A stretch of 56,615 bases of DNA from an uncultured Desulfobacteraceae bacterium (GTDB lineage: Bacteria > Desulfobacterota > Desulfobacteria > Desulfobacterales > Desulfobacteraceae). The translations under genes and the position numbers were made by a program. Each line of letters opens with the position of its first letter. Position 1 is the stretch's first letter. The notes below the pieces were generated by a model. That model was not told where the DNA came from. It ran no database searches and worked only from the letters and a program-made list of their open reading frames with translations. This document shows positions 1-56,615 of this stretch, piece after piece. Where the stretch lies: the NCBI GenBank assembly GCA_913041495.1, contig CAJWHT010000011.1, forward strand, positions 1 to 56,615. Direction: 5' to 3'.

Positions 1-2
1 TA

Positions 3-101
3 TTTGTATCTGTAGGATGTTCAGAAGAGGATCTCCAACGGGCAGAAGCTCTGCGGGATGCGAATGCAGGATTTTTCTGCATCGATGTTGCCCATGCCCA
101 T
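3..101 (+). pseudogene. Fragment of GMP reductase / IMP dehydrogenase family
   Basis: Reading frame 3 is open from the window edge and its first ~33 residues do not belong to the dehydratase that follows. They contain SVGCSEEDLQRAEAL and FFCIDVAHAHE, which resemble the beta-alpha unit of GMP reductase and IMP dehydrogenase ending in the 'CIDVANGYSEH' type strand (family knowledge). The frame then runs without a stop into the C-terminal half of a 4-hydroxybutyryl-CoA dehydratase homologue, so two unrelated folds are joined in frame. I infer a rearrangement or an assembly junction at about 95-120 rather than a working fusion. The fragment is cut by the window start and is too short for a functional claim. 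Confidence 0.55.
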
Positions 102-806
102 GAACGGCGTCGCGTCGGAGGGCATGAGGCCCTGGTGGTATTTGACGATGTGTTTGTTCCCTGGGACCGGGTGTTCATGTGCGGGGAGCACGAATTCGCA
201 GGGCCGTTGGTGGAGCAGTTCGCCTCCTACCACCGCCAGAGCTATGCCTGCAAATGCGGGGTGGGGGATGTGCTCATCGGCGCCTCCCAGACCATTGCCC
301 AGTACAACGGGGTGGCAACGGCCTCCCATATTAAGGACAAGCTCATTGAAATGAACCATCTCAACGAAACCCTTTACGCCGGGTCCGTGGCCTGCGCCTG
401 CAAAGGAGAACGTAAGCCTTCGGGCACCTTCATGGTCAATACCCTGCTGGCCAACGTATCCAAGCAGAACGTCACCCGGTTCCCCTATGAAATCGCGCGG
501 CTGGCCCAGGATATTGCCGGCGGACTTCTGGTGACCCTGCCCTCGGAAGCGGATTTCAATGCCGCTGAGATATCCGGCTGGCTGGAGAAGTACTTTAAAG
601 GAGATGAGCGTATTTCAACCCAGGACCGGCGGCGGATCCTCCGGCTGATTGAAAATATCTGTTTCGGCACGGCAGCGGTGGGGTATCTCACCGAATCCAT
701 GCACGGGGCCGGTTCCCCCCAGGCCCAGCGGATCATGATTTCCAGGCAGGCGGACATGAACCGTAAACAGGCGCTGGCAAAAAAACTGGCAGGTATCAGC
801 GGCTGA
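102..806 (+). CDS. 4-hydroxybutyryl-CoA dehydratase-like (HpaB family) protein, N-terminally truncated
   Basis: This is the C-terminal half of a flavin and [4Fe-4S] enzyme of the 4-hydroxyphenylacetate 3-hydroxylase superfamily, 4-hydroxybutyryl-CoA dehydratase/vinylacetyl-CoA isomerase branch. It shows VVFDDVFVPWDRVFMCGE, a HRQSY stretch with the cluster-ligand region, GVGDVLIGA and the C-terminal ESMHGAGSPQAQR block. In the characterised AbfD enzyme the ligands are a Cys-x3-Cys pair plus His and Cys seven positions apart. Here the His (231-233) is followed by Cys at +6 and +8, so the spacing is one residue short. The N-terminal Cys pair lies outside the preserved part. A 65-bp gap separates it from the acyl-CoA dehydrogenase. 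It is a paralogue of the complete gene two positions downstream. The substrate is not determined. Confidence 0.8.
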   Translation, partial: ERRRVGGHEALVVFDDVFVPWDRVFMCGEHEFAGPLVEQFASYHRQSYACKCGVGDVLIGASQTIAQYNGVATASHIKDKLIEMNHLNETLYAGSVACACKGERKPSGTFMVNTLLANVSKQNVTRFPYEIARLAQDIAGGLLVTLPSEADFNAAEISGWLEKYFKGDERISTQDRRRILRLIENICFGTAAVGYLTESMHGAGSPQAQRIMISRQADMNRKQALAKKLAGISG

Positions 807-871
807 TACGCTGTTTTACGCCTTTATCATAAGAATTACAGACCTCAAATTTTCAAGGAGAAACACAGACC

Positions 872-2680
872 ATGGCGCAACAACTTTCAGATAAACGGGA
901 TATCGATTTTGTCATCTGGGAACAACTGGACGGCGAGGCAGTGCTGGAAAATGAGAAGTTCGACGAATTCAACAGGAAAACCTGCGAATTGATCATCAAA
1001 GAGGCCAAAAGCATCGCGGTCAAGGAACTGCTGCCCACCATGAAGGACGGAGACGAGATCGGGGTGACCCTGACAAAAGAAGGGGTCAAAGTCCCGGAAT
1101 CCTTCCGGCGTCCCTTTGAACTGCTCAAGGAAGGCGAATGGGCAGGGCTTCCCATACCCCCTGAGATGGGCGGGCAGGGGGCGCCCAAAGTGATCGGTTA
1201 TGTGGCAGCGGAGCAGTTCATGGCAGCCAACTGGGCCATCAACTGCTACAACGGCATGGGATTGGGGACGGCCCTGATGATCCAGATGTTCGGAACGCCT
1301 GAACAGCGGGAAACCTACGTTAAAAAACTGGTGGCCGCCGAGTGGGGCGGCACCATGCTGCTCACAGAGTCGGATGCAGGATCGGATGTGGGGGCGCTCA
1401 CCACCACGGCTACACGGAATGACGACGGCACATATTCCATCACCGGCAACAAGATTTTCATCACCAACGGCGACCATGACCTGGCTGAAAACATTATCCA
1501 TCCGGTTCTGGCCCGCATTGAGGGAGATCCCGCGGGCACCAAGGGCATTTCCATTTTCATCGTACCCAAATACCTGGTGAACGAAGATGGCAGCATCGGC
1601 GAATTCAACGATGTGGTCTGCACCGGGGTCGAGGAAAAGCACGGGATTCACGGTTCCGCCACTTGCAGCATGGCCATGGGCTCCAAGGGCAATTGCAAGG
1701 GCTACCTTCTTGGGGAAGAGCGGGAAGGTATGAAAATCATGTTCTACATGATGAACGACGCGCGGCTGAACAGCGGGCTCCAGGGGCTGGCCTATGCCTC
1801 TGCCGCCTATATGGAGGCGCTCAATTACGCAAGACAGCGTATCCAGGGCCGTGACCTGGCCGATAAGGCGGACCGCGGGGCAAAGCCGGTATCCATCATT
1901 CACCACCCGGATGTCCGGCGCAACCTTCTGCGCATGAAATCCTACGTGTCCGGCATGCGCTCCTTTTTTTACTACTCCGCCCTTGTCATGGAAAATATTG
2001 AGATGGCTGACGGAGATAATTCCGATGATGAGGCTTACTTAAGCCTGCTGACCCCGATACTCAAAGACTACCTTGCAGTCATGGGGTATGAGGTGTGCAA
2101 CCAGGCCATCCAGGTGTTTGGCGGGGCCGGATACACAAAGGACTACCTGGTGGAGCAGTATGCCAGGGACTGCCGTATTGCCTCCATCTATGAGGGCACC
2201 TCCGGTATTCAGGCCATGGACCTTCTGGGCCGGAAGCTGGGATCCAAAAAAGGGGCCGTGTTCGCCAGGATGATGACCGAGATAAAACAGAGCGTCAACC
2301 GGGCAAGGGAATTTGAGAGCCTTGTTCCCCTGGCTGAAAAGGTTGACAGTGCCGCGGACCGGATGGCCGCCGTTGCAGGGTCTTTAGGGGCTTTGGCCCG
2401 GTCGGAAAAATTTAAAACCGCCTTTGCCCATTCCCTGCCCTTCCTCTATGCCATGGGCGATGTGATCATGGCATGGATGCTGCTCTGGCGGGCTGCCACA
2501 GCATCGCAAAAGCTGGCCGGCAAAGTCAAGAAAAAGGATCTGGCCTTCTATGAGGGCGAGGTCAAAACCGCGGAGTTTTTCATCTGCACTGAAATTCCCG
2601 TGACCATGGGAAAACTGGCTGCTATCGAGGATGGCTGCTCTGCGGCCATAGACATCGCGGACGCAGGATTCGGAGGATAA
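872..2680 (+). CDS. Acyl-CoA dehydrogenase, long (~600 aa) type
   Basis: A 602-residue FAD-dependent acyl-CoA dehydrogenase that should oxidise an acyl-CoA to the 2-enoyl-CoA and pass electrons to ETF. It is longer than the usual ~380 residues, with an N-terminal extension and an extra C-terminal domain of the FadE5/DmdC kind. Visible blocks are LTESDAGSDVGALTTTA (FAD and substrate region), KIFITNGDHD, QVFGGAGYTKDYLVEQ and YEGTSGIQAMDL. Glu441 in the YEGT motif is the likely catalytic base. The start is supported by AAGGAG 14 bp upstream. It sits between two 4-hydroxybutyryl-CoA dehydratase paralogues, four bases from the second, which suggests the three products act on linked intermediates. 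The DmdC-like architecture alone does not fix the substrate. Confidence 0.92.
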   Translation: MAQQLSDKRDIDFVIWEQLDGEAVLENEKFDEFNRKTCELIIKEAKSIAVKELLPTMKDGDEIGVTLTKEGVKVPESFRRPFELLKEGEWAGLPIPPEMGGQGAPKVIGYVAAEQFMAANWAINCYNGMGLGTALMIQMFGTPEQRETYVKKLVAAEWGGTMLLTESDAGSDVGALTTTATRNDDGTYSITGNKIFITNGDHDLAENIIHPVLARIEGDPAGTKGISIFIVPKYLVNEDGSIGEFNDVVCTGVEEKHGIHGSATCSMAMGSKGNCKGYLLGEEREGMKIMFYMMNDARLNSGLQGLAYASAAYMEALNYARQRIQGRDLADKADRGAKPVSIIHHPDVRRNLLRMKSYVSGMRSFFYYSALVMENIEMADGDNSDDEAYLSLLTPILKDYLAVMGYEVCNQAIQVFGGAGYTKDYLVEQYARDCRIASIYEGTSGIQAMDLLGRKLGSKKGAVFARMMTEIKQSVNRAREFESLVPLAEKVDSAADRMAAVAGSLGALARSEKFKTAFAHSLPFLYAMGDVIMAWMLLWRAATASQKLAGKVKKKDLAFYEGEVKTAEFFICTEIPVTMGKLAAIEDGCSAAIDIADAGFGG

Positions 2681-2684
2681 TTCC

Positions 2685-4181
2685 ATGAGAACCAAACAAG
2701 AATACCTGGACAGCCTGGTTAAAAAGCACGACAACCTCTATCTGGACGGGCAGATCATATCCAGGGACCATGAGAGCCTGAAAGCCGCGGCCAATGTCAT
2801 CGGCACCACCTTTGACCTGGCCCAGGATCCTGCACTGGCTAAGATTACCACGGCCAAAAGCCACATCTCAGGAGAGACCGTCAACCGGTTCACCCACATT
2901 CACCAGACCCCGGACGACCTGCACAGGAAGCAGGACATGACCCGGATGTATTGCCAGAAGGTGTCCCAGTGCATCGGCCGGTGCATGGGAGTGGATGCCA
3001 TGAACGCCATCAACTGCGTTTCCTATGAGGCGGACAGGGCCAACAAGGGACAAACAAAATACCACAAGAATTTTCTTAAATGGCTGGAACGGGTCCAGAA
3101 AGAGGATCTTGTGGGCGCCTGCGCCCAGACGGATGTCAAAGGGCATAGAATGAAACGCCCGGCCGAGCAGGATGATCCCGACCAGTACCTGCGTGTGGTG
3201 GAAAAAAATGACAAGGGCATCGTGGTCCGGGGCTGCAAGGTGCACATTACCTTTGCCTCCGTTGCCGACGAAATCCTGGTGCTGCCCACCCGTTCCCTGA
3301 CCAAAGACGAAGGGGACTGGGCCGTGGCCTTTGCCGTGGAAGCGGACCATCCGGACATCAAGCAGGTGCTCTCCCCCCACAACCTGCGGCCCCGGGGCAA
3401 GGATTTCAAGCGGGGCTTTGACTGGGGGTTTGTTGACTCCTATGTCATTTTCGAGGACGCCTTTGTACCGTGGGAGCGGGTGTTTCTCTGCGGGGAAACC
3501 CAGCACGGCGGTATCTGCGCCCTGTTGTTCGCATTGTTTCATCGTCACTCCTACTCCGGATGCAAACCGGCGGTGGGGGACATGCTGGTGGGACTGGCCA
3601 CCCTGGCTGCCGAGGTCAACGGTATTGAGAAAACCCCCCATGTCCGGGAGAAAATCGCCGAACTGATCACCATCACCGAACTGGGATACGCCGCCGGGTT
3701 TACTGCTTCAGCCAAAGGGGAACCCAAGGTCTATATCCCGGGTGTGGGCAAGATGGATTACGGCCCCGGTGCCTGTATACCGGACTCCATTTATGCCAAC
3801 GTGGGCCGGTGCATCACCGGGGAAGCCGTTTTCAAGGAGCAGCAGATCCTGTGCGAGATTGCCGGCGGCATGCCCGCCACCTTCCCCCACGAGGGGGATT
3901 TCCTCAATCCTGAAACATCTGAACTGCTTAAAAAATACGTCAACCGGAGTGATGCCATGAGTGTGGAGGAGCAGATCAAGTTCTGGATGCTGTTCTTTGA
4001 CTACACCAATTCCGGGGCATCCGGCGCCATCGCCTATGGGGCCATGCACGGCGGCGGTTCTCCCATCATGGAGCAGATCGCCATCTACAGCCAGTACGAT
4101 CTTGAAAAACGCAAGGACATCGTCAAGACCCTGGCGGGTATGGACGTAACGTCAGGCACCCCGGGGGACCATGGCGTCTAA
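2685..4181 (+). CDS. 4-hydroxybutyryl-CoA dehydratase / vinylacetyl-CoA isomerase family protein
   Basis: A full-length (498 aa) member of the radical dehydratase branch of the HpaB superfamily. The known enzyme converts 4-hydroxybutyryl-CoA to crotonyl-CoA using FAD and a [4Fe-4S] cluster and also isomerises vinylacetyl-CoA. The expected ligands are visible: Cys96 and Cys100 in CIGRCMGVDAMN, and His286 with Cys293 in FHRHSYSGCK, at the same His-x6-Cys spacing as the studied enzyme. It also has the nucleotide-binding ITFASVADEILVLPTR region and the VPWERVFLCGE signature. The ATG follows GGAGG inside the last codons of the dehydrogenase gene, and its end overlaps the carboxyltransferase start by 11 bp. 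Family assignment is strong. The precise substrate is inferred only, since Desulfobacterales carry several divergent copies. Confidence 0.88.
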   Translation: MRTKQEYLDSLVKKHDNLYLDGQIISRDHESLKAAANVIGTTFDLAQDPALAKITTAKSHISGETVNRFTHIHQTPDDLHRKQDMTRMYCQKVSQCIGRCMGVDAMNAINCVSYEADRANKGQTKYHKNFLKWLERVQKEDLVGACAQTDVKGHRMKRPAEQDDPDQYLRVVEKNDKGIVVRGCKVHITFASVADEILVLPTRSLTKDEGDWAVAFAVEADHPDIKQVLSPHNLRPRGKDFKRGFDWGFVDSYVIFEDAFVPWERVFLCGETQHGGICALLFALFHRHSYSGCKPAVGDMLVGLATLAAEVNGIEKTPHVREKIAELITITELGYAAGFTASAKGEPKVYIPGVGKMDYGPGACIPDSIYANVGRCITGEAVFKEQQILCEIAGGMPATFPHEGDFLNPETSELLKKYVNRSDAMSVEEQIKFWMLFFDYTNSGASGAIAYGAMHGGGSPIMEQIAIYSQYDLEKRKDIVKTLAGMDVTSGTPGDHGV

Positions 4182-5736
4182 AGACCAGCCGTTTAAGGCT
4201 CAGATGGACCGGCTGGAAAGGGACGCCGCCCGTGTATACCGGATGGGGGGCGATGAGAAGATCGCCCGCCAGCACGGGGCCGGACGCTATACCGCAAGGG
4301 AGCGGATTGAAAAGCTCCTGGACCCGGATTCCTTTTTCGAGTTGGGCCGCTTTGCCCATTCCGACCTTCCCGAGGCCGCCCAAAAGACCCCGGCCGACAG
4401 TAAGATATCCGGCTTCGGCAACATCCTGGGCCGGCGGGTGGCGGTTTCCGCCAATGATTTTACCGTGCTGGCCGCCACCACGGCCAGGGTCTCTGGCCGG
4501 AAGGAGGCTGAACTCAAGTCCTATGCCCATGCCAAGGGATATCCCCTGGTCTACCTGGGAGAGGCCGGCGGTGCCCGGATGCCGGATATCATGGGGTCAA
4601 AAGGCCTGGCCTCATTCGGGGGCGGCGGATTTGCCACTTATACCTCCGTCATGAGCCGGACCCGGCGGTCCCCCATGGTCACGGCCATTCTCGGGGAATG
4701 TTACGGCATGCCTACCTGGATGGCTTGCCTGTCGGACTTCGTGGTCCAGGTCCGGGGTACGGCCATGGGAGTGTCAGGGCCGCGGGTACTGAAAATGGCC
4801 CTTGGCGAAACGGTCTCCGACGAAGAGCTTGGCGGGGTGTCGGTGCACAGCGGGATCACCGGTTGCATTGATGCCGTGGCTGAAAATGAAGATCATTGTT
4901 TTGATCACATCCGCAGGTTTTTAAGTTACCTGCCTTCAAACAGCGATGCCCTGCCGCCGGTTTATGCCGTGCCCGAAGGATCCGGCAGTGACATGCCCCG
5001 TATCCTTGATCTTTTGCCGGAACAACGGAACCGCACCTATGACATGACGCGGATCCTGTCTTGTATCGTGGACAGGGACAGCCTCTATGAGATCAAACCC
5101 GGGTTCGGCCGTTCGGTAATCACGGCCCTTGCCAGGATCAACGGAAAATCAGTGGGGATTGTGGCCAGCCAGCCACTTTACCTGGCCGGTGCCATGGATT
5201 GCGACGGCATTGACAAAGTGACCGGATTTTTGTGCCTCTGCGATTCTTTCAACGTGCCTTTGATTTTCTGCCACGATACCCCGGGGTTCCTGGTGGGCAA
5301 GGATGCGGAACACAACCGGGTGGGCGCCCGGGTCATGAATTTCATGAATGCCCTGGGCCAGGTGACCGTGCCCAAGATCGCCGTGATCATGCGTAAAAGT
5401 TTCGGTATGGCTTTCTGGAACATGGGCGGGTCCGGCTGCGCTACGGATTTCATCGTGGCCTGGCCCATGGCCGAGATGAGTTTTGTGGATCCGGTGGTGG
5501 CGGCCAATGTGGTTTACGGCGGCAAGACAGTCTCTTCCCAAGAGCGGGAGCGCCTTACCCGGCGGTTCGTGGATGACGCCTCTCCCTTCGGGGCAGCCGG
5601 GGCCTACCATATCCATGACGTCATCGATCCTGCCACCACCCGCGACTATATTATCACTGCCCTGGATATTGCCCAAAACGGCAGCCACCTGTCCCTGGGC
5701 AGCCATAACCTTGCGAACTGGCCCACAAAATTTTGA
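4171..5736 (+). CDS. Acyl-CoA carboxylase, carboxyltransferase subunit
   Basis: A 521-residue protein of the propionyl/methylcrotonyl-CoA carboxylase beta and glutaconyl-CoA decarboxylase alpha family, which moves a carboxyl group between biotin and an acyl-CoA. It has the two crotonase-like halves: the N-terminal RYTARERIEKLLDPDSF start and GGARMPDIMG oxyanion region, and the C-terminal FCHDTPGFLVGKDAE and MRKSFGMAFWNMGG blocks. No biotin carboxylase, biotin carrier or membrane decarboxylase subunit lies nearby, so its partner is elsewhere or it works differently. The start overlaps the dehydratase stop, which suggests translational coupling. Either carboxylation of an unsaturated acyl-CoA or decarboxylation of a glutaconyl-type CoA ester would fit the neighbourhood. 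Confidence 0.9.
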   Translation: MASKDQPFKAQMDRLERDAARVYRMGGDEKIARQHGAGRYTARERIEKLLDPDSFFELGRFAHSDLPEAAQKTPADSKISGFGNILGRRVAVSANDFTVLAATTARVSGRKEAELKSYAHAKGYPLVYLGEAGGARMPDIMGSKGLASFGGGGFATYTSVMSRTRRSPMVTAILGECYGMPTWMACLSDFVVQVRGTAMGVSGPRVLKMALGETVSDEELGGVSVHSGITGCIDAVAENEDHCFDHIRRFLSYLPSNSDALPPVYAVPEGSGSDMPRILDLLPEQRNRTYDMTRILSCIVDRDSLYEIKPGFGRSVITALARINGKSVGIVASQPLYLAGAMDCDGIDKVTGFLCLCDSFNVPLIFCHDTPGFLVGKDAEHNRVGARVMNFMNALGQVTVPKIAVIMRKSFGMAFWNMGGSGCATDFIVAWPMAEMSFVDPVVAANVVYGGKTVSSQERERLTRRFVDDASPFGAAGAYHIHDVIDPATTRDYIITALDIAQNGSHLSLGSHNLANWPTKF

Positions 5737-5780
5737 ATGCACAGGCCACCCGCTGACATAGATACGCAGATGGAGGAGAG

Positions 5781-6542
5781 ATGAAATCACACTTTTCACT
5801 GGAAAAACGCATTGCCCTTATTACCGGCGCCAGCAGGGGGATCGGGGAGGCCATCGCCGCTGGGTTTGCCGACCACGGCGCACATTGCCTGCTGGTATCA
5901 AGAAAGATGGACAGCCTTGAAAAGGCCGTGGATAGGATCCGGCGGCAGGGCGGCAGGGCAGATGCCCTCACCTGCAACCTGGGGGATCTTGCCCAGGTTG
6001 ACGCGCTGGCCCAGAAAATAAAGGCCGACTACGGATGCCTGGATATCCTGGTGAACAACGCCGCCACCAACCCGTATTTCGGCTTAATGGAAGGCATTGA
6101 TGCCGGAAGATGGGACAAGACCTTTGATGTTAATCTCAAAGGCCCTTTTTTCATGATTCAGAAAACCCTGACACTTTTATCCGCCTCGGGCCGGGGATCC
6201 ATTATCAATGTCAGTTCGGTGAACGGGATACGGCCGCCGGTGAACCAGGGGGTCTATTCCATCACAAAGGCCGGGATCATTGCCATGACAAAGGGGCTGG
6301 CCAAAGAGCTGGCATCCCGCAAGATCCGTGTGAATGCCCTGTTGCCCGGGCTGACCCAGACCCGGTTTTCACGGACCCTGACTGAAAATGACGACCTGCT
6401 CAGCGAGGCCTGCGCCGCCATCCCCATGGCGCGGCAGGCCCAGCCTTTGGAGATGGCGGGCGCGGCCCTGTTCCTGGCATCGGATGCCGCATCCTACACC
6501 ACCGGCACCGCCATTGTCTGCGACGGCGGTATGCTGGCCTGA
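5781..6542 (+). CDS. Short-chain dehydrogenase/reductase
   Basis: A 253-residue classical SDR with the Rossmann glycine motif TGASRGIG (residues 15-22), the NNAA segment, the catalytic Tyr159-x3-Lys163 pair in YSITK, and the C-terminal TGTAIVCDGG motif seen in FabG-like enzymes. It should oxidise or reduce a hydroxy/oxo group with NAD(P). GGAGGAG precedes the ATG by 5 bp. It follows the carboxyltransferase by 44 bp and precedes the thiolase by 58 bp, so it probably acts on a hydroxyacyl-CoA in the same pathway. The substrate cannot be read from sequence. Confidence 0.9.
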   Translation: MKSHFSLEKRIALITGASRGIGEAIAAGFADHGAHCLLVSRKMDSLEKAVDRIRRQGGRADALTCNLGDLAQVDALAQKIKADYGCLDILVNNAATNPYFGLMEGIDAGRWDKTFDVNLKGPFFMIQKTLTLLSASGRGSIINVSSVNGIRPPVNQGVYSITKAGIIAMTKGLAKELASRKIRVNALLPGLTQTRFSRTLTENDDLLSEACAAIPMARQAQPLEMAGAALFLASDAASYTTGTAIVCDGGMLA

Positions 6543-6600
6543 AACGATGCCCGGTGAAGATGAAGTGAACCCTTATAAATTTTGCAAGGAGAAGACTGAA

Positions 6601-7809
6601 ATGAGTACGCGAGAAGTTGTTTTTGTTGACGCGGTCCGGACGGCTTTCGGCCGAATGGGCGGTTCCCTTAAAGATCTGTATGCCACCCGGATGGCAGGTA
6701 TTGCCATAGACGGTTTATTGGATAAAACAAACGTTCATGAAAAGGCCCATGTGGACAGCGTGTTCCTGGGGTCCGCCACCCATTGCTCCGTGGCCCTGAA
6801 CCCGGCCCGCCATGCCGTATTGTCCACAAAGCTGCCCCAGTCCACCTCTGCCTCCTACGTGGAGATGCAGTGCGGGTCCGCCATCGACGCCATCAACCAT
6901 GCGGCCTGGAAGATCCTGGCCGGCCAGGCGGACATCGTTATTGCCGGCGGCATGGAATCCTACTCCCAGATGCCCTTTAAATTCCCGTCATCCACCCCGC
7001 CCCACAGGCTGATGCCGCCCATGCCCATCACCCAGAAAATGTCTCCTTTGGAAGAGGAGTGCATCGGCATGGGGCTGACCGCTGAAAACCTGGCGGAAAT
7101 GTACGATATTCCCAGGGCCGCCGCTGACGAATTTGCCTATGCCAGCCAGGTGCGTGCCAAAGAAGCCATGGATGCGGGTTTTTTTGACGAAGAGATCATT
7201 CCCGTGAAGTTTGAGGCCACCCGCAAGACCCCCGCCTGGCAGTTTGACAGGGACGAGCATCCGCGTCCCCAGTCCACTCTGGAGGGCATGGCCAAACTGC
7301 CGTCGGTCTTTAAAAAGGACGGCACCGTGACTGCGGGCAATGCATCGGGCCAGAACGACGGGGCAGCCTTTGTCCTGATGATGGACAGGGAAAAAGCCTT
7401 GGCGCTGGGATACACCCCCATGGCCAGATGGCTGTCCGGCGCGGATGTGGGATGCGATCCTAAAATCATGGGCATCGGTCCGGCCCTGGCCATTCCCGTG
7501 GCCGCAAAAAGGGCCGGCCTCAGCGTGTCGGACATCGATGTCTTCGAGTGCAACGAAGCGTTTGCCGTCCAGAACCTGGCCGTGATCAAGGAAATTGAAA
7601 CCGCCTCGGGACAGTCCGTTGACATGGACAAGTGGAACCCCTACGGCGGCGCCATCGCCTTTGGCCATCCCAACGGTGCTTCAGGGGCCAGGATCTGCAT
7701 GTTCGCCATGCGTCACATGATCCGGAACGCCGGCCGGTACGGGGTGTTTTCCTCCTGCTGCGGCGGTGGGCTGGGTGTGGCAACTGTGATTGAAAACCTG
7801 CAACGATAA
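6601..7809 (+). CDS. Thiolase (acetyl-CoA C-acyltransferase)
   Basis: A 402-residue thiolase that cleaves 3-oxoacyl-CoA with CoA to acetyl-CoA plus a shortened acyl-CoA, or the reverse. The catalytic set is complete: nucleophile Cys91 in MQCGSAIDA, CNEAFA, His356 in GHPNGASG and Cys386 in CCGGGLG. The open frame extends to 6388, but ATG 6601 has AAGGAG 12 bp upstream and gives the normal N-terminus (VVFVDAVRTAFGR); an earlier start would overlap the SDR gene. Gene order thiolase, 3-hydroxyacyl-CoA dehydrogenase, crotonase is typical of a C4 or beta-oxidation module. Degradative (FadA-like) versus biosynthetic use is not settled. Confidence 0.93.
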   Translation: MSTREVVFVDAVRTAFGRMGGSLKDLYATRMAGIAIDGLLDKTNVHEKAHVDSVFLGSATHCSVALNPARHAVLSTKLPQSTSASYVEMQCGSAIDAINHAAWKILAGQADIVIAGGMESYSQMPFKFPSSTPPHRLMPPMPITQKMSPLEEECIGMGLTAENLAEMYDIPRAAADEFAYASQVRAKEAMDAGFFDEEIIPVKFEATRKTPAWQFDRDEHPRPQSTLEGMAKLPSVFKKDGTVTAGNASGQNDGAAFVLMMDREKALALGYTPMARWLSGADVGCDPKIMGIGPALAIPVAAKRAGLSVSDIDVFECNEAFAVQNLAVIKEIETASGQSVDMDKWNPYGGAIAFGHPNGASGARICMFAMRHMIRNAGRYGVFSSCCGGGLGVATVIENLQR

Positions 7810-7831
7810 AAACAAGACGAAGGAGAAGTAA

Positions 7832-8704
7832 ATGAATATCGACGACATTAAAAATATCAGCGTTATCGGCGCCGGCAACATGGGGCACCAGATCAGCCTG
7901 CACTGCGCCATCAAGGGGTACAACGTCACCTGTACCGACGTGAGTGAAAAGATGCTCAAAAAAGCGGACGATTTTGTGGACACCTATCTTGCCGGCCGGG
8001 TGGAAAAAGGAAAACTCACCCAGGACCAGGCCCGGGAGGCCCGTGCCCGGATCTGCTTTACCCCGGATCTTGAGACGGCGGTCAAAGACGCTGATTTTGT
8101 CATCGAAGCGGTGCTGGAGGTGCTGGACCTCAAACTCAAGCTCTTTGCCGACATTGATAAAATGGCCCCCCCCCATGCCATTCTGGCCACCAACAGTTCC
8201 GCCATTGTCAGTTCGAAAATCGCCGATGCCACGGACCGGCCGGAAAAGGTGCTCAACGTCCATTTTTTTAATCCGGCCCTGGTGATGAAACTGGTGGAAG
8301 TGGTGCAGGGACCCCATGTTTCGGACGAAACCGCAAGGATCGCCATGGCGTTGTGCGACAGGCTGGACAAGGTATCCGTCCATGTCAAGAAAGAGGTCTC
8401 AGGGTTCCTGCTCAACCGGATTTTCAAGGTCATCGGTATGGAAGCCCAGTGGATGCTGGAAATGGGCGTGGCCTCGGTGGAAGATATCGACAAGGCCTGT
8501 GTCTACGGTGCCGGCCATCCCATGGGGCCCTTCAGTCTCATGGATCTTACAGGCATTGACCTGGCCTATACCATGGGCATGGAGGCATTCAAGGAAACCG
8601 GAGACCCGGCTGAACTGCCCCGGCCCAGTGTGGTGGCCCATTATGTCCAGGGGGAATACGGCCAGAAAACCGGCAAGGGCTGGTACGATTACACCAAACA
8701 ATAA
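7832..8704 (+). CDS. 3-hydroxyacyl-CoA (3-hydroxybutyryl-CoA) dehydrogenase
   Basis: A 290-residue NAD-dependent dehydrogenase that interconverts 3-hydroxyacyl-CoA and 3-oxoacyl-CoA. The N-terminal Rossmann domain carries GAGNMG (residues 13-18). The central region has LATNSSAIVSSKIA and the catalytic-histidine segment NVHFFNPALVMKLVEVV. The C-terminal helical domain has GFLLNRIFKV and HPMGPFSLMDLTGID. This is the single-domain Hbd type rather than a FadB fusion. GAAGGAG precedes the start by 6 bp. The gene lies 22 bp after the thiolase and 65 bp before the crotonase. A second, more divergent paralogue occurs at 11043, so at least two chain-length or substrate classes may be handled. Confidence 0.93.
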   Translation: MNIDDIKNISVIGAGNMGHQISLHCAIKGYNVTCTDVSEKMLKKADDFVDTYLAGRVEKGKLTQDQAREARARICFTPDLETAVKDADFVIEAVLEVLDLKLKLFADIDKMAPPHAILATNSSAIVSSKIADATDRPEKVLNVHFFNPALVMKLVEVVQGPHVSDETARIAMALCDRLDKVSVHVKKEVSGFLLNRIFKVIGMEAQWMLEMGVASVEDIDKACVYGAGHPMGPFSLMDLTGIDLAYTMGMEAFKETGDPAELPRPSVVAHYVQGEYGQKTGKGWYDYTKQ

Positions 8705-8717
8705 GATAACGGCGTAT

Positions 8718-8757
8718 CCGGCCTGGCCGTATAAGGACAGGCCGGCGCGGCGCCGGC
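8718..8757 (+). promoter_or_regulatory. Two overlapping, mutually exclusive hairpins between hbd-like and crotonase genes
   Basis: CCGGCCTG (8718-8725) can pair with CAGGCCGG (8738-8745). The stretch from 8741 is also the left arm of GCCGGCGC-g-GCGCCGGC (8741-8757). Both stems are perfect 8-bp arms and share bases, so only one can form at a time. The crotonase Shine-Dalgarno sequence (8759-8762) lies immediately downstream. A role in mRNA processing or translation balance is inferred; there is no U-tract, so a simple terminator is unlikely. Confidence 0.4.
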
Positions 8758-8769
8758 TGGAGAACGGAC

Positions 8770-9549
8770 ATGGATTTAAACAAGATGACATTTGAGAAGA
8801 AGGACGGCATCGGCTGGGCACGGTTCAACCGGCCTGAAAAACTCAACGCGCTCAACACCGAGGTGTTTGCTGATATCGGCACCATTGTCGCGGCCTGTGA
8901 AGACGACGATGAGGTCCGGGTACTGGTGCTGACCGGGTCAGACAAGGTCTTTGCCGCAGGGGCCGACATTGACGGGATGGCCCAAAGCACCATCAAGGAT
9001 GCATTTGCCATGACGGACAGGGGGATCCCTGTCACCGAACGGTTGGCGGATTTCCCAAAACCCACCATTGCCGCCATCTCCGGCTATGCCCTTGGGGGCG
9101 GGCTGGAGGCGGCCCTGTGCTGTGATTTCAGGATCGCGGATCACACCGCCATGGTCGGGTTGCCGGAAATCAACCTGGGGATCATTCCCGGGGGGGGCGG
9201 CACCCAGCGGCTGCCGCGGCTGATCAACCCCAGCAAAGCCCTGGAACTGATCATGACCGGTGACATTATTGAAGCCAAAACAGCCCTTAATCTTGGCATT
9301 CTTAACCAGGTGGTCGCCCAGGGTAAGCTGGAAGCTGCGGTGACGGAATTGGCCAAAAAACTGATGGCCAAACCCGCCATGGGAATCCGGGCAGCCAAGA
9401 CCGCCGTGCGCAAAGGGCTGAACGTCTCACTTAAAGATGGTATCGCTTTAGAGCAGGACCTTTTCTGCATGCTTTTCGGCACCCAGGACCAGAAGGAGGG
9501 GATGACCGCCTTTCTGGAAAAAAGAAAACCTGTGTTTAAACATACCTGA
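8770..9549 (+). CDS. Enoyl-CoA hydratase (crotonase family)
   Basis: A 259-residue crotonase that should add water to a 2-enoyl-CoA such as crotonyl-CoA. Both catalytic glutamates of the family are present: Glu113 in LGGGLEAAL and Glu133 in GLPEINLGIIPGGGG, exactly 20 residues apart as in classical enoyl-CoA hydratase. The GADIDGM segment and the C-terminal EGMTAFLEKRKPVF tail are also typical. GGAG precedes the ATG by 7 bp. With the neighbouring hydroxyacyl-CoA dehydrogenase and thiolase it completes the route from crotonyl-CoA to two acetyl-CoA, which would follow naturally from a 4-hydroxybutyryl-CoA dehydratase product. Confidence 0.94.
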   Translation: MDLNKMTFEKKDGIGWARFNRPEKLNALNTEVFADIGTIVAACEDDDEVRVLVLTGSDKVFAAGADIDGMAQSTIKDAFAMTDRGIPVTERLADFPKPTIAAISGYALGGGLEAALCCDFRIADHTAMVGLPEINLGIIPGGGGTQRLPRLINPSKALELIMTGDIIEAKTALNLGILNQVVAQGKLEAAVTELAKKLMAKPAMGIRAAKTAVRKGLNVSLKDGIALEQDLFCMLFGTQDQKEGMTAFLEKRKPVFKHT

Positions 9550-9566
9550 TTGCAGAAAGGGGCATT

Positions 9567-9583
9567 CCCGGCGATGAGCCGGG
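9567..9583 (+). other. Short hairpin downstream of the crotonase gene
   Basis: A perfect 6-bp stem, CCCGGC with GCCGGG and a GATGA loop, lies 18 bp after the crotonase stop and just ahead of the larger folded element at 9601. There is no following T-run, so it is not a standard terminator. It may protect the 3' end of a processed upstream transcript. Confidence 0.3.
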
Positions 9584-9600
9584 GGTAAGACGTTTAAGAC

Positions 9601-9692
9601 TGCCTTTTGAAAACTGCCCCGGGTCGAAGGCTGCATGGTGCGGCCCAATCGAATCCCGGCGTAACGCCCGGTGCGCAGTTTTCAAACAGGCA
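9601..9692 (+). other. Large structured inverted-repeat element before the DUF362 gene
   Basis: The outer arms TGCCTTTTGAAAACTGC (9601-9617) and GCAGTTTTCAAACAGGCA (9675-9692) pair along 17 bp with a single bulged base. Inside, CCGGGTCGA can pair with TCGAATCCCGG, and GGCGTAACGCC forms a small hairpin, giving a three-part fold of about 92 nt. It ends four bases before the ATG at 9697, and the only Shine-Dalgarno-like bases (ACAGG) are buried in the right arm. The design suggests an RNA element controlling translation of the DUF362 gene, or a small mobile or repeat sequence. It matches no RNA family or attC consensus that I recognise. Confidence 0.5.
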
Positions 9693-9696
9693 CTTT

Positions 9697-11046
9697 ATGA
9701 AAAGGAAGGTTTTTTTGGATAAAAAACGGGTTTCCATTATTGATTACCAACGTCCATATGCATCCGTGGCCGAGGCGGTCAGACGCTGCGGGGCCGAATC
9801 CATGCTGTCCTGTGCCTCCTCCGTGTTCATCAAGCCCAATGTGGTGTTTTGGACCCGGCACACCCCATTTCCCAAATACGGGGTCATCACCACCTCGCGG
9901 GTGGTGGAAGACATGGTGGTACTGCTCAAGGATATGGGCGTAAAGCGGATTTACATCGGAGAAGGCGGTGTTACCCGCAGACCCGGGGACACCCGGACCT
10001 TTGCCCATGCCTTTGAGGCGCTGGGGTATCTTAGGCTTGCCAAAAGATACGGGGTAAAGGTGATCCAGGTCCTGGAGGAACCTTTTGCCCGGTGCCGGCT
10101 GGGAAAGGGGATCAGCCTGAATTTTAACCGGCAGGCCCTGGAAAGTGACCTGGTCATCAGCCTGCCGGCGCTTAAAACCCACAGCCAGACCGTTGTCAGC
10201 CTGGGCATAAAGAACCTGAAGGGACTCATTGATATGACGTCCAGGAAAACCTGCCACAACCCTGACCCTGAAAAAGACCTGCACGTTCATGTGGCGCAGC
10301 TTGCAAAGCCCTTTAACCAGGTGTTCACCCTCATCGACGGGATTTATTCCCTGGAACGGGGGCCGGGATTTGACGGAAAGATGCACAGGCGAAATCTTCT
10401 GATCGGGTCAACGGATCCCCTGGCTGCGGACAAGGCCGGGGCCGTGGCCCTGGGGATTGAACCGTCCGCCGTGCCCTATATTGTCCATGCCGCCGAAGAC
10501 CAGGGCAGGCCCCTTGGCTTAGGTGACATTGATATTTCAGGCAGGCCCCTTGACGGGCGGGACTGGGTTCACGGCCACGAGTTTGATTTTGCCGAAGACG
10601 GTGAAAAGGCCCTGCCCCTGCCCATGGCGGCCAAAGGCATGAAAGGACTGTTCTACCGCAAGTACGACGATACCATGTGCACCTATTGTTCGGCAATCAA
10701 CGGGGTGGTGCTGTCAGCGGTTTTCAAGGCCTGGGACGGCAGGGGATTTGACCAGGTGGAGGTGCTTACCGGAAAAAAGATGGTGCCGGCCAGGGGGATG
10801 AATACCACCATCCTGCTGGGCAAGTGTATGTCCCGTGTCCATAAGGACAATCCTGACATCCGGCGGATGATCCGGGTGAAAGGCTGTCCCCCGGATCTAA
10901 AGGACATTGCCGCAGCCTTTGAGCGGGCAGGTGTCCCGGTGGATACAAAGATGTTTGAGGCGGTTGACATGCTGCCGGGCACCTTTCTGAAACGGGTGAA
11001 GGACCGGCCCGGGTTTGATGAATCATTTTATGAGGTGAGAGTATGA
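9697..11046 (+). CDS. DUF362 domain-containing protein
   Basis: A 449-residue protein of the DUF362 family, recognised from FIKPNVVFWTRHTP, the VVEDMVVLLKDMGVKRIYIGEGG region, LVISLPALKTHSQTVVSLGIKNLKG and LIDGIYSLERGPG. The biochemical role of the family is not established; members often occur with iron-sulfur or electron-transfer proteins. Unlike many relatives it lacks a recognisable CxxCxxCxxxCP ferredoxin insert; only CTYC stands out near residue 328. The open frame reaches 9607, but the first 30 codons fall in a strong inverted repeat, so ATG 9697 is preferred. It overlaps the next hydroxyacyl-CoA dehydrogenase by 4 bp (ATGA), which indicates co-expression with acyl-CoA metabolism. Confidence 0.82.
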   Translation: MKRKVFLDKKRVSIIDYQRPYASVAEAVRRCGAESMLSCASSVFIKPNVVFWTRHTPFPKYGVITTSRVVEDMVVLLKDMGVKRIYIGEGGVTRRPGDTRTFAHAFEALGYLRLAKRYGVKVIQVLEEPFARCRLGKGISLNFNRQALESDLVISLPALKTHSQTVVSLGIKNLKGLIDMTSRKTCHNPDPEKDLHVHVAQLAKPFNQVFTLIDGIYSLERGPGFDGKMHRRNLLIGSTDPLAADKAGAVALGIEPSAVPYIVHAAEDQGRPLGLGDIDISGRPLDGRDWVHGHEFDFAEDGEKALPLPMAAKGMKGLFYRKYDDTMCTYCSAINGVVLSAVFKAWDGRGFDQVEVLTGKKMVPARGMNTTILLGKCMSRVHKDNPDIRRMIRVKGCPPDLKDIAAAFERAGVPVDTKMFEAVDMLPGTFLKRVKDRPGFDESFYEVRV

Positions 11047-11900
11047 CCCAAGATGCAAATACGCAGGTGGCAGTCATCGGTGCGGGATTCATGGGGACCG
11101 GCATCGCCCAGGTCTGCATCCGGGCGGGCATGCCCTGTGTGCTGATCGATACGGATGACACCTGCCTTGACCGGGCCAGGAAGGATACTGAAGCATGGCT
11201 GGGAAAAGGCCACAACTCAGGGAAGCAAAAGCCTTGTCTGCCCCAGATGCTTTCGTTGCTTGAGACCCGCAATTCCCTGGACATACCGGCGGATGCCTCC
11301 TGGGTAATCGAATCGGTATTTGAAGATGAAACGTTGAAAAAGACCCTGCTTGCCGCGGTGGAAAAACAGGTGGGCCCGGACACGGCAATTGCCACCAACA
11401 CCTCTTCCATTCCGGTGGGGGCCCTGGCAGCGGCGCTGGAGAGGCCGGACCGGTTCGTGGGGCTCCACTTTTTCGGCCCGGTGCCCCGCATGGGCCTTGT
11501 GGAGGTGGTCAAGGGCGGGGACACCAGCGAAAAGACCTTTGCCGCTGCCATGGCGTTTTCAAAGGCCCTGGGCAAAACCCCGGTGGGGGTAAGAAAAGAT
11601 ATCCCGGGGTTTGTCATGAACCGTATCTTTGCTGCGGCATTCAAGGAATGCCAGGACCTGGCCGCCGAGGGGGTTGCCAGTGTGGAAGATATTGATGCGG
11701 GCATGCGTTTAGGATACGGCTGGCGGATCGGGCCTTTCCAGATTGCGGACAACGCAGGCCTGGATACTGTGGCCCGGATTAACCGGTCCATGAAGGCCAT
11801 GGACCAGTCCTGTCTTTACAGCAGGGCTGATCTGGTGGAAAAGCTGGTGGAAAAGGGATGTCTGGGCCGCAAGTCCGGACGGGGATTTTATACGTATTAA
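11043..11900 (+). CDS. 3-hydroxyacyl-CoA dehydrogenase (second copy)
   Basis: A 285-residue NAD-dependent 3-hydroxyacyl-CoA dehydrogenase with AVIGAGFMGTGIAQV at the N-terminus, an ATNTSSIPVGALA segment, the catalytic-histidine region GLHFFGPVPRMGLVEVV and the C-terminal GFVMNRIFAAAFKE. It differs clearly from the copy at 7832: the segment around residue 60 is GKGHNSGKQKPCLPQ and FFNP is replaced by FFGP. Translation is coupled to the DUF362 gene by the ATGA overlap. It probably handles a different 3-hydroxyacyl-CoA, for example longer or branched; this is inferred from duplication only. Confidence 0.92.
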   Translation: MTQDANTQVAVIGAGFMGTGIAQVCIRAGMPCVLIDTDDTCLDRARKDTEAWLGKGHNSGKQKPCLPQMLSLLETRNSLDIPADASWVIESVFEDETLKKTLLAAVEKQVGPDTAIATNTSSIPVGALAAALERPDRFVGLHFFGPVPRMGLVEVVKGGDTSEKTFAAAMAFSKALGKTPVGVRKDIPGFVMNRIFAAAFKECQDLAAEGVASVEDIDAGMRLGYGWRIGPFQIADNAGLDTVARINRSMKAMDQSCLYSRADLVEKLVEKGCLGRKSGRGFYTY

Positions 11901-11943
11901 TATGTAGCCCGGGGTCACGGGGCTGAAATAAGGATGAAAACCA

Positions 11944-12408
11944 ATGGCAACCGTTGACATTGACACCTTTGACGCGCTCAAAGATTTGAAAGGCCGGCCC
12001 CTGCCCAAAGGCAGATGGATTAAGGTCACCCAGGATATGGTGGATGCCTTCGCCAGGGCCACTCTGGATCATCAGTGGATCCATACGGACACTGACCGTG
12101 CCAGGCGGGAGTCTCCTTTTGGGGGCCCTGTTGCCCACGGTTTTCTGTCCCTCTCCCTTGTTTCATACATGATCGGGGATCTGGTGAATCTCAAGAGTAT
12201 GAAAATGGGGGTCAACTACGGGGTGAACCGGGTCCGGCTGCCCAGCCCGGTGCCGGTGGGCAGCCGGCTGCGGCTCAACTGCCGGGTGGGGAAGGTTGAG
12301 GCGGCGGAGGCAGGGGGGCTGAAGGTGTTCTGGCAGTGCGAGGTGGAAATTGAACATCAAAGCAAGCCGGCCTGCGTCTGTGAACTCATTTCTCTGATAT
12401 TTGAATAG
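11944..12408 (+). CDS. MaoC-like (R)-specific enoyl-CoA hydratase
   Basis: A 154-residue hot-dog fold protein of the MaoC/NodN hydratase family. The hydratase motif is present as Asp42-HQWI-His47 (D-x4-H), followed by SPFGGPVAHGFLSLSL, which matches the 'hydratase 2' pattern. Such enzymes hydrate 2-enoyl-CoA to the (R)-3-hydroxyacyl-CoA, the opposite stereochemistry to the crotonase upstream. It lies 43 bp after the second hydroxyacyl-CoA dehydrogenase and just before the lipase gene. It may link beta-oxidation intermediates to (R)-hydroxyacyl uses, or simply process a separate substrate. Confidence 0.88.
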   Translation: MATVDIDTFDALKDLKGRPLPKGRWIKVTQDMVDAFARATLDHQWIHTDTDRARRESPFGGPVAHGFLSLSLVSYMIGDLVNLKSMKMGVNYGVNRVRLPSPVPVGSRLRLNCRVGKVEAAEAGGLKVFWQCEVEIEHQSKPACVCELISLIFE

Positions 12409-12411
12409 GCA

Positions 12412-13275
12412 TTGCCTGAGGTGGCTATTTATCCGCATATCCTGGTGGCCGAGGGCGGCGGCATGAGAAACGTTTTTGCCGCCGGGGTTCTGGACCGCTT
12501 CCTTGCGCAGGGCTTTGACCCTTTTGACCTGTGCATGGGGGTATCATCCGGTGCCGGCAACCTGGCCGCCTTCATGGCCGGAATGCCCGGGCGGAACCTG
12601 TTGATCTACACCTCTTATTTTCTGGATCCTGAATTTATCAGTGTCAGAAAATTTCTCAGGGGCGGCCATCTTATGGATCTGGACTGGATGTGGGAGAAAA
12701 CCATTGCCGATGTCCGCCTGGATCTGAAAACCATTTACAGCCGGGGGCGGCCTTTTCTGGTCTGCCTGACCGATGTGGACACCGGACAGGCGGTGTACAA
12801 ACCGACCCGGGCCGGAAATCTGGAAGCGGTGTTGAAAGCGTCCAGCGCCCTGCCCGTGATCTACCGCGGATTTCCCCGCATAGACGGCAGACCGTATACC
12901 GACGGCGGGATCTCTGATCCCTTGCCCGTGAAAACAGCCCTGGCGCTGGGAGGGAAGAAAATTATGGTGATCCGGTCGCGGCCGGCCGCATACATGAAAA
13001 AAGAGGCGATGACCCAGGCTTTGCTCAGACTGGCGTTTGCCAAGTACCCGGCCCTGGCCGGGGCGGCGGCATCCCGGGTGGACCGATACAATGCCGCTGT
13101 GAAAACCATTCAATACCCGCCAAAAGGGGTGGATATCATCCAGGTCAGTCCGCCTGACGGGCTTGATCTGGGGCGGCTGAGCCGGAACCGTGGCCGTATC
13201 CTCAGTACCTATCTTCTGGGAAAAGCGGCCGGAGACAAGGCCATCCTGGACTGGCAACAGGGGGAAGACAAATGA
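12412..13275 (+). CDS. Patatin-like phospholipase
   Basis: A 287-residue patatin-family lipid acyl hydrolase with a Ser-Asp dyad. The oxyanion glycine loop is EGGGMRNVF near the N-terminus, the nucleophile is Ser45 in GVSSGAG and the aspartate is Asp164 in DGGISDP. Because the glycine loop comes so early, translation must begin at TTG 12412 or GTG 12421; ATG 12463 would remove the loop. No strong ribosome-binding site is visible for either. It starts 4 bp after the MaoC stop and overlaps the thioesterase gene by 4 bp. It resembles bacterial YjjU-type patatins and would release fatty acids from membrane or storage lipids. The exact start is uncertain. Confidence 0.88.
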   Translation: MPEVAIYPHILVAEGGGMRNVFAAGVLDRFLAQGFDPFDLCMGVSSGAGNLAAFMAGMPGRNLLIYTSYFLDPEFISVRKFLRGGHLMDLDWMWEKTIADVRLDLKTIYSRGRPFLVCLTDVDTGQAVYKPTRAGNLEAVLKASSALPVIYRGFPRIDGRPYTDGGISDPLPVKTALALGGKKIMVIRSRPAAYMKKEAMTQALLRLAFAKYPALAGAAASRVDRYNAAVKTIQYPPKGVDIIQVSPPDGLDLGRLSRNRGRILSTYLLGKAAGDKAILDWQQGEDK

Positions 13276-14042
13276 AATGTAAGCTGGAAAAGGCGGTGGA
13301 TGCCTATGATGCCGGCCCGGACAGGGTGCTTGGCCTCAAACCTTTGATGTGCCGATTTCAGGACGTGGTGGCCGAGCACTCAAAAATGTCGGGATGCGGC
13401 CTTGAGTGGCTCCTTGACCAGGGACGGGCCTGGGTGATGCACCGGATATGCATCCGGATTCACCAGATGCCGGTGCTTGGAGAGACCCTGACCTTTGTAA
13501 CCTGGCACAGGGGAGAAAAGGGGTACAAGGCGTTCAGGGACTTTGAAGTCTGGAGCGGGGCGCAAAAGCGGATTTCCGCATCAAGCCTCTGGCTTTTTAT
13601 GGATCTTCACAATGCCAGGATACTCAAAGTGCCCAGGGAAAGCCGCCAATGGTATACGGTGGAAACGGACACCGCCATGGAACCCGGTACGGATGCCGGT
13701 ATGGACAGTTTCAGGCCGGTGCCGAGGACCCCGCTGCCGGAGGTGGACGTGATGACCATCCGGCGGTCGGATATCGATCCCATCGGCCATGTCAACAATG
13801 CTGTTTACCTGGATTTTCTGGAAACGGCGGTGGGCCGCCTTTCCTCGGAACCCCGGAAAATAAACCGGCTGATGATTCAGTATCACAAGGAAATTTCAGG
13901 AGATATTCCAAAGATCCGGGTCGGCATCGCAGAGGAAAACGGCCGGTTTGATTTTACCCTGGCATCTGAAACGGGAATTCACGCGTTTGGAGAGTTTACC
14001 ACGGGGCAATTCACTGAAAACCATGGATCGCACCCCGGATGA
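13272..14042 (+). CDS. Acyl-ACP thioesterase family protein
   Basis: A 256-residue protein with two hot-dog repeats in the acyl-ACP thioesterase family. The second repeat has the catalytic-type segment DIDPIGHVNNAVYLDFLE with His173 and Asn175-Asn176. The first repeat has the LEWLLDQGRAWVM and VLGETLTFVTWHRG features of these thioesterases. It hydrolyses an acyl thioester to a free fatty acid. Its ATG overlaps the patatin stop, and its end overlaps the ferredoxin-fusion gene by 4 bp. With the lipase before it and an acyl-CoA synthetase after it, the set looks able to release and reactivate fatty acids. The carrier (ACP or CoA) and chain length are unknown. Confidence 0.85.
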   Translation: MKCKLEKAVDAYDAGPDRVLGLKPLMCRFQDVVAEHSKMSGCGLEWLLDQGRAWVMHRICIRIHQMPVLGETLTFVTWHRGEKGYKAFRDFEVWSGAQKRISASSLWLFMDLHNARILKVPRESRQWYTVETDTAMEPGTDAGMDSFRPVPRTPLPEVDVMTIRRSDIDPIGHVNNAVYLDFLETAVGRLSSEPRKINRLMIQYHKEISGDIPKIRVGIAEENGRFDFTLASETGIHAFGEFTTGQFTENHGSHPG

Positions 14043-15214
14043 GAAAGGATGGAAAAATGGAAAAAGCAAGTGCCAAAGACCTGTTGACCCGGGCAACCGG
14101 GGTGGTGTGCCGGCAGGGGATGGTCCCCTTCCCTCTAAGTGATGCCGCCGTTGGGATTATCCGCATTGTGGCCGGCAGTGAACAAGATGAGCTGGCATTG
14201 ATCTGTGCGTTTGAGGCCGGGGCATCCCTGACCCTTGACCAGTTGTCCGCGGCCAGCGGATTTGATCCGGACAAGGCTGAACGGCTGGCCGATGCCCTGG
14301 CTAAAAAGGGCCTGGTGTTCAACCAGCCCAGCTCTGCCGGGGTCAAAGTGTTCCGGCTCATGCCGTTTATGATTGTCGGATTGATGGAATATCTGTTCAT
14401 GGGGGAGCTGACTGGATCGGATGAGGAAAAGGAACTGGCCCGGCTGTTTGAGCAGATGGTGGGCCAGTTACGGGCGCAGACCCAGGAAAATTATGAGCAA
14501 ATGGTTCCCCTGTTCGAGAAGATGAAGGCCACGGACCGCACCGTCCCCCTGCAAAATACGTCAAGCGGGAAACCGGTCACTCTGATTCCGGTGGATAAAG
14601 GTATTACAGTCCCGGATGAGGTCATTCTGCCCAGCCAGTCCGTGGATGAGATCATAGACAAATTTGACGATATCGCTGTGGGGTATTGTTTCTGCCGTCA
14701 ACGTCGCAAAGCCCTGGGCGGGTCATGCAGCACGGATGCCCCCGGGCTCAACTGTTTTACATTCGGCAAGTCCGCAAGGTACACCAGTGCCCAGGGGTTT
14801 GCCAGAAAAGTGTCCAAGACGGAAGCAAGGCAGATCATGGCCCAGGCGGAGGACGCAGGGCTGGTGCACAAGGCGTTTCATCCCGGGTCCAGGGAGGAGC
14901 GGCTCGAAACAAGTATCTGCAACTGCTGCAAGGACTGCTGCGATACCATGAACCTGTGGCGCAGCGGGACAACCCCCCTGGTCAATTCCACCTATCATTT
15001 GGCCGTGGTGGATACCGGGGGGTGCACCGGATGCGGTACCTGCGAAGAGCTTTGCCCCACGGAGGCGATCCGCGTGACAAACAATGGCACGGCAGAGGTG
15101 GATGACATGTCTTGTTTCGGGTGCGGCGTCTGTGCCCGGTTCTGTCCTGAAACGGCGATTTCTCTCAAGCAGGGACTGCGGCGGGTGTTCATCCTGCCGC
15201 CGCGGTTACGTTAG
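14039..15214 (+). CDS. Winged-helix-like / dual [4Fe-4S] ferredoxin fusion protein
   Basis: A 391-residue protein. Roughly residues 40-110 look like a helix-turn-helix or winged-helix segment (ELALICAFEAGASLTLDQL followed by FDPDKAERLADALAKKGLV). A helical linker follows, then a Cys-rich middle (CFCRQRRKALGGSC, CNCCKDCC), and at the C-terminus two classical ferredoxin motifs, CTGCGTCEELCP and CFGCGVCARFCP, each able to hold a [4Fe-4S] cluster. Translation may start at ATG 14039, which overlaps the thioesterase stop, or at ATG 14057. Proteins of this layout occur near CoA-ester operons in sulfate reducers, but I know of no proven function. It could be an electron-transfer partner or a redox-sensing regulator. 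Confidence 0.75.
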   Translation: MRKDGKMEKASAKDLLTRATGVVCRQGMVPFPLSDAAVGIIRIVAGSEQDELALICAFEAGASLTLDQLSAASGFDPDKAERLADALAKKGLVFNQPSSAGVKVFRLMPFMIVGLMEYLFMGELTGSDEEKELARLFEQMVGQLRAQTQENYEQMVPLFEKMKATDRTVPLQNTSSGKPVTLIPVDKGITVPDEVILPSQSVDEIIDKFDDIAVGYCFCRQRRKALGGSCSTDAPGLNCFTFGKSARYTSAQGFARKVSKTEARQIMAQAEDAGLVHKAFHPGSREERLETSICNCCKDCCDTMNLWRSGTTPLVNSTYHLAVVDTGGCTGCGTCEELCPTEAIRVTNNGTAEVDDMSCFGCGVCARFCPETAISLKQGLRRVFILPPRLR

Positions 15215-15238
15215 GCAACAGCGCCAAAAGGAGGGGGC

Positions 15239-15547
15239 ATGAAGAAATTTGTACTGCTGGGATCGAGAAATCCCCATCCGTCTAAGCACAGGCTTGGCGT
15301 CATCGCGGCATCGGACAGCTATGAACAGCTTCAAGAGACCTGGAAGACCATAAACGCCTTCTATCGGCATCTGGGAAAGACATTTGATGAGGCCTTCACT
15401 GAGGAGGCAAGGCAGATGATGAACCGGCACCCGGAACTGGAAAAGCTGTTCGATATCTACTTTGAGTCGGTGATCTGGACCGTTGAGGTTGTCGGCATAT
15501 TTGAAGCCAGGGATATAGATGAAACGTACAAGGCCTTTTTAACATAA
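15239..15547 (+). CDS. Small conserved-looking hypothetical protein
   Basis: A 102-residue soluble protein that I do not recognise. An excellent AAAAGGAGG precedes the ATG, and codon usage matches the neighbours, so I consider it real. It lacks cysteines, a signal peptide and membrane segments, and looks mostly helical from the middle on (YEQLQETWKTINAFYRHLGK, FTEEARQMMNRHPELEKLF). It lies 24 bp after the ferredoxin fusion and 72 bp before the acyl-CoA synthetase, probably in the same transcript. It might be a small partner of one of these, which is inference only. Confidence 0.65.
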   Translation: MKKFVLLGSRNPHPSKHRLGVIAASDSYEQLQETWKTINAFYRHLGKTFDEAFTEEARQMMNRHPELEKLFDIYFESVIWTVEVVGIFEARDIDETYKAFLT

Positions 15548-15619
15548 GATCTGTCCGCCGGGAGGGGGACAAGACCTGCCGGGAAGGGATAACCATAAAT
15601 TATTTAGGAGGTTCAGACC

Positions 15620-17281
15620 ATGGAAGAAAGAATCTGGCACAAACACTATGACTTTAATGTCCAAACAGAATACCGCCATCCGAGATTTCCCACCTATGAG
15701 CTGCTGAATATGGCGGCCAACGTACTTCCTGACAAAGCCGCAGTAGATTACTACGGTGCACAGATGACCTTCCATGAGTTGAAAACAAAGGTGCTGGCCC
15801 TGGCCACCATGTTTGAAAAAATGGGGATTCAAAAGGGGGACCGCATCGGCCTGCACCTGCCCAATATCCCTGAATACGTGATCTGCTTTTATGCGGCCGG
15901 TTACGTGGGTGCCGTGGTGGTCAACTTCAATCCGCTTTATACGGTATCTGAATTAACCCAGCTTGTGACGCTGACCGGGTTGGACACCATCGTCACCTTT
16001 GATGCCGGGGTGGGCGCCATAAATGAAGTGGCAAAGGCGGTTGATATCCCCCATAAGATCGCCGTGTCCATATTTGATTCCATGGGCGGGGACAAAAGCA
16101 CCCCTGACTCCCTGGGGCTGGACAGCGGCTGGGAGCATTTCCACTCCCTGCTGGCCGCCTGCGAGCATCCCCGGCGCCCCAGGGTGAAGGTAGACTGCCA
16201 GGACCCTGCGGTCATCCAGTTTACGGGGGGGACCACGGGCATTCCCAAGGGGGCGGTACTCACCCATTATAACATTGTATCAACGGCTTTTTCTGCCGTG
16301 CACTGGGGGGCGGGCAACACCGGATATACCCCGGTGGAAAAACGGACCTGCATGTGCGCCCTGCCGTTTTTCCACGTTTACGGCAATATCATCGGTATGA
16401 ACTGGTCCATGATAAACTGTGCCACCATGATCCTTGTGCCCAAATTTGAAATTGAACCGTTCATGGATCTTCTTGCCAATACAGACCATATTACCTTTTT
16501 TCCGGCAGTGCCCACCATGATCAGCGCGGTGGTGAACCATCCGAAAGCCGCTGAGCTTGCCCTGGACAAGAAAATCCGGCTGCTGAATTCCGGCGGGGCG
16601 CCCATTCCCCAGGAATTGATGGAAAAAACCCTGGATACCGGACTGACGGCTTCAGAGGGGTGGGGTATGAGCGAAACCACCTCCCTGGGTGTGGCCAATC
16701 CCATTCTGGGACTCAAAAAGGTGGGGTCCATCGGCATTCCTTTTCCCGGCATGGACGTACGGCTGGTGGATGTGGAAGACAGGACCCGTGAGGTTGCCCC
16801 GGGGGAGGCCGGCGAGCTTTTGATCAAAGGGCCTTTTGTCATGGACGGGTACTTCGAAAACCCCGAACAGACTGCCCGGGAAATGGTGGATGGCTGGCTT
16901 TGCACGGGGGATGTGGCCAGAATGGATGAGGACGGGTATCTTTTTATCGTGGACCGGAAAAAGGATATGGTCATTGCCGGGGGATACAACATTTATCCCA
17001 GGGATATAGATGAGGTGCTGTACCAGAATCCCAAGGTGGCCGAAGCCGTGGCCGTCGGTGTCCGGGATGAGTACCGGGGGGAAACCGTCAAGGCTTACGT
17101 GGTGCTTAGGCCCGGTGAGGCTGCCACGGAAAAGGAGATCATAGATTTCTGCAGGGAAAAGCTGGCCGTGTATAAAGTGCCTAAGATTGTAGAATTCAGG
17201 GAAGAGCTTCCCAAATCGTCTGTGGGCAAAATTCTGCGCCGGATTCTGCGGGAAGAGGAAGACGCGAAACTGTCATCATAG
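15620..17281 (+). CDS. AMP-forming acyl-CoA synthetase (fatty-acid CoA ligase)
   Basis: A 553-residue adenylate-forming enzyme that activates a carboxylic acid to its CoA thioester with ATP. Core motifs are present in order: the phosphate loop FTGGTTGIPKGAVLTH, SEGWGMSETTSL, the GWLCTGDVARMDEDGYL and DRKKDMVIAGGYNIYP hinge, and the catalytic lysine in SSVGKILRR near the C-terminus. This fits medium- or long-chain FadD-type ligases. TAGGAGG lies 9 bp upstream of the ATG. It is the last gene before a strong terminator, so it closes the acyl-CoA cluster. It probably activates the substrate imported by the cell or the fatty acids released by the lipase and thioesterase. Confidence 0.93.
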   Translation: MEERIWHKHYDFNVQTEYRHPRFPTYELLNMAANVLPDKAAVDYYGAQMTFHELKTKVLALATMFEKMGIQKGDRIGLHLPNIPEYVICFYAAGYVGAVVVNFNPLYTVSELTQLVTLTGLDTIVTFDAGVGAINEVAKAVDIPHKIAVSIFDSMGGDKSTPDSLGLDSGWEHFHSLLAACEHPRRPRVKVDCQDPAVIQFTGGTTGIPKGAVLTHYNIVSTAFSAVHWGAGNTGYTPVEKRTCMCALPFFHVYGNIIGMNWSMINCATMILVPKFEIEPFMDLLANTDHITFFPAVPTMISAVVNHPKAAELALDKKIRLLNSGGAPIPQELMEKTLDTGLTASEGWGMSETTSLGVANPILGLKKVGSIGIPFPGMDVRLVDVEDRTREVAPGEAGELLIKGPFVMDGYFENPEQTAREMVDGWLCTGDVARMDEDGYLFIVDRKKDMVIAGGYNIYPRDIDEVLYQNPKVAEAVAVGVRDEYRGETVKAYVVLRPGEAATEKEIIDFCREKLAVYKVPKIVEFREELPKSSVGKILRRILREEEDAKLSS

Positions 17282-17286
17282 GAAAG

Positions 17287-17336
17287 AACCGTCCCTGCCC
17301 GGCCAGGCGGTATCCTGAGGGCAGGGACGGTTTTTT
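17287..17336 (+). terminator. Rho-independent terminator after the acyl-CoA cluster
   Basis: AACCGTCCCTGCCC (17287-17300) pairs perfectly along 14 bp with GGGCAGGGACGGTT (17319-17332), followed by a run of six T (17331-17336). It starts 6 bp after the acyl-CoA synthetase stop. The downstream gene is on the opposite strand, so this isolates the two transcription units. Confidence 0.93.
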
Positions 17337-17387
17337 CGGGGCGGCTTTGCCTTTTTCTTCCGCAACCGTGACCGGGAAGCCTTCCTG

Positions 17388-18560
17388 TTAGCGGTTCCGG
17401 CCGTATTGGTCGTGGCTGGAGACCCAGTCTCCGGCCATGACTGCGCTCATGAGGGACAGTTCCCCGCAAAGCACGGTGGCGGCAACGATTTCGGCAAATT
17501 TACAGGCGTTTCCCTTGCCGTAGCAGCCTAAGATTTCAAGGCACTCCCGCTGGGTGGCCAGGCCTGTCCCGCCGCCGAAGGTGCCCACGATAAGCGAGGG
17601 CAGGGTGATGGAAAAATAATAATCCCCGTCCGTGGTTTTTTCCACATAGACCATGGCTGCAGAGGATTCCGCCACATTGGCCGCATCCTGTCCCGTGGCG
17701 ATAAACAGGGCGGTGGTGCCGTTGGCCGAATGGGAGCCGTTGTTGTTTGCACCGGACATAAAACAGCCCAGTGTGCTGACCTGCCTTTGCTGGACAAGAA
17801 GATCCACAGGCACCCCGGCAATTTTCTCAATGGCGGATTTTTTAATGGTGGCTTCGGCCACAACCTTTTTGCCCCTGGTTCTCAGGATGTTGATCTGGGA
17901 GGCTTTTTTATCCGTGTCCAGGTTGCCGGAAAGCACATATCGTTTTATGCCGGGGTACTGCTGCCTGATCCATTCGCAGGCGGCAAAGGTGGCCTTGCCC
18001 ACCATGTTTTGCCCGGCCGCATCACCTGTGGTGAAATTGAACCTGAGGAACATCATCTTGCTTGCCGGATACTGCTCGATGTCCCTTAGTTTTCCGATCC
18101 GCGTGGTGTTTTCGGCAACGGCCTTTATCCCGTCAAAGTGGCGGCGGACCCATTGTCCGAATTTTTTTGCCTGACCTGCATTTTCAAAGTGGAATACAGG
18201 GGCCCGCTGCATGGCATCATCCATGACCGTCGCTTTTACTCCGCCGCTCTCATAAACGATTTTCATGCCGCGGTTGTAGCTGGCCACAAGGGTGCCTTCG
18301 GTGGTGGCCATGGGAACGTAGAATTCACCTTTTGCATGCTCTCCGTCCATAAGCAGCGGGCCTGCAAGACCGATGGGCACCTGGGCCGCGCCTGAAAAAA
18401 GTTCTATGTTTCCCGGGAGGGTTTTAGGATCAAAAGAATACCGTCCAAGGTGATCCGTCTCAACCCCTGTTTGCTGTTGAACAAATGCCCGGCGCATGTC
18501 TGCCATCTTTCTCGTGTAATCGGATGCTCCGTTTTCTCTGGGTATGCTGTTTCTCATCAC
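17388..18560 (-). CDS. Hydroxymethylglutaryl-CoA reductase
   Basis: A 390-residue HMG-CoA reductase catalytic domain, linking HMG-CoA and mevalonate through NAD(P)H. The diagnostic blocks are all visible: VPIGLAGPLLMDG, the catalytic Glu in MATTEGTLVAS, GDAAGQNMV, the catalytic Lys in NLDTDKKASQIN, the Asp in IATGQDAANVAESS, and VGTFGGGTGLATQ. A C-terminal histidine occurs in SSHDQYG. No membrane domain precedes it. AAGGAG lies 8 bp upstream of the ATG on the minus strand. Mevalonate use is unusual for a presumed sulfate reducer, and no HMG-CoA synthase, lyase or mevalonate kinase is nearby. The divergent neighbour is a thiolase. The role could be isoprenoid synthesis or branched-acid catabolism. 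Confidence 0.9.
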   Translation of the reverse strand: MMRNSIPRENGASDYTRKMADMRRAFVQQQTGVETDHLGRYSFDPKTLPGNIELFSGAAQVPIGLAGPLLMDGEHAKGEFYVPMATTEGTLVASYNRGMKIVYESGGVKATVMDDAMQRAPVFHFENAGQAKKFGQWVRRHFDGIKAVAENTTRIGKLRDIEQYPASKMMFLRFNFTTGDAAGQNMVGKATFAACEWIRQQYPGIKRYVLSGNLDTDKKASQINILRTRGKKVVAEATIKKSAIEKIAGVPVDLLVQQRQVSTLGCFMSGANNNGSHSANGTTALFIATGQDAANVAESSAAMVYVEKTTDGDYYFSITLPSLIVGTFGGGTGLATQRECLEILGCYGKGNACKFAEIVAATVLCGELSLMSAVMAGDWVSSHDQYGRNR

Positions 18561-18793
18561 CTTCTCCTTTGGTTTAGATACAGGTCCGCGTGCTGGTAAC
18601 AGAAAATAAAATCCTATGTTATTTGTCCTGGGTTTTCAATAGCTGCGATAGATTTTTTATTAATTAATGAAATTAATAAATTTTTATTAACACAATTAAT
18701 TAAATTCCTTGAAACCTATTGTAATTAAATGATATGCATACCTAATTATTTTGAGTGTTAAATATTGTTGTTAATGTGTATTGGAGGTGGTGT
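18561..18793. promoter_or_regulatory. AT-rich divergent promoter region between HMG-CoA reductase and thiolase
   Basis: A 233-bp intergenic stretch, much richer in A+T than its surroundings, separates two divergent genes. It is dense in TTAATT/AATTAA words between 18658 and 18705 that form overlapping partial palindromes and could bind a regulator. Toward the thiolase, TTGAAA (18709-18714) and TATGCA (18733-18738) are 18 bp apart, a plausible but imperfect sigma-70 promoter. No gene is seen inside. Confidence 0.5.
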
Positions 18794-19975
18794 ATGAACG
18801 AGGTGGTTGTGGTCGCTGGGGCGCGCACGCCCATTGGCGGATACATGGGAACCCTGGCAGGCCTCACGCCGGTGGCGCTGGGTGTCAGTGCCCTGGAAGG
18901 GGCAATCAAAAAGGCGGGGATGGAAAAAAATCAGATCGAATCCGTGGTCTGCGGCCAGTGCAACCAGGCAGGGTCTCCGGGGAACACGGCCCGCCATATC
19001 GCCATGGGGGCAGGGCTGCCAGTCTCGTCTTTCGCGTTTACAGTGCACCAGCAATGCGCCTCTTCCATGAGGGCTGCAGAACTGATGAGCCAGGATATCA
19101 TGTTGGGAAAAATTGAGGCTGGAGCCGTGGTCGGCGTGGAGAGCATGAGTAACGCCCCCTATCTGCTGATGGGCGCAAGAAAAGGCTACCGCCTCAATGA
19201 CGGTGAAACGGTCCGGGACAGCCTGATGATCGGCGGCCTGGTTGACGCCATGCTGGGGTACCATATGGGTGTGACTGCAGAAAATATTGCGGAAAAATAC
19301 GGTATTACCCGGCAGGAACAAGATGAGTGGGCCATGATGAGTCACCAGCGGGCCGTGGCCGCCATGGAAAATGGCTGGTTTGAAGATGAGATCGTCCCGG
19401 TGGAGATCAAGACGCGCAAGGGCCCGGTTGTATTTGATACGGACGAGCATCCCAAGGCGGATACCACCCTTGAAAAACTGGCCCGGCTGCGCCCGGTGTT
19501 CAAAAAAGAGGGTACTGTGACGGCGGGAAATGCCTCCGGGCTCAACGATGCCGGCGCTTGTCTGATTATGATGAGTGCCAAAAGGGCAAAAGCGCTTGGC
19601 ATGACGCCCATTGCAAAGGTGGTTGCCTCTGCCCCGGGGTCGGTGGAACCGGAAATCATGGGGATGGGGGTGGTGCCTGCCGTCCGCAATGCCCTTGAAT
19701 TTGCCGGTATGGCCCTTGCGGATATGGATTATTTTGAATTCAACGAGGCCTTTGCCGCCCAGGTTATCGGCTGTAACCGTGAGTTTAAACTGGATCCGGA
19801 CATTATTAACGGTGTGGGATCGGGAATCAGCCTCGGCCATCCCGTGGGGGCCACGGGGGTCCGCTTGATTGTCACCATGATCAACGAGCTGCGCCGCCGA
19901 AACAAGCAGCTGGGGTGCGCCTCCCTGTGCGCCAGCGGCGGGCCTGCCCATGCATTTATTGTGGAAACCCTCTGA
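18794..19975 (+). CDS. Acetyl-CoA acetyltransferase-type thiolase with variant C-terminus
   Basis: A 393-residue thiolase joining two acyl-CoA units or cleaving 3-oxoacyl-CoA. Cys88 (HQQCASSMRA) is the nucleophile and His349 (GHPVGATG) is conserved. The second catalytic cysteine, normally in C-x-G-G-G, is Cys379 in CASGGPAHAF, where Ser replaces the first glycine. The ATG at 18794 has GGAGG 7 bp upstream; the frame extends to 18755 but without a ribosome-binding site. It stands alone on its strand, divergent from the HMG-CoA reductase, so it may supply or consume acetoacetyl-CoA in the same context. Fold is certain; direction is not. Confidence 0.9.
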   Translation: MNEVVVVAGARTPIGGYMGTLAGLTPVALGVSALEGAIKKAGMEKNQIESVVCGQCNQAGSPGNTARHIAMGAGLPVSSFAFTVHQQCASSMRAAELMSQDIMLGKIEAGAVVGVESMSNAPYLLMGARKGYRLNDGETVRDSLMIGGLVDAMLGYHMGVTAENIAEKYGITRQEQDEWAMMSHQRAVAAMENGWFEDEIVPVEIKTRKGPVVFDTDEHPKADTTLEKLARLRPVFKKEGTVTAGNASGLNDAGACLIMMSAKRAKALGMTPIAKVVASAPGSVEPEIMGMGVVPAVRNALEFAGMALADMDYFEFNEAFAAQVIGCNREFKLDPDIINGVGSGISLGHPVGATGVRLIVTMINELRRRNKQLGCASLCASGGPAHAFIVETL

Positions 19976-20028
19976 TTTCATCGGATCGGTTTGCCACCCG
20001 GGTTTACCGGTATCCCCTTTGCGGGAAC

Positions 20029-20083
20029 CATAGTTTAAGAAAGGAGGGGTCTTTAAGCAAACGCAGTGTGCAAAGAAACTATG
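20029..20083 (+). promoter_or_regulatory. Leader inverted repeat ahead of the first TRAP operon
   Basis: CATAGTTT (20029-20036) and AAACTATG (20076-20083) are perfect 8-bp complements 39 bp apart. The enclosed RNA holds an orphan Shine-Dalgarno sequence, AAGGAGGGG (20041-20049), flanked by TTTAAGA and TCTTTAA, with no good start codon after it. It could be a leader structure or a regulator site for the dctP gene starting 50 bp downstream. The evidence is limited to symmetry. Confidence 0.3.
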
Positions 20084-20132
20084 CCGTCCGTTTTATTTAA
20101 AACGTCTAATCAGCAAGCAAGGAGGAAGGAAA

Positions 20133-21125
20133 GTGATAAAAAAACAATTCGTAGTCCTTTGTTGTCTCGCAGTTATTTTAGGTGTCATCCCCAATGGTTT
20201 ACATGCCAAGGAAGTCGTTTTAAAGCTTGCGTCGTGGGGGCCTGCAAAGCATTTTGTGGCAGAGGCCAGGGCTGTCTGGATTGAAGAGGTAAACCAGGCG
20301 TTGGCGGGCCGGTATAAAATCGTTGATTATCCCGGCGGCCAGTTATACGGCCCTTCTGACATCCATAAAGCCGTGGCAAAAGGGACCGTGGATATGGGGG
20401 TGGTACTGCAGCCGGCCATGCTTGCAATGGTTCCCATGGTGCAGGGGGTGTACCTGCCGTTTGCCTTTGACAGTATTGAACAGGTGGCTGCGGCCTACAG
20501 CGGAGAATCCCTTGAAATCATCGAACGGGCCATGGAAAAAAAACGCCTTAAACTGATTTACGTCAGCTATCTGGACCCGGTACAGATATTCAGCAATAAG
20601 GGCAATATCACTCAAATCGAAGATTTCAATGGGCTGCGCGTGCTTTCTTCCAGTCCGATATTCACGGAAATAATGGCTGAACTCGGGGCGGCTCCGGACA
20701 CCTCTATCCCACAGACGGAGTGGTATATGGCATTGAAGCGGTCTGTCTCCGATTCAATGGCCAACTCCGTTGTGGGAGGTTTTTTTCAAAAGTCCTTTGA
20801 AGTGGCCCCTTATATTACAAAGATGAATATGAGTTATCCCACCATTCTGGTCTGCATGAATCTGAAAAAATGGGAGAAGCTCCCCGAAGATGTCCGGGCA
20901 ACACTGCTGGACCTTGGTAAAAAACAGGGTGACCATACCCTTGCCATGTCAAAGGGATGGGAACACAAATTCACCGGCGCCTTGACCAAGGCCGGTGCCA
21001 CAGTGTCAACCCTGGCCCCTGAAGAACGGGAAAAAATAGTAGGCGTGGCCAGGAATGTCTGGGCGCAATGGGCCGGTAAAAACGGTAAAGAGGCCGAACG
21101 GCTGCTGAAACTCAGTGTCAAATAG
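20133..21125 (+). CDS. dctP: TRAP transporter substrate-binding protein (system 1)
   Basis: A 330-residue periplasmic DctP-type binding protein for a TRAP transporter. Residues 1-25 form a signal peptide (basic MIKKQ, then FVVLCCLAVILGVIP, cleaved after HAK or nearby). The mature part has KLASWGPAKHFVAEA, the YPGGQLYGPSDIHKAVAKGTVDMG segment and the central FNGLRVLSS strand of the family. Translation starts at GTG 20133, set by GGAGGAAGG 7 bp upstream. The ligand is probably an organic acid, as in most of the family; the conserved carboxylate-binding arginine could be in GLRV. It is followed by matching DctQ and DctM genes. It is only distantly similar to the DctP at 26244. Confidence 0.92.
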   Translation: MIKKQFVVLCCLAVILGVIPNGLHAKEVVLKLASWGPAKHFVAEARAVWIEEVNQALAGRYKIVDYPGGQLYGPSDIHKAVAKGTVDMGVVLQPAMLAMVPMVQGVYLPFAFDSIEQVAAAYSGESLEIIERAMEKKRLKLIYVSYLDPVQIFSNKGNITQIEDFNGLRVLSSSPIFTEIMAELGAAPDTSIPQTEWYMALKRSVSDSMANSVVGGFFQKSFEVAPYITKMNMSYPTILVCMNLKKWEKLPEDVRATLLDLGKKQGDHTLAMSKGWEHKFTGALTKAGATVSTLAPEEREKIVGVARNVWAQWAGKNGKEAERLLKLSVK

Positions 21126-21218
21126 CACACCGGGTCAGAAATAAATCATTAAAATCCTGCCTGTTGAGGGCCGGTTGCCACCTGCCTTCAACAGGAGACT
21201 TTCAAATGGGAGCTTTCT

Positions 21219-21731
21219 ATGGCAGCACCAGAGCAAAAGCGGTTTTTTTTATTCCAATGGATCGATTATTTCAGCACGGCAGGGGGAATCATTGCATCAA
21301 TCTGCATGATTCTGGTGACAGGTATCATCCTCTTTGAAGTGGTGATGCGGTATTGCTTCAACGCCCCCACGGTCTGGGTCGGGGAAATGAGCATTTACCT
21401 GTGCATGGGAATCGGATTTTTCAGTTTGGCCCACGGATTGAAAAACAACAGCCATTTTTCCATCACACTTCTGACGGACCGGTTGACACCCAAAAGGCGG
21501 ATTCAACTCAAGATGGTTACTGATTTGGTGGGTGCTTTGTACTCCACCACCTTTATTTTCAAAGGGATCGAACTGGCAAGGTTCGCCTATGAAATCGAGG
21601 ATGTCAGCAGTGGAATGATGGCGACCCCCTTGTGGATCCCCTGGTCTTTTGTCCCGGTGGGCGGCGCCCTGCTGGCCGCCCAGTTTATTAACAAGCTGGT
21701 TGAAGACTTCCAGGATTTAAAAGCCGTTTAG
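21219..21731 (+). CDS. dctQ: TRAP transporter small membrane subunit (system 1)
   Basis: A 170-residue DctQ protein with four predicted membrane helices. The first is ASICMILVTGIILFEVVMRY, followed by the family signature FNAPTVWVGEMSIYLCMGIGFFSLAHGL. It pairs with DctM to form the Na+-driven membrane unit. The best Shine-Dalgarno (AGGAG, 21193-21197) is placed for ATG 21206, which is in another frame, while the in-frame ATG is 21219. A run of eight T (21243-21250) follows directly, so slippage from 21206 into the dctQ frame is possible. Simple initiation at 21219 is the default reading. Confidence 0.88.
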   Translation: MAAPEQKRFFLFQWIDYFSTAGGIIASICMILVTGIILFEVVMRYCFNAPTVWVGEMSIYLCMGIGFFSLAHGLKNNSHFSITLLTDRLTPKRRIQLKMVTDLVGALYSTTFIFKGIELARFAYEIEDVSSGMMATPLWIPWSFVPVGGALLAAQFINKLVEDFQDLKAV

Positions 21732-21791
21732 TCTGCCCGGGGGATGATGACCCTGTACGGCAGACCGTTCCAATAATTTAAGGAAACATTT

Positions 21792-23150
21792 ATGACACTA
21801 TACGTTATCGGATTTATCGGTGCCTTTTTACTGATCCTGTTCAGCGGGCTTCCCGTGGGGTTCGGGCTCGGTGTGCTTGCCTTTGCCGTGCTATGTGTGT
21901 ATGCCGGTCCGGAAACCGCCTTGAATATCGGGGTTGAAAAGGCGTACGCCTCACTGAATACCGATGTTCTGGTGGCCATACCGCTGTTCGTCCTGGCGGC
22001 ACAGCTCATTTCGGCCACCGGCATGGGAAAACGGCTTTTTGATGCCGCAAGGGCCGTGATGGGAAGTTCCAGGGCAGGCCTGGGGGCCGCAACCATTGCC
22101 AGCAGCGGTGTTTTTTCCGCAATGACCGGGTCCAGTTTTGTGGCGGCATCCACCATGGGGCTGATTGCCATCCCGGAGCTTCGAAAGGCCAGGTTCAGTG
22201 ATACTGCCATATCGTCGGCCATATGTGCGGGGGGGTCCCTTGGGGCCGTGATCCCGCCGAGCCTGGTACTCATTATTTACGGGTTTCTCACGGACGAATC
22301 CATTGGGAAACTGTTTATGGCTGGACTGATTCCAGGCTTTCTGCTGATGTTTTTTTATTCCCTTGCCCTTGCCCTGTTTTCCAAGGGAAGGGCCGGTAGC
22401 CCCACAGGGGAGTCCTGTACCGGTTCTGGCGAATCGAACCCTGAAGAATCGAACCCGGAAGAATCAGGCAGGAACGGATTCGATTCGGCCCGCATGTCCC
22501 GGCTAAAGGCATTGCGGGAGGCGTTCTGGGGGCTGATGGCGCCGGTGATTATTCTCGGAGGGATTTATCTTGGCATCTTTACCGCCAATGAAGCGGCATC
22601 GGTGGCTGTGGCCTATTGCACCATTATCGGGTTCTGGGTCTACAAAACACTGACGGTGAAAAAATTCTGGGAGGTGACCATGTCGGCCACCATTATCTCG
22701 TCCATGATCGCACTGGTGGTCATCGGCGGGGCCATGCTCTCCCAGAGCGCTGTGTTCGGCCGGGTGCCCCAGCAGATTCTCGAACTGATCATTGCCCAGA
22801 ACCTGCCCTCCGGCCTGCTGCTTTTCGTGGTCATCCTCTTTTTGTTTGTGCTCGGGATGTTCCTGGAAAGCGTATCTTTAATGTACCTGGCCATCCCGCT
22901 GCTCTATCCGGTGGTTCTGCATATGGAATGGAACAATATCTGGTTTGCAATGATCCTGCTGATCAATGTGAATCTCGGGTTGATCACGCCGCCCATGGGC
23001 GGCATTCTTTACATTGTCTCCCAGATCGGCGCCATTCCTTTTGTCACCGTTGTCAAAGGGGCTTTGATGCCCATCGCGGTTCTCCTGCTGGTGATGATGA
23101 TGCTGATCGTCTATCCGCCCATCGCCACCTGGCTTCCGGGGTTGATGTAG
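21792..23150 (+). CDS. dctM: TRAP transporter large permease (system 1)
   Basis: A 452-residue DctM permease with about a dozen hydrophobic segments. It starts with LYVIGFIGAFLLILFSGLPVGFGLG and has the conserved GSFVAASTMGLIAIPELRK, AGGSLGAVIPPSLVLIIYG and NVNLGLITPPMGGILYIVS blocks. A cytoplasmic loop near residues 195-235 is enlarged by a hydrophilic, low-complexity insert containing the repeat ESNPEESNPEES. It carries the substrate with Na+ across the inner membrane. AAGGA is 9 bp upstream of the ATG. A universal stress protein follows 62 bp later on the same strand. Confidence 0.92.
   Translation: MTLYVIGFIGAFLLILFSGLPVGFGLGVLAFAVLCVYAGPETALNIGVEKAYASLNTDVLVAIPLFVLAAQLISATGMGKRLFDAARAVMGSSRAGLGAATIASSGVFSAMTGSSFVAASTMGLIAIPELRKARFSDTAISSAICAGGSLGAVIPPSLVLIIYGFLTDESIGKLFMAGLIPGFLLMFFYSLALALFSKGRAGSPTGESCTGSGESNPEESNPEESGRNGFDSARMSRLKALREAFWGLMAPVIILGGIYLGIFTANEAASVAVAYCTIIGFWVYKTLTVKKFWEVTMSATIISSMIALVVIGGAMLSQSAVFGRVPQQILELIIAQNLPSGLLLFVVILFLFVLGMFLESVSLMYLAIPLLYPVVLHMEWNNIWFAMILLINVNLGLITPPMGGILYIVSQIGAIPFVTVVKGALMPIAVLLLVMMMLIVYPPIATWLPGLM
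22431..22465 (+). repeat. 15-bp tandem repeat inside dctM
   Basis: GAATCGAACCCTGAA and GAATCGAACCCGGAA stand head to tail (22431-22460), with a partial third GAATC. They encode ESNPE-ESNPE-ES within a cytoplasmic loop. The unit is a multiple of three bases, so copy-number change would lengthen or shorten the loop without breaking the frame. Confidence 0.85.
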
Positions 23151-23212
23151 GCCATCTGCGCTTATGGCCCTTTTCATCCGGGCCTTTGCCAAGAAAAGGA
23201 AATAAATGAACA

Positions 23213-23734
23213 ATGAGGCAGATTAAGAAAATTCTATACACCACAGACCTTTCAAAAAGCTCTGTTACGGTATTTGAACAGACGGTGATGCTGGCGGCCC
23301 AGACCGGGGCATCCCTGAGTATCCTCCATGTGGTCGAGGACGGTTCCAGCAGGTCCCAGAACAGGGTGGTTCATCTGGTGGACAAGGAACAGTATGAAAA
23401 AATCAGAAAGGAAAACCAGGACCGGATCAAAAGCGTCCTGATCGGAAAGCGAAAAGGGCTTTTAACCATTCAAAAGGCCCTTGAAAAAATGTGCGAGGAA
23501 ACAAACTCAAAAATATGCCGTTTTGATGAGGGCGTTGAAATAGACAGCATTGATGTCCAGTACGGAAACGCGGCTGATGTCATCTGCCGGACGGCCGAAA
23601 TCACAGGCGCCGATGTGATCGCCATGGGATTTTATAAAAAAGGCTCCGTGCTCAAGTCCGTGGTGGGCGGCTTGGGCCGCAGAATTATGGCGCAAAGCAA
23701 GAGTCCTGTTTTTTTGGTGCCCATTGTGGAATGA
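23213..23734 (+). CDS. Universal stress protein (UspA family)
   Basis: A 173-residue single-domain UspA protein. The N-terminal strand KKILYTTDLSKSS and SILHVVEDGSS, and the C-terminal nucleotide loop GFYKKGSVLKSVVGGLGRRI with KSPVFLVPI, follow the ATP-binding G-2x-G-9x-G(S/T) pattern approximately. A charged region around residues 60-100 is longer than in short Usp proteins. It follows the DctM gene closely on the same strand. Usp genes beside TRAP transporters are known to make proteins that associate with the transporter, so a regulatory role on uptake is plausible. Function beyond nucleotide binding is not shown here. Confidence 0.88.
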   Translation: MRQIKKILYTTDLSKSSVTVFEQTVMLAAQTGASLSILHVVEDGSSRSQNRVVHLVDKEQYEKIRKENQDRIKSVLIGKRKGLLTIQKALEKMCEETNSKICRFDEGVEIDSIDVQYGNAADVICRTAEITGADVIAMGFYKKGSVLKSVVGGLGRRIMAQSKSPVFLVPIVE

Positions 23735-23759
23735 TTCTTACGTCTCCAAAAAGCCAAAG

Positions 23760-23798
23760 ATTATCCCGGCAGGCATGACCACTGCCTGCCGGGATAAT
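23760..23798. terminator. Strong hairpin between convergent usp and chemoreceptor genes
   Basis: ATTATCCCGGCAGGCA (23760-23775) is perfectly complementary to TGCCTGCCGGGATAAT (23783-23798), giving a 16-bp stem with a 7-nt loop. On the minus strand it is followed by a T-rich stretch (CTTTGGCTTTTTGG), so it most likely ends the chemoreceptor transcript and may also stop the transporter transcript from the other side. Confidence 0.75.
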
Positions 23799-23847
23799 AA
23801 GAGTGGATCAGTCCCCTGACCTTGGCTTGCCGGGGAACTTGCACATC

Positions 23848-25851
23848 CTAGTTTAGGGTAAAACGGCCCATCATCCCGTCAAGACTTTTGGCCAGCTCGG
23901 TCAATTCCAGGGCACTGGTTCTGACCGAAAGGCCGCTTGTCTTCATTTCATCGGTGGACTGGCTGACCTGGCCGATATCGTCCGTCACCGCTGCAACAAA
24001 AACAGAGGTCTGGTTCACGTTATTGTTCACTTCCTGGACGCCTTCGGCCGCCTGGCTGACATTGCTGGATATTTCTCCGGTGGTGGCGGACTGCTCCTCG
24101 ATGGCCGTGGCTACGGAGGAAACGATGGTGTCTATTTCATTAATGATATCAACGATGGACCTGATGGCGTCTACGGATTCCCGGGTGGTGGCCTGGACCC
24201 CGGTGATCCGTTTGGATATCTCTGCGGTGGCCTCTGCCGTCTGATGGGCCAAGGCCTTGATTTCTCCGGCAACAACGTTGAAGCCTTTGCCGGCTTCTCC
24301 GGCCCGGGCAGCCTCAATGGTGGCGTTTAGGGCCAGCAGATTGGTCTGCTCCGAAATATCCGCGATGACCTCTGTCACCTTGCTGATTTCCATGGCGGCC
24401 CGGCCAAGCTCATCCACCTTGACGGAGACGTATTCGGCTTTTTTAACTGCATCTGCCGTTGTCTGGCTGCCCTTTGAGGTGTTCTGGGCGATTTCATTGA
24501 TGGTTGAGGACATCTCCTCGGCTGCCGCCACGATCATCTGGATATTGGCGGAGGTTTGTTCCGTGGCTGCGGCAACACTGTTCATATTTGTGGCCATCTC
24601 GTTGGCCGAGGATGCGACCTTGCTGGATTTCTCCGAGGTTTGCCCCGCACCTGCCGCCATCTGTTCAGAAATTGCAGACAGCCCTTCCGAGGAGGAGTTC
24701 AGCGTCCGGACGCCACTGTTGATATCCCGGAACATGTCAGACAGGCTGGATGTCATATGCTTCATGCTTGCGTAAACCCCGGTGGCGGATTTGCCGTTAC
24801 CGGTGAAGCTGACGGCCAGGTTGCCGTTGGCGATATTGTCGGCAATGTTTGCAATTTCAGCAGGGTCGCTGCCCAGCTGGGACATGACGCTTCGGGTGAT
24901 CAGCCACACGAACGACAGGGCAATCAGGACACCAGCCAGGCTGACGGCAACGATGGTGGATACCGCTTGACGGTTGGATGCCTGGAGTCTGGGCCCGATA
25001 TCATCCTGCACCTTTTTGATGTCCAGCTTGACGTCCTCGACATTTCCGGCGATGGCGGGGCCGATACGATCCAGGGTGTTTTCAATGATGTTGTTACGTT
25101 CAAATATGGTGGCGGTGAGATCGGCAAAGGCAGCAGCGTAGACCTTCTGGGATGTCACAACTTTTTCAAGAAGTTCGCGCCGGACCGGGTTCTGCAGTTC
25201 TCGGTCGAGGATGTCGGTATTGCCGGTCATCTTGGCGAATTCTTTTTGAACCCGGTCAACGTCCTTCTGGGCGTTGGTGTCCAGGAATTTCGCCATGTAC
25301 AGCCGTGCCAGCAGCAGATGTTTCATGGCAAGGCCCGTGTAGTATGACGCGGTCAGATCACCGTCGTCATTTGCGGAGACCATGATGTCGGTGAGGGCGT
25401 TTTCCATGATAGGGCCGTTCACGTCCAGCACCTCTTTGACCAGTTTATTTCGCTGGTTTTTAAAGGCAATGACCTTTTCAAACCCCTGGCGGTAGTCGGC
25501 CAGGGCGGTTTCCACCTCATCAATTTTTTTAGCACGCTCCGGTGCCTGGATTTCCTCCTGGGCCCGGGCCTGGAACTCTGCCATTTTTTCCCAGCGGGTA
25601 TTAAAGGTGTCCAGGGCGTTGTCACTTCCTGAAATCAGAAAATCCTTCACACTCATGCGGACGATCAGCATATTGGCCTGGAGCCGCCCGGCGAGGTTGG
25701 TGTCCCTTGCCATTTCCCGGTATCCGGTGAATCCTTTTGATGCATGGTTCAATGCGTAGAACCCCACGGATGAAACCACGAGCATCAGCACGATCACCCC
25801 GCCGAATCCGGCCAGTAATTTATTCTTCAGTGATAAGTTTTTAATGGACAT
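23848..25851 (-). CDS. Methyl-accepting chemotaxis protein
   Basis: A 667-residue chemoreceptor of the inner membrane. A first membrane helix ([21 protein letters not shown]) is followed by a long, all-helical periplasmic sensor of ~250 residues resembling the HBM type, a second helix ([17 protein letters not shown]), a HAMP-like segment and the cytoplasmic coiled coil. The signalling tip is intact: [18 protein letters not shown] and [20 protein letters not shown]. Several Glu/Gln-rich stretches around it are methylation sites. HBM receptors sense organic acids or aromatics. Its location between two TRAP uptake operons suggests chemotaxis toward the imported compound. The ligand is not known. 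Confidence 0.93.
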
Positions 25852-26243
25852 AACGCCTCCGCTATTATTTCATTTTATTTGTATTTGTCTTGGAAAGAAT
25901 CGGTTCCATTATGCTCTTAGCAAGTTAAATGCCAGTCTGTTGGTGGCCTGGTTTTTACTTTTGATAACAGTATGTTATGGTTTATGTGTGAGGTTTTATG
26001 ACCTGCTCTTCTTTGCGTTCATCCCCATCTGTTTTGAGATACAAAAGTGTTTTTTTGTTTTGCAAAACTCAAGTTGCACGGGAACGCGTGATTTTGTGAC
26101 TTTGGGGGACCTTAAGTCATGGCCCGGGCGTTGCACCCAAGGCTTGACTAAAAAGGGCAGTTTGCATACATAGGTCAGATTGTGCGGCGTGCACAGGTGA
26201 TGTGAAAAATGCAAAATGTCCCGAAACCCTTAAAGGAGGGGTC
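25852..26243. promoter_or_regulatory. Intergenic region between chemoreceptor and second TRAP operon
   Basis: A 392-bp gap between divergent genes. The left 200 bp are AT-rich and should hold the chemoreceptor promoter. The right part contains the sigma-54 promoter at 26120-26135. An open frame across it (25844-26173) lacks a ribosome-binding site and protein-like composition, so I do not call a gene. Sites for a sigma-54 activator would be expected about 100-200 bp upstream of 26120, but no clear palindrome was identified. Confidence 0.55.
26120..26135 (+). promoter_or_regulatory. Sigma-54 promoter for the second TRAP operon
   Basis: TGGCCCGGGCGTTGCA matches the sigma-54 consensus TGGCAC-G-N4-TTGCW with a single mismatch at the fifth base, and the -24 GG and -12 GC are exactly 10 bp apart. 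Transcription would start near 26146, about 100 bp before the dctP ATG at 26244. It implies control by a sigma-54 enhancer-binding activator, which is not encoded in this window: the two-component regulator nearby lacks the AAA+ domain. Confidence 0.75.
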
Positions 26244-27233
26244 ATGATAGAGAGATGGAAAACGTGGGTTGTCGTTGCTGCGGTATTTTTGATACTCGTC
26301 GGAGGTCCGGCGTTTGCCAAAACCACCACCATTAAGCTGGGGGTGGTGACCAAGCCGGGATCGGCCCAGAACATTGTTGCAGAGAAGTTCAAGTCCCTGG
26401 TTGAGGCGCGGTCCGGCGGGGCCTATAAGGTAAAGATCTACCATTCGGCCTCCCTGGGGAATGAGACCGAGATTCTCCAGCAGATCCAGATGGGCACCAT
26501 TCACATGGGGGTGATCACGGGCGGGCCCTTTGATACCTTTGATCCCATCGTCCGGGTGATCAACTATCCCTTCCTGTTCAAAGACCACGCCCAGGTGGAT
26601 GAAATCCTTGACGGGCCGCTGGGGGCGCAGATCCTGGCAAGCCTTGAAACATCGGGTTTCAAGGGGCTTTGCTTTTCTGAGAACGGTTTTCGAAACCTGA
26701 CCAACAACCGGCGGGCCGTCACCGGACCGGACCAGGTGGCGGGCTTGAAGATCCGGGTGATGTCCTCTGCCCTGCACAAGGCCATCTGGCAGAGCCTGGG
26801 GGCCAATCCCACCCCCATGCCCTGGCCCATCTATACGGAGCTGGAACAGGGTGTCATCGACGGGCAGGAAAATCCCCTCTGGGTCATGGAGGTGTACAAG
26901 TTTTATGAGATCCAGAAACACATGACCCTGACCCGTCACGTGTATTCCTCCCATATTGATGTGGCAAGCCTGCGCTGGTTCAACAAACTGTCCAAAGCGG
27001 ACCAGTCCATGATCGAAGCCGCCATCAAAGAGGCGGCGAAATTCCAGCGCAAGGACAACCGGGAGAAAAACGCCGGCCGTCTGGCCCTGCTCAAAGAAAA
27101 AGGGATGCAGGTGGTGGAAACGCCGGATGTGGCGGCATTCCGCGCAAAGGTATCCGGGCTGAAAAATATGGATCTCTATGCCGATCCCCGGGTCCAGGAT
27201 CTGCTGAACCGGATTCTTGAGGCGGTGAAATAG
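26244..27233 (+). CDS. dctP: TRAP transporter substrate-binding protein (system 2)
   Basis: A 329-residue periplasmic DctP protein. Residues 1-25 form a signal peptide (MIERWK, then VVVAAVFLILVG, ending GPAFA). The mature protein has IKLGVVTKPGSAQNIVAEKF, YHSASLGNETEILQQIQMG, the AGLKIRVMSS strand and the LEQGVIDGQENPL segment typical of C4-dicarboxylate or related carboxylate binders. AAAGGAGG lies 7 bp before ATG 26244; the frame is open from 26202 but without a signal. Arg in LKIRV likely forms the carboxylate salt bridge. It is transcribed from a sigma-54-type promoter with DctQ and DctM. Confidence 0.93.
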   Translation: MIERWKTWVVVAAVFLILVGGPAFAKTTTIKLGVVTKPGSAQNIVAEKFKSLVEARSGGAYKVKIYHSASLGNETEILQQIQMGTIHMGVITGGPFDTFDPIVRVINYPFLFKDHAQVDEILDGPLGAQILASLETSGFKGLCFSENGFRNLTNNRRAVTGPDQVAGLKIRVMSSALHKAIWQSLGANPTPMPWPIYTELEQGVIDGQENPLWVMEVYKFYEIQKHMTLTRHVYSSHIDVASLRWFNKLSKADQSMIEAAIKEAAKFQRKDNREKNAGRLALLKEKGMQVVETPDVAAFRAKVSGLKNMDLYADPRVQDLLNRILEAVK

Positions 27234-27251
27234 GGCGGGCCGCCTGTTTCT

Positions 27252-27791
27252 ATGCGAACGTTTCTGAATTCTTTCAGCCGAAGGCTGAACCGCCGGGTTC
27301 AGGCCCTGGTTTGCGCCATGGGGATGGCCATGGCCGTCATCGTGGCTGTGCAGGTATTCTGCCGGTACGTGCTGAATCATTCCCTGTTCTGGTCAGAGGA
27401 ACTGGCCCGGTTGATCCTGGTGTGGCTGACCTTTCTCGGGGCCACAGTGGCCTACTACCATAGGGCGCATCCCGGGGTGGACGGACTGTACCGCAGGTTG
27501 ACGCCGGTCTGGCAGAAGGGGGCGGCATTGCTCACCCATGCTGCCGGACTGGCCCTTTTTTCGGTGATGATCGTCAGTGGGATGCAGTTTGCCTGGTTTG
27601 TCCGCCTTCAGATCACCCCGGCCCTGAACCTGCCCAAGTGGGTGATCATGGCGGTGGTGCCGGTGGCAGGTGTGATTTTCACGGTCCATGTGCTGGCATT
27701 TATCGGGCAGACCCTGGCCGCCGATGTGAACGGACCTGATGTAAGCGCCCCGGATGGAGAAGGCCCGGATGAGAAAGGGCAGGGACGATGA
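27252..27791 (+). CDS. dctQ: TRAP transporter small membrane subunit (system 2)
   Basis: A 179-residue DctQ subunit with four membrane helices and the family signature FCRYVLNHSLFWSEELARLILVWLTFLGA. The last ~25 residues are acidic and hydrophilic (DGEGPDEKGQ). It starts 18 bp after dctP and overlaps dctM by 4 bp (ATGA), so the two membrane subunits are translationally coupled. It works as part of the Na+-coupled uptake complex. Confidence 0.9.
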   Translation: MRTFLNSFSRRLNRRVQALVCAMGMAMAVIVAVQVFCRYVLNHSLFWSEELARLILVWLTFLGATVAYYHRAHPGVDGLYRRLTPVWQKGAALLTHAAGLALFSVMIVSGMQFAWFVRLQITPALNLPKWVIMAVVPVAGVIFTVHVLAFIGQTLAADVNGPDVSAPDGEGPDEKGQGR

Positions 27792-29071
27792 CCACTGAAA
27801 TCCTCATCCTTGCCCTGTTTTTTTTGTTCATGATCAACACCCCCATTGCCGTGGCCATCGGGACGGCTTCCCTGGCGGCGATCCTGGTGCAGGGGGATTT
27901 TTCCCTGATGATGGTGATCCAGCGGATGGTGGCGGGAACGGATTCCTTTCATCTCATGGCCGTGCCCCTGTTCATGTATGCCGGGACCATCATGGAAAAG
28001 GGGGGGATTTCCCAGCGGCTCATCGACTTTGCCAATGCCCTGACGGGGTGGCTTCCGGGCGGCTTGGCCGCCGTGTCCATTGTTTCTGCCATGTTTTTTG
28101 CCGGAATTTCCGGCTCTGCCGCGGCAGATGCGGCGGCCGTGGGGGCGGTGCTGATACCGGCCATGAAACGGTCGGGCTATCCTTCTGACTTCTCCGCGGC
28201 GGTGCAGGCCTCGGGGGGCTCTCTCGGGGTGGTGATACCGCCGTCCATTCCCATGATTATTTTTGGCTTTCTCACCGGAGCCAGCATCAGCCGGCTGTTT
28301 GCCGCCGGCATCCTGCCCGGGCTGCTGATCGGGGTTTCCCTGATCGGGATGTCCACCCTCATCGCCTGGAAGAACGGATATGCCCCCCACACCCGGTTTT
28401 CTTTCGGGCAGATATCCCTGACTTTCCGCCGGGCGGTCCTGGCCCTGGGGGCGCCGGTGATTATCCTTGGCGGAATACTTTTCGGGGTGTTCACGGCCAC
28501 GGAATCTGCGGCCGTGGCCGTGGTGTATGCCCTATTTATTTCCATGGCCGTGTACCGGGAAATCGGGGTGAAGGATCTGTTTCCCATCTTCGGCAAAGCT
28601 TCCATCACGGCCTCGGTGGTGATGTTCATCATTGCCACGGCATCGGTGTTTTCGTGGATTGCGGCCATCGAGGATATCCCGGCCACCCTGGCAGGCGGCC
28701 TTTTGGGCATTACGGACAACCCCACCCTGCTGCTTCTGCTGGTCAACCTGGTGCTGCTCACAGCGGGAATATTCGTGGAAACCACCGCCGCCCTGATTCT
28801 TCTTGTCCCCATGATCACGGCCATGGTCCCCGCCCTGGGCATCGACCTGATCCAACTGGGCATCATTGTGGTGGCCAATCTGGCCATCGGCATGCTCACC
28901 CCGCCCATGGGGATCTGTCTGATCGTTTCCGCCTCCATTTCCGGGGACAGCATCGGCCGTGTGAGCCGGCGTGTGATCCCCTTTCTGCTGGTGCTGGTGG
29001 CGGACCTTATGATCATCACCTTCTATCCGCCGCTGACCATGTGGCTGGCGGCGCTTATCGGATCGTCATAG
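27788..29071 (+). CDS. dctM: TRAP transporter large permease (system 2)
   Basis: A 427-residue DctM permease of normal length. It shows LFMINTPIAVAIGTASLAAI, VAGTDSFHLMAVPLFMYAG, GISGSAAADAAAVGAVLIP, SGGSLGVVIPPSIPMIIFG and NLAIGMLTPPMGICLIVS in the family order, with about twelve hydrophobic segments. Unlike the system 1 permease it has no low-complexity loop insert. It is followed by a histidine kinase gene after 116 bp, so expression or signalling may be linked to this transporter. Confidence 0.93.
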   Translation: MTTEILILALFFLFMINTPIAVAIGTASLAAILVQGDFSLMMVIQRMVAGTDSFHLMAVPLFMYAGTIMEKGGISQRLIDFANALTGWLPGGLAAVSIVSAMFFAGISGSAAADAAAVGAVLIPAMKRSGYPSDFSAAVQASGGSLGVVIPPSIPMIIFGFLTGASISRLFAAGILPGLLIGVSLIGMSTLIAWKNGYAPHTRFSFGQISLTFRRAVLALGAPVIILGGILFGVFTATESAAVAVVYALFISMAVYREIGVKDLFPIFGKASITASVVMFIIATASVFSWIAAIEDIPATLAGGLLGITDNPTLLLLLVNLVLLTAGIFVETTAALILLVPMITAMVPALGIDLIQLGIIVVANLAIGMLTPPMGICLIVSASISGDSIGRVSRRVIPFLLVLVADLMIITFYPPLTMWLAALIGSS

Positions 29072-29187
29072 CCGGTCCTGCCTTACAAACCCATACAATT
29101 TTGGTCTGGTATTACGGTTTTTTTGCTGATAAGGTGGCCGCGTAACCGTCAAGAAGTACGGAAAGGCAAGGCAGGTTGAGGAGGGCG

Positions 29188-30234
29188 ATGCAGGACATGG
29201 ATCCGGTTGAACGGGCTGAAAAGATCATCGACGACACCTATATCCGGTACAAGACCATATTTGAAAATACCGGCACCGCCACTATTCTCATTGAAAACGA
29301 TATGACCATCTCCATGGTCAACTCCGAACTCACCCGCATTTCAGGCATTGAAAAGTCCCGTATCCAGGGGAAAATGAAGTTTTACGAGCTTATCGACGAG
29401 GCAGACCGGGAACGGGTGATCGCCTACCACCACCTGCGGCGGGAAGCACCTGAAAAGGCCCCGAGAAATTATCCTTGCAGGCTAACCATGGGGGATGGTG
29501 ACATCCGGGAATGCATTCTCACCGTGGCCCTGATCCAGGGGACACGACAGAGTGTGGCCTCCATTACCGACATGTCCAAGCAAAAGCGACTGGAACGGGA
29601 GATCTCCCGGATTGCCGAGGAAGAACGGCGGCAGATGGGGCAGATCCTCCACGATGACCTGGGGTCCCACCTGGCCGGTGTGGAAGCCATGTCTTCCCTG
29701 CTGGCGGCCCGCCTGGAAAAACAGGGCCATGGGGATGCAGAACTGGCCGGGGAAATCCGTACCCTGGTGAACCAGGCCATCGAAAAGACACGGGCCATGG
29801 TCCGGGGCCTGCTGCCGGTGAACCTGGCAGACGCAGGTTTCATGAATGCGGTAAAACGGTTTGCCGGCGAGGTGGAAACGGCCTTTGACCTGCCCTGCCG
29901 GATCAGGGGCGAAACAGGTGCCATACGGTTTTCCAACACCTCTGCGCTCACCCATGTCTACTATATCATCCGGGAAGCGGTGAACAATGCGGCAAAGCAC
30001 AGCAGGCCGTCGGGCATCGATATCTGTTTTGACCGGGATGAAGATGACATGGTGGTGGATATCCGGGACGACGGAAAAGGATTGAACGCCGGGGGCGTGC
30101 CGGATCAAAAAGGTGTCGGACTCACCATCATGCAGCACCGGGCCGATTTGATCGGCGCCCGGCTTGACATCAGAAACACCCCTGAAGGAGGAACACGCGT
30201 TCGGTGCAGAATCGGAAAAAAATATTTATCGTAG
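29188..30234 (+). CDS. PAS-domain sensor histidine kinase (NarX/DegS type)
   Basis: A ~348-residue cytoplasmic histidine kinase without membrane segments. Residues ~20-125 form a PAS domain (TIFENTGTATILIENDMTIS and the SGIEKSRIQGK loop). The HisKA_3 dimerisation domain contains the phospho-acceptor His155 in RRQMGQILHDDLGSHLAG. The ATPase part has the N box REAVNNAAKHS, G1 DIRDDGKGL and G2 GVGLTIMQHRADLIGA. The start is ambiguous: ATG 29188 is only 3 bp from AGGAGG, ATG 29197 is 12 bp away, and a TTG at 29176 is also in frame. It overlaps the response regulator by 31 bp. It probably senses a cytosolic signal linked to TRAP uptake. Confidence 0.9.
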   Translation: MQDMDPVERAEKIIDDTYIRYKTIFENTGTATILIENDMTISMVNSELTRISGIEKSRIQGKMKFYELIDEADRERVIAYHHLRREAPEKAPRNYPCRLTMGDGDIRECILTVALIQGTRQSVASITDMSKQKRLEREISRIAEEERRQMGQILHDDLGSHLAGVEAMSSLLAARLEKQGHGDAELAGEIRTLVNQAIEKTRAMVRGLLPVNLADAGFMNAVKRFAGEVETAFDLPCRIRGETGAIRFSNTSALTHVYYIIREAVNNAAKHSRPSGIDICFDRDEDDMVVDIRDDGKGLNAGGVPDQKGVGLTIMQHRADLIGARLDIRNTPEGGTRVRCRIGKKYLS

Positions 30235-30857
30235 ATGACCATCCGGTCTTTCGCAAGGGATTGGCACAGCTCATCAACGAAGAGGAAGACCTGACGGTGG
30301 TGGGAGAGGCGGAAAGCGTCTCCGAGGCCATTGAGGCCATCGAGGATGTGGGGCCCGATCTGGCCATCGTGGACATCACCTTAAAGGACCGCTCCGGTAT
30401 GGATCTTATCGAATATCTGCGGGAGCACCGCCCGAACCTGCCCATCCTGGTGATATCCATGCACGATGAGTCGCTATATGCGGAACGGGTTCTCAGGGCC
30501 GGCGCCTTGGGGTATATCACCAAGCAGGAGATGACCGCCGATGTGGTCCTGGCCGTGCGCCAGGTCCTTTGGGGGAAACGCTACCTGTCGGCGAAGATGG
30601 TGGATGCCCTGCTGGGAAAGATGATGAGCGGCAGAACCACCGGCGGGGACAACCCCGTGGATGTCCTGTCCAATAGGGAACTGGAAGTGTTTCAGCTCAT
30701 CGGCCGGGGGTTCAAACGCGGAGAGATCGCCGGCATGCTCAGCCTGAGTGTTAAAACCATCGGTACCTACCACGAAAGCATTAAAAAGAAAATGCATCTT
30801 GGCACCGCCAGCGAGCTGATGAAACATGCCGTAACCTGGGTGCAGAATCATCAGTAA
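30204..30857 (+). CDS. NarL/FixJ-family response regulator
   Basis: A 217-residue response regulator. The receiver domain has the acidic pair in FIVDDHP, the phospho-acceptor Asp57 in IVDITL, and the switch and lysine region up to GYITKQEM. The C-terminal LuxR-type helix-turn-helix runs LSNRELEVFQLIGRGFKRGEIAGML to SVKTIGTYHESIKKKM. The likely start is GTG 30204 inside the kinase gene (31-bp overlap), so both partners are co-translated. It should activate or repress sigma-70 promoters, perhaps those of the neighbouring acetyl-CoA hydrolase or TRAP genes. It cannot act as a sigma-54 activator because no AAA+ domain is present. Confidence 0.93.
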   Translation: MQNRKKIFIVDDHPVFRKGLAQLINEEEDLTVVGEAESVSEAIEAIEDVGPDLAIVDITLKDRSGMDLIEYLREHRPNLPILVISMHDESLYAERVLRAGALGYITKQEMTADVVLAVRQVLWGKRYLSAKMVDALLGKMMSGRTTGGDNPVDVLSNRELEVFQLIGRGFKRGEIAGMLSLSVKTIGTYHESIKKKMHLGTASELMKHAVTWVQNHQ

Positions 30858-31152
30858 AATTTCACAGTGAAGGGCTTGAAATTCAGTTATACTTGAGGTA
30901 TAAAAGCCTCTTTCTCATTGGGCTCTGCTGCCGTGGAACCCGTGGAACCCCTGCAAAATACATCATTTAGAAGTTGTTCGGCCTTTATAGGTCTTTTACC
31001 TATGTCAAAACCGGTGTTGCGCCGGATGAAAAAACAGTCGTTAAATGATTGTAAACCCTGTTCACCTCCGTTAGAACAATCCCGTTCTGTGTTAGCGGTT
31101 GATTAAATTATAACCATCGGGTCATGACACCTGGGGAAAGGGGTTGGTAGTG
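30858..31152 (+). promoter_or_regulatory. Regulatory gap upstream of the acetyl-CoA hydrolase gene
   Basis: This 295-bp gap holds several symmetric elements: AATTTCA/TGAAATT (30858-30883) just after the response regulator stop, and ATAGGT-CTTTT-ACCTAT (30987-31003), a perfect 6-bp palindrome that could be an operator. It is more A+T-rich than the genes. No convincing -35/-10 pair was found; TTGATT with TATAAC near 31098-31115 is only a weak candidate. No gene is seen. Confidence 0.4.
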
Positions 31153-33312
31153 ATGGGGAAAGCAGACTATGTCAATGATGTTGAAGTTTGTGTGGATCGT
31201 ATTCTTGACACCGTGGGGCGTAAAATCGTATTCGGCATGCCCCTGGCACTAGGGAAGCCCAACCATCTGGCCAATGCCCTCTATCTTCGGGCCAAAAACA
31301 ACCCGGCCATTGACCTGACCATCATCACGGCGCTGTCCCTTGAAAAACCGGCCCCCTCGTCCATCCTGGAAGCCCGCCTGTTGGATCCCATCGTAAAACG
31401 GATCTGGGACGGGTTTGTGGAATTCGAGTACATGAAGGACCTGCGCAAGAACAAGGTCCCGCCCAACGTACAGATCAAGGAGTTCTTCACCAAAGCCGGC
31501 GGTTATCTCAATACCCCCCACGCCCAGCAGAACTATATCTCCACCAACTACACCCATGCGATCCGGGATCTTTTGGACAACGGCCTTAACGTCATCGGCA
31601 ACCTGATTGCCCCTCATCCCTCAGGCGATAGGGGAACGGTTTCCATGAGCTGCAACCCCGACCTGCCTCTGGAAGGTTTTGCCAAGATGATGGAACAGCG
31701 GAAAAACGGGGCGAAAAACGTGATCATCGGGCAGTTGAACGCCAACCTGCCCTACATGTACGGGGATGCGGTGATGGATGCCGGCATATACGACATGATT
31801 TTGGATGATCCGGCCTACGATTTCCCCCTGTTCTCAGTGCCCAAGGCTGCCGTGGCCCCGGCCGACCATATGATCGGTCTCAACGTTTCCTCCCTGATCC
31901 GGGACAACGGTACCCTGCAGATCGGTATCGGCTCCCTGGGAGACGCCATCGCCTCCGCCATGATCATGCGCCACAAACATAACGAATCTTACCAGGACGC
32001 CCTTGACACCTTCAACGTCAAGGGTCGTTACAATGGCCTCATTGACAAGATCGGCGGCACCGGCACGTTTGACAAAGGGATGTACGGCGCCACGGAAATG
32101 CTGGTGGACGTATTTTTGCAGCTTTACAAAAACGACATCCTCAAACGCAAAGTTTACGACCATGCCGGCATCCAAGAGATGCTGAACAAAGATCTTATCA
32201 CCGAAGAGATTCCGGCAGATATCCTGGATATCCTGCTGAACCAGAAAATCATCGGTGAGCACTTGAACAAGGCAGACTTCCGCCTGCTGATGAAGTACGG
32301 CATCATCCAAGGCCCCTTTGAATTCATGGACGGCAGCATCCTTCACGACGGCAAGCGCTATTCCACAGACCTGGGCGATGCCGCCACCCGCGAACTTCTG
32401 GAAAAATCCTTAGGAGACCGCCTGAAAGAGGGCGTGATATGCCACGGCGCATTTTTCATCGGGCCAAAGGATTTTTACGATACCCTGAACAACATGCCCG
32501 AAGAGGAACGCAAGCTTTTCTCCATGACCGGCGTGGATGTGGTAAACCAACTCTACGGAAACGAACGGCTTAAATCCCTCCAGCGCAAGGATGGTCGGTT
32601 TGTCAATGCCGGCATGATGGCAACCCTTTTAGGGGCAGTGGTCTCCGACGGCCTTGAAAGCGGCAACATCGTTTCCGGTGTGGGGGGGCAATACAACTTT
32701 GTCTCCATGGCCCATGCCCTGGAGGACGGCCGCCTGATCATGATGATCCGCGCCACGAAAAAATCCAAGGGCAAGATCTCCTCAAACATCGTATTCAACT
32801 ACGGCCATACCACCATCCCCAGGCATTTGCGGGATATCGTGGTCACCGAATACGGCATCGCCGACCTGAGGGGCAAATGCGACCAGGATGTCATCAAGGA
32901 GATGCTGAAGATTGCCGATTCCAGATTCCAGGACGAGTTGCTGGACCAGGCCAAGAAGGCCGGCAAAATTCCTGCGGACTATACCATCCCGGAAATGTAC
33001 CGGAACAACACCCCGGCCCGACTCAACAGCCTGATCTCCCCCTTCAAAGCCCAGGGCTTTTTCCAGGACTTTCCCTTCGGCACGGACTACACCCACGAGG
33101 AAGTCACCCTGGCCCGGGCCCTCAAAGGCCTCAAAGACAAGGTGGCCACCAAAAAGTACCGCACCGTTGCCGGTATCGTTCGCCATTTCTTCGGCAAACC
33201 GCCGGCAAGCATCCAGCCCATGCTGCGGCGCATGAAGCTGGACACCACAGGGTGTATAAGGGACCGGGCACTGCGGGCGGCTGTGGTGTATGCCCTCCGG
33301 GAGAGCAACTGA
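31153..33312 (+). CDS. Acetyl-CoA hydrolase / CoA-transferase family protein (long form)
   Basis: A 719-residue member of the acetyl-CoA hydrolase/transferase family, which moves CoA between acyl groups or hydrolyses it through a glutamyl-CoA thioester. The C-terminal half has VGGQYNFVSMAHALEDGR, TIPRHLRDIVVTEYGIADLR and the glycine-rich IGIGSLGDAIASAM. The catalytic glutamate is likely the one in GMYGATEMLVD. Ordinary family members have 430-550 residues; the extra length is in a middle region (about residues 330-450) and at the C-terminus. Start candidates are TTG 31144, GTG 31150 and ATG 31153; ATG is 9 bp from AAGGGG. It could activate an imported acid with acetyl-CoA as donor. Confidence 0.88.
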   Translation: MGKADYVNDVEVCVDRILDTVGRKIVFGMPLALGKPNHLANALYLRAKNNPAIDLTIITALSLEKPAPSSILEARLLDPIVKRIWDGFVEFEYMKDLRKNKVPPNVQIKEFFTKAGGYLNTPHAQQNYISTNYTHAIRDLLDNGLNVIGNLIAPHPSGDRGTVSMSCNPDLPLEGFAKMMEQRKNGAKNVIIGQLNANLPYMYGDAVMDAGIYDMILDDPAYDFPLFSVPKAAVAPADHMIGLNVSSLIRDNGTLQIGIGSLGDAIASAMIMRHKHNESYQDALDTFNVKGRYNGLIDKIGGTGTFDKGMYGATEMLVDVFLQLYKNDILKRKVYDHAGIQEMLNKDLITEEIPADILDILLNQKIIGEHLNKADFRLLMKYGIIQGPFEFMDGSILHDGKRYSTDLGDAATRELLEKSLGDRLKEGVICHGAFFIGPKDFYDTLNNMPEEERKLFSMTGVDVVNQLYGNERLKSLQRKDGRFVNAGMMATLLGAVVSDGLESGNIVSGVGGQYNFVSMAHALEDGRLIMMIRATKKSKGKISSNIVFNYGHTTIPRHLRDIVVTEYGIADLRGKCDQDVIKEMLKIADSRFQDELLDQAKKAGKIPADYTIPEMYRNNTPARLNSLISPFKAQGFFQDFPFGTDYTHEEVTLARALKGLKDKVATKKYRTVAGIVRHFFGKPPASIQPMLRRMKLDTTGCIRDRALRAAVVYALRESN

Positions 33313-33339
33313 TACGATCTGTTTTTAGATGATTTTTTT

Positions 33340-33376
33340 CCGCCCGGCACCGAAAAATGCCGGGCGGTTTTGTTTT
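33340..33376 (+). terminator. Rho-independent terminator after the acetyl-CoA hydrolase gene
   Basis: CCGCCCGGCA (33340-33349) pairs with TGCCGGGCGG (33358-33367), loop CCGAAAAA, followed by TTTTGTTTT (33368-33376). Direction is rightward. Its T-tract overlaps the stop codon of the leftward methyltransferase gene, so the two converging units end on top of each other. Confidence 0.93.
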
Positions 33377-34220
33377 AGCCTGCCTTTTTTTCCGAAACAC
33401 AGAAGGTGACGTCTTCCGGGCGATACAGGCTGCTTGGGGGCAGCAGGGTTTCGCGGAAGGTCACCGGGCCAAATCCTTGAGCTTCGGTCATCTGCCGGAT
33501 ATCCTCCTGTGAAAATCCATGGGTATAAAACCGGTATACTTCCGTACCCCTGGTATCGTCCGCGATAATATGCTGGCTCAGGACCACCCTTTCCACTTCA
33601 TACAGAAAGGTTTCCGAAAGGGATAGATAGGGCCAGGGCCGCCAGAAGCCCGAAGGGCTGGCCTCCCAGGTCCGGGTGAGGGGAACCGTATCCAGCCAGG
33701 CGGTGTTTAGAACGTCAAAGATGAATACCCCGCCGGGTTTCAGTGCCCGGTGGATGTTTTCCAGAATCTTCTTCTGTTGATCGGGAGTGAGAACCCCGAA
33801 ATCCGTGAAGATCATTAGAATAAGATCGTATTCCCTCTCTTGGTCCAGGGTCAGGTAATCCTGGTGGAAATAGTTGATATCCAGGCCTGCCTTGTCCGCC
33901 GTATTCCGGGCATAGGCAATGGACCGAGCAGCGAAATCCATGCCGGCCACCCGGTGTCCCTTTTTTGCCAGGCGTTCCGTATACAATCCCGGGCCGCATC
34001 CCAGGTCCAGGATCGACAGCTTACGGTCAGGTACCTGCCTCAGAATCCAGTCTATGGTTTTTTCAACGGCCGGCAGGCTCCGGCTGGCCAGGTCCGTATC
34101 CTGGTTCAGGTGGGTGGCCAGCAGTTGTTCAGATATGTGGTCTTCTGTCCACATGACTGCGGTACCCGGGGTATAGATCGGTGGTTTTTCACTGGCTGTG
34201 ATTATTTTATTTATATTCAT
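33375..34220 (-). CDS. Class I SAM-dependent methyltransferase
   Basis: A 281-residue methyltransferase with the SAM-binding motif LDLGCGPGLYTERLA, the acidic residue after the second strand (VAGMDFAARSIAYA), a DYLTL segment, and LKPGGVFIFDVLNTAW after the fourth strand. It starts best at ATG 34220 (MNINKI); the frame is open to 34277 but that segment lies in the divergent promoter region. It belongs with small-molecule methyltransferases of the Methyltransf_25 kind. The aromatic-rich segment SGFWRPWPYLSLSETFLYE may shape the substrate pocket. The substrate is unknown, and the divergent neighbour is an MFS exporter. Confidence 0.85.
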   Translation of the reverse strand: MNINKIITASEKPPIYTPGTAVMWTEDHISEQLLATHLNQDTDLASRSLPAVEKTIDWILRQVPDRKLSILDLGCGPGLYTERLAKKGHRVAGMDFAARSIAYARNTADKAGLDINYFHQDYLTLDQEREYDLILMIFTDFGVLTPDQQKKILENIHRALKPGGVFIFDVLNTAWLDTVPLTRTWEASPSGFWRPWPYLSLSETFLYEVERVVLSQHIIADDTRGTEVYRFYTHGFSQEDIRQMTEAQGFGPVTFRETLLPPSSLYRPEDVTFCVSEKKAG

Positions 34221-34503
34221 CGTGCTTATCCTTTGATCGCTTATAGTACTGTGCCTGCTGCAAAACCGTGCATTCACGGCATTGCTCCGGCAGCGTGTGG
34301 GCGCATATATTGTGTGAATTATAATAGGGGATCAGCAGCGTTTGCTGCTGGCCGAAGATCATCGTATGGCAGGATTAGTCACGTTTCATGGCCGCCTGTA
34401 TAGTATAAAACCCCATATCAGGTCAATGTTTAAACCCAAATTTTTTATTTATAGTTTTTTAAATCCGGCTTGCAAAACCCGAACGATTTATTTAATCAGA
34501 TCC
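34221..34503. promoter_or_regulatory. Divergent promoter region with a CAGCAGC hairpin
   Basis: A 283-bp region between the methyltransferase and the MFS gene. It contains CAGCAGC-GTTT-GCTGCTG (34333-34350), a perfect 7-bp inverted repeat that could be a regulator site, and AT-rich stretches near 34200 and 34435-34460. The frame of the MFS gene is open back to 34342, but composition there is not protein-like. Confidence 0.4.
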
Positions 34504-35670
34504 ATGGACAAAAATATACTCAGACTGGAATTGGCGGTGTGCGCCTTGGTGACAGCCGCTTTTACCAATATATACATCACCCAGCCGATCCTGCCGGTTC
34601 TTGAGACTGAGTTCCAGGTCACCACGGTGCATGTCTCCTTCACGGTTTCCTTTGTGATCCTGGGAATCGTGATCTCCAATCTTTTTTTCGGCTATCTGTC
34701 CGACCGGATTGCCATCCATCCCATTCTGCTGGCCGGGGGATGCATGGTGGCGGCCGGCGGTGTGGTCTGCTCTCTGACCCATGATGTCAACGTGCTGATC
34801 GGCGCCCGGTTTGTCCAGGGGCTGTTTATCCCGGCGCTCACCACCAGCCTGGCGGCATGGCTGGCAAAGAACCTGCCCCAGGAGAAGCTGTCCGTGGTCA
34901 TGGGGACTTATGTGGCGGCCACGGTATTGGGGGGGCTCGGGGGGCGGCTGCTGGGCGGGTGGATCCATCCCCCGCTCCACTGGCGGTATGCCTTCTGGTC
35001 CGCGGCCGTCCTGATCGTTGTTACCACCCTGGTGGCCGTGGCGGTGCTGCCCCAAAGCAACAATGAATCGAAGCAGGAAAGTGATCGGGCCGGTGCCGCA
35101 TCCAGTGACATGGGGTTCGTCCGCCTGCTGACACGGCCGGATCTCTTCCCCATTTACCTTTGCGGCGCCGCCGGCCTGCTCATGTTTTCCCCCATTTTCA
35201 ACTACCTGCCCTACCGCCTGTCAGGTGCGCCTTTCGGCTTTTCAACGCAGATGATTACCCTGGTGTATCTGGTATACATCCTGGGGATTTTTTTAGGACC
35301 GGTGTCGGGCAAGATTTCCCAGCGGTTCGGCGGCGGCAATACCATGATCCTGGGGTGTGCCGTTCTGGCCATATCACTTGGGCTGCTTTTAGTGCCTGCG
35401 GTCTGGGCGGTGATTGCAGGACTGCTCAGCCTTTGCGCGGGGTTTTTTACCATTCATGCCACGGCCGTGGGGCTGCTCAACCGGAAACTTTCCCACAGCC
35501 AGGGCCGGGCCAATGCCCTGTACGTTTTATTTTATTATGCCGGCGGCTGGATTGGCATCACCCTGGCCGGCTTCTGCCTTGAAGCGTGGGGATGGCCCGG
35601 GGTGGTGATTGGGGTTGCCGCATTCCTTTTCGTACCGTTGATCACAGGGCTCCGGGAGCGCCGGCGATAA
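34504..35670 (+). CDS. MFS transporter (drug/sugar efflux type)
   Basis: A 388-residue major facilitator permease with twelve predicted membrane helices. The loop 2-3 signature is present as GYLSDRIAIHPILLAGG, and GARFVQGLFIPALTTSLAAWL resembles the helix 4 motif of the YnfM-like subfamily. The large central loop (residues ~185-205, NNESKQESDRAGAASSD) separates the two six-helix halves. ATG 34504 gives a typical short N-terminus; upstream in-frame starts fall in the intergenic region. Its 3' end overlaps the convergent ATPase gene by 29 bp. It is probably an exporter of a small molecule; the substrate cannot be told. Confidence 0.9.
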   Translation: MDKNILRLELAVCALVTAAFTNIYITQPILPVLETEFQVTTVHVSFTVSFVILGIVISNLFFGYLSDRIAIHPILLAGGCMVAAGGVVCSLTHDVNVLIGARFVQGLFIPALTTSLAAWLAKNLPQEKLSVVMGTYVAATVLGGLGGRLLGGWIHPPLHWRYAFWSAAVLIVVTTLVAVAVLPQSNNESKQESDRAGAASSDMGFVRLLTRPDLFPIYLCGAAGLLMFSPIFNYLPYRLSGAPFGFSTQMITLVYLVYILGIFLGPVSGKISQRFGGGNTMILGCAVLAISLGLLLVPAVWAVIAGLLSLCAGFFTIHATAVGLLNRKLSHSQGRANALYVLFYYAGGWIGITLAGFCLEAWGWPGVVIGVAAFLFVPLITGLRERRR

Positions 35671-37051
35671 ATTGCGTCATATCCAGGCGGCGGGCAAAGA
35701 AGGGCTTGAACTCATCCTCCCTGTGGCTCACGTAAAGAATGGTGCTCAAATCCGCTCCGGCCACCTGGCCTAAAAATTCAAGAACCGCTTCCCGGTTGGC
35801 CCGGTCCAGGCCCTGGGTGGGCTCATCCAGGATCAGAAGTTCCGGCAGTTTGATAAGTGCCCGGGCAATCAGTGCCAGGCGCTGGTCTGCGTAGGAAAGC
35901 CGGCGAAAGGGGGTACCGGCTTCCCCGGCAAGATCAATGCGTTCCAGCCAGGCCAGGGCTTTGGCCCGGTCCGCCGCCGTGGGCGAGGTATACAGGCCGA
36001 TGGAATCGTAAATGCCGGACAGGACGCAGTCCAGGGTGCTGCCCGGCACAATGTAGTTCCGGTGGAGGTCCGGGCTCACGATTCCCATGCGCTGTTTGAG
36101 ATCCCAGATGGATTCCCCGGTGCCCCGGCGATGGCCGAAGATCCACAGGCGGTTCTTGTAGCAGGCCGGATGATCACCGGTGATCAGATGGAGCAGGGTT
36201 GATTTCCCGCAGCCGTTGGGGCCGGTGACCAGGGTGTGGTCCCCAGTCCGGACGGTGAGATCCAGTCCTTTAAATATGTCCCGTCCTTGGTAGCCGGCAG
36301 TGCCGTCTTCCAGGCGGACCAGTTCCCGGCTGGCCGGTGTGGTTCCCGGTGACGGCCTTTCTTCAAGCTCGGCCACCGAGGCCCTGAAATCGGCCTGTTC
36401 TTGAGCCATCCTTCGGGACAGGCTGTCCATCACCTCTTGCTTCGGGCCGGACAAGGTGAATTTCCCGCGGTCCAATACCCCGATATGGGTGGCCCAGTCC
36501 GGGATGTCGTCCGTATTGTGTACTGTGACCAGCAGTTGAATGCCCTGGGTCAGGCAGAGCGCAAGCGCCCGGTTCAGCTCCCTGCAGCCGTCAACGTCCA
36601 GCCCCTCGTATGGCGCCTGTATGATAATGCATTGCCGGCCCCGGGTAATTTGTGACAGGAGCAGCAGTTTTCTGGACTGTCCCGTTGACAACTGGCGGTA
36701 TCCCTGGTGGAGGACCCGGTCCATGTTCAAGGCCCGGATCAGGTCCATATGGGCCGATGGATTATTCAAGAAGGCCCTGGCCGGGGTGCCCGGATCGATC
36801 CGGTCCAGAAAATCGGTCTCGTCCTTCTTCAGTTCGTTTTCGAAAAGGGCCTGCTGGCGTTCAAACGAAATTATACCGCAGTTGGGCGGGCGGGTGACGC
36901 AGTCCGCCGTATCTTCCCGGCTGCCTGAAATCAAATCAAAAAAGAGATCAATGCCGGAGCGGTTCCGGCCCAGGATGCACCAGGCCTGGCCGGGAGCGGC
37001 ATGGAACCGGTCTATGGTGAGTTCGGTGGTGGTGTAGTTTTCTATTTTCAT
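35642..37051 (-). CDS. Tandem ABC ATPase, ModF-like, with degenerate first half
   Basis: A ~469-residue protein with two ABC nucleotide-binding domains and no membrane part, in the layout of ModF (molybdenum transport associated ATPase). The C-terminal domain has an intact Walker A (GPNGCGKSTLLH) and Walker B (LLILDEPTQGLD), with a weak signature LSYADQ. The N-terminal domain keeps the signature LSTGQSRKLL, but its Walker A reads GRNRSGIDLF with no lysine, and its Walker B is IIIQAPYEGLD with no acidic pair. Start ATG 37051 is taken (37060 possible). No permease or molybdate-binding gene is adjacent. ATP hydrolysis should occur only in the second half. Confidence 0.85.
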   Translation of the reverse strand: MKIENYTTTELTIDRFHAAPGQAWCILGRNRSGIDLFFDLISGSREDTADCVTRPPNCGIISFERQQALFENELKKDETDFLDRIDPGTPARAFLNNPSAHMDLIRALNMDRVLHQGYRQLSTGQSRKLLLLSQITRGRQCIIIQAPYEGLDVDGCRELNRALALCLTQGIQLLVTVHNTDDIPDWATHIGVLDRGKFTLSGPKQEVMDSLSRRMAQEQADFRASVAELEERPSPGTTPASRELVRLEDGTAGYQGRDIFKGLDLTVRTGDHTLVTGPNGCGKSTLLHLITGDHPACYKNRLWIFGHRRGTGESIWDLKQRMGIVSPDLHRNYIVPGSTLDCVLSGIYDSIGLYTSPTAADRAKALAWLERIDLAGEAGTPFRRLSYADQRLALIARALIKLPELLILDEPTQGLDRANREAVLEFLGQVAGADLSTILYVSHREDEFKPFFARRLDMTQFIAGAPGAL

Positions 37052-37201
37052 GGCGGCCATTGAACCAGGTTGTCTTGCCCCTGGCAAGGGAAATTACGGC
37101 ATTTTATTAACTTCCTTACGGCTCCTTGACCCCGGCCGGGTGACATGAGATGATACCGGCGGTTTTACCGAAGTAATCAGCCGGCGAGGAGTTCGAGGGC
37201 A

Positions 37202-37819
37202 ATGGGAGACAACAGGGCAGGCAATCTGTTAAAGACAATTTATGTGGATGTGGATGATGTGGTGTCAAAAACCACGGAAACCTATACCCGTATTGTGGAA
37301 GCGGAGTTCGGCAGGAAGGTGGCGTTTGACGCCCTGACCACCTTTGATCTTAAGAAATCATTTCAGCTCACCGACAATGAATACCATTACTTTTTCGACC
37401 TGGTCCACATGCCGGAACTGCTGCTGGGTTATGATCCGGTGGCGGGTGCTGTGGATACACTTTCCCACTGGGCGGGGCAGGGCCACAGGATTGAAATTGT
37501 CACAGGCCGGCCGACCTCTGCAAGGGATGTTACCCTGGAATGGCTGGAACGCCACGGGGTGCCCCATGATGACTTTTTGATGGTGGACAAGTACAACCGG
37601 CCGGGCAATGATCCGGCCATTGCCGTATCAAAAGAAGAGCTGGCTGCCCGGGCGTATGATCTTGCCGTGGAAGACTCCGGGGACATGGCCATATTCCTGG
37701 CAGAAAATATGGGGGTGGCCACCGCCCTGATCGACCGTCCCTGGAATTGGGCATGCCCGTCCCATGACCGGGTGGTCCGCTGCAGGTCCTGGGATGACAT
37801 CCGCCCGCTGGCCGCATGA
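37202..37819 (+). CDS. HAD-superfamily 5'-nucleotidase-like phosphatase
   Basis: A 205-residue HAD-fold phosphatase. Motif I is YVDVDDVV with nucleophile Asp16 and acid/base Asp18. Motif II is VTGRPTS, where Thr binds phosphate, and the C-terminal acidic motif is VEDSGDMA. The helical cap is short, as in the 5'(3')-deoxyribonucleotidase (NT5C) group. It begins a tight rightward three-gene unit with a 4-bp overlap to the methyltransferase that follows. Likely substrates are nucleotides or other small phosphates. Confidence 0.83.
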   Translation: MGDNRAGNLLKTIYVDVDDVVSKTTETYTRIVEAEFGRKVAFDALTTFDLKKSFQLTDNEYHYFFDLVHMPELLLGYDPVAGAVDTLSHWAGQGHRIEIVTGRPTSARDVTLEWLERHGVPHDDFLMVDKYNRPGNDPAIAVSKEELAARAYDLAVEDSGDMAIFLAENMGVATALIDRPWNWACPSHDRVVRCRSWDDIRPLAA

Positions 37820-38526
37820 GGCCGTCTATGACTTTTTCAGATATCGTATTCCCAGACAAGATAAGGCCGGACGATCCCTGCCGCTGTCCCCTCTGCCGCA
37901 GTGATGAGGTGGATGCCTACCACCGGGACGATTCAAGGGCCTATATGGCCTGCCGCACCTGCGGCCTGGTATTTGTGCCGGAGGCCTTCCGGCTGACGCC
38001 GGAGGAGGAAAAGGCGGTTTACGATCTGCATCAAAATGATCCCGGTGATCCGGGGTATCAAAACTTTTTAAGCCGGTTGTCCGTGCCGTTGCTCAAAAAA
38101 CTATCACCGGGCAGCCAGGGCCTGGATTTTGGCTGCGGCCCGGGACCTGCCCTGGCCGACATGATGGAAGCTGCCGGCCATTCCATGAACCTGTTCGATC
38201 CCTTTTATGCCAATACCCCGGAAGTGCTGCAGCACCGCTATGACTTTATCTGCGCCACCGAAGTGGTGGAACACTTAAGGGCGCCTAAGCGTGAGTTTGA
38301 ATCCCTTTTCAAGATGCTCAAGCCCGGTGGCTGGTTAGGAATCATGACCAAGCAGGTGATCAACCGGGAGGCTTTTGGCCGCTGGCATTATATCCGGGAT
38401 CTCACCCATATCTGTTTTTACAGCCGTTTCACATTTTCCTGCCTGGCCCGGCGGTTCAATGCCGGCCTGTACTTTATCGGGGATGATGTGATATTGCTTC
38501 AGAAACAAAAAAAGGAGTGTCAATGA
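37816..38526 (+). CDS. Zinc-ribbon SAM-dependent methyltransferase
   Basis: A 236-residue protein. The N-terminus carries a four-cysteine zinc ribbon (CPLC near residue 24 and CRTC near 47). The rest is a class I methyltransferase with LDFGCGPGPALADMM as SAM motif and ICATEVVEHLRAP plus MLKPGGWLGIMTK. This resembles the Methyltransf_23 group. Overlaps with both neighbours are 4 bp (ATGA), so the three proteins are made together. ATG 37828 is an alternative start. The substrate is unknown; zinc-ribbon methyltransferases often act on sugars or nucleotide-linked compounds. Confidence 0.83.
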   Translation: MRPSMTFSDIVFPDKIRPDDPCRCPLCRSDEVDAYHRDDSRAYMACRTCGLVFVPEAFRLTPEEEKAVYDLHQNDPGDPGYQNFLSRLSVPLLKKLSPGSQGLDFGCGPGPALADMMEAAGHSMNLFDPFYANTPEVLQHRYDFICATEVVEHLRAPKREFESLFKMLKPGGWLGIMTKQVINREAFGRWHYIRDLTHICFYSRFTFSCLARRFNAGLYFIGDDVILLQKQKKECQ

Positions 38527-39245
38527 GTGCAGGATACGAAGAACTGGATTACCGAAAGACCCCCCTGGGAGAGTTGGTACTTGTGCGCAGGCAGTCCGTG
38601 CAGATGAAGGGCCTGGATGTGTATGAGGTAAAGCTGGGGGATCATTATCTGATGTCCAGTCTCTTTCATGAATCCGAAGTCCAGCTGGCCCGGCTGGGGC
38701 TTGGCATGCTGGCTGAAGATCATCTTGATGTGCTCGTGGGGGGGCTGGGTCTGGGGTACACCGCCGTGACCGCATTGGAGGACAACCGGGTTTCCGCACT
38801 GACAGTGGTGGAGTATATGGAAGGGGTGATCGAGTGGCACCGAACCGGCCTTGTCCCCTTGGGCCGCACCCTGACCCGAGATCCGCGCTGCCGCATCATC
38901 CGGGGGGATTTTTTCGTCCTGTCCCGGGATGCCTCACAGGGATTTGATCCCGGACGGCCTGGCCACAGGTATGATGCCATTCTTCTGGATATAGACCACA
39001 CCCCCACCCATGTGCTGCATCAGACAAACAAGCGGTTTTACACGAAACAGGGGCTGTCCGAATTGTCGGGGCATCTGAAACCTTGCGGGGTGTTTGCCCT
39101 GTGGTCGGACAGTGAGCCCGAATCCCAGTTCACCGCCCATCTGGGCCGGGTGTTTCCATCGGTTGAGGCCCATATGGTACGGTTTGACAATCCCTTTACC
39201 GGCAAGTCCTGCGCAAATACCGTTTACGTGGCAAGGGCCGCCTGA
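38523..39245 (+). CDS. Spermidine synthase-like (polyamine/SAM-binding) protein
   Basis: A 240-residue protein with the Rossmann fold of spermidine synthase and SAM methyltransferases. Strand 1 and the glycine motif read VLVGGLGLGYTAVTALED, strand 2 ends in VVEYMEGVIEWH (acidic residue for the ribose), then IIRGDFF and DAILLDIDHTP. The N-terminal beta hairpin of true spermidine synthases is partly kept (YEVKLGDHYLMSSLFHESE), but the decarboxylated-SAM Asp-Tyr pairing cannot be confirmed. AAAGGAG precedes ATG 38523 by 5 bp, inside the upstream gene. It closes the HAD/methyltransferase trio. A transferase acting on a SAM-derived group is the safe statement. Confidence 0.75.
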   Translation: MSAGYEELDYRKTPLGELVLVRRQSVQMKGLDVYEVKLGDHYLMSSLFHESEVQLARLGLGMLAEDHLDVLVGGLGLGYTAVTALEDNRVSALTVVEYMEGVIEWHRTGLVPLGRTLTRDPRCRIIRGDFFVLSRDASQGFDPGRPGHRYDAILLDIDHTPTHVLHQTNKRFYTKQGLSELSGHLKPCGVFALWSDSEPESQFTAHLGRVFPSVEAHMVRFDNPFTGKSCANTVYVARAA

Positions 39246-39256
39246 ATTATAAGGGC

Positions 39257-39886
39257 TCAGGTGGCCAGGCGGATGACAGACCAGGCCCCGAACCCCAGAA
39301 GCACGACGCCGGCCACCCGGCTGATCCGTCCCAATAGATCTTTTCCCATGCGCTCTTTGAGTTTCCCCGCCCCGAAGGAGAGGATGATCCACCACAGGGC
39401 GGAGCCGGAAAATACCCCTGACACCAGAAGGCTGGCGGTAAGATAGTTGTCACCTGCCATGGTAAGGCCCAGGCCTGCGAAGATGGCGGTAAAGGCCATG
39501 ATGGTCATGGGGTTGGTGAGGGTGAGAAAAAAGGCGGATAAAAAGGCTTTGGGGTGGGAGCTGAACCTGTTGGCATCCTGTGGGGTGCCCTGGGGGGCAT
39601 CCCCGGACCTGATGAGAAAGGCCAGGCCCAGCCAGCACAAAAAAAGGCTGCCCATCCACAGGATCTGGGTGTTCCAGGCCAGCAGGAAGCCGGATATAAA
39701 AGTCAGGCCGAAGCCGGCCACACATCCGTAGACCGCATCGGCGGCCGCTGCCCCGAGACCTGTGGCAAGGCCTGCCAGGGGACCGTGTTTCAGGCTTCTG
39801 CCGATGGTGAGAATACCGATGGGGCCCACCGGGGCGGCAATGGAAAATCCAATCAGTATACCCTTGAAAAAATAGTTTATCTCCAT
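39257..39886 (-). CDS. LysE-family amino acid exporter
   Basis: A 209-residue inner-membrane protein with six predicted helices and the LysE/RhtB signature at the N-terminus, GILIGFSIAAPVGPIGILTI, followed by GLATGLGAAAADAVYG and NPMTIMAFTAIF. It exports amino acids or related molecules. The start is ATG 39886 (MEINYF); the frame stays open to 40192 but that would cross the intergenic region and an oppositely oriented gene. The divergent neighbour is an Lrp/AsnC regulator, the usual partner for control of this exporter. Confidence 0.88.
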   Translation of the reverse strand: MEINYFFKGILIGFSIAAPVGPIGILTIGRSLKHGPLAGLATGLGAAAADAVYGCVAGFGLTFISGFLLAWNTQILWMGSLFLCWLGLAFLIRSGDAPQGTPQDANRFSSHPKAFLSAFFLTLTNPMTIMAFTAIFAGLGLTMAGDNYLTASLLVSGVFSGSALWWIILSFGAGKLKERMGKDLLGRISRVAGVVLLGFGAWSVIRLAT

Positions 39887-40028
39887 GTATATTCCCTTAC
39901 ACCTGTGAGGTAAGATGGATGGTCGTTTTGAATTCCGGGCACAGGGTACCGCAAACGGGCAGGCCCTGTACATGGGAAATGGACGGTTTTTAAGCTGCCA
40001 AACCTTAACGTAACAAAGTGATTCGCCA

Positions 40029-40478
40029 ATGGGCTTTAAATCTGAAAAACTGCTGGACGATATCGGCAGGCATATTCTGGAAACATTGAAAAACGATGCG
40101 CGAATTCCCCACAGCCGCCTGGGCCGGATCGTGGGCCTTTCCACCCCGGCGGTCACCGAACGGGTAAGAAAGCTGGAAGAGGCAGGCATCATCGAAGGGT
40201 ATCATGCCAGGATCAAGACGCCAAAGACAACGAGTGCTGTCACAGCCTTCATGGAACTGGACGTCCCCCGGGCCCTGTACGACCGGGTGCGCAAAATTAC
40301 CGAAAAAAATCCCAAGGTCCTGGAATGCCATCACATGAGCGGACAGGCGTCTTTTATCATTAAAGTCCGGGCCGATTCCGTGGCGGATCTGGACTCCCTG
40401 GTGAGCACGTTCAGCCCCCTGGGGCAGACGCGCACCAGCATCGTTCTCTCTTCGTTTAAAGATCATACAAAAGAATAG
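40029..40478 (+). CDS. Lrp/AsnC-family transcriptional regulator
   Basis: A 149-residue regulator. The N-terminal winged helix-turn-helix reads LLDDIGRHILETLKNDARIP and SRLGRIVGLSTPAVTERVRKLEEAGII. The C-terminal RAM ligand-binding domain has AVTAFMELDVP, LECHHMSGQASFIIKVRA and SLVSTFSPLGQTRTSIVLS. It should sense an amino acid and control the divergent LysE exporter 142 bp away. Lrp proteins act as dimers or octamers. The ligand is not evident. Confidence 0.92.
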   Translation: MGFKSEKLLDDIGRHILETLKNDARIPHSRLGRIVGLSTPAVTERVRKLEEAGIIEGYHARIKTPKTTSAVTAFMELDVPRALYDRVRKITEKNPKVLECHHMSGQASFIIKVRADSVADLDSLVSTFSPLGQTRTSIVLSSFKDHTKE

Positions 40479-40599
40479 CGAATACCTGCGAAAATGCTGT
40501 TGATTTTTTTCCGCCAGGATTTATATTTCCCGTGATACCGGCTGCAGGAAGTCTCTGCAGCGGTTTAACTTAAAAAGCGTATTTGTTTGGAGGCACACC

Positions 40600-41541
40600 A
40601 TGGCCAATCATTTTAAATCCGGTCTGCTGCTGGCAGCCATGACCAGTCTGTTTCTTTTCCTGGGATTCCTCCTGGGCGGGCAGTCCGGGATGTTCATCGC
40701 CTTGATTATTGCCGGGGTGATGAATGTGGGCTCGTATTGGTATTCCCATAAAATCGTACTGTCCATGTATAAGGCGCAGCCCCTGGAACGGCACCAGGCC
40801 AGGGAGCTGTTTGATATGGTGGAACGGCTTGCCGGTCAGGCCGGGCTGCCCCTGCCGGAGGTCTATTTGATCCCGGAAGATGCGCCCAATGCATTTGCCA
40901 CGGGCCGGAATCCCTCCCATGCGGTGGTGGCCGTCACCCGCGGGCTGATGCAGATGATGAACCGGGAGGAACTGGAAGGGGTCATTGCCCATGAACTGGG
41001 CCATATCAAAAACAGGGATATCCTGATCTCCACCATTGCGGCCACCCTGTCCGGCGCCATCATGTGGGTGGCATCCATGGCACGCTTTTCCGCCATCTTC
41101 GGCGGCAGTGACGATGAGGAAGGGGGCTTGGGGATCGTGGGGGTGATCGTGATGTCCATCCTGGCGCCCATGGCAGCCATGCTGGTGCAGATGGCGGTCT
41201 CCCGGTCCAGGGAGTACCTGGCAGATGCCACTGCAGCAGGGATCACCGGGAATCCCGGCGGTCTGGCCAGCGCTTTGTCCAAACTGGGGGCTTACAGCCG
41301 CCGGGGCCAGGTGGATGCCAATCCTTCCACAGCCCATATGTTTATCGTCACCCCCCTGACCGGACAGCGGATGATGAGCCTGTTTTCCACCCATCCGCCC
41401 ATTGAGGACCGGGTTGCAAGGCTGGCCGGCAGCAGGCCGAGTGCTCCTTCGGACGGCCCGGGCCGTACAAGCGGCGGCCGGGACGCAGGGCGGTCCACCA
41501 TGGAAGAGCAGGGCAGATCTTTTTGGGACAATATGTCCTGA
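40600..41541 (+). CDS. htpX: HtpX-family membrane zinc protease
   Basis: A 313-residue M48B peptidase that degrades damaged membrane proteins. Two N-terminal helices (GLLLAAMTSLFLFLGFLLGG and MFIALIIAGVMNVGSYWY) precede the catalytic HELGH (His131, Glu132, His135) with the third zinc ligand Glu205 in SREYLADA. Two more membrane segments follow (TIAATLSGAIMWVASMARF, GVIVMSILAPMAAMLVQM). FSTHPPIEDRVARL near the C-terminus is typical. The last ~30 residues are an unstructured Arg/Gly/Ser tail. GGAGG lies 9 bp upstream of the ATG. Confidence 0.95.
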   Translation: MANHFKSGLLLAAMTSLFLFLGFLLGGQSGMFIALIIAGVMNVGSYWYSHKIVLSMYKAQPLERHQARELFDMVERLAGQAGLPLPEVYLIPEDAPNAFATGRNPSHAVVAVTRGLMQMMNREELEGVIAHELGHIKNRDILISTIAATLSGAIMWVASMARFSAIFGGSDDEEGGLGIVGVIVMSILAPMAAMLVQMAVSRSREYLADATAAGITGNPGGLASALSKLGAYSRRGQVDANPSTAHMFIVTPLTGQRMMSLFSTHPPIEDRVARLAGSRPSAPSDGPGRTSGGRDAGRSTMEEQGRSFWDNMS

Positions 41542-41560
41542 TGGACAGGGGAGAAGCGCT

Positions 41561-41827
41561 ATGGCAGTAGGATGGGCCCGTGACGGGGCGGTGCAGGAAC
41601 AGATAGATGCCGGGATCGACGATGCGGTGAAGCTGGCCAGAAGCCGGCTGCCGGAAGGCGAAAGCCTCACCCATTGTGATATTTGCGAGGAGGAAATCCC
41701 GGAGAAACGCAGAAAGGCGGTACCCGGGGTGCGGTTGTGCATCCAGTGCCAGTCCGAGCTTGAAGCTCAGCAGCACGGTTCTTCGGGCATCAACCGCAGG
41801 GGAAGCAAAGACAGCCAGTTGAAATAG
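41561..41827 (+). CDS. DksA/TraR-family C4 zinc-finger protein (small)
   Basis: An 88-residue protein with a four-cysteine zinc finger (Cys39, Cys42, Cys60, Cys63) in HCDICEEEIPEKRRKAVPGV and CIQCQSE, like the YbiI/TraR branch of the DksA family. The long coiled coil with the acidic tip used by DksA to enter RNA polymerase is missing, so a DksA-like role on ppGpp response is doubtful. It starts 19 bp after htpX at ATG 41561; the long open frame from 41402 is a shadow of htpX. A T-tailed hairpin follows. Confidence 0.85.
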   Translation: MAVGWARDGAVQEQIDAGIDDAVKLARSRLPEGESLTHCDICEEEIPEKRRKAVPGVRLCIQCQSELEAQQHGSSGINRRGSKDSQLK

Positions 41828-41870
41828 CCGTTGGCGGCATCCGGATTCATCCGGCCTGAGCGGTTTTTTT
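41828..41870 (+). terminator. Probable terminator after the htpX / zinc-finger unit
   Basis: A GC-rich, self-complementary stretch (CCG at 41828 with CGG at 41861; CCGG at 41841 with CCGG at 41851) ends in seven T (41864-41870). The stem is imperfect, but position right after the stop and the T-run support termination. Confidence 0.55.
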
Positions 41871-41917
41871 AATGGGGAAGCCGCGGCTACGGTTTGGTTA
41901 GGCCTGCGATCTGGCAA

Positions 41918-41946
41918 TTGACATGCCCTGCCCGTTAAGATACAAC
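41918..41946 (+). promoter_or_regulatory. Sigma-70 promoter of the PilZ-LuxR regulator gene
   Basis: TTGACA (41918-41923), a perfect -35 box, lies exactly 17 bp from TACAAC (41941-41946), a fair -10 box. Transcription would start near 41953, about 34 bp ahead of the preferred ATG at 41987. The overlapping TGGCA-N8-TGC (41912-41926) has sigma-54 spacing but several mismatches and is less likely. Confidence 0.7.
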
Positions 41947-41986
41947 TTAGAACATACCATTTTGAGTTCAGCGAGGGTGCATGTCT

Positions 41987-42514
41987 ATGGCGAGTAGCAA
42001 TAAACGGGAAAGTGAGCGGTTCAACCTTGAGCTGCCGGTGAACCTGAAGGTGAGCAGTCCGGAAACCACAACGGCAAATATCAAGTTGAAAACCAGCAAT
42101 ATATCTTCCACCGGTGCGCTGATCTCCGCTGACCTGCCCCTGAAAGTCGGCACTACCCTCGAAATCGACATCGACATCCCCCTAGAAGCCCTCAAAACCC
42201 TGAAAGGGGACAAGGCCAAAGTGGCCCTGAAGGGGCAGGTGGTGCGGGTGTCCGGGCGGGGCACCGCCCTGGCCTTTGATAAGGACTGTGAATTCCAGTA
42301 TGTCTCCGAAGAGCCGGGCAATGACGACACCGGCCTGACCCGCAGGGAGAAAGAGATTCTCGACCTGATTGCCTCCGGATTTTCGAACCAGCAGATCGCG
42401 GACGAACTTTTTATCAGTCCGCATACCGTCAAAACCCATCTTCATAATATCTTCAAGAAAATCAACGTGAAACGACGGCTCCAGGCCGCACTTTGGGCGG
42501 CTGAAAACCTCTAA
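41987..42514 (+). CDS. PilZ domain - LuxR-type HTH fusion regulator
   Basis: A 175-residue protein that joins a c-di-GMP-binding PilZ domain to a DNA-binding domain. The PilZ motifs are present: RESER (Arg7-x3-Arg11) and NISSTG (Asn38-x-Ser40-x2-Gly43), spaced as required. Residues ~115-175 form a LuxR/GerE helix-turn-helix: LTRREKEILDLIASGFSNQQ and ISPHTVKTHLHNIFKKINV. GAGGG is 9 bp from ATG 41987, while ATG 41981 is only 3 bp away. It probably acts as a c-di-GMP-responsive transcription factor. It lies 99 bp upstream of the 2-oxoacid dehydrogenase operon on the same strand and may control it. Confidence 0.88.
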   Translation: MASSNKRESERFNLELPVNLKVSSPETTTANIKLKTSNISSTGALISADLPLKVGTTLEIDIDIPLEALKTLKGDKAKVALKGQVVRVSGRGTALAFDKDCEFQYVSEEPGNDDTGLTRREKEILDLIASGFSNQQIADELFISPHTVKTHLHNIFKKINVKRRLQAALWAAENL

Positions 42515-42613
42515 TCTACGCTCTTTGTTGTTCGTTGCTCCTAATTGTATTTGGGTTTACAAGCTATGTTTTGTGGTTACCATTAACCTGAACTCGACAC
42601 AAAGGAGGTTGAT

Positions 42614-43705
42614 ATGCCTTTGGATACCATTGGAACATTTTCGGTCAGCAGGCTTTCCATTCTCGATGAAACCGGTAAGGCGGATACGGATCTTATGCCT
42701 GACCTTTCCGAAGATCAGTTGATCTATCTTTACGAATCCATGACCCTGTCCAGAATGATGGACGCCCGGATGCTCAATCTTCAGCGGCAGGGGCGTCTGG
42801 GGACACTGCCCGTGTGTACGGGGCAGGAGGCGGCGTTCTGCCCGGCCATTCTTGCCATCCGGGATACCGACTGGTTTGTGGGGTCTTACCGGGAACTCGG
42901 GGCACGGCTCATGCGCGGCGAAACGCTGATGAACGCCCTGCTGCTCTTTAACGGGTATGAGGAGGGCAATGTCAACCCGGAGAACGACAGGACCCTGCCC
43001 ATTTCAATCGTTCTGGGGTCCCAGCTTCCCCATGCCGTAGGGCTGGCCTACGCCTCACGGCTGAAAGGGGAGAAAGACACCGTGGCCCTGACGGTTTTTG
43101 GCGACGGTTCCACTTCCGAAGGGGATTTCCACGAGGCACTGAATTTTGCCGGCGTACTGGATGCCCCGGTGATTTTTCTCTGCCAGAACAACCAGTTTGC
43201 CATTTCCACCCCGCGGGAGTTCCAGACGCGATCGGAAACCATTGCCCAAAAGGCGATCGCATACGGGATTCACGGTATCCAGGTGGACGGAAACGATGCG
43301 CTGGCCGTCTACCAGGCCGTGAAAGAGGCCGCGGACAGGGCCAGGCAAGGAGAGGGGCCCACCCTGATCGAAGCGGTCACCTTCCGGATGGCCATGCACA
43401 CCACTGCCGATGATCCCAGCAGGTACCGCAGCGACGACCTTGTGGCGTCCTGGGAGAAAAAAGATCCCATCACCCGCTTCCGCAAGTATCTCACAAAAGA
43501 GGGTATCTGGGATGATGACCGGCAGACGGCGCTTGAAGCGCGGATTAAATCCGATATCGACGCCGCTGTAAAGGAATTTGAACAGGGGGTGGAGATCAAA
43601 CCGGATGCTCCTTTTGACCATGTGTTCGGCACCCCTGCACAGATCATTGAGGATCAGCGGGCCAGATTTCTGGCCGAGCTGGAAAAGGAGGCAGACCATG
43701 GCTAA
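42614..43705 (+). CDS. 2-oxoacid (pyruvate/acetoin type) dehydrogenase E1 alpha
   Basis: A 363-residue thiamine diphosphate enzyme subunit that decarboxylates a 2-oxoacid and transfers the acyl group to lipoamide. The ThDP/Mg motif starts at Gly163 (GDGSTSEGDFHEALNFAG) and ends with CQNNQFAIS. The substrate-pocket region YRELGARLMRGETL and the HTTADDPSRYR phosphorylation-loop segment are also typical. Length and sequence fit the alpha2beta2 type (pyruvate, acetoin or branched-chain) and do not tell which. AAAGGAGG is 4 bp upstream. It overlaps E1 beta by 8 bp. It is the first gene of a complete E1-E2-E3 operon. Confidence 0.93.
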   Translation: MPLDTIGTFSVSRLSILDETGKADTDLMPDLSEDQLIYLYESMTLSRMMDARMLNLQRQGRLGTLPVCTGQEAAFCPAILAIRDTDWFVGSYRELGARLMRGETLMNALLLFNGYEEGNVNPENDRTLPISIVLGSQLPHAVGLAYASRLKGEKDTVALTVFGDGSTSEGDFHEALNFAGVLDAPVIFLCQNNQFAISTPREFQTRSETIAQKAIAYGIHGIQVDGNDALAVYQAVKEAADRARQGEGPTLIEAVTFRMAMHTTADDPSRYRSDDLVASWEKKDPITRFRKYLTKEGIWDDDRQTALEARIKSDIDAAVKEFEQGVEIKPDAPFDHVFGTPAQIIEDQRARFLAELEKEADHG

Positions 43706-44672
43706 GATAAATATGGTGCAGGCCTTGAATACCACCCTTCACGATGTGATGGAAAAAGACAGTTCGGTGTTGATCATGGGCGAAGACGTTGGGGTCAACG
43801 GTGGGGTATTCCGTGTGACCGACGGGCTTTACGAGAAGTACGGCCGTGAGCGGGCCATTGACTCGCCCATCGCGGAGTCCGGCATTCTGGGCACCGCCAT
43901 CGGTATGGCCATCGGCGGTCTTAAGCCGGTAATCGAAATGCAGTTTTCCGGCTTTTCCTACGAGATGATGCATCAGCTTGAGGGCAATGCCTCTCGGATG
44001 CGGAACCGGTCCCGGGGGCAGTTCAGCGTTCCCCTGGTGGTCCGTATGCCCTACGGCGGCGGAGTTCGGGCCCTTGAACACCACTCCGAGAGCAAAGAAG
44101 CCTTTTACGCCCATACCGCCGGTGTCAAGGTGGTGATTCCTTCCAGTCCCACCAACGCAGGTCCCCTGCTAAGAGCTGCCATAGAAGACCCTGATCCCGT
44201 GATTTTCATGGAGCCCAAACGCTCCTACCGTTCGTTTAAGGAAAGTGTCTCCCCCAAAGATTATACCATCGGCCGTGCCGAAATTGTCCGGTCCGGTGAA
44301 GACATCACCATTGTCTCCTGGGGTGCCATGATGCGGGACACCCTTAAGGCCGTGGAGATGATCGAGAGCGACACCGAGTTTTCACCGGAGATTATCGATC
44401 TTTTAACCATCTCCCCCATGGATGCGGCCACCATCGTTGAATCGGTGAAAAAGACCGGCCGCTGCGTGGTGATCCAGGAGGCCCAGCAGTCCTTTGGCCC
44501 GGCCAGTGAGATTATCGCTTTGATCAACGACCAGGCACTGATGTATCTGGAAGCCCCGGTAAAACGGGTAACCATGTATGACGTGGTTATGCCGCTGTTT
44601 GCCCGGGAGATGATGTACCTGCCGTCCAAGGGCCAGATTGTCCGGGCCATCCGGGAAACCCTGGAATTTTAG
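43698..44672 (+). CDS. 2-oxoacid dehydrogenase E1 beta
   Basis: A 324-residue beta subunit, with MGEDVGVNGGVFRVTDGLYEKYG cut short here to the key GEDVG and FRVTDGL blocks, then SPIAESGILGTAIGMAI, MPYGGGVRALEHHSES (His of the active site) and VVIPSSPTNAGPLL. It completes the E1 heterotetramer. The start is ATG 43698, with AAGGAGG 8 bp upstream inside the alpha gene; the reading frame is open from 43578 but a longer protein would duplicate upstream coding sequence. It lies 9 bp before E2. Confidence 0.93.
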   Translation: MAKINMVQALNTTLHDVMEKDSSVLIMGEDVGVNGGVFRVTDGLYEKYGRERAIDSPIAESGILGTAIGMAIGGLKPVIEMQFSGFSYEMMHQLEGNASRMRNRSRGQFSVPLVVRMPYGGGVRALEHHSESKEAFYAHTAGVKVVIPSSPTNAGPLLRAAIEDPDPVIFMEPKRSYRSFKESVSPKDYTIGRAEIVRSGEDITIVSWGAMMRDTLKAVEMIESDTEFSPEIIDLLTISPMDAATIVESVKKTGRCVVIQEAQQSFGPASEIIALINDQALMYLEAPVKRVTMYDVVMPLFAREMMYLPSKGQIVRAIRETLEF

Positions 44673-44681
44673 GAGGAAGCC

Positions 44682-46034
44682 ATGTTTGAATTCAAGTTAC
44701 CTGATCTCGGAGAAGGAATTCACGAGGGCGAACTGCTTCAATGGCACGTGGCCGTAGGAGATACGGTAAAAGAAGATGATCCGCTTTGCGAAATGGAAAC
44801 GGACAAGGCCGCCGTCACCATACCCTCCCCCAGGGCAGGGGTTATCTCAGCCCTGAACGCCTCCCCCGGGGATACCGTGGATGTGGGCAGCGTATTTGTG
44901 GTGATTGATGACGGCAGCGGTGATGCGGCTGCTAAAGAAAAGGCTGCGCAGGAAGAGGCTTCTGATACCGCCCCGCAAGAAAAAAACGCGTCCCGGCCTG
45001 ACCCTCCGTCTGAACAGCGGCCCAAAGGACGGGTTCTGGCCGCCCCTGCCACCCGCAGGCTGGCCAGGGAAATGGGAATTGATATTACGCAGGTCTCCGG
45101 GTCCGGCCCGGGGGGCCGGGTAACACCGGAAGATTTAAACGCTTATGATGGCGCTGACGCAGGTCCTGATACGGCAGAAAACCCGGAGGATACGGCTGCT
45201 GAAGACCGGGCATCAGAACCGAAGGCCGTTGCTGAGCCGCTTGAGGTTTCAGGGATTCCTTTCCTTGAGGTGCAGGGGCTTGCCACGCCGGACGGACCAG
45301 TGGAACGCGAACCCTTCCGGTCGCTGCGGAACAAGGTGGCGGTGAAGATGACTTCTTCCAGCATCCTGATGCCCCATGTGGCGCATATGGATGACATTGA
45401 CGTCACGGACATTGAAGCCCAGCGCTTGGCATACAACCTTCGGCAGGCAGACAAGTCCGATGCCGGCCGGGAAGAGACGGCTGAGAAAAATCCGGGTAAG
45501 CTGACCCTCCTGGCCTTTGTGATGAAGGCGGTGGCGGCAGGACTCAAGGATTATCCCATGTTCAACGCCAGTGTGGATCTGTCTTCCCGTGAAATCGTGT
45601 ACAAGAAATATTACAATATCGGTTTTGCCGCAGATACCCCGAGGGGACTGATGGTGCCCGTGGTCCACGATGCGGACCGCCAAAGCCTGGCAGGGGTGGG
45701 ATATCGCATCCGCCATCTGGCAGGGCTGGCCAGGAACGGGGAGATTTCCGTTCCCGAGCTTACCGGCGGTACCTTTACCATCACCAATGTCGGGGCCATC
45801 GGCGGCACCCATGTATTTCCCATTATCAATGCTCCGGAATCCGCCATTTTAGGCCTTGGCCGGGTGGAGAAAAGGCCGGTGGTGGTGGGGGACGATAAAA
45901 TCAGGGTGAGAAAGATTCTGCCTGTGACCCTCTGTTTCGACCACCGGGTGGCGGACGGTGCCCAGGCCGCTGCCTTTGTGAGGGATCTCAAAGATATGCT
46001 GGAAAACCGTCTTGAGTTTATGAGCCGGATCTAA
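44682..46034 (+). CDS. 2-oxoacid dehydrogenase E2 (dihydrolipoamide acyltransferase)
   Basis: A 450-residue core component that receives the acyl group on lipoyl-lysine and gives it to CoA. One N-terminal lipoyl domain carries Lys42 in METDKAAVTIPSP. An acidic Ala/Glu/Asp-rich linker follows, then the subunit-binding domain (APATRRLAREMGIDI, GPGGRVTPEDL at ~115-150), a second acidic linker, and the catalytic domain ending in CFDHRVADGAQAA with His421-x3-Asp425-Gly426. A hydrophilic insertion near residue 245-270 (SDAGREETAEKNPG) is unusual. AGGAGG precedes the ATG. Acetyl or branched acyl substrate cannot be told. Confidence 0.93.
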   Translation: MFEFKLPDLGEGIHEGELLQWHVAVGDTVKEDDPLCEMETDKAAVTIPSPRAGVISALNASPGDTVDVGSVFVVIDDGSGDAAAKEKAAQEEASDTAPQEKNASRPDPPSEQRPKGRVLAAPATRRLAREMGIDITQVSGSGPGGRVTPEDLNAYDGADAGPDTAENPEDTAAEDRASEPKAVAEPLEVSGIPFLEVQGLATPDGPVEREPFRSLRNKVAVKMTSSSILMPHVAHMDDIDVTDIEAQRLAYNLRQADKSDAGREETAEKNPGKLTLLAFVMKAVAAGLKDYPMFNASVDLSSREIVYKKYYNIGFAADTPRGLMVPVVHDADRQSLAGVGYRIRHLAGLARNGEISVPELTGGTFTITNVGAIGGTHVFPIINAPESAILGLGRVEKRPVVVGDDKIRVRKILPVTLCFDHRVADGAQAAAFVRDLKDMLENRLEFMSRI

Positions 46035-46062
46035 TTGAACCGTGAGCCAAAGGAGATAGACC

Positions 46063-47508
46063 ATGGTTGTGGGTGAAATGATTCTTGAAACGGATATACT
46101 GGTCATCGGCGGCGGCCCGGGGGGATACACCGCAGCCATCCATGCCGCAGATCTTGGTCGGGATGTGGTGCTGGTGGAATCCCGCAAGCAATTGGGCGGT
46201 GTCTGCCTGACCGAAGGATGTATCCCGTCAAAAACCCTGATTCATGCGGTTGGCCTGGCGCGCAATGCCGATGATGCAAGGCGCATGGGGCTGGTCCATG
46301 ACGGGATTTCCTTTGACGTGGACAAGCTGCGGCGCCATGTTCAAAAAACCGTGAAGGTGCTCTCATCCGGGGTCTCGTCCCTGGTGGAGAACCGGGAAAT
46401 CGAACGGATCACCGGCCATGCCAGGTTTCAGGACAAAAATACGGTCTATGTGGACGGGGCCAACACCATTGTGCATTTTAATCATGCCATCATTGCCACG
46501 GGCTCTGAGATCAATGCCCTGCCTGCCGAGGTAATGAAAAACCTGCCGGACGGCGACTCCGGTATCTGGACCTCTGCCCAGGCCCTGGGGGTACCGGAAA
46601 TCCCGGAAAGCCTGCTGGTAATCGGCGGGGGGTATATCGGGCTTGAAATCGGCCAGGCCTATGCAGGCCTTGGCAGCCGGGTCTCCTTGGTGGAGTTCAA
46701 TGAAGCCCTGCTATCCGGGGCGGATAAAGATCTGGTCCGGGTGGTGGTAACGCATTGCGAGCGGGATTTTGAAGCCGTGCACACCGGGGCCAAGGTGACT
46801 GCCATTGAGCCGGTTGAAGACGGATTCCGGGTGACGATGGAAAAATCGGAGGATGAAAGCCAAGAAGGCTTTCAACAGGAATTTACCCGGGTGCTGGCCG
46901 CCACGGGAAGACATCCCAACACCCGTGATCTGGGGCTGGACCTGATCGGACTTGAGCCGGACGCAAAGGGCCTCATCCCCACGGATGAAGTCTGCCGGAC
47001 GCCGGTGCCACACATATTTGCCATCGGCGACGTGGCCAAAGGCCCGGCATTGGCGCACAAGGCATCCCGGGAAGGGAAGGTGGCCGTGGAGGTGATTTGC
47101 GGAAAGTCCAGTGCCTTTGACAATGTGGCAGTGCCGGCCGTGCTGTTCACCCATCCGGAAATCGCCTGGACAGGGCTGACAGAAGCCGATGCGAAAGAAA
47201 AGAACATTGCCTATAAAGTGGGGAAATTCCCCCTCACCGCCCTGGGGCGCGCCAGGAGCACCGGAAAGACAGACGGGTTTGTCAAAGTCCTGGCGGAACC
47301 GGAATCCGATGTGATCTTAGGTGTGGGCATTGTGGGGGAACATGCCTCGGAACTGGTGGCCGAAGCCACCCTGGCCATAGAGATGGGGGCCTGCCTGGAA
47401 GACCTTATCGTGACCATCCACCCCCATCCCACTTTTTCCGAATCCCTGATGGAAGCCGCAGAGATGGCCTCCCACGGATCCGTCCACATGATGAAGGCTT
47501 CGTCATGA
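46063..47508 (+). CDS. lpdA: Dihydrolipoamide dehydrogenase (E3)
   Basis: A 481-residue flavoprotein that reoxidises dihydrolipoamide with NAD+. The FAD motif is GGGPGGYTAAIHAADLG, the redox disulfide is Cys48-Cys53 in GGVCLTEGCIPSK, the NAD-binding site is VIGGGYIGLEIGQAYAGLG, and the base is His in the C-terminal HPHPTFSESLMEAA. AAAGGAG is 9 bp upstream of the ATG. It overlaps the lipoate-ligase gene by 4 bp. It shares the operon with E1 and E2, so it is likely dedicated to this complex. Confidence 0.95.
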   Translation: MVVGEMILETDILVIGGGPGGYTAAIHAADLGRDVVLVESRKQLGGVCLTEGCIPSKTLIHAVGLARNADDARRMGLVHDGISFDVDKLRRHVQKTVKVLSSGVSSLVENREIERITGHARFQDKNTVYVDGANTIVHFNHAIIATGSEINALPAEVMKNLPDGDSGIWTSAQALGVPEIPESLLVIGGGYIGLEIGQAYAGLGSRVSLVEFNEALLSGADKDLVRVVVTHCERDFEAVHTGAKVTAIEPVEDGFRVTMEKSEDESQEGFQQEFTRVLAATGRHPNTRDLGLDLIGLEPDAKGLIPTDEVCRTPVPHIFAIGDVAKGPALAHKASREGKVAVEVICGKSSAFDNVAVPAVLFTHPEIAWTGLTEADAKEKNIAYKVGKFPLTALGRARSTGKTDGFVKVLAEPESDVILGVGIVGEHASELVAEATLAIEMGACLEDLIVTIHPHPTFSESLMEAAEMASHGSVHMMKASS

Positions 47509-48167
47509 CCGGCGGGATTCAGTCCAAAAGGGACGATTTCGGTATACGCTCATTTGACTATGACCGGCAGTTGCTGGCCGGGGTAAAGGCCACCGGCGCA
47601 GCGGATGTAAGTATTTATCCCTTCCACCGGGAGGCCGTGGTGGCCGGCCGGGGCAGCCGCCTTGACCGGGAGATCCGTCTGGACCGGGTGCAAGCGGACG
47701 GCGTTGCAGTCTATCGCCGCATGGGCGGCGGGTGTTCCGTTTTCCTTGACCCCGGGAATCTTATTGTCTCCATCGCCTTTCCGGCCGAGGGCTTCGGGGG
47801 GATTCAGACCCTGTTTGACCGGTGCTCGGACTGGCTGATCCGTGGGCTTTCCGATGCCGGTGTCAGCGGGGTGTATCAGGACGGGATATCTGACCTTGTC
47901 ATCGCAGACCGGAAGATCGCGGGCTCCTGTTTTTACAGGGCCAAAGGGCTTGCCTATTATTCCGCGGCGATCCTTGTGACGCCGGATCTGGCCAAGATGG
48001 CGTCCTATCTGCGCCATCCGCCAAGGGAGCCTGCCTACCGGCAGGGACGTTCCCATGCAGCGTTTGTGGCCGGGGTAAACTTTTTTTATCCGGAACTTAC
48101 CGTGTCCACCCTTGCCCGGTTGCTTGGCAACCGCCTGGATCCTGCTTTTATGGACGCTGCGGCATGA
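47505..48167 (+). CDS. Lipoate-protein ligase A family protein
   Basis: A 220-residue protein with the biotin/lipoate ligase fold. Diagnostic features are the YRRMGGGCSVFLDPGNL loop and the catalytic-lysine strand DLVIADRKIAGSCFYRAKG. It is shorter than E. coli LplA (no C-terminal accessory domain), similar to the LipM/LipL/LplA catalytic core. ATGA overlap with the E3 gene shows it is part of the dehydrogenase operon, so it probably attaches lipoate or octanoate to the E2 lysine. Ligase or transferase activity is not decided by sequence. Confidence 0.88.
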   Translation: MTGGIQSKRDDFGIRSFDYDRQLLAGVKATGAADVSIYPFHREAVVAGRGSRLDREIRLDRVQADGVAVYRRMGGGCSVFLDPGNLIVSIAFPAEGFGGIQTLFDRCSDWLIRGLSDAGVSGVYQDGISDLVIADRKIAGSCFYRAKGLAYYSAAILVTPDLAKMASYLRHPPREPAYRQGRSHAAFVAGVNFFYPELTVSTLARLLGNRLDPAFMDAAA

Positions 48168-48202
48168 CAGGCCTGGGTTCCCGTTCCTTTTTCCCTCACG
48201 TT

Positions 48203-49423
48203 TTACGAATCAACAGATGGTTCACTGGTCCCTTTATTGCTGAGCCATTGGTCCGCCTTTTTATCCAGGGCCATCCTTTTGTTTTTGCCCAGCTTTACTG
48301 CCACTTCTTTTTTCTTGGCCTTGATTGCGGGCTTTAGATCTCCGGGGGCATTTCGTACGGCCACGGCCAGCCAGAAGTAGGCCTGGGCCGCGTCTTTTTT
48401 GACCCCTTTCCCGGTGTCATAGAGCATGGCCAGATGGTACTGGGCCTTGAGATAGTTCTGACCGGCCGCTTTCTTGATCAGGCGGATGCCCCGCTTGGGG
48501 TCCTGCTTGTAGCCTGCGCCTTCCAGAAGATAGAGACCGGTGCCGAATATCTTTCCGGGTGTGCCGTGTTCCTCCAGGCGTTTTATCTCCTCCTCAATGT
48601 ATTCGGATGTGGCGGCAAGGGCCCCGGCCGTCACTCCGGTCTTCTCCAGGTGTGCCATGTATTTGACCAGCAGCTTCCTCAATGCCGGTACATCCGGGTT
48701 CAGGCGTTCATAAAGCTTCATTTTTTTCGGCCAGGTTTTCCGGACATGGTTTAAAAAAGCGGTGCAATGTCCTGACCTGCCGTTGTATCCGCCCAGTTGC
48801 TTCCTGAACAGGATCATGTTCCGGCTGGATTTATCTATACCGAAGTCCTGATAGGCCTGCTCTTCCAGCAGCCAGGCATCGCATTCCAGTTCATTGGACC
48901 GGGCGGTGTCCGTCAGGCCTTTCAGGTATTGATCCCCGTGCCCCACAAGTTCATGGACCAGGATGGCGGCCAGTTCGTCCGTGGGCCATTTAATGCCGTG
49001 GCGGGAGATGATAACGGGCAGCGGTTTTTTTGCATTGTCTGTCTGGCCGTCCAGATAGTAGGGCAAAAAGAGGGCGACACGAACCATGGCCAGATCCTGC
49101 TCCCGGCTTGGGTAGTTGGGGTTATAAACGATATATACGTCTCCGGTTGCTTTGATGCGGTTAATATCCCGGGAAAGCCCCTTGGCTTTCTTGTCAATCA
49201 GATCCAGTGCCTGTTTGATTTTCCGGATGGCTTTTTTTGCGTCCATCAGGTTCACATCAAAAGAGCGGTCCGGGTCAACCGGAACCGTCTGGATGCGGAT
49301 ACCGTCGTAGCGGACATCCAGAGGTCCTGTCCGGGCGTGTACCATGGCCGAAGAGATGAAAAGAAGGATAAAGACAATGACGTAAGTGTAAAGAAATGAT
49401 GGAGATTGGAATAATTTATTCAT
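48203..49423 (-). CDS. Sel1-repeat periplasmic protein with HExxGH motif
   Basis: A 406-residue secreted or membrane-anchored protein. Residues ~10-28 are a hydrophobic signal segment (FLYTYVIVFILLFISSAMVHA). Centrally, His157-Glu158-x2-Gly-His162 (HELVGH) resembles the HExxGH zinc motif of dipeptidyl peptidase III, and NELECDAW about 20 residues later offers a further glutamate ligand. The C-terminal part contains two Sel1-like repeats (RGIRLIKKAAGQNYLKAQYH and LAMLYDTGKGVKKDAAQAYF). The start ATG 49423 has AGGA 6 bp upstream; the longer frame to 49561 is not needed. No family with this exact layout is recognised. A peptidase role is a suggestion. Confidence 0.75.
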   Translation of the reverse strand: MNKLFQSPSFLYTYVIVFILLFISSAMVHARTGPLDVRYDGIRIQTVPVDPDRSFDVNLMDAKKAIRKIKQALDLIDKKAKGLSRDINRIKATGDVYIVYNPNYPSREQDLAMVRVALFLPYYLDGQTDNAKKPLPVIISRHGIKWPTDELAAILVHELVGHGDQYLKGLTDTARSNELECDAWLLEEQAYQDFGIDKSSRNMILFRKQLGGYNGRSGHCTAFLNHVRKTWPKKMKLYERLNPDVPALRKLLVKYMAHLEKTGVTAGALAATSEYIEEEIKRLEEHGTPGKIFGTGLYLLEGAGYKQDPKRGIRLIKKAAGQNYLKAQYHLAMLYDTGKGVKKDAAQAYFWLAVAVRNAPGDLKPAIKAKKKEVAVKLGKNKRMALDKKADQWLSNKGTSEPSVDS

Positions 49424-49680
49424 AGAGATCCTATATGCGTTCAGGTTTGAGATCGGCAACAGATACCAAAATGCCGACTGTTTTTCAAGGGATGCCGGTA
49501 GGGGGGGCTTTGGCAGGTGTGCCGGCGCAAGAAGTGGTGCCAGGACTGTTAGGAAAATCAATACAAACCGTTTGGATATTGTGAATCCTTTTTTTAGCCG
49601 CCCTCTGGTATCTTAGCAAAAAAACAGGTATAGAATAAGTTTTAACTCAAAATATCCACAGGCTTCCGGAGGAAGGAAAA

Positions 49681-50787
49681 ATGAAAAAAGTAGCAATGGT
49701 CGGCTGGCGGGGCATGGTTGGGTCCGTGCTCATGGAAAGAATGATGGCGGAAAATGATTTTGAAGAGTTTACCCCGGTATTCTTTACCACCTCCCAGGCC
49801 GGCCAGAAGGCACCGGATGTGGGAAAGGATGTCCCTGACCTCATTGATGCCCATGATATCGATACCCTGATGGAGATGGATATTGTGCTTTCCTGCCAGG
49901 GCGGCTCCTATACGGAAGCGGTCCGGCCGCAGCTTGAGGCGCGTGACTGGAAAGGATACTGGATTGATGCGGCCTCCACCCTGAGAATGGATGACCAGAG
50001 CATCATCGTTCTGGATCCGGTGAACCTGGATGTGATTGAAGAGGCGCTGGCCAGGGGAATCAAGAACTATATCGGCGGCAACTGCACGGTGTCGCTGATG
50101 CTCATGGCCCTGGGCGGCCTCTTTCAAAACGATATGGTGGAATGGCTGACCTCCATGACCTACCAGGCGGCCTCCGGTGCCGGGGCTAAAAATATGGAAG
50201 AACTGGTGTCCCAGATGAGAGCTTTGGGGGATAATGCCGCCCCGATTCTTGATGATCCGGCTTCCGCCATACTGGATCTTGACCGGAAGGTTACCGATAC
50301 CCTTCGTTCCGCCGATTTTCCCACAGCCAACTGGGGAGTCCCCTTAGGGGCGAGCCTGATACCCTGGATTGACCGGGCCATGGAAAACGGCCAGACCCGT
50401 GAAGAGTGGAAAGGATTTGTGGAAACCAACAAAATCCTGGGACGCTCGGACAATCCCGTACCCATTGACGGCCAGTGCGTCCGCATCGCTTCCATGCGCT
50501 GCCATTCCCAGGCCTTTACCATCAAGCTCAAACAGGATGTGCCCCTGGACGAGATCAACGACGTTCTGGCCAAAAATAATGACTGGGTGAAGGTGATTCC
50601 CAATACCAAGGAAGAGACCGTCCGGGAACTGACCCCGGCCAAAGTGACCGGCACCCTGTCCGTTCCGGTGGGCCGTATTCGCAAGATGAACCTGGGCGGC
50701 GAATACCTGACGGCATTTTCCGTTGGCGATCAGCTTCTGTGGGGCGCAGCCGAACCCCTGCGCAGGATTTTGAATATCATTCTTTAG
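49681..50787 (+). CDS. asd: Aspartate-semialdehyde dehydrogenase
   Basis: A 368-residue enzyme that reduces aspartyl phosphate to aspartate semialdehyde with NADPH, the branch point to lysine, diaminopimelate, threonine and methionine. It is the enterobacterial (E. coli Asd) type: [14 protein letters not shown] at the N-terminus, catalytic Cys135 in [15 protein letters not shown], and His275 in [14 protein letters not shown]. Length matches E. coli. GGAGGAAGG lies 6 bp upstream of the ATG. It stands alone with its own terminator. Confidence 0.97.
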
Positions 50788-50814
50788 CCGAAGTTCAAAT
50801 AAATTGTATCACTC

Positions 50815-50852
50815 ATCCCCCTGCCGGTGAACCGGTGGGGGGATATTTTTTT
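50815..50852 (+). terminator. Rho-independent terminator of asd
   Basis: ATCCCCCTGCCGG (50815-50827) pairs with CCGGTGGGGGGAT (50832-50844) with two G-U wobbles around a TGAA tetraloop, followed by ATTTTTTT (50845-50852). It sits 28 bp after the asd stop and 12 bp from the 3' end of the leftward transporter gene. Confidence 0.92.
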
Positions 50853-50863
50853 AGGGGGCAGGT

Positions 50864-52648
50864 TTAAAAGGGCCAGGCCAGGGGAATCAGCAGGGCGGCC
50901 ATTACCACCACAATGATGTTCAAGGGCAGGCCCAGCTTGAGATAGTCTGAAAACCGGTACCCCCCGGGGCCATAGACCAAAAGGTTGGTCTGGTAGCCGA
51001 TGGGGGTGGCAAAGCAGGCGCTGGCACCAAAGCAGATGCCCATGATGAAGGGTTTTGGGTTCACTCCCAGGGACACAGCCGTGGAAACGGCAATGGGCAG
51101 AAGCAGCACTGCCGTGGCATTGTTGCTGAGAATATGGGTGGAGATGCTGGCCAGCAGGATCATACCCAGAAGAATGGTACCGGGGCCAAGGCCTGAAAAC
51201 AAATCCAGAAAAAGGCCGGCATAAAGCGGGGTTGCCCCGGTCTTTTCCATGGCCGTGCCCAGGGCGATGGTGGCGATGATCAAAAGCAGCACCTCGGGCT
51301 CCAGGGCCCTGTAGGCATCTTTCAAGCTCATGCAATGGGTCATGGTCATAAGAAATACCCCGGTGACGGCACAGACCATGATATCGGCCAGGCCGAAGGT
51401 GGCGGCCAGGACCACGCCGCTGAAAATGGCCGTGGCAGTCCAGGCCTTTTCCCTGTCGATCAGGGCATGATGGACATCTTCAATGATAATGACATCCATG
51501 CTTTTCCTGATGTCCGTAAGCTTGTGCCTGGGGCAGCGCACCAGGATAATGTCGCCTATTTTTAGCCGAACATTACGGATTTTCCTGTAGGAGTAGTGGG
51601 TGCGCCGGCTGCGTATGGCGATGATCTGGATCTCCGGATCATTTTTAAGTACCGTGGTTCGAAGGGGTTCCCGCAACAGGCTGGACACCGGGGGCAGAAC
51701 CAGTTCGACGATCAAATCGTCTTTCAGGCCGGGACCTAAGTTCAGGTTTTCCTCCCCCAGGGCCGGCACCAGGATCTCTTTGTTTAAACAGGCCACAAGG
51801 GCTTCGGCAGACCCCTTGACCAGGAGGATATCCTCCTGGTGGATTTCCACCGGTGTTCTGGAGGGGTCCAGGATACTCCCATTGCGAAATATTTCAATCA
51901 CACCCAGTCCCAGTTCGGATTCCCCGTGGGAGATGATGTCGGACCGCCCGATCAGAGGGGATTTCTCCGGTACGATCAGTTCGGCCAGATACCGTTTTTC
52001 ACTGGTTTCGTTGATCTCGCACACAGGTCCCAGCCGCCGGGGCATGAGCCGCCCGGAAAAGATCAGAAGAAATCCTATGCCGACGATGGCGATGGGCAGT
52101 CCCACGATGCCCAGTTCAAACATGCCTAAAGGGGGATAACCGTATACCGTTGCAAGATCGCTGACAATCAGGTTGGTGGAAGTACCGATCAGGGTGCAGG
52201 TGCCGGCCAGGATGGACGCATAGGACATGGGGATCAGCAGGGAGGAAGGAGAGAAGTTGCACTGGCAGCTCAGCCCCATGACAATGGGGATAAAAAGCAC
52301 CACCACCGGGGTGTTGTTGATAAATGCGGAGGCCAGCCCCACCGTGGCCAGTACGAAGACAAAGGCATACCGCCGGTTGGACCTGGACAGGCCAAGGACC
52401 AGCTCGGTGATAAACCCCACCGCCCCGGTCCGCATCAGCCCCCGGCTGAGCAAGAACATGGCGCCCACGGTAATCACGGCGGGGTTGGCAAATCCGGCCA
52501 CGGCTTCCTTTGGGGTGAGAATACCGGTGAGGGCAAGCAACACAAGGATGCCGATGGCGGTTTTGTCCACGGATATCTTCCCTGTTACCAGAAGGACCAG
52601 GGCGGTGATCAGAATAAGGGTGACAAGCTGTATTTCCAGTTGAAACAT
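50864..52648 (-). CDS. DASS/SLC13-type anion transporter with TrkA-C domains
   Basis: A 594-residue inner-membrane transporter of the divalent anion:Na+ symporter superfamily (YfbS/SAC1-like). Two hydrophobic halves flank a cytoplasmic middle (~residues 205-400) holding two TrkA-C/RCK_C-like domains. Conserved blocks are AFINNTPVVVLFIPIV, AGTCTLIGTSTNLIVSD in the first half and SNNATAVLLLPIAV, CFATPIGYQTNLLVYGPGGY in the second. Known relatives carry sulfate or dicarboxylates. In a sulfate reducer sulfate uptake is a reasonable guess, but not proven. Confidence 0.9.
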   Translation of the reverse strand: MFQLEIQLVTLILITALVLLVTGKISVDKTAIGILVLLALTGILTPKEAVAGFANPAVITVGAMFLLSRGLMRTGAVGFITELVLGLSRSNRRYAFVFVLATVGLASAFINNTPVVVLFIPIVMGLSCQCNFSPSSLLIPMSYASILAGTCTLIGTSTNLIVSDLATVYGYPPLGMFELGIVGLPIAIVGIGFLLIFSGRLMPRRLGPVCEINETSEKRYLAELIVPEKSPLIGRSDIISHGESELGLGVIEIFRNGSILDPSRTPVEIHQEDILLVKGSAEALVACLNKEILVPALGEENLNLGPGLKDDLIVELVLPPVSSLLREPLRTTVLKNDPEIQIIAIRSRRTHYSYRKIRNVRLKIGDIILVRCPRHKLTDIRKSMDVIIIEDVHHALIDREKAWTATAIFSGVVLAATFGLADIMVCAVTGVFLMTMTHCMSLKDAYRALEPEVLLLIIATIALGTAMEKTGATPLYAGLFLDLFSGLGPGTILLGMILLASISTHILSNNATAVLLLPIAVSTAVSLGVNPKPFIMGICFGASACFATPIGYQTNLLVYGPGGYRFSDYLKLGLPLNIIVVVMAALLIPLAWPF

Positions 52649-52747
52649 GGCAATCTTCCGTATGATGTGGGGTTAAGAAAACCGGTTTCGATCTAATATA
52701 CTATTTTGAGAGAAGATAGTCACGATTGGGGGGATGTAAAAGAAGCG

Positions 52748-52772
52748 CCCCGGTCTAAATTACAGACCGGGG
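52748..52772. other. Hairpin between the DASS transporter and the solute-binding protein
   Basis: CCCCGGTCT (52748-52756) pairs with AGACCGGGG (52764-52772), a perfect 9-bp stem with a 7-nt loop. It has no T-run in either direction. It lies between the 5' side of the transporter gene and the 3' end of the binding-protein gene (both leftward), so it may mark the end of the latter's transcript. Confidence 0.4.
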
Positions 52773-52834
52773 TTAGAGAGCCGTTAGGCGATTGTTGGCA
52801 GTCAACTATGGTTGGGGCGGCACCGGTGTTTTTT

Positions 52835-53629
52835 TTATGGCTTTGCCGGGGGCAATCCCGACAAATTAAAGACTGAGCCAAATTCAGGTACGAGATTGTC
52901 AAGGGTGTTGTCCGCCTTCATCCCGGCAAGTCCCCTGTTAAATGCGGCCAGAATACCTTCCGCCCCCCTGATCTGATTCGAGATACAGACAAAGATCTTC
53001 TTTTCCTCAAGGATGCGGGGTAAAAATTTGATCTGGCCGGCCCGCAGGGGCATATGCTGCCGGACCAGGTAATGGCCCACAAATTTATCCGCCACCATAA
53101 GGTCGATGCGGCCGGCCAAAAGCAGGCGGATATTGGTGAGATCGTCCTTGACCGTGTGTTTGTCCAGATAATCGGCACGGTCAAATTCCCGGGAATTGAT
53201 ATACCCTTTAACGATACCGATGCGATATCCTTTCAGTGCTTCAAGGGTGGTGAATTGGATGTTGGAATCCCACCGCTTGAAAAAACCTAAGGGGCCTGCG
53301 GGAATGGGGTCGGAAAAAAAAGCATAGGCCGTGATGTGCTCGGCAAAGTATTCGGGAAAATACCCGTCCACCCGGCCCTTTTTGGCCAGGCCCACCACCC
53401 GGGACCACTGGTGAAATTGAATCTCGACATCAACGCCGCTTCTTCTGAAGGCCTCCTTGACCACAACGGCAACGTATCCGTTATTTTCAAGGCTCCTGCC
53501 GATGTAGGGCTCCCAGTCCAGGGTGGCCAGAACCACTTTGTTCCGCGCACCCGCATCTGATGGCGGTATGCAAACCGATAGGGTCAAAAGTAATAAAAAA
53601 GCGGCTATATGTGTTTGGGCACCCGGCAT
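52835..53629 (-). CDS. Periplasmic solute-binding protein, family 3-like
   Basis: A 264-residue secreted protein: signal peptide of about 27 residues (HIAAFLLLLTLSVCIPPSDA), then the type II periplasmic-binding fold, with LATLDWEPYIGRSLENNGYV, FRRSGVDVEIQFHQWSRVV, GRVDGYFPEYFAEH and a hinge LKGYRIGIVKGYI. These match the SBP_bac_3 family that binds amino acids or similar ligands. No ABC permease or ATPase genes are beside it, so it is an orphan receptor, possibly linked to a sensor kinase or to another transporter. Confidence 0.85.
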   Translation of the reverse strand: MPGAQTHIAAFLLLLTLSVCIPPSDAGARNKVVLATLDWEPYIGRSLENNGYVAVVVKEAFRRSGVDVEIQFHQWSRVVGLAKKGRVDGYFPEYFAEHITAYAFFSDPIPAGPLGFFKRWDSNIQFTTLEALKGYRIGIVKGYINSREFDRADYLDKHTVKDDLTNIRLLLAGRIDLMVADKFVGHYLVRQHMPLRAGQIKFLPRILEEKKIFVCISNQIRGAEGILAAFNRGLAGMKADNTLDNLVPEFGSVFNLSGLPPAKP

Positions 53630-53753
53630 TGTTTAATTATTTCCCCAATTTAAGGATATTCTCCAATTATACGGTGTTTTAAGCTAAAGACAAGTGCTTA
53701 CAAAAGACCAACAAAAAGGCCGGCCGTATAAAACACTTTTGTTTTGGCACAGG

Positions 53754-53781
53754 TTTGTGTAGATTTTAATTTGTGCAGATT
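53754..53781 (+). repeat. Direct repeat upstream of the Fur-family gene
   Basis: TTTGTGTAGATT (53754-53765) and TTTGTGCAGATT (53770-53781) are direct repeats with one mismatch, 16 bp apart centre to centre, about 110 bp before the Fur-family ATG. They may be regulator half-sites, possibly for autoregulation. Confidence 0.4.
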
Positions 53782-53890
53782 ATAAGAATCAGTCCGATAT
53801 CCGCCGTTTCATTTTATTACGGGCCGAAAAGAGGCGTATGATTCGAAAAAACACCTGGATCCGTCCAGACATCGTGAATGAGGAAGCCCC

Positions 53891-54337
53891 ATGACAACCC
53901 GCAGGTTTGATGCCATTGTAAGGACATTGAGAGCCAATAAGCACAAGCTGACCCCCCAGCGGCTGGCCATCGTAGGGGTACTTGCGGAGAGCCGGGGGCA
54001 TCCCAGTGCCGAGGCCATTTATGAGCAGTTGAAAGGAACCTTTCCCACCATGAGCCTGGCAACGGTATACCGGAACATCCAGTTGATCAAATCCCTGGGG
54101 GAAGTGCTGGAATTGGGGTTCCCGGACGGGGGAAACCGGTATGACGGCAAAAAGCCTTATCCCCATCCCCACCTGGTCTGCATCCGTTGCAAAAAAATTA
54201 TGGATCCGGACCTGGAAAGCCTTAAGGATATGACAACGGAGTTGTCCAAAGAGACCGGCTTCACGGTGGTCAGCCACCGCCTGGATTTTTTCGGCCTCTG
54301 CCCGGAGTGCGCCGCAAAGAAGGAGCAGGACCGGTAA
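53891..54337 (+). CDS. Fur-family regulator, PerR-like
   Basis: A 148-residue metal-dependent repressor. The winged helix has KLTPQRLAIVGVLAESRGHPSAE shortened here to KLTPQRLAIVGVL and SLATVYRNIQLIKSLGEV. The dimerisation domain shows the HPHLVCIRCKKIMDPD segment and a second CPEC, giving the structural zinc site CxxC...CxxC. Asp at the position after CKKIM (rather than Glu) is typical of PerR, the peroxide sensor. GAGGAAG precedes the ATG. The promoter region has a direct repeat. PerR versus Fur is inferred from motif only. Confidence 0.88.
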   Translation: MTTRRFDAIVRTLRANKHKLTPQRLAIVGVLAESRGHPSAEAIYEQLKGTFPTMSLATVYRNIQLIKSLGEVLELGFPDGGNRYDGKKPYPHPHLVCIRCKKIMDPDLESLKDMTTELSKETGFTVVSHRLDFFGLCPECAAKKEQDR

Positions 54338-54342
54338 ACACC

Positions 54343-54555
54343 ATGACAGACACCTATTTGATTCTGCCTGTCCTCTTTGTTTTCACAGGTGCTCTTGCGG
54401 CCCCTGTTTTCGGCCGGATAAACCTGGAGCCCCGGGTGGCAGGGCTGGTGCTTTCCCTTTTTCCCCTGGCCGCAGAATTGGAATCTATCAGGCATGCCGA
54501 TTTTAGTGAAGGCGTCAATGCTGCTTTAGAAAAGAGAAAACCAAGATTCAACTAG
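54343..54555 (+). pseudogene. Chimeric short ORF: transporter N-terminus joined to crotonase C-terminus
   Basis: A 70-residue frame starting 5 bp after the Fur-family stop. Residues 1-44 have one to two hydrophobic segments (LILPVLFVFTGALAAPVFG, AGLVLSLFPLAA) like the start of a proton-pumping membrane subunit of the hydrogenase-4/Mrp/NuoL family. Residues ~45-70 (ESIRHADFSEGVNAALEKRK) look like the end of an enoyl-CoA hydratase. The two folds do not belong together. Base composition changes at the join (~54,465-54,485). A rearrangement, deletion or assembly junction is likely, and no function is expected. Confidence 0.6.
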
Positions 54556-54569
54556 TTGATACTCAGGGG

Positions 54570-55346
54570 TTACTTTTCTTTTGTGTTCGGTTTCTGCTTG
54601 TCGGTAAAGGAAGCTACGCCTTCTTTATGAGCCTCGGACCGAAAACATTCGAGCAACGCTTTACGACTTGCAATCTGATGGTCAGCAACATTCTTAGTGA
54701 GACCAGAGTAAAGCAGTTCCTTCGTCAGACGATGTGAAGAATCTGAGCCTCGCAAAAAAGTTTTGGCTTCCTCTATCGCAGATTGCATAAGGTTTTCAGG
54801 CTCAACAATCTGGGTGACGTACCCTATTTCATATGCTCGTTGCGCATCAAGCCACTCTCCTGAATAAAGCAACCGAAGAGCCTGTTGAATCCCAATTTGT
54901 CTGGGAAGCAACCAAGTGCCAGCTCCGGTATCAGCAATGAGTCCCCTGTGTGAAAAGTTCCAGCTAAATCGGCTATTTCGCGATGCTATCCTGATATCGC
55001 AATGACTGGTCCACTCTGCGCCCATGCCCACAGCGGGACCATTTACTGCAGCGATGACAGGGACTGGGCATGCGGTGATATTCCATAATCCGTTCTCATT
55101 GTGAGTTGGGACTTTGATGCCTCTTTCTTCAGGAGGTATATCTGATAAGAAATTTAGGTCTATCCCAGCGCAAAATGAGTCTTCAGCACCTGTCAAAATG
55201 ACAACTCTTGCTTCATTTCCAGCGACAGTGAGGTGGTGATACATTTGCTCTATCATGGGATAGGTCATAGCATTTTTCCGGCTTGGATTGTTAATTGTGA
55301 TAAAGGCTATTCCATCATCGTCGCATACGTAATCTGTTGAACCCAT
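54570..55346 (-). CDS. Enoyl-CoA hydratase/isomerase family protein
   Basis: A 258-residue crotonase-fold protein: NPSRKNAMTYPMIEQMYHHL, the oxyanion-hole segment FCAGIDLNFLSD, and ITACPVPVIAAVNGPAVGMG followed by AEWTSHCDIRIAS. The first catalytic glutamate is present (MGAEW), but the second, 20 residues later, is replaced by Phe (NSRFSWNF). This makes simple water addition less likely; an isomerase or another crotonase reaction is possible. It has A/T-rich codon usage unlike the crotonase at 8770. Divergent from the NUDIX gene. Confidence 0.85.
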   Translation of the reverse strand: MGSTDYVCDDDGIAFITINNPSRKNAMTYPMIEQMYHHLTVAGNEARVVILTGAEDSFCAGIDLNFLSDIPPEERGIKVPTHNENGLWNITACPVPVIAAVNGPAVGMGAEWTSHCDIRIASRNSRFSWNFSHRGLIADTGAGTWLLPRQIGIQQALRLLYSGEWLDAQRAYEIGYVTQIVEPENLMQSAIEEAKTFLRGSDSSHRLTKELLYSGLTKNVADHQIASRKALLECFRSEAHKEGVASFTDKQKPNTKEK

Positions 55347-55420
55347 GCATTTACTCTAGACCAGTTTCTTAGCTGTCATTTAGGAGTATGCACTTATTAC
55401 CCGCCTGCTCCTGCTAAACC

Positions 55421-55954
55421 ATGACCATGGCGATTACTCCAATAGTTGGAACCTTGGCTTACATTCTTGATCAAGAAAGCGACAGAGTTCTTCTCATCCG
55501 TCGAGACTCAAGACCAGATGATGACCATTTTGGCAAGATAAACGGTTTAGGAGGCAAGGTAGAAAAGAATGAAAATATCTTAAGCGGTATCGAAAGAGAA
55601 ATTGTAGAGGAAGCTGGAATCACGATTACCGAATACGCACTCCGAGGAGTAATTACGTGGACAGATTTCGGACCGAAACGTGAAGACTGGTTGGGGTTCA
55701 TTTTTCTCGTTACGGGATGGAAGGGGTCTCCCAAATCTTTCAACGATGAGGGGTCGTTGGAGTGGATTCCTCGACAGCAACTTTTAGACGCTTGTAACAA
55801 TGACTCGCTTACCCAGGAAAAGTCCAAGCTTCCTCTTTGGGAAGGGGATAAGTATTTCATTCCTATGATTTTTGACTCCGACCCACGTGTATTCTATGGA
55901 TCTATGCCGTATGACGGAGAAATATTTAAGGCCTGGGATTATAAACGGCTCTGA
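55421..55954 (+). CDS. NUDIX hydrolase
   Basis: A 177-residue NUDIX protein. The complete NUDIX box G-x5-E-x7-REUxEExGU is present between residues ~47 and 70 as GKVEKNE, then NILSGIEREIVEEAGI. N-terminal strands VGTLAYILDQESDRVLLIRR are typical of MutT-type 8-oxo-dGTP diphosphatases, including the plant/animal MTH1-like FFGKI-type loop (DDHFGKINGLGG). It hydrolyses nucleoside diphosphate-X compounds. ATG 55427 is an alternative start. The 3' end overlaps the LysR gene by 16 bp. Confidence 0.9.
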   Translation: MTMAITPIVGTLAYILDQESDRVLLIRRDSRPDDDHFGKINGLGGKVEKNENILSGIEREIVEEAGITITEYALRGVITWTDFGPKREDWLGFIFLVTGWKGSPKSFNDEGSLEWIPRQQLLDACNNDSLTQEKSKLPLWEGDKYFIPMIFDSDPRVFYGSMPYDGEIFKAWDYKRL

Positions 55955-56615
55955 TTAGATAATTCTTCCTTTAGCGACGCTAAGAGAGATAATACTGCAG
56001 GACTTTGCGCTGCATTCTTTCGCGAAGCGACAATTAAGTTCCTCGTACTAAGAATCGAGCTAGGAGTTAATGGCCTTGGGCCGTCTTCTGCTTGAACATT
56101 TGGAAGGACGGTCCACCCAATACCCAAATTAACCATTTCTTTGAGAACCTCAGGTTGTGGTGAATCAGCTACGACTTTGACAGAGGATCCTCGTTCCTTG
56201 AGCGCTGCAGAGATTATCTTGCGCGTATTTGAGCTTTCAGGAAAGAGAACCCACGGACCCCATTTATTTGGTGGACCCAACGGTCCTCCTCCGGGTTTGT
56301 AGATAGACAGAGTTTCTGTCAAAAGAGGTTCAATTTGAATACCTTTGATTTCATATTCAGGTTCAATGCACACTACGAGGTCCAGCTGCCCCCTTTGTAG
56401 CGCATCAATTAAAGGACGAGAGGGACTGACGTTCAAGTGAAAGTTAAGTGATGGATGCTCGGTTCTAAAATCTTTCAAAACGCTCTGGAAATAGTTCACC
56501 GCTGCTATGTCAATCATCCCTACCCGGATAGTACCTTCGTGGGCATTCCTCATTCGGTCTGACCATTTAGCTAAGTCACTTGTTAATGAAATGACCTGCC
56601 GGGCATGATCCAAGA
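55939..56615 (-). CDS. LysR-type regulator, N-terminus beyond the window
   Basis: About 225 residues of a LysR substrate-binding domain: AHEGTIRVGMIDIAAVNYFQ, FRTEHPSLNFHLNV, ALQRGQLDLVVCI, and the second lobe with EMVNLGIGWTVLPNVQ. The frame stays open at the window edge, so the DNA-binding helix-turn-helix and linker helix are simply cut off. It overlaps the 3' end of the NUDIX gene tail to tail. Its target and co-inducer are unknown. Confidence 0.85.
   Translation of the reverse strand, partial: LDHARQVISLTSDLAKWSDRMRNAHEGTIRVGMIDIAAVNYFQSVLKDFRTEHPSLNFHLNVSPSRPLIDALQRGQLDLVVCIEPEYEIKGIQIEPLLTETLSIYKPGGGPLGPPNKWGPWVLFPESSNTRKIISAALKERGSSVKVVADSPQPEVLKEMVNLGIGWTVLPNVQAEDGPRPLTPSSILSTRNLIVASRKNAAQSPAVLSLLASLKEELSNQSRL

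Follow-up and report, generated by a model that had tools for sequence, protein, structure and literature searches.

A divergent AbfD-type protein encoded beside a canonical AbfD in an uncultured Desulfobacteraceae bacterium: a tentative candidate for a dehydratase of other 4-hydroxyacyl-CoAs

The window analysed here is a stretch of 56,615 nucleotides from an uncultured Desulfobacteraceae bacterium, and it opens with three consecutive reading frames on the forward (+) strand: gene 1, an acyl-CoA dehydrogenase (ACAD) gene and gene 3. Gene 1 and the ACAD gene are separated by 65 nt and the ACAD gene and gene 3 by 4 nt, while the next gene starts at 4171 and overlaps gene 3, which ends at 4181. 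A promoter and terminator scan gave no decisive signal. The first-pass annotation had described two paralogues of AbfD, the 4-hydroxybutyryl-CoA dehydratase, closely flanking a 602-aa ACAD within a cluster of CoA-ester genes. The close flanking and the surrounding cluster were borne out, and Pfam domains and PDB relatives place both outer genes in the AbfD type; however, gene 1 is present in the window as a C-terminal half, truncated at the contig start. The features are listed below, where "gene-3 operons" are operons containing a gene of the gene-3 type.

1..107, +: IMP dehydrogenase piece that reads in frame into gene 1, outside the system (PDB 3r2g match)
108..806, +: gene 1, C-terminal half of AbfD (Pfam PF03241; 59% to 1u8v; H292, C299, E257 and E455 kept; canonical clade)
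Contig C256, 6157 to contig end: N-terminal half of gene 1, 3'-open, 207-209 aa
872..2680, +: DmdC/FadE5-like ACAD, 602 aa (Pfam; PDB 6ijc, 6kpt)
2685..4181, +: gene 3, AbfD-fold protein of 498 aa, separate clade, [4Fe-4S] ligand set (Pfam, PDB, alignment, tree, model)
4171..5736, +: carboxyltransferase, nearest to propionyl-CoA carboxylase beta and methylmalonyl-CoA types (64% and 50% relatives, four other gene-3 operons)
5781..6542, +: SDR oxidoreductase, PRK07035-like (57-63% relatives in 7 other gene-3 operons)
6598..7809, +: thiolase 1 (69% relative in one gene-3 operon)
7832..8704, +: 3-hydroxyacyl-CoA dehydrogenase 1 (58-71% relatives in 9 gene-3 operons, all but one from Bacillota)
8770..9549, +: enoyl-CoA hydratase
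9607..11046, +: DUF362 protein (PF04015; DUF362 in 11/96 other gene-3 operons)
11043..11900, +: 3-hydroxyacyl-CoA dehydrogenase 2
11944..12408, +: MaoC-type hydratase (PF01575)
15620..17281, +: AMP-forming acyl-CoA synthetase (PF00501/PF13193; 57% relative in one gene-3 operon)

Among radical dehydratases, AbfD is the textbook case, known for one main substrate. In the gene 1 frame, residues 1-35 match IMP dehydrogenase 3r2g (E 3.7e-11) and AbfD homology begins near base 108. Within the bacterium's own genome the DNA of bases 1-130 occurs once and the sole IMPDH match is on contig C125; the contig end was therefore read as chimeric. An N-terminal AbfD half sits behind a TetR-type gene on C256, and we infer that this half and the window half are one gene. 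They are 64% and 59% identical, respectively, to the C. aminobutyricum AbfD (1u8v); the best 12 relatives of each are 71-78% identical, with L137, L143 and L144 high for both. About 40 residues are absent between the halves, and Pfam finds just a 24-residue piece of HpaB_N in the window part. The cluster ligands are complete (C99/C103 on the C256 half, H292/C299 on the window half), E257 and E455 are both retained, and between Y296 and C299 one residue is missing, as it is in other canonical rows. With its halves linked by X for the tree, gene 1 fell on the canonical side of a 100/100 branch, together with 1u8v and 6vjr. Judged by its sequence, gene 1 is an ordinary AbfD of the 4-hydroxybutyryl-CoA dehydratase type, and its product would dehydrate 4-hydroxybutyryl-CoA to crotonyl-CoA.

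The ACAD carries acyl-CoA dehydrogenase domains plus PF12806. Its best PDB relative is 6ijc, which we take to be DmdC, and FadE5-type matches are likewise nearly full length. Four nearly full-length paralogues in its own genome are 53-54% identical to it, while its best relatives in other gene-3 operons, among the matches listed, are 37-43% identical. An ACAD of this 600-aa kind directly adjoins gene 3 in 11 of 96 other loci, all recorded as Desulfosporosinus. Based on this restricted adjacency and on the closer paralogues in its own genome, a specific partnership with gene 3 was rejected and the ACAD was treated as accessory.

Gene 3 has both HpaB and HpaB_N domains, and, as for gene 1, the PDB entries that it matches best are the two solved structures of 4-hydroxybutyryl-CoA dehydratase, 1u8v and 6vjr. 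Its predicted structure (pLDDT 90.1) is closest to the same two entries (TM ~0.9). It missed the NCBIfam HpaB equivalog cut-offs, scoring 160.5 bits against 480.2 for TIGR02309 and 60.3 against 885.2 for TIGR02310. The paralogue pair is divergent, as first proposed, with gene 3 about 35% identical to 1u8v, and of the two proteins gene 1 alone groups with proven AbfD: the 100/100 branch parts 41 gene-3-type rows from 44 canonical ones. From the sequences, a separate gene-3 clade is well supported. Its members come from sulfate reducers, syntrophs, Desulfosporosinus (among them the cultured D. lacus DSM 15449, locus L084) and Dehalococcoidia; the lineage label "Myxococcota" on 16 of 80 named loci is doubtful, those records being "Deltaproteobacteria bacterium". 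C99, C103, H292 and C299 are present in every one of the 148 AbfD-type rows sampled. The canonical rows (44 of the 148) have E257/E455, whereas gene-3-type rows have D at the E257 position (104/104) and G (89), A (14) or a gap (1) at position 455; no mixed state was found among the 148. Gene 3 itself has D251 and G452 at these positions and keeps Y296 and K300. The two classes differ, with at least 90% conservation within each side, at 31 positions of the alignment, of which 27 are substitutions and 4 are indel columns. Searches of the open-licence PMC literature, a scope outside which most subscription papers fall, gave, among the papers listed, neither a recognisable description of the gene-3 clade or biochemistry of a member, nor a paper on the roles of E257 and E455 in AbfD.

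These results bear on three alternative functions. A redundant 4-hydroxybutyryl-CoA dehydratase would account for a fold and cluster ligands that are identical in kind, but it is highly improbable given the separate 100/100 clade, the uniform change of E257 and E455, and the fact that gene 3 accompanies canonical AbfD and does not replace it. Both glutamates are catalytic in AbfD, and the change of both could mean that dehydration has been lost in gene 3, a point against the dehydratase reading preferred below. AbfD also possesses isomerase activity, and 6vjr was deposited as Vinylacetyl-CoA Delta-isomerase. Gene 3 might have retained this vinylacetyl-CoA isomerase part of the chemistry without the dehydration, and would then act as a delta-isomerase on 3-enoyl-CoAs or similar unsaturated CoA esters, bringing unsaturated fatty acids into beta-oxidation. 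The ligand set, Y296 and K300 being kept while E455 and E257 are not would suit this, as would the general beta-oxidation genes and ACADs around gene 3. Nevertheless, crotonase-type isomerases already carry out the same reaction, shifting the 3-enoyl-CoA double bond without a radical enzyme, and the lactonase association described below would be left unexplained, so we consider an isomerase unlikely. Finally, the 31 class-defining columns could reflect action on another CoA ester (e.g. 5-hydroxyacyl, cyclic, isoprenoid, side-chain or aromatic-derived) by an elimination or desaturation new to the family. Gene company that differs between operons is consistent with this, yet it indicates no single alternative substrate, and we doubt that this is the function. 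The data spoke neither for nor against the branched or dicarboxylic CoA ester proposed in the first-pass annotation.

The first-pass annotation had also suggested that the paralogues could form a heteromer. They are tightly linked in the window, a canonical AbfD lies near gene 3 in 9 of the 96 other loci (within 10 kb, one as a fragment), and canonical-like AbfD (at least 52% identical to the canonical L137 protein, or gene 1 itself) is present in 24 of 25 gene-3-positive genomes in a sample of the order. Among the 266 genomes of that sample without gene 3, 90 have any AbfD-type match, with the types pooled. However, G026 (98% complete), one of the 24 gene-3-positive genomes of the order besides the window's own, has no AbfD-type match but the gene-3 type. 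The same holds for at least 6 of the 77 named genomes (G578 Geothermobacter hydrogeniphilus, G581, G595 Peptococcaceae CEB3, G604, G626 and G635), for which completeness is not given. No canonical partner was seen in 87 of the 96 other loci, many of which are short stretches, and both types have a full cluster ligand set. An obligate heteromer was therefore dropped as the main idea, and a mixed complex in which one subunit type alone is fully catalytic seems very unlikely. The earlier argument that one pathway rarely needs two such enzymes calls for caution: the pairing is recurrent (24/25 against at most 90/266). Such recurrence would fit a division of two related substrates between the two enzymes.

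Of the 96 other operons, 54 have gene 3 together with at least one gene for a CoA ligase, thiolase, hydratase, hydroxyacyl-CoA dehydrogenase or SDR; the beta-oxidation genes counted are absent from the remaining 42, in 16 of which gene 3 stands alone. The company also varies, with MaoC-type gene pairs, short ACAD pairs, carboxyltransferase, and ABC transporters whose sequences suggest the branched-chain type. An ACAD lies within the run in 23/96. An ECH, HAD or FadB gene is found in 35/96, and 17 of these 35 have no ACAD in the same run, as would be expected if gene 3 supplies 2-enoyl-CoA; in at least 4 of the 17 (L091, L093, L101 and L129), an ACAD is close by, outside the run.

Four of the 96 other operons (L039, L058, L077 and L091) contain a phosphotriesterase-like lactonase together with a CoA ligase; no lactonase was found in the other 92. 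The best PDB relatives of the L039 lactonase include Dr0930 and Geobacillus lactonases. According to two reports, the Dr0930-type subclass degrades mainly gamma- or delta-lactones (PMC12258673), and lactonases of this kind also open delta-lactones to 5-hydroxy acids, GkaP preferring delta-lactones (PMC4338136). Of 24 lactonase genes in 98 gene-3-positive genomes, 5 have an AbfD-type gene no more than 2 kb away, always of the gene-3 type, where 0.14 would be expected (4 of 23 against 0.13 once the search query's own gene is removed); the other 19 are not near any AbfD-type gene. An initial set of 57 genomes, picked after the lactonases in L077 and L091 were known and later widened to the remaining named loci to give the 98, had 3 of 16 within 2 kb (G069, G588 and G595) and one 5 kb off (G577). 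G595, where gene 3 is the sole AbfD-type match, has a lactonase operon. A metallo-beta-lactamase neighbour was considered as a possible second lactonase; its PDB relatives are mixed.

Based on these observations, our tentative preference, held at somewhat less than even confidence, is that gene 3 is a homomeric [4Fe-4S]/FAD radical dehydratase (or isomerase) that converts 4-hydroxyacyl-CoAs other than 4-hydroxybutyryl-CoA to 2-enoyl-CoA. The substrate would most likely be substituted at C4, with an alkyl group or another one, and could originate as a gamma-lactone, a levulinate-like 4-oxo acid or a 4-hydroxy fatty acid. The SDR may reduce the 4-oxo acid to the 4-hydroxy acid, and the CoA ligase would form the 4-hydroxyacyl-CoA. 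Gene 3 would then take the alpha and beta hydrogens via flavin-mediated one-electron chemistry at the cluster and expel the 4-hydroxyl to leave 2-enoyl-CoA, which hydratase, 3-hydroxyacyl-CoA dehydrogenase and thiolase would convert to acetyl-CoA and a shortened acyl-CoA. For C5 substrates the latter would be propionyl-CoA, which would pass to the carboxyltransferase. The cofactors, the substrate, the direction, the part played by the SDR and the oligomeric state all belong to this proposal, whereas the predicted fold, the ligands, the clade, the swapped residues and the neighbouring genes were observed.

We can speculate, with still less confidence, that gene 3 represents a second, widespread class of AbfD-type radical enzymes. 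These would be ATP-independent dehydratases acting on C4-substituted 4-hydroxyacyl-CoAs, with which sulfate reducers, syntrophs and Dehalococcoidia would break down gamma-lactones and 4-oxo/4-hydroxy acids. If the substrate reading is true, it would fill a gap in the anaerobic breakdown of 4-hydroxy acids and gamma-lactones beyond C4, and the clade may open ordinary fat breakdown in anaerobes to further hydroxylated fatty acids. A sister class with ligands kept and two glutamates changed would also be a natural experiment on which residues make the radical and which take off the hydroxyl. Further, genomes with several annotated "4-hydroxybutyryl-CoA dehydratases" may encode other functions, and such caution matters where the AbfD gene serves as a marker of 4-hydroxybutyrate carbon-fixation cycles.

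Compared with known systems, gene 1 keeps all tested residues of AbfD (1u8v from C. aminobutyricum; 6vjr from N. maritimus). Gene 3 shares with AbfD the predicted fold, the four cluster ligands, Y296 and K300, but differs in its clade, in D for E257, G/A for E455 and Q for M149, in further fixed changes, and in an insertion around residues 352-355. HpaB/TftD-type flavin monooxygenases have PF11794/PF03241 in common with gene 3, yet match it less well than AbfD (7e-36 versus 4e-90; TM ~0.8 versus ~0.9), and to our knowledge HpaB has no [4Fe-4S] cluster. The window ACAD matches 6ijc and 6kpt nearly full length, but with closer paralogues in its own genome it shows no specific DmdC role. PLL-B lactonases (Dr0930, GkaP/GKL) are the best solved relatives of the gene-3-operon lactonase, whereas a search of the window's genome at the chosen threshold found none. 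In published work, AbfD appears as a mechanistic example (PMC13101534) and as a C4 elimination enzyme (PMC8364193), and the LvaA/LvaC and ACAD10/11 route is described as phosphorylation of 4-hydroxyacyl-CoA followed by elimination (PMC12440821; PMC11342911). This route does the job proposed for gene 3, from 4-hydroxyacyl-CoA to 2-enoyl-CoA for beta-oxidation. It employs a kinase and an ACAD-like flavoprotein, whereas gene 3, as its possible anaerobic counterpart, would need no ATP.

The interest of this locus lies in its second AbfD (4-hydroxybutyryl-CoA dehydratase)-type gene, gene 3, which belongs to a large sister class of AbfD with clear boundaries; gene 1, the first, is ordinary. No description of the gene-3 class was found in the literature searched. 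The first-pass annotation had described a pair of radical-dehydratase homologues enclosing an acyl-CoA dehydrogenase (ACAD). That arrangement is real, but gene 1 is cut by the assembly (5.77 Mb in 328 contigs) and incomplete. The window covers positions 1-56615 of contig C11 in that assembly.

Genes at the start of the window, all on the same strand
to 806: gene 1, AbfD-type
872-2680: acyl-CoA dehydrogenase, 602 aa
2685-4181: gene 3, AbfD-type, 498 aa

A carboxyltransferase gene directly downstream overlaps the end of gene 3 and is followed by genes for an SDR, a thiolase, two 3-hydroxyacyl-CoA dehydrogenases (HADs), a hydratase, a DUF362 protein, a MaoC hydratase and, farther away, a CoA ligase. 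Inside the cluster, a run at 12412-15214 encodes a patatin-like protein with DUF6363, an acyl-ACP thioesterase and a protein carrying 4Fe-4S motifs at its C-terminus. An HMG-CoA reductase gene (PF00368; 17388-18560, minus strand) sits beside a second thiolase gene (18755-19975), adjoining the cluster's CoA ligase gene, and TRAP transporter genes (DctP, DctQ, DctM and a second DctM) occupy 20133-23150 and 27788-29071. At the end of gene 1 lie a perfect inverted repeat (793-809) and, after it, a T-rich stretch, which could keep the gene 1 and ACAD transcripts apart.

The first 35 codons of the gene 1 frame match IMP dehydrogenase; this fragment (1-107) is fused in frame to AbfD at the contig start, AbfD homology beginning near base 108. 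The genome's single IMP dehydrogenase match is on another contig (C125), and no second DNA copy of the window's first 130 bases was found in the genome. We read bases 1-107 as a chimeric assembly end. Contig C256 closes, after a TetR-type gene, with an AbfD N-terminal half of 207-209 aa. Identity to the top 12 relatives is 71-78% for either half, and the two sets of relatives overlap. We infer that both halves are one gene split by assembly and that about 40 residues between them are missing. Their identity to the Clostridium aminobutyricum enzyme (1u8v) is 64% (N-half) and 59% (C-half), and the four cluster ligands are retained along with E257, Y296, K300 and E455 (AbfD numbering). Judged by sequence, gene 1 is a true, ordinary AbfD.

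Gene 3 is 35% identical to 1u8v. The cluster ligands C99, C103, H292 and C299 are present in all 148 aligned AbfD-type proteins. Asp occupies position 257 in 104 of them, with Gly (89), Ala (14) or a gap (1) at 455, and the other 44 carry E257 and E455, residues presumably located at the AbfD active site. No mixed combination occurred among the 148, the canonical members being top-scoring or neighbouring proteins, so that intermediate forms may exist elsewhere. Both window proteins had been proposed for phylogenetic comparison with characterised AbfD. In a tree of 85 of the 148, gene 1 fell on the canonical side with 1u8v and the Nitrosopumilus maritimus enzyme (6vjr), and gene 3 on the other; the types split with 100/100 support, the tree being unrooted and long branches meeting at the split (a program warning). 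Thirty-one alignment columns distinguish the types at ≥90% conservation on each side. The AlphaFold2 model of gene 3 (pLDDT 90.1) most resembles the two 4-hydroxybutyryl-CoA dehydratases of known structure (TM ~0.9). By this ligand conservation, the differing columns and the model match, gene 3 keeps the ligand set and, as modelled, the AbfD scaffold, with other conserved positions rebuilt.

AbfD-type matches occur in 115 of 291 genomes of the order, including the source genome. Gene-3 relatives at ≥43% identity were found in at least 24 others, the remaining listed matches being ≤39% identical; no such relative was found in the five same-genus genomes listed. A named collection holds at least 533 stretches encoding gene-3 relatives, and the best 80 come, by record title, from Desulfobacterota, many Desulfosporosinus, Syntrophomonadaceae, Syntrophaceae, Dehalococcoidia and a few others. 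Further AbfD/HpaB-like proteins (29-37% identity) were seen in the order-sample and named genomes examined.

Among the matches listed, 24 of 25 gene-3-positive genomes of the order carry a canonical-like AbfD, versus an AbfD-type match of any type in 90 of the remaining 266 (Fisher p 6e-10, uncorrected for kinship or genome size). At 9 of 96 other gene-3 loci, which belong to the window's order and to Bacillota, the stretch examined includes a canonical AbfD (fragmentary in one case), and at one locus (L042, 7440-12917; G059:C94) a canonical AbfD stands in tandem with two gene-3-type genes. The two types thus frequently go with the same lifestyle and in some cases sit at one locus. Gene 3 is nevertheless independent of gene 1, since its type occurs without another AbfD-type match in one genome of the order (G026) and at least 6 of 77 named genomes.

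Same-strand runs were compared at those 96 loci (L044 left out). A CoA ligase, thiolase, enoyl-CoA hydratase (ECH), HAD, FadB or SDR gene is present in 54. ECH, HAD or FadB genes occur in 35, and the run contains no ACAD in 17 of these 35; at least four of the 17 (L091, L093, L101, L129) have one close by, outside the run. Other counts were 18 for the ~600-aa DmdC/FadE5-like ACAD, 20 for SDR, 11 for DUF362 and 5 for carboxyltransferase. Relatives of the window's first HAD (HAD1; 58-71%), SDR (57-63%) and carboxyltransferase (50-64%) are found in 9, 7 and 4 operons, respectively; therefore, pieces of one pathway reappear in different phyla. No close relative of the window's ACAD was found in the 96 operons (best 43%), and its closer paralogues are in its own genome. 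None of the counted beta-oxidation genes is present in 42 operons; 16 of these consist of gene 3 only, in some cases at a contig end. In our view the gene-3 type is very probably a distinct class acting on CoA esters for beta-oxidation.

Ring opening turns a gamma-lactone into a 4-hydroxy acid, the AbfD substrate class. Four of the 96 operons (Desulfobacterota and Bacillota) hold a phosphotriesterase-like lactonase and a CoA ligase in the run with gene 3. In 98 gene-3-positive genomes, 5 of 24 such lactonase genes (G069, G588, G595, G612, G647) have an AbfD-type gene no more than 2 kb away, against 0.14 expected (p 3e-7), or 4 of 23 without the query's own lactonase gene (p 1e-5), the genomes being non-independent in both counts. 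The neighbour is of the gene-3 type in all five cases; the other 19 have no AbfD-type gene within 2 kb. The cases of a lactonase gene beside a gene-3-type gene include a Deltaproteobacteria MAG (L058) and a Syntrophothermus MAG (G647:C143). No such lactonase was found in the window's own genome at the threshold used. The best solved relatives of one of these lactonases (L039) include Dr0930 and Geobacillus lactonases, a subclass reported to degrade mainly gamma- or delta-lactones (PMC12258673); GkaP prefers delta-decanolactone and also accepts gamma-hexyl-gamma-butyrolactone (PMC4338136). The window's propionyl-CoA-type carboxyltransferase fits C5 substrates. By association, the lactonase and carboxyltransferase company hints at the substrate, and we tentatively suggest that gene 3 encodes a dehydratase acting on 4-hydroxyacyl-CoAs other than 4-hydroxybutyryl-CoA. 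In Pseudomonas putida and mice, 4-hydroxyacyl-CoA is phosphorylated and then undergoes elimination (PMC12440821, PMC11342911); a radical dehydratase would convert 4-hydroxyacyl-CoA without ATP.
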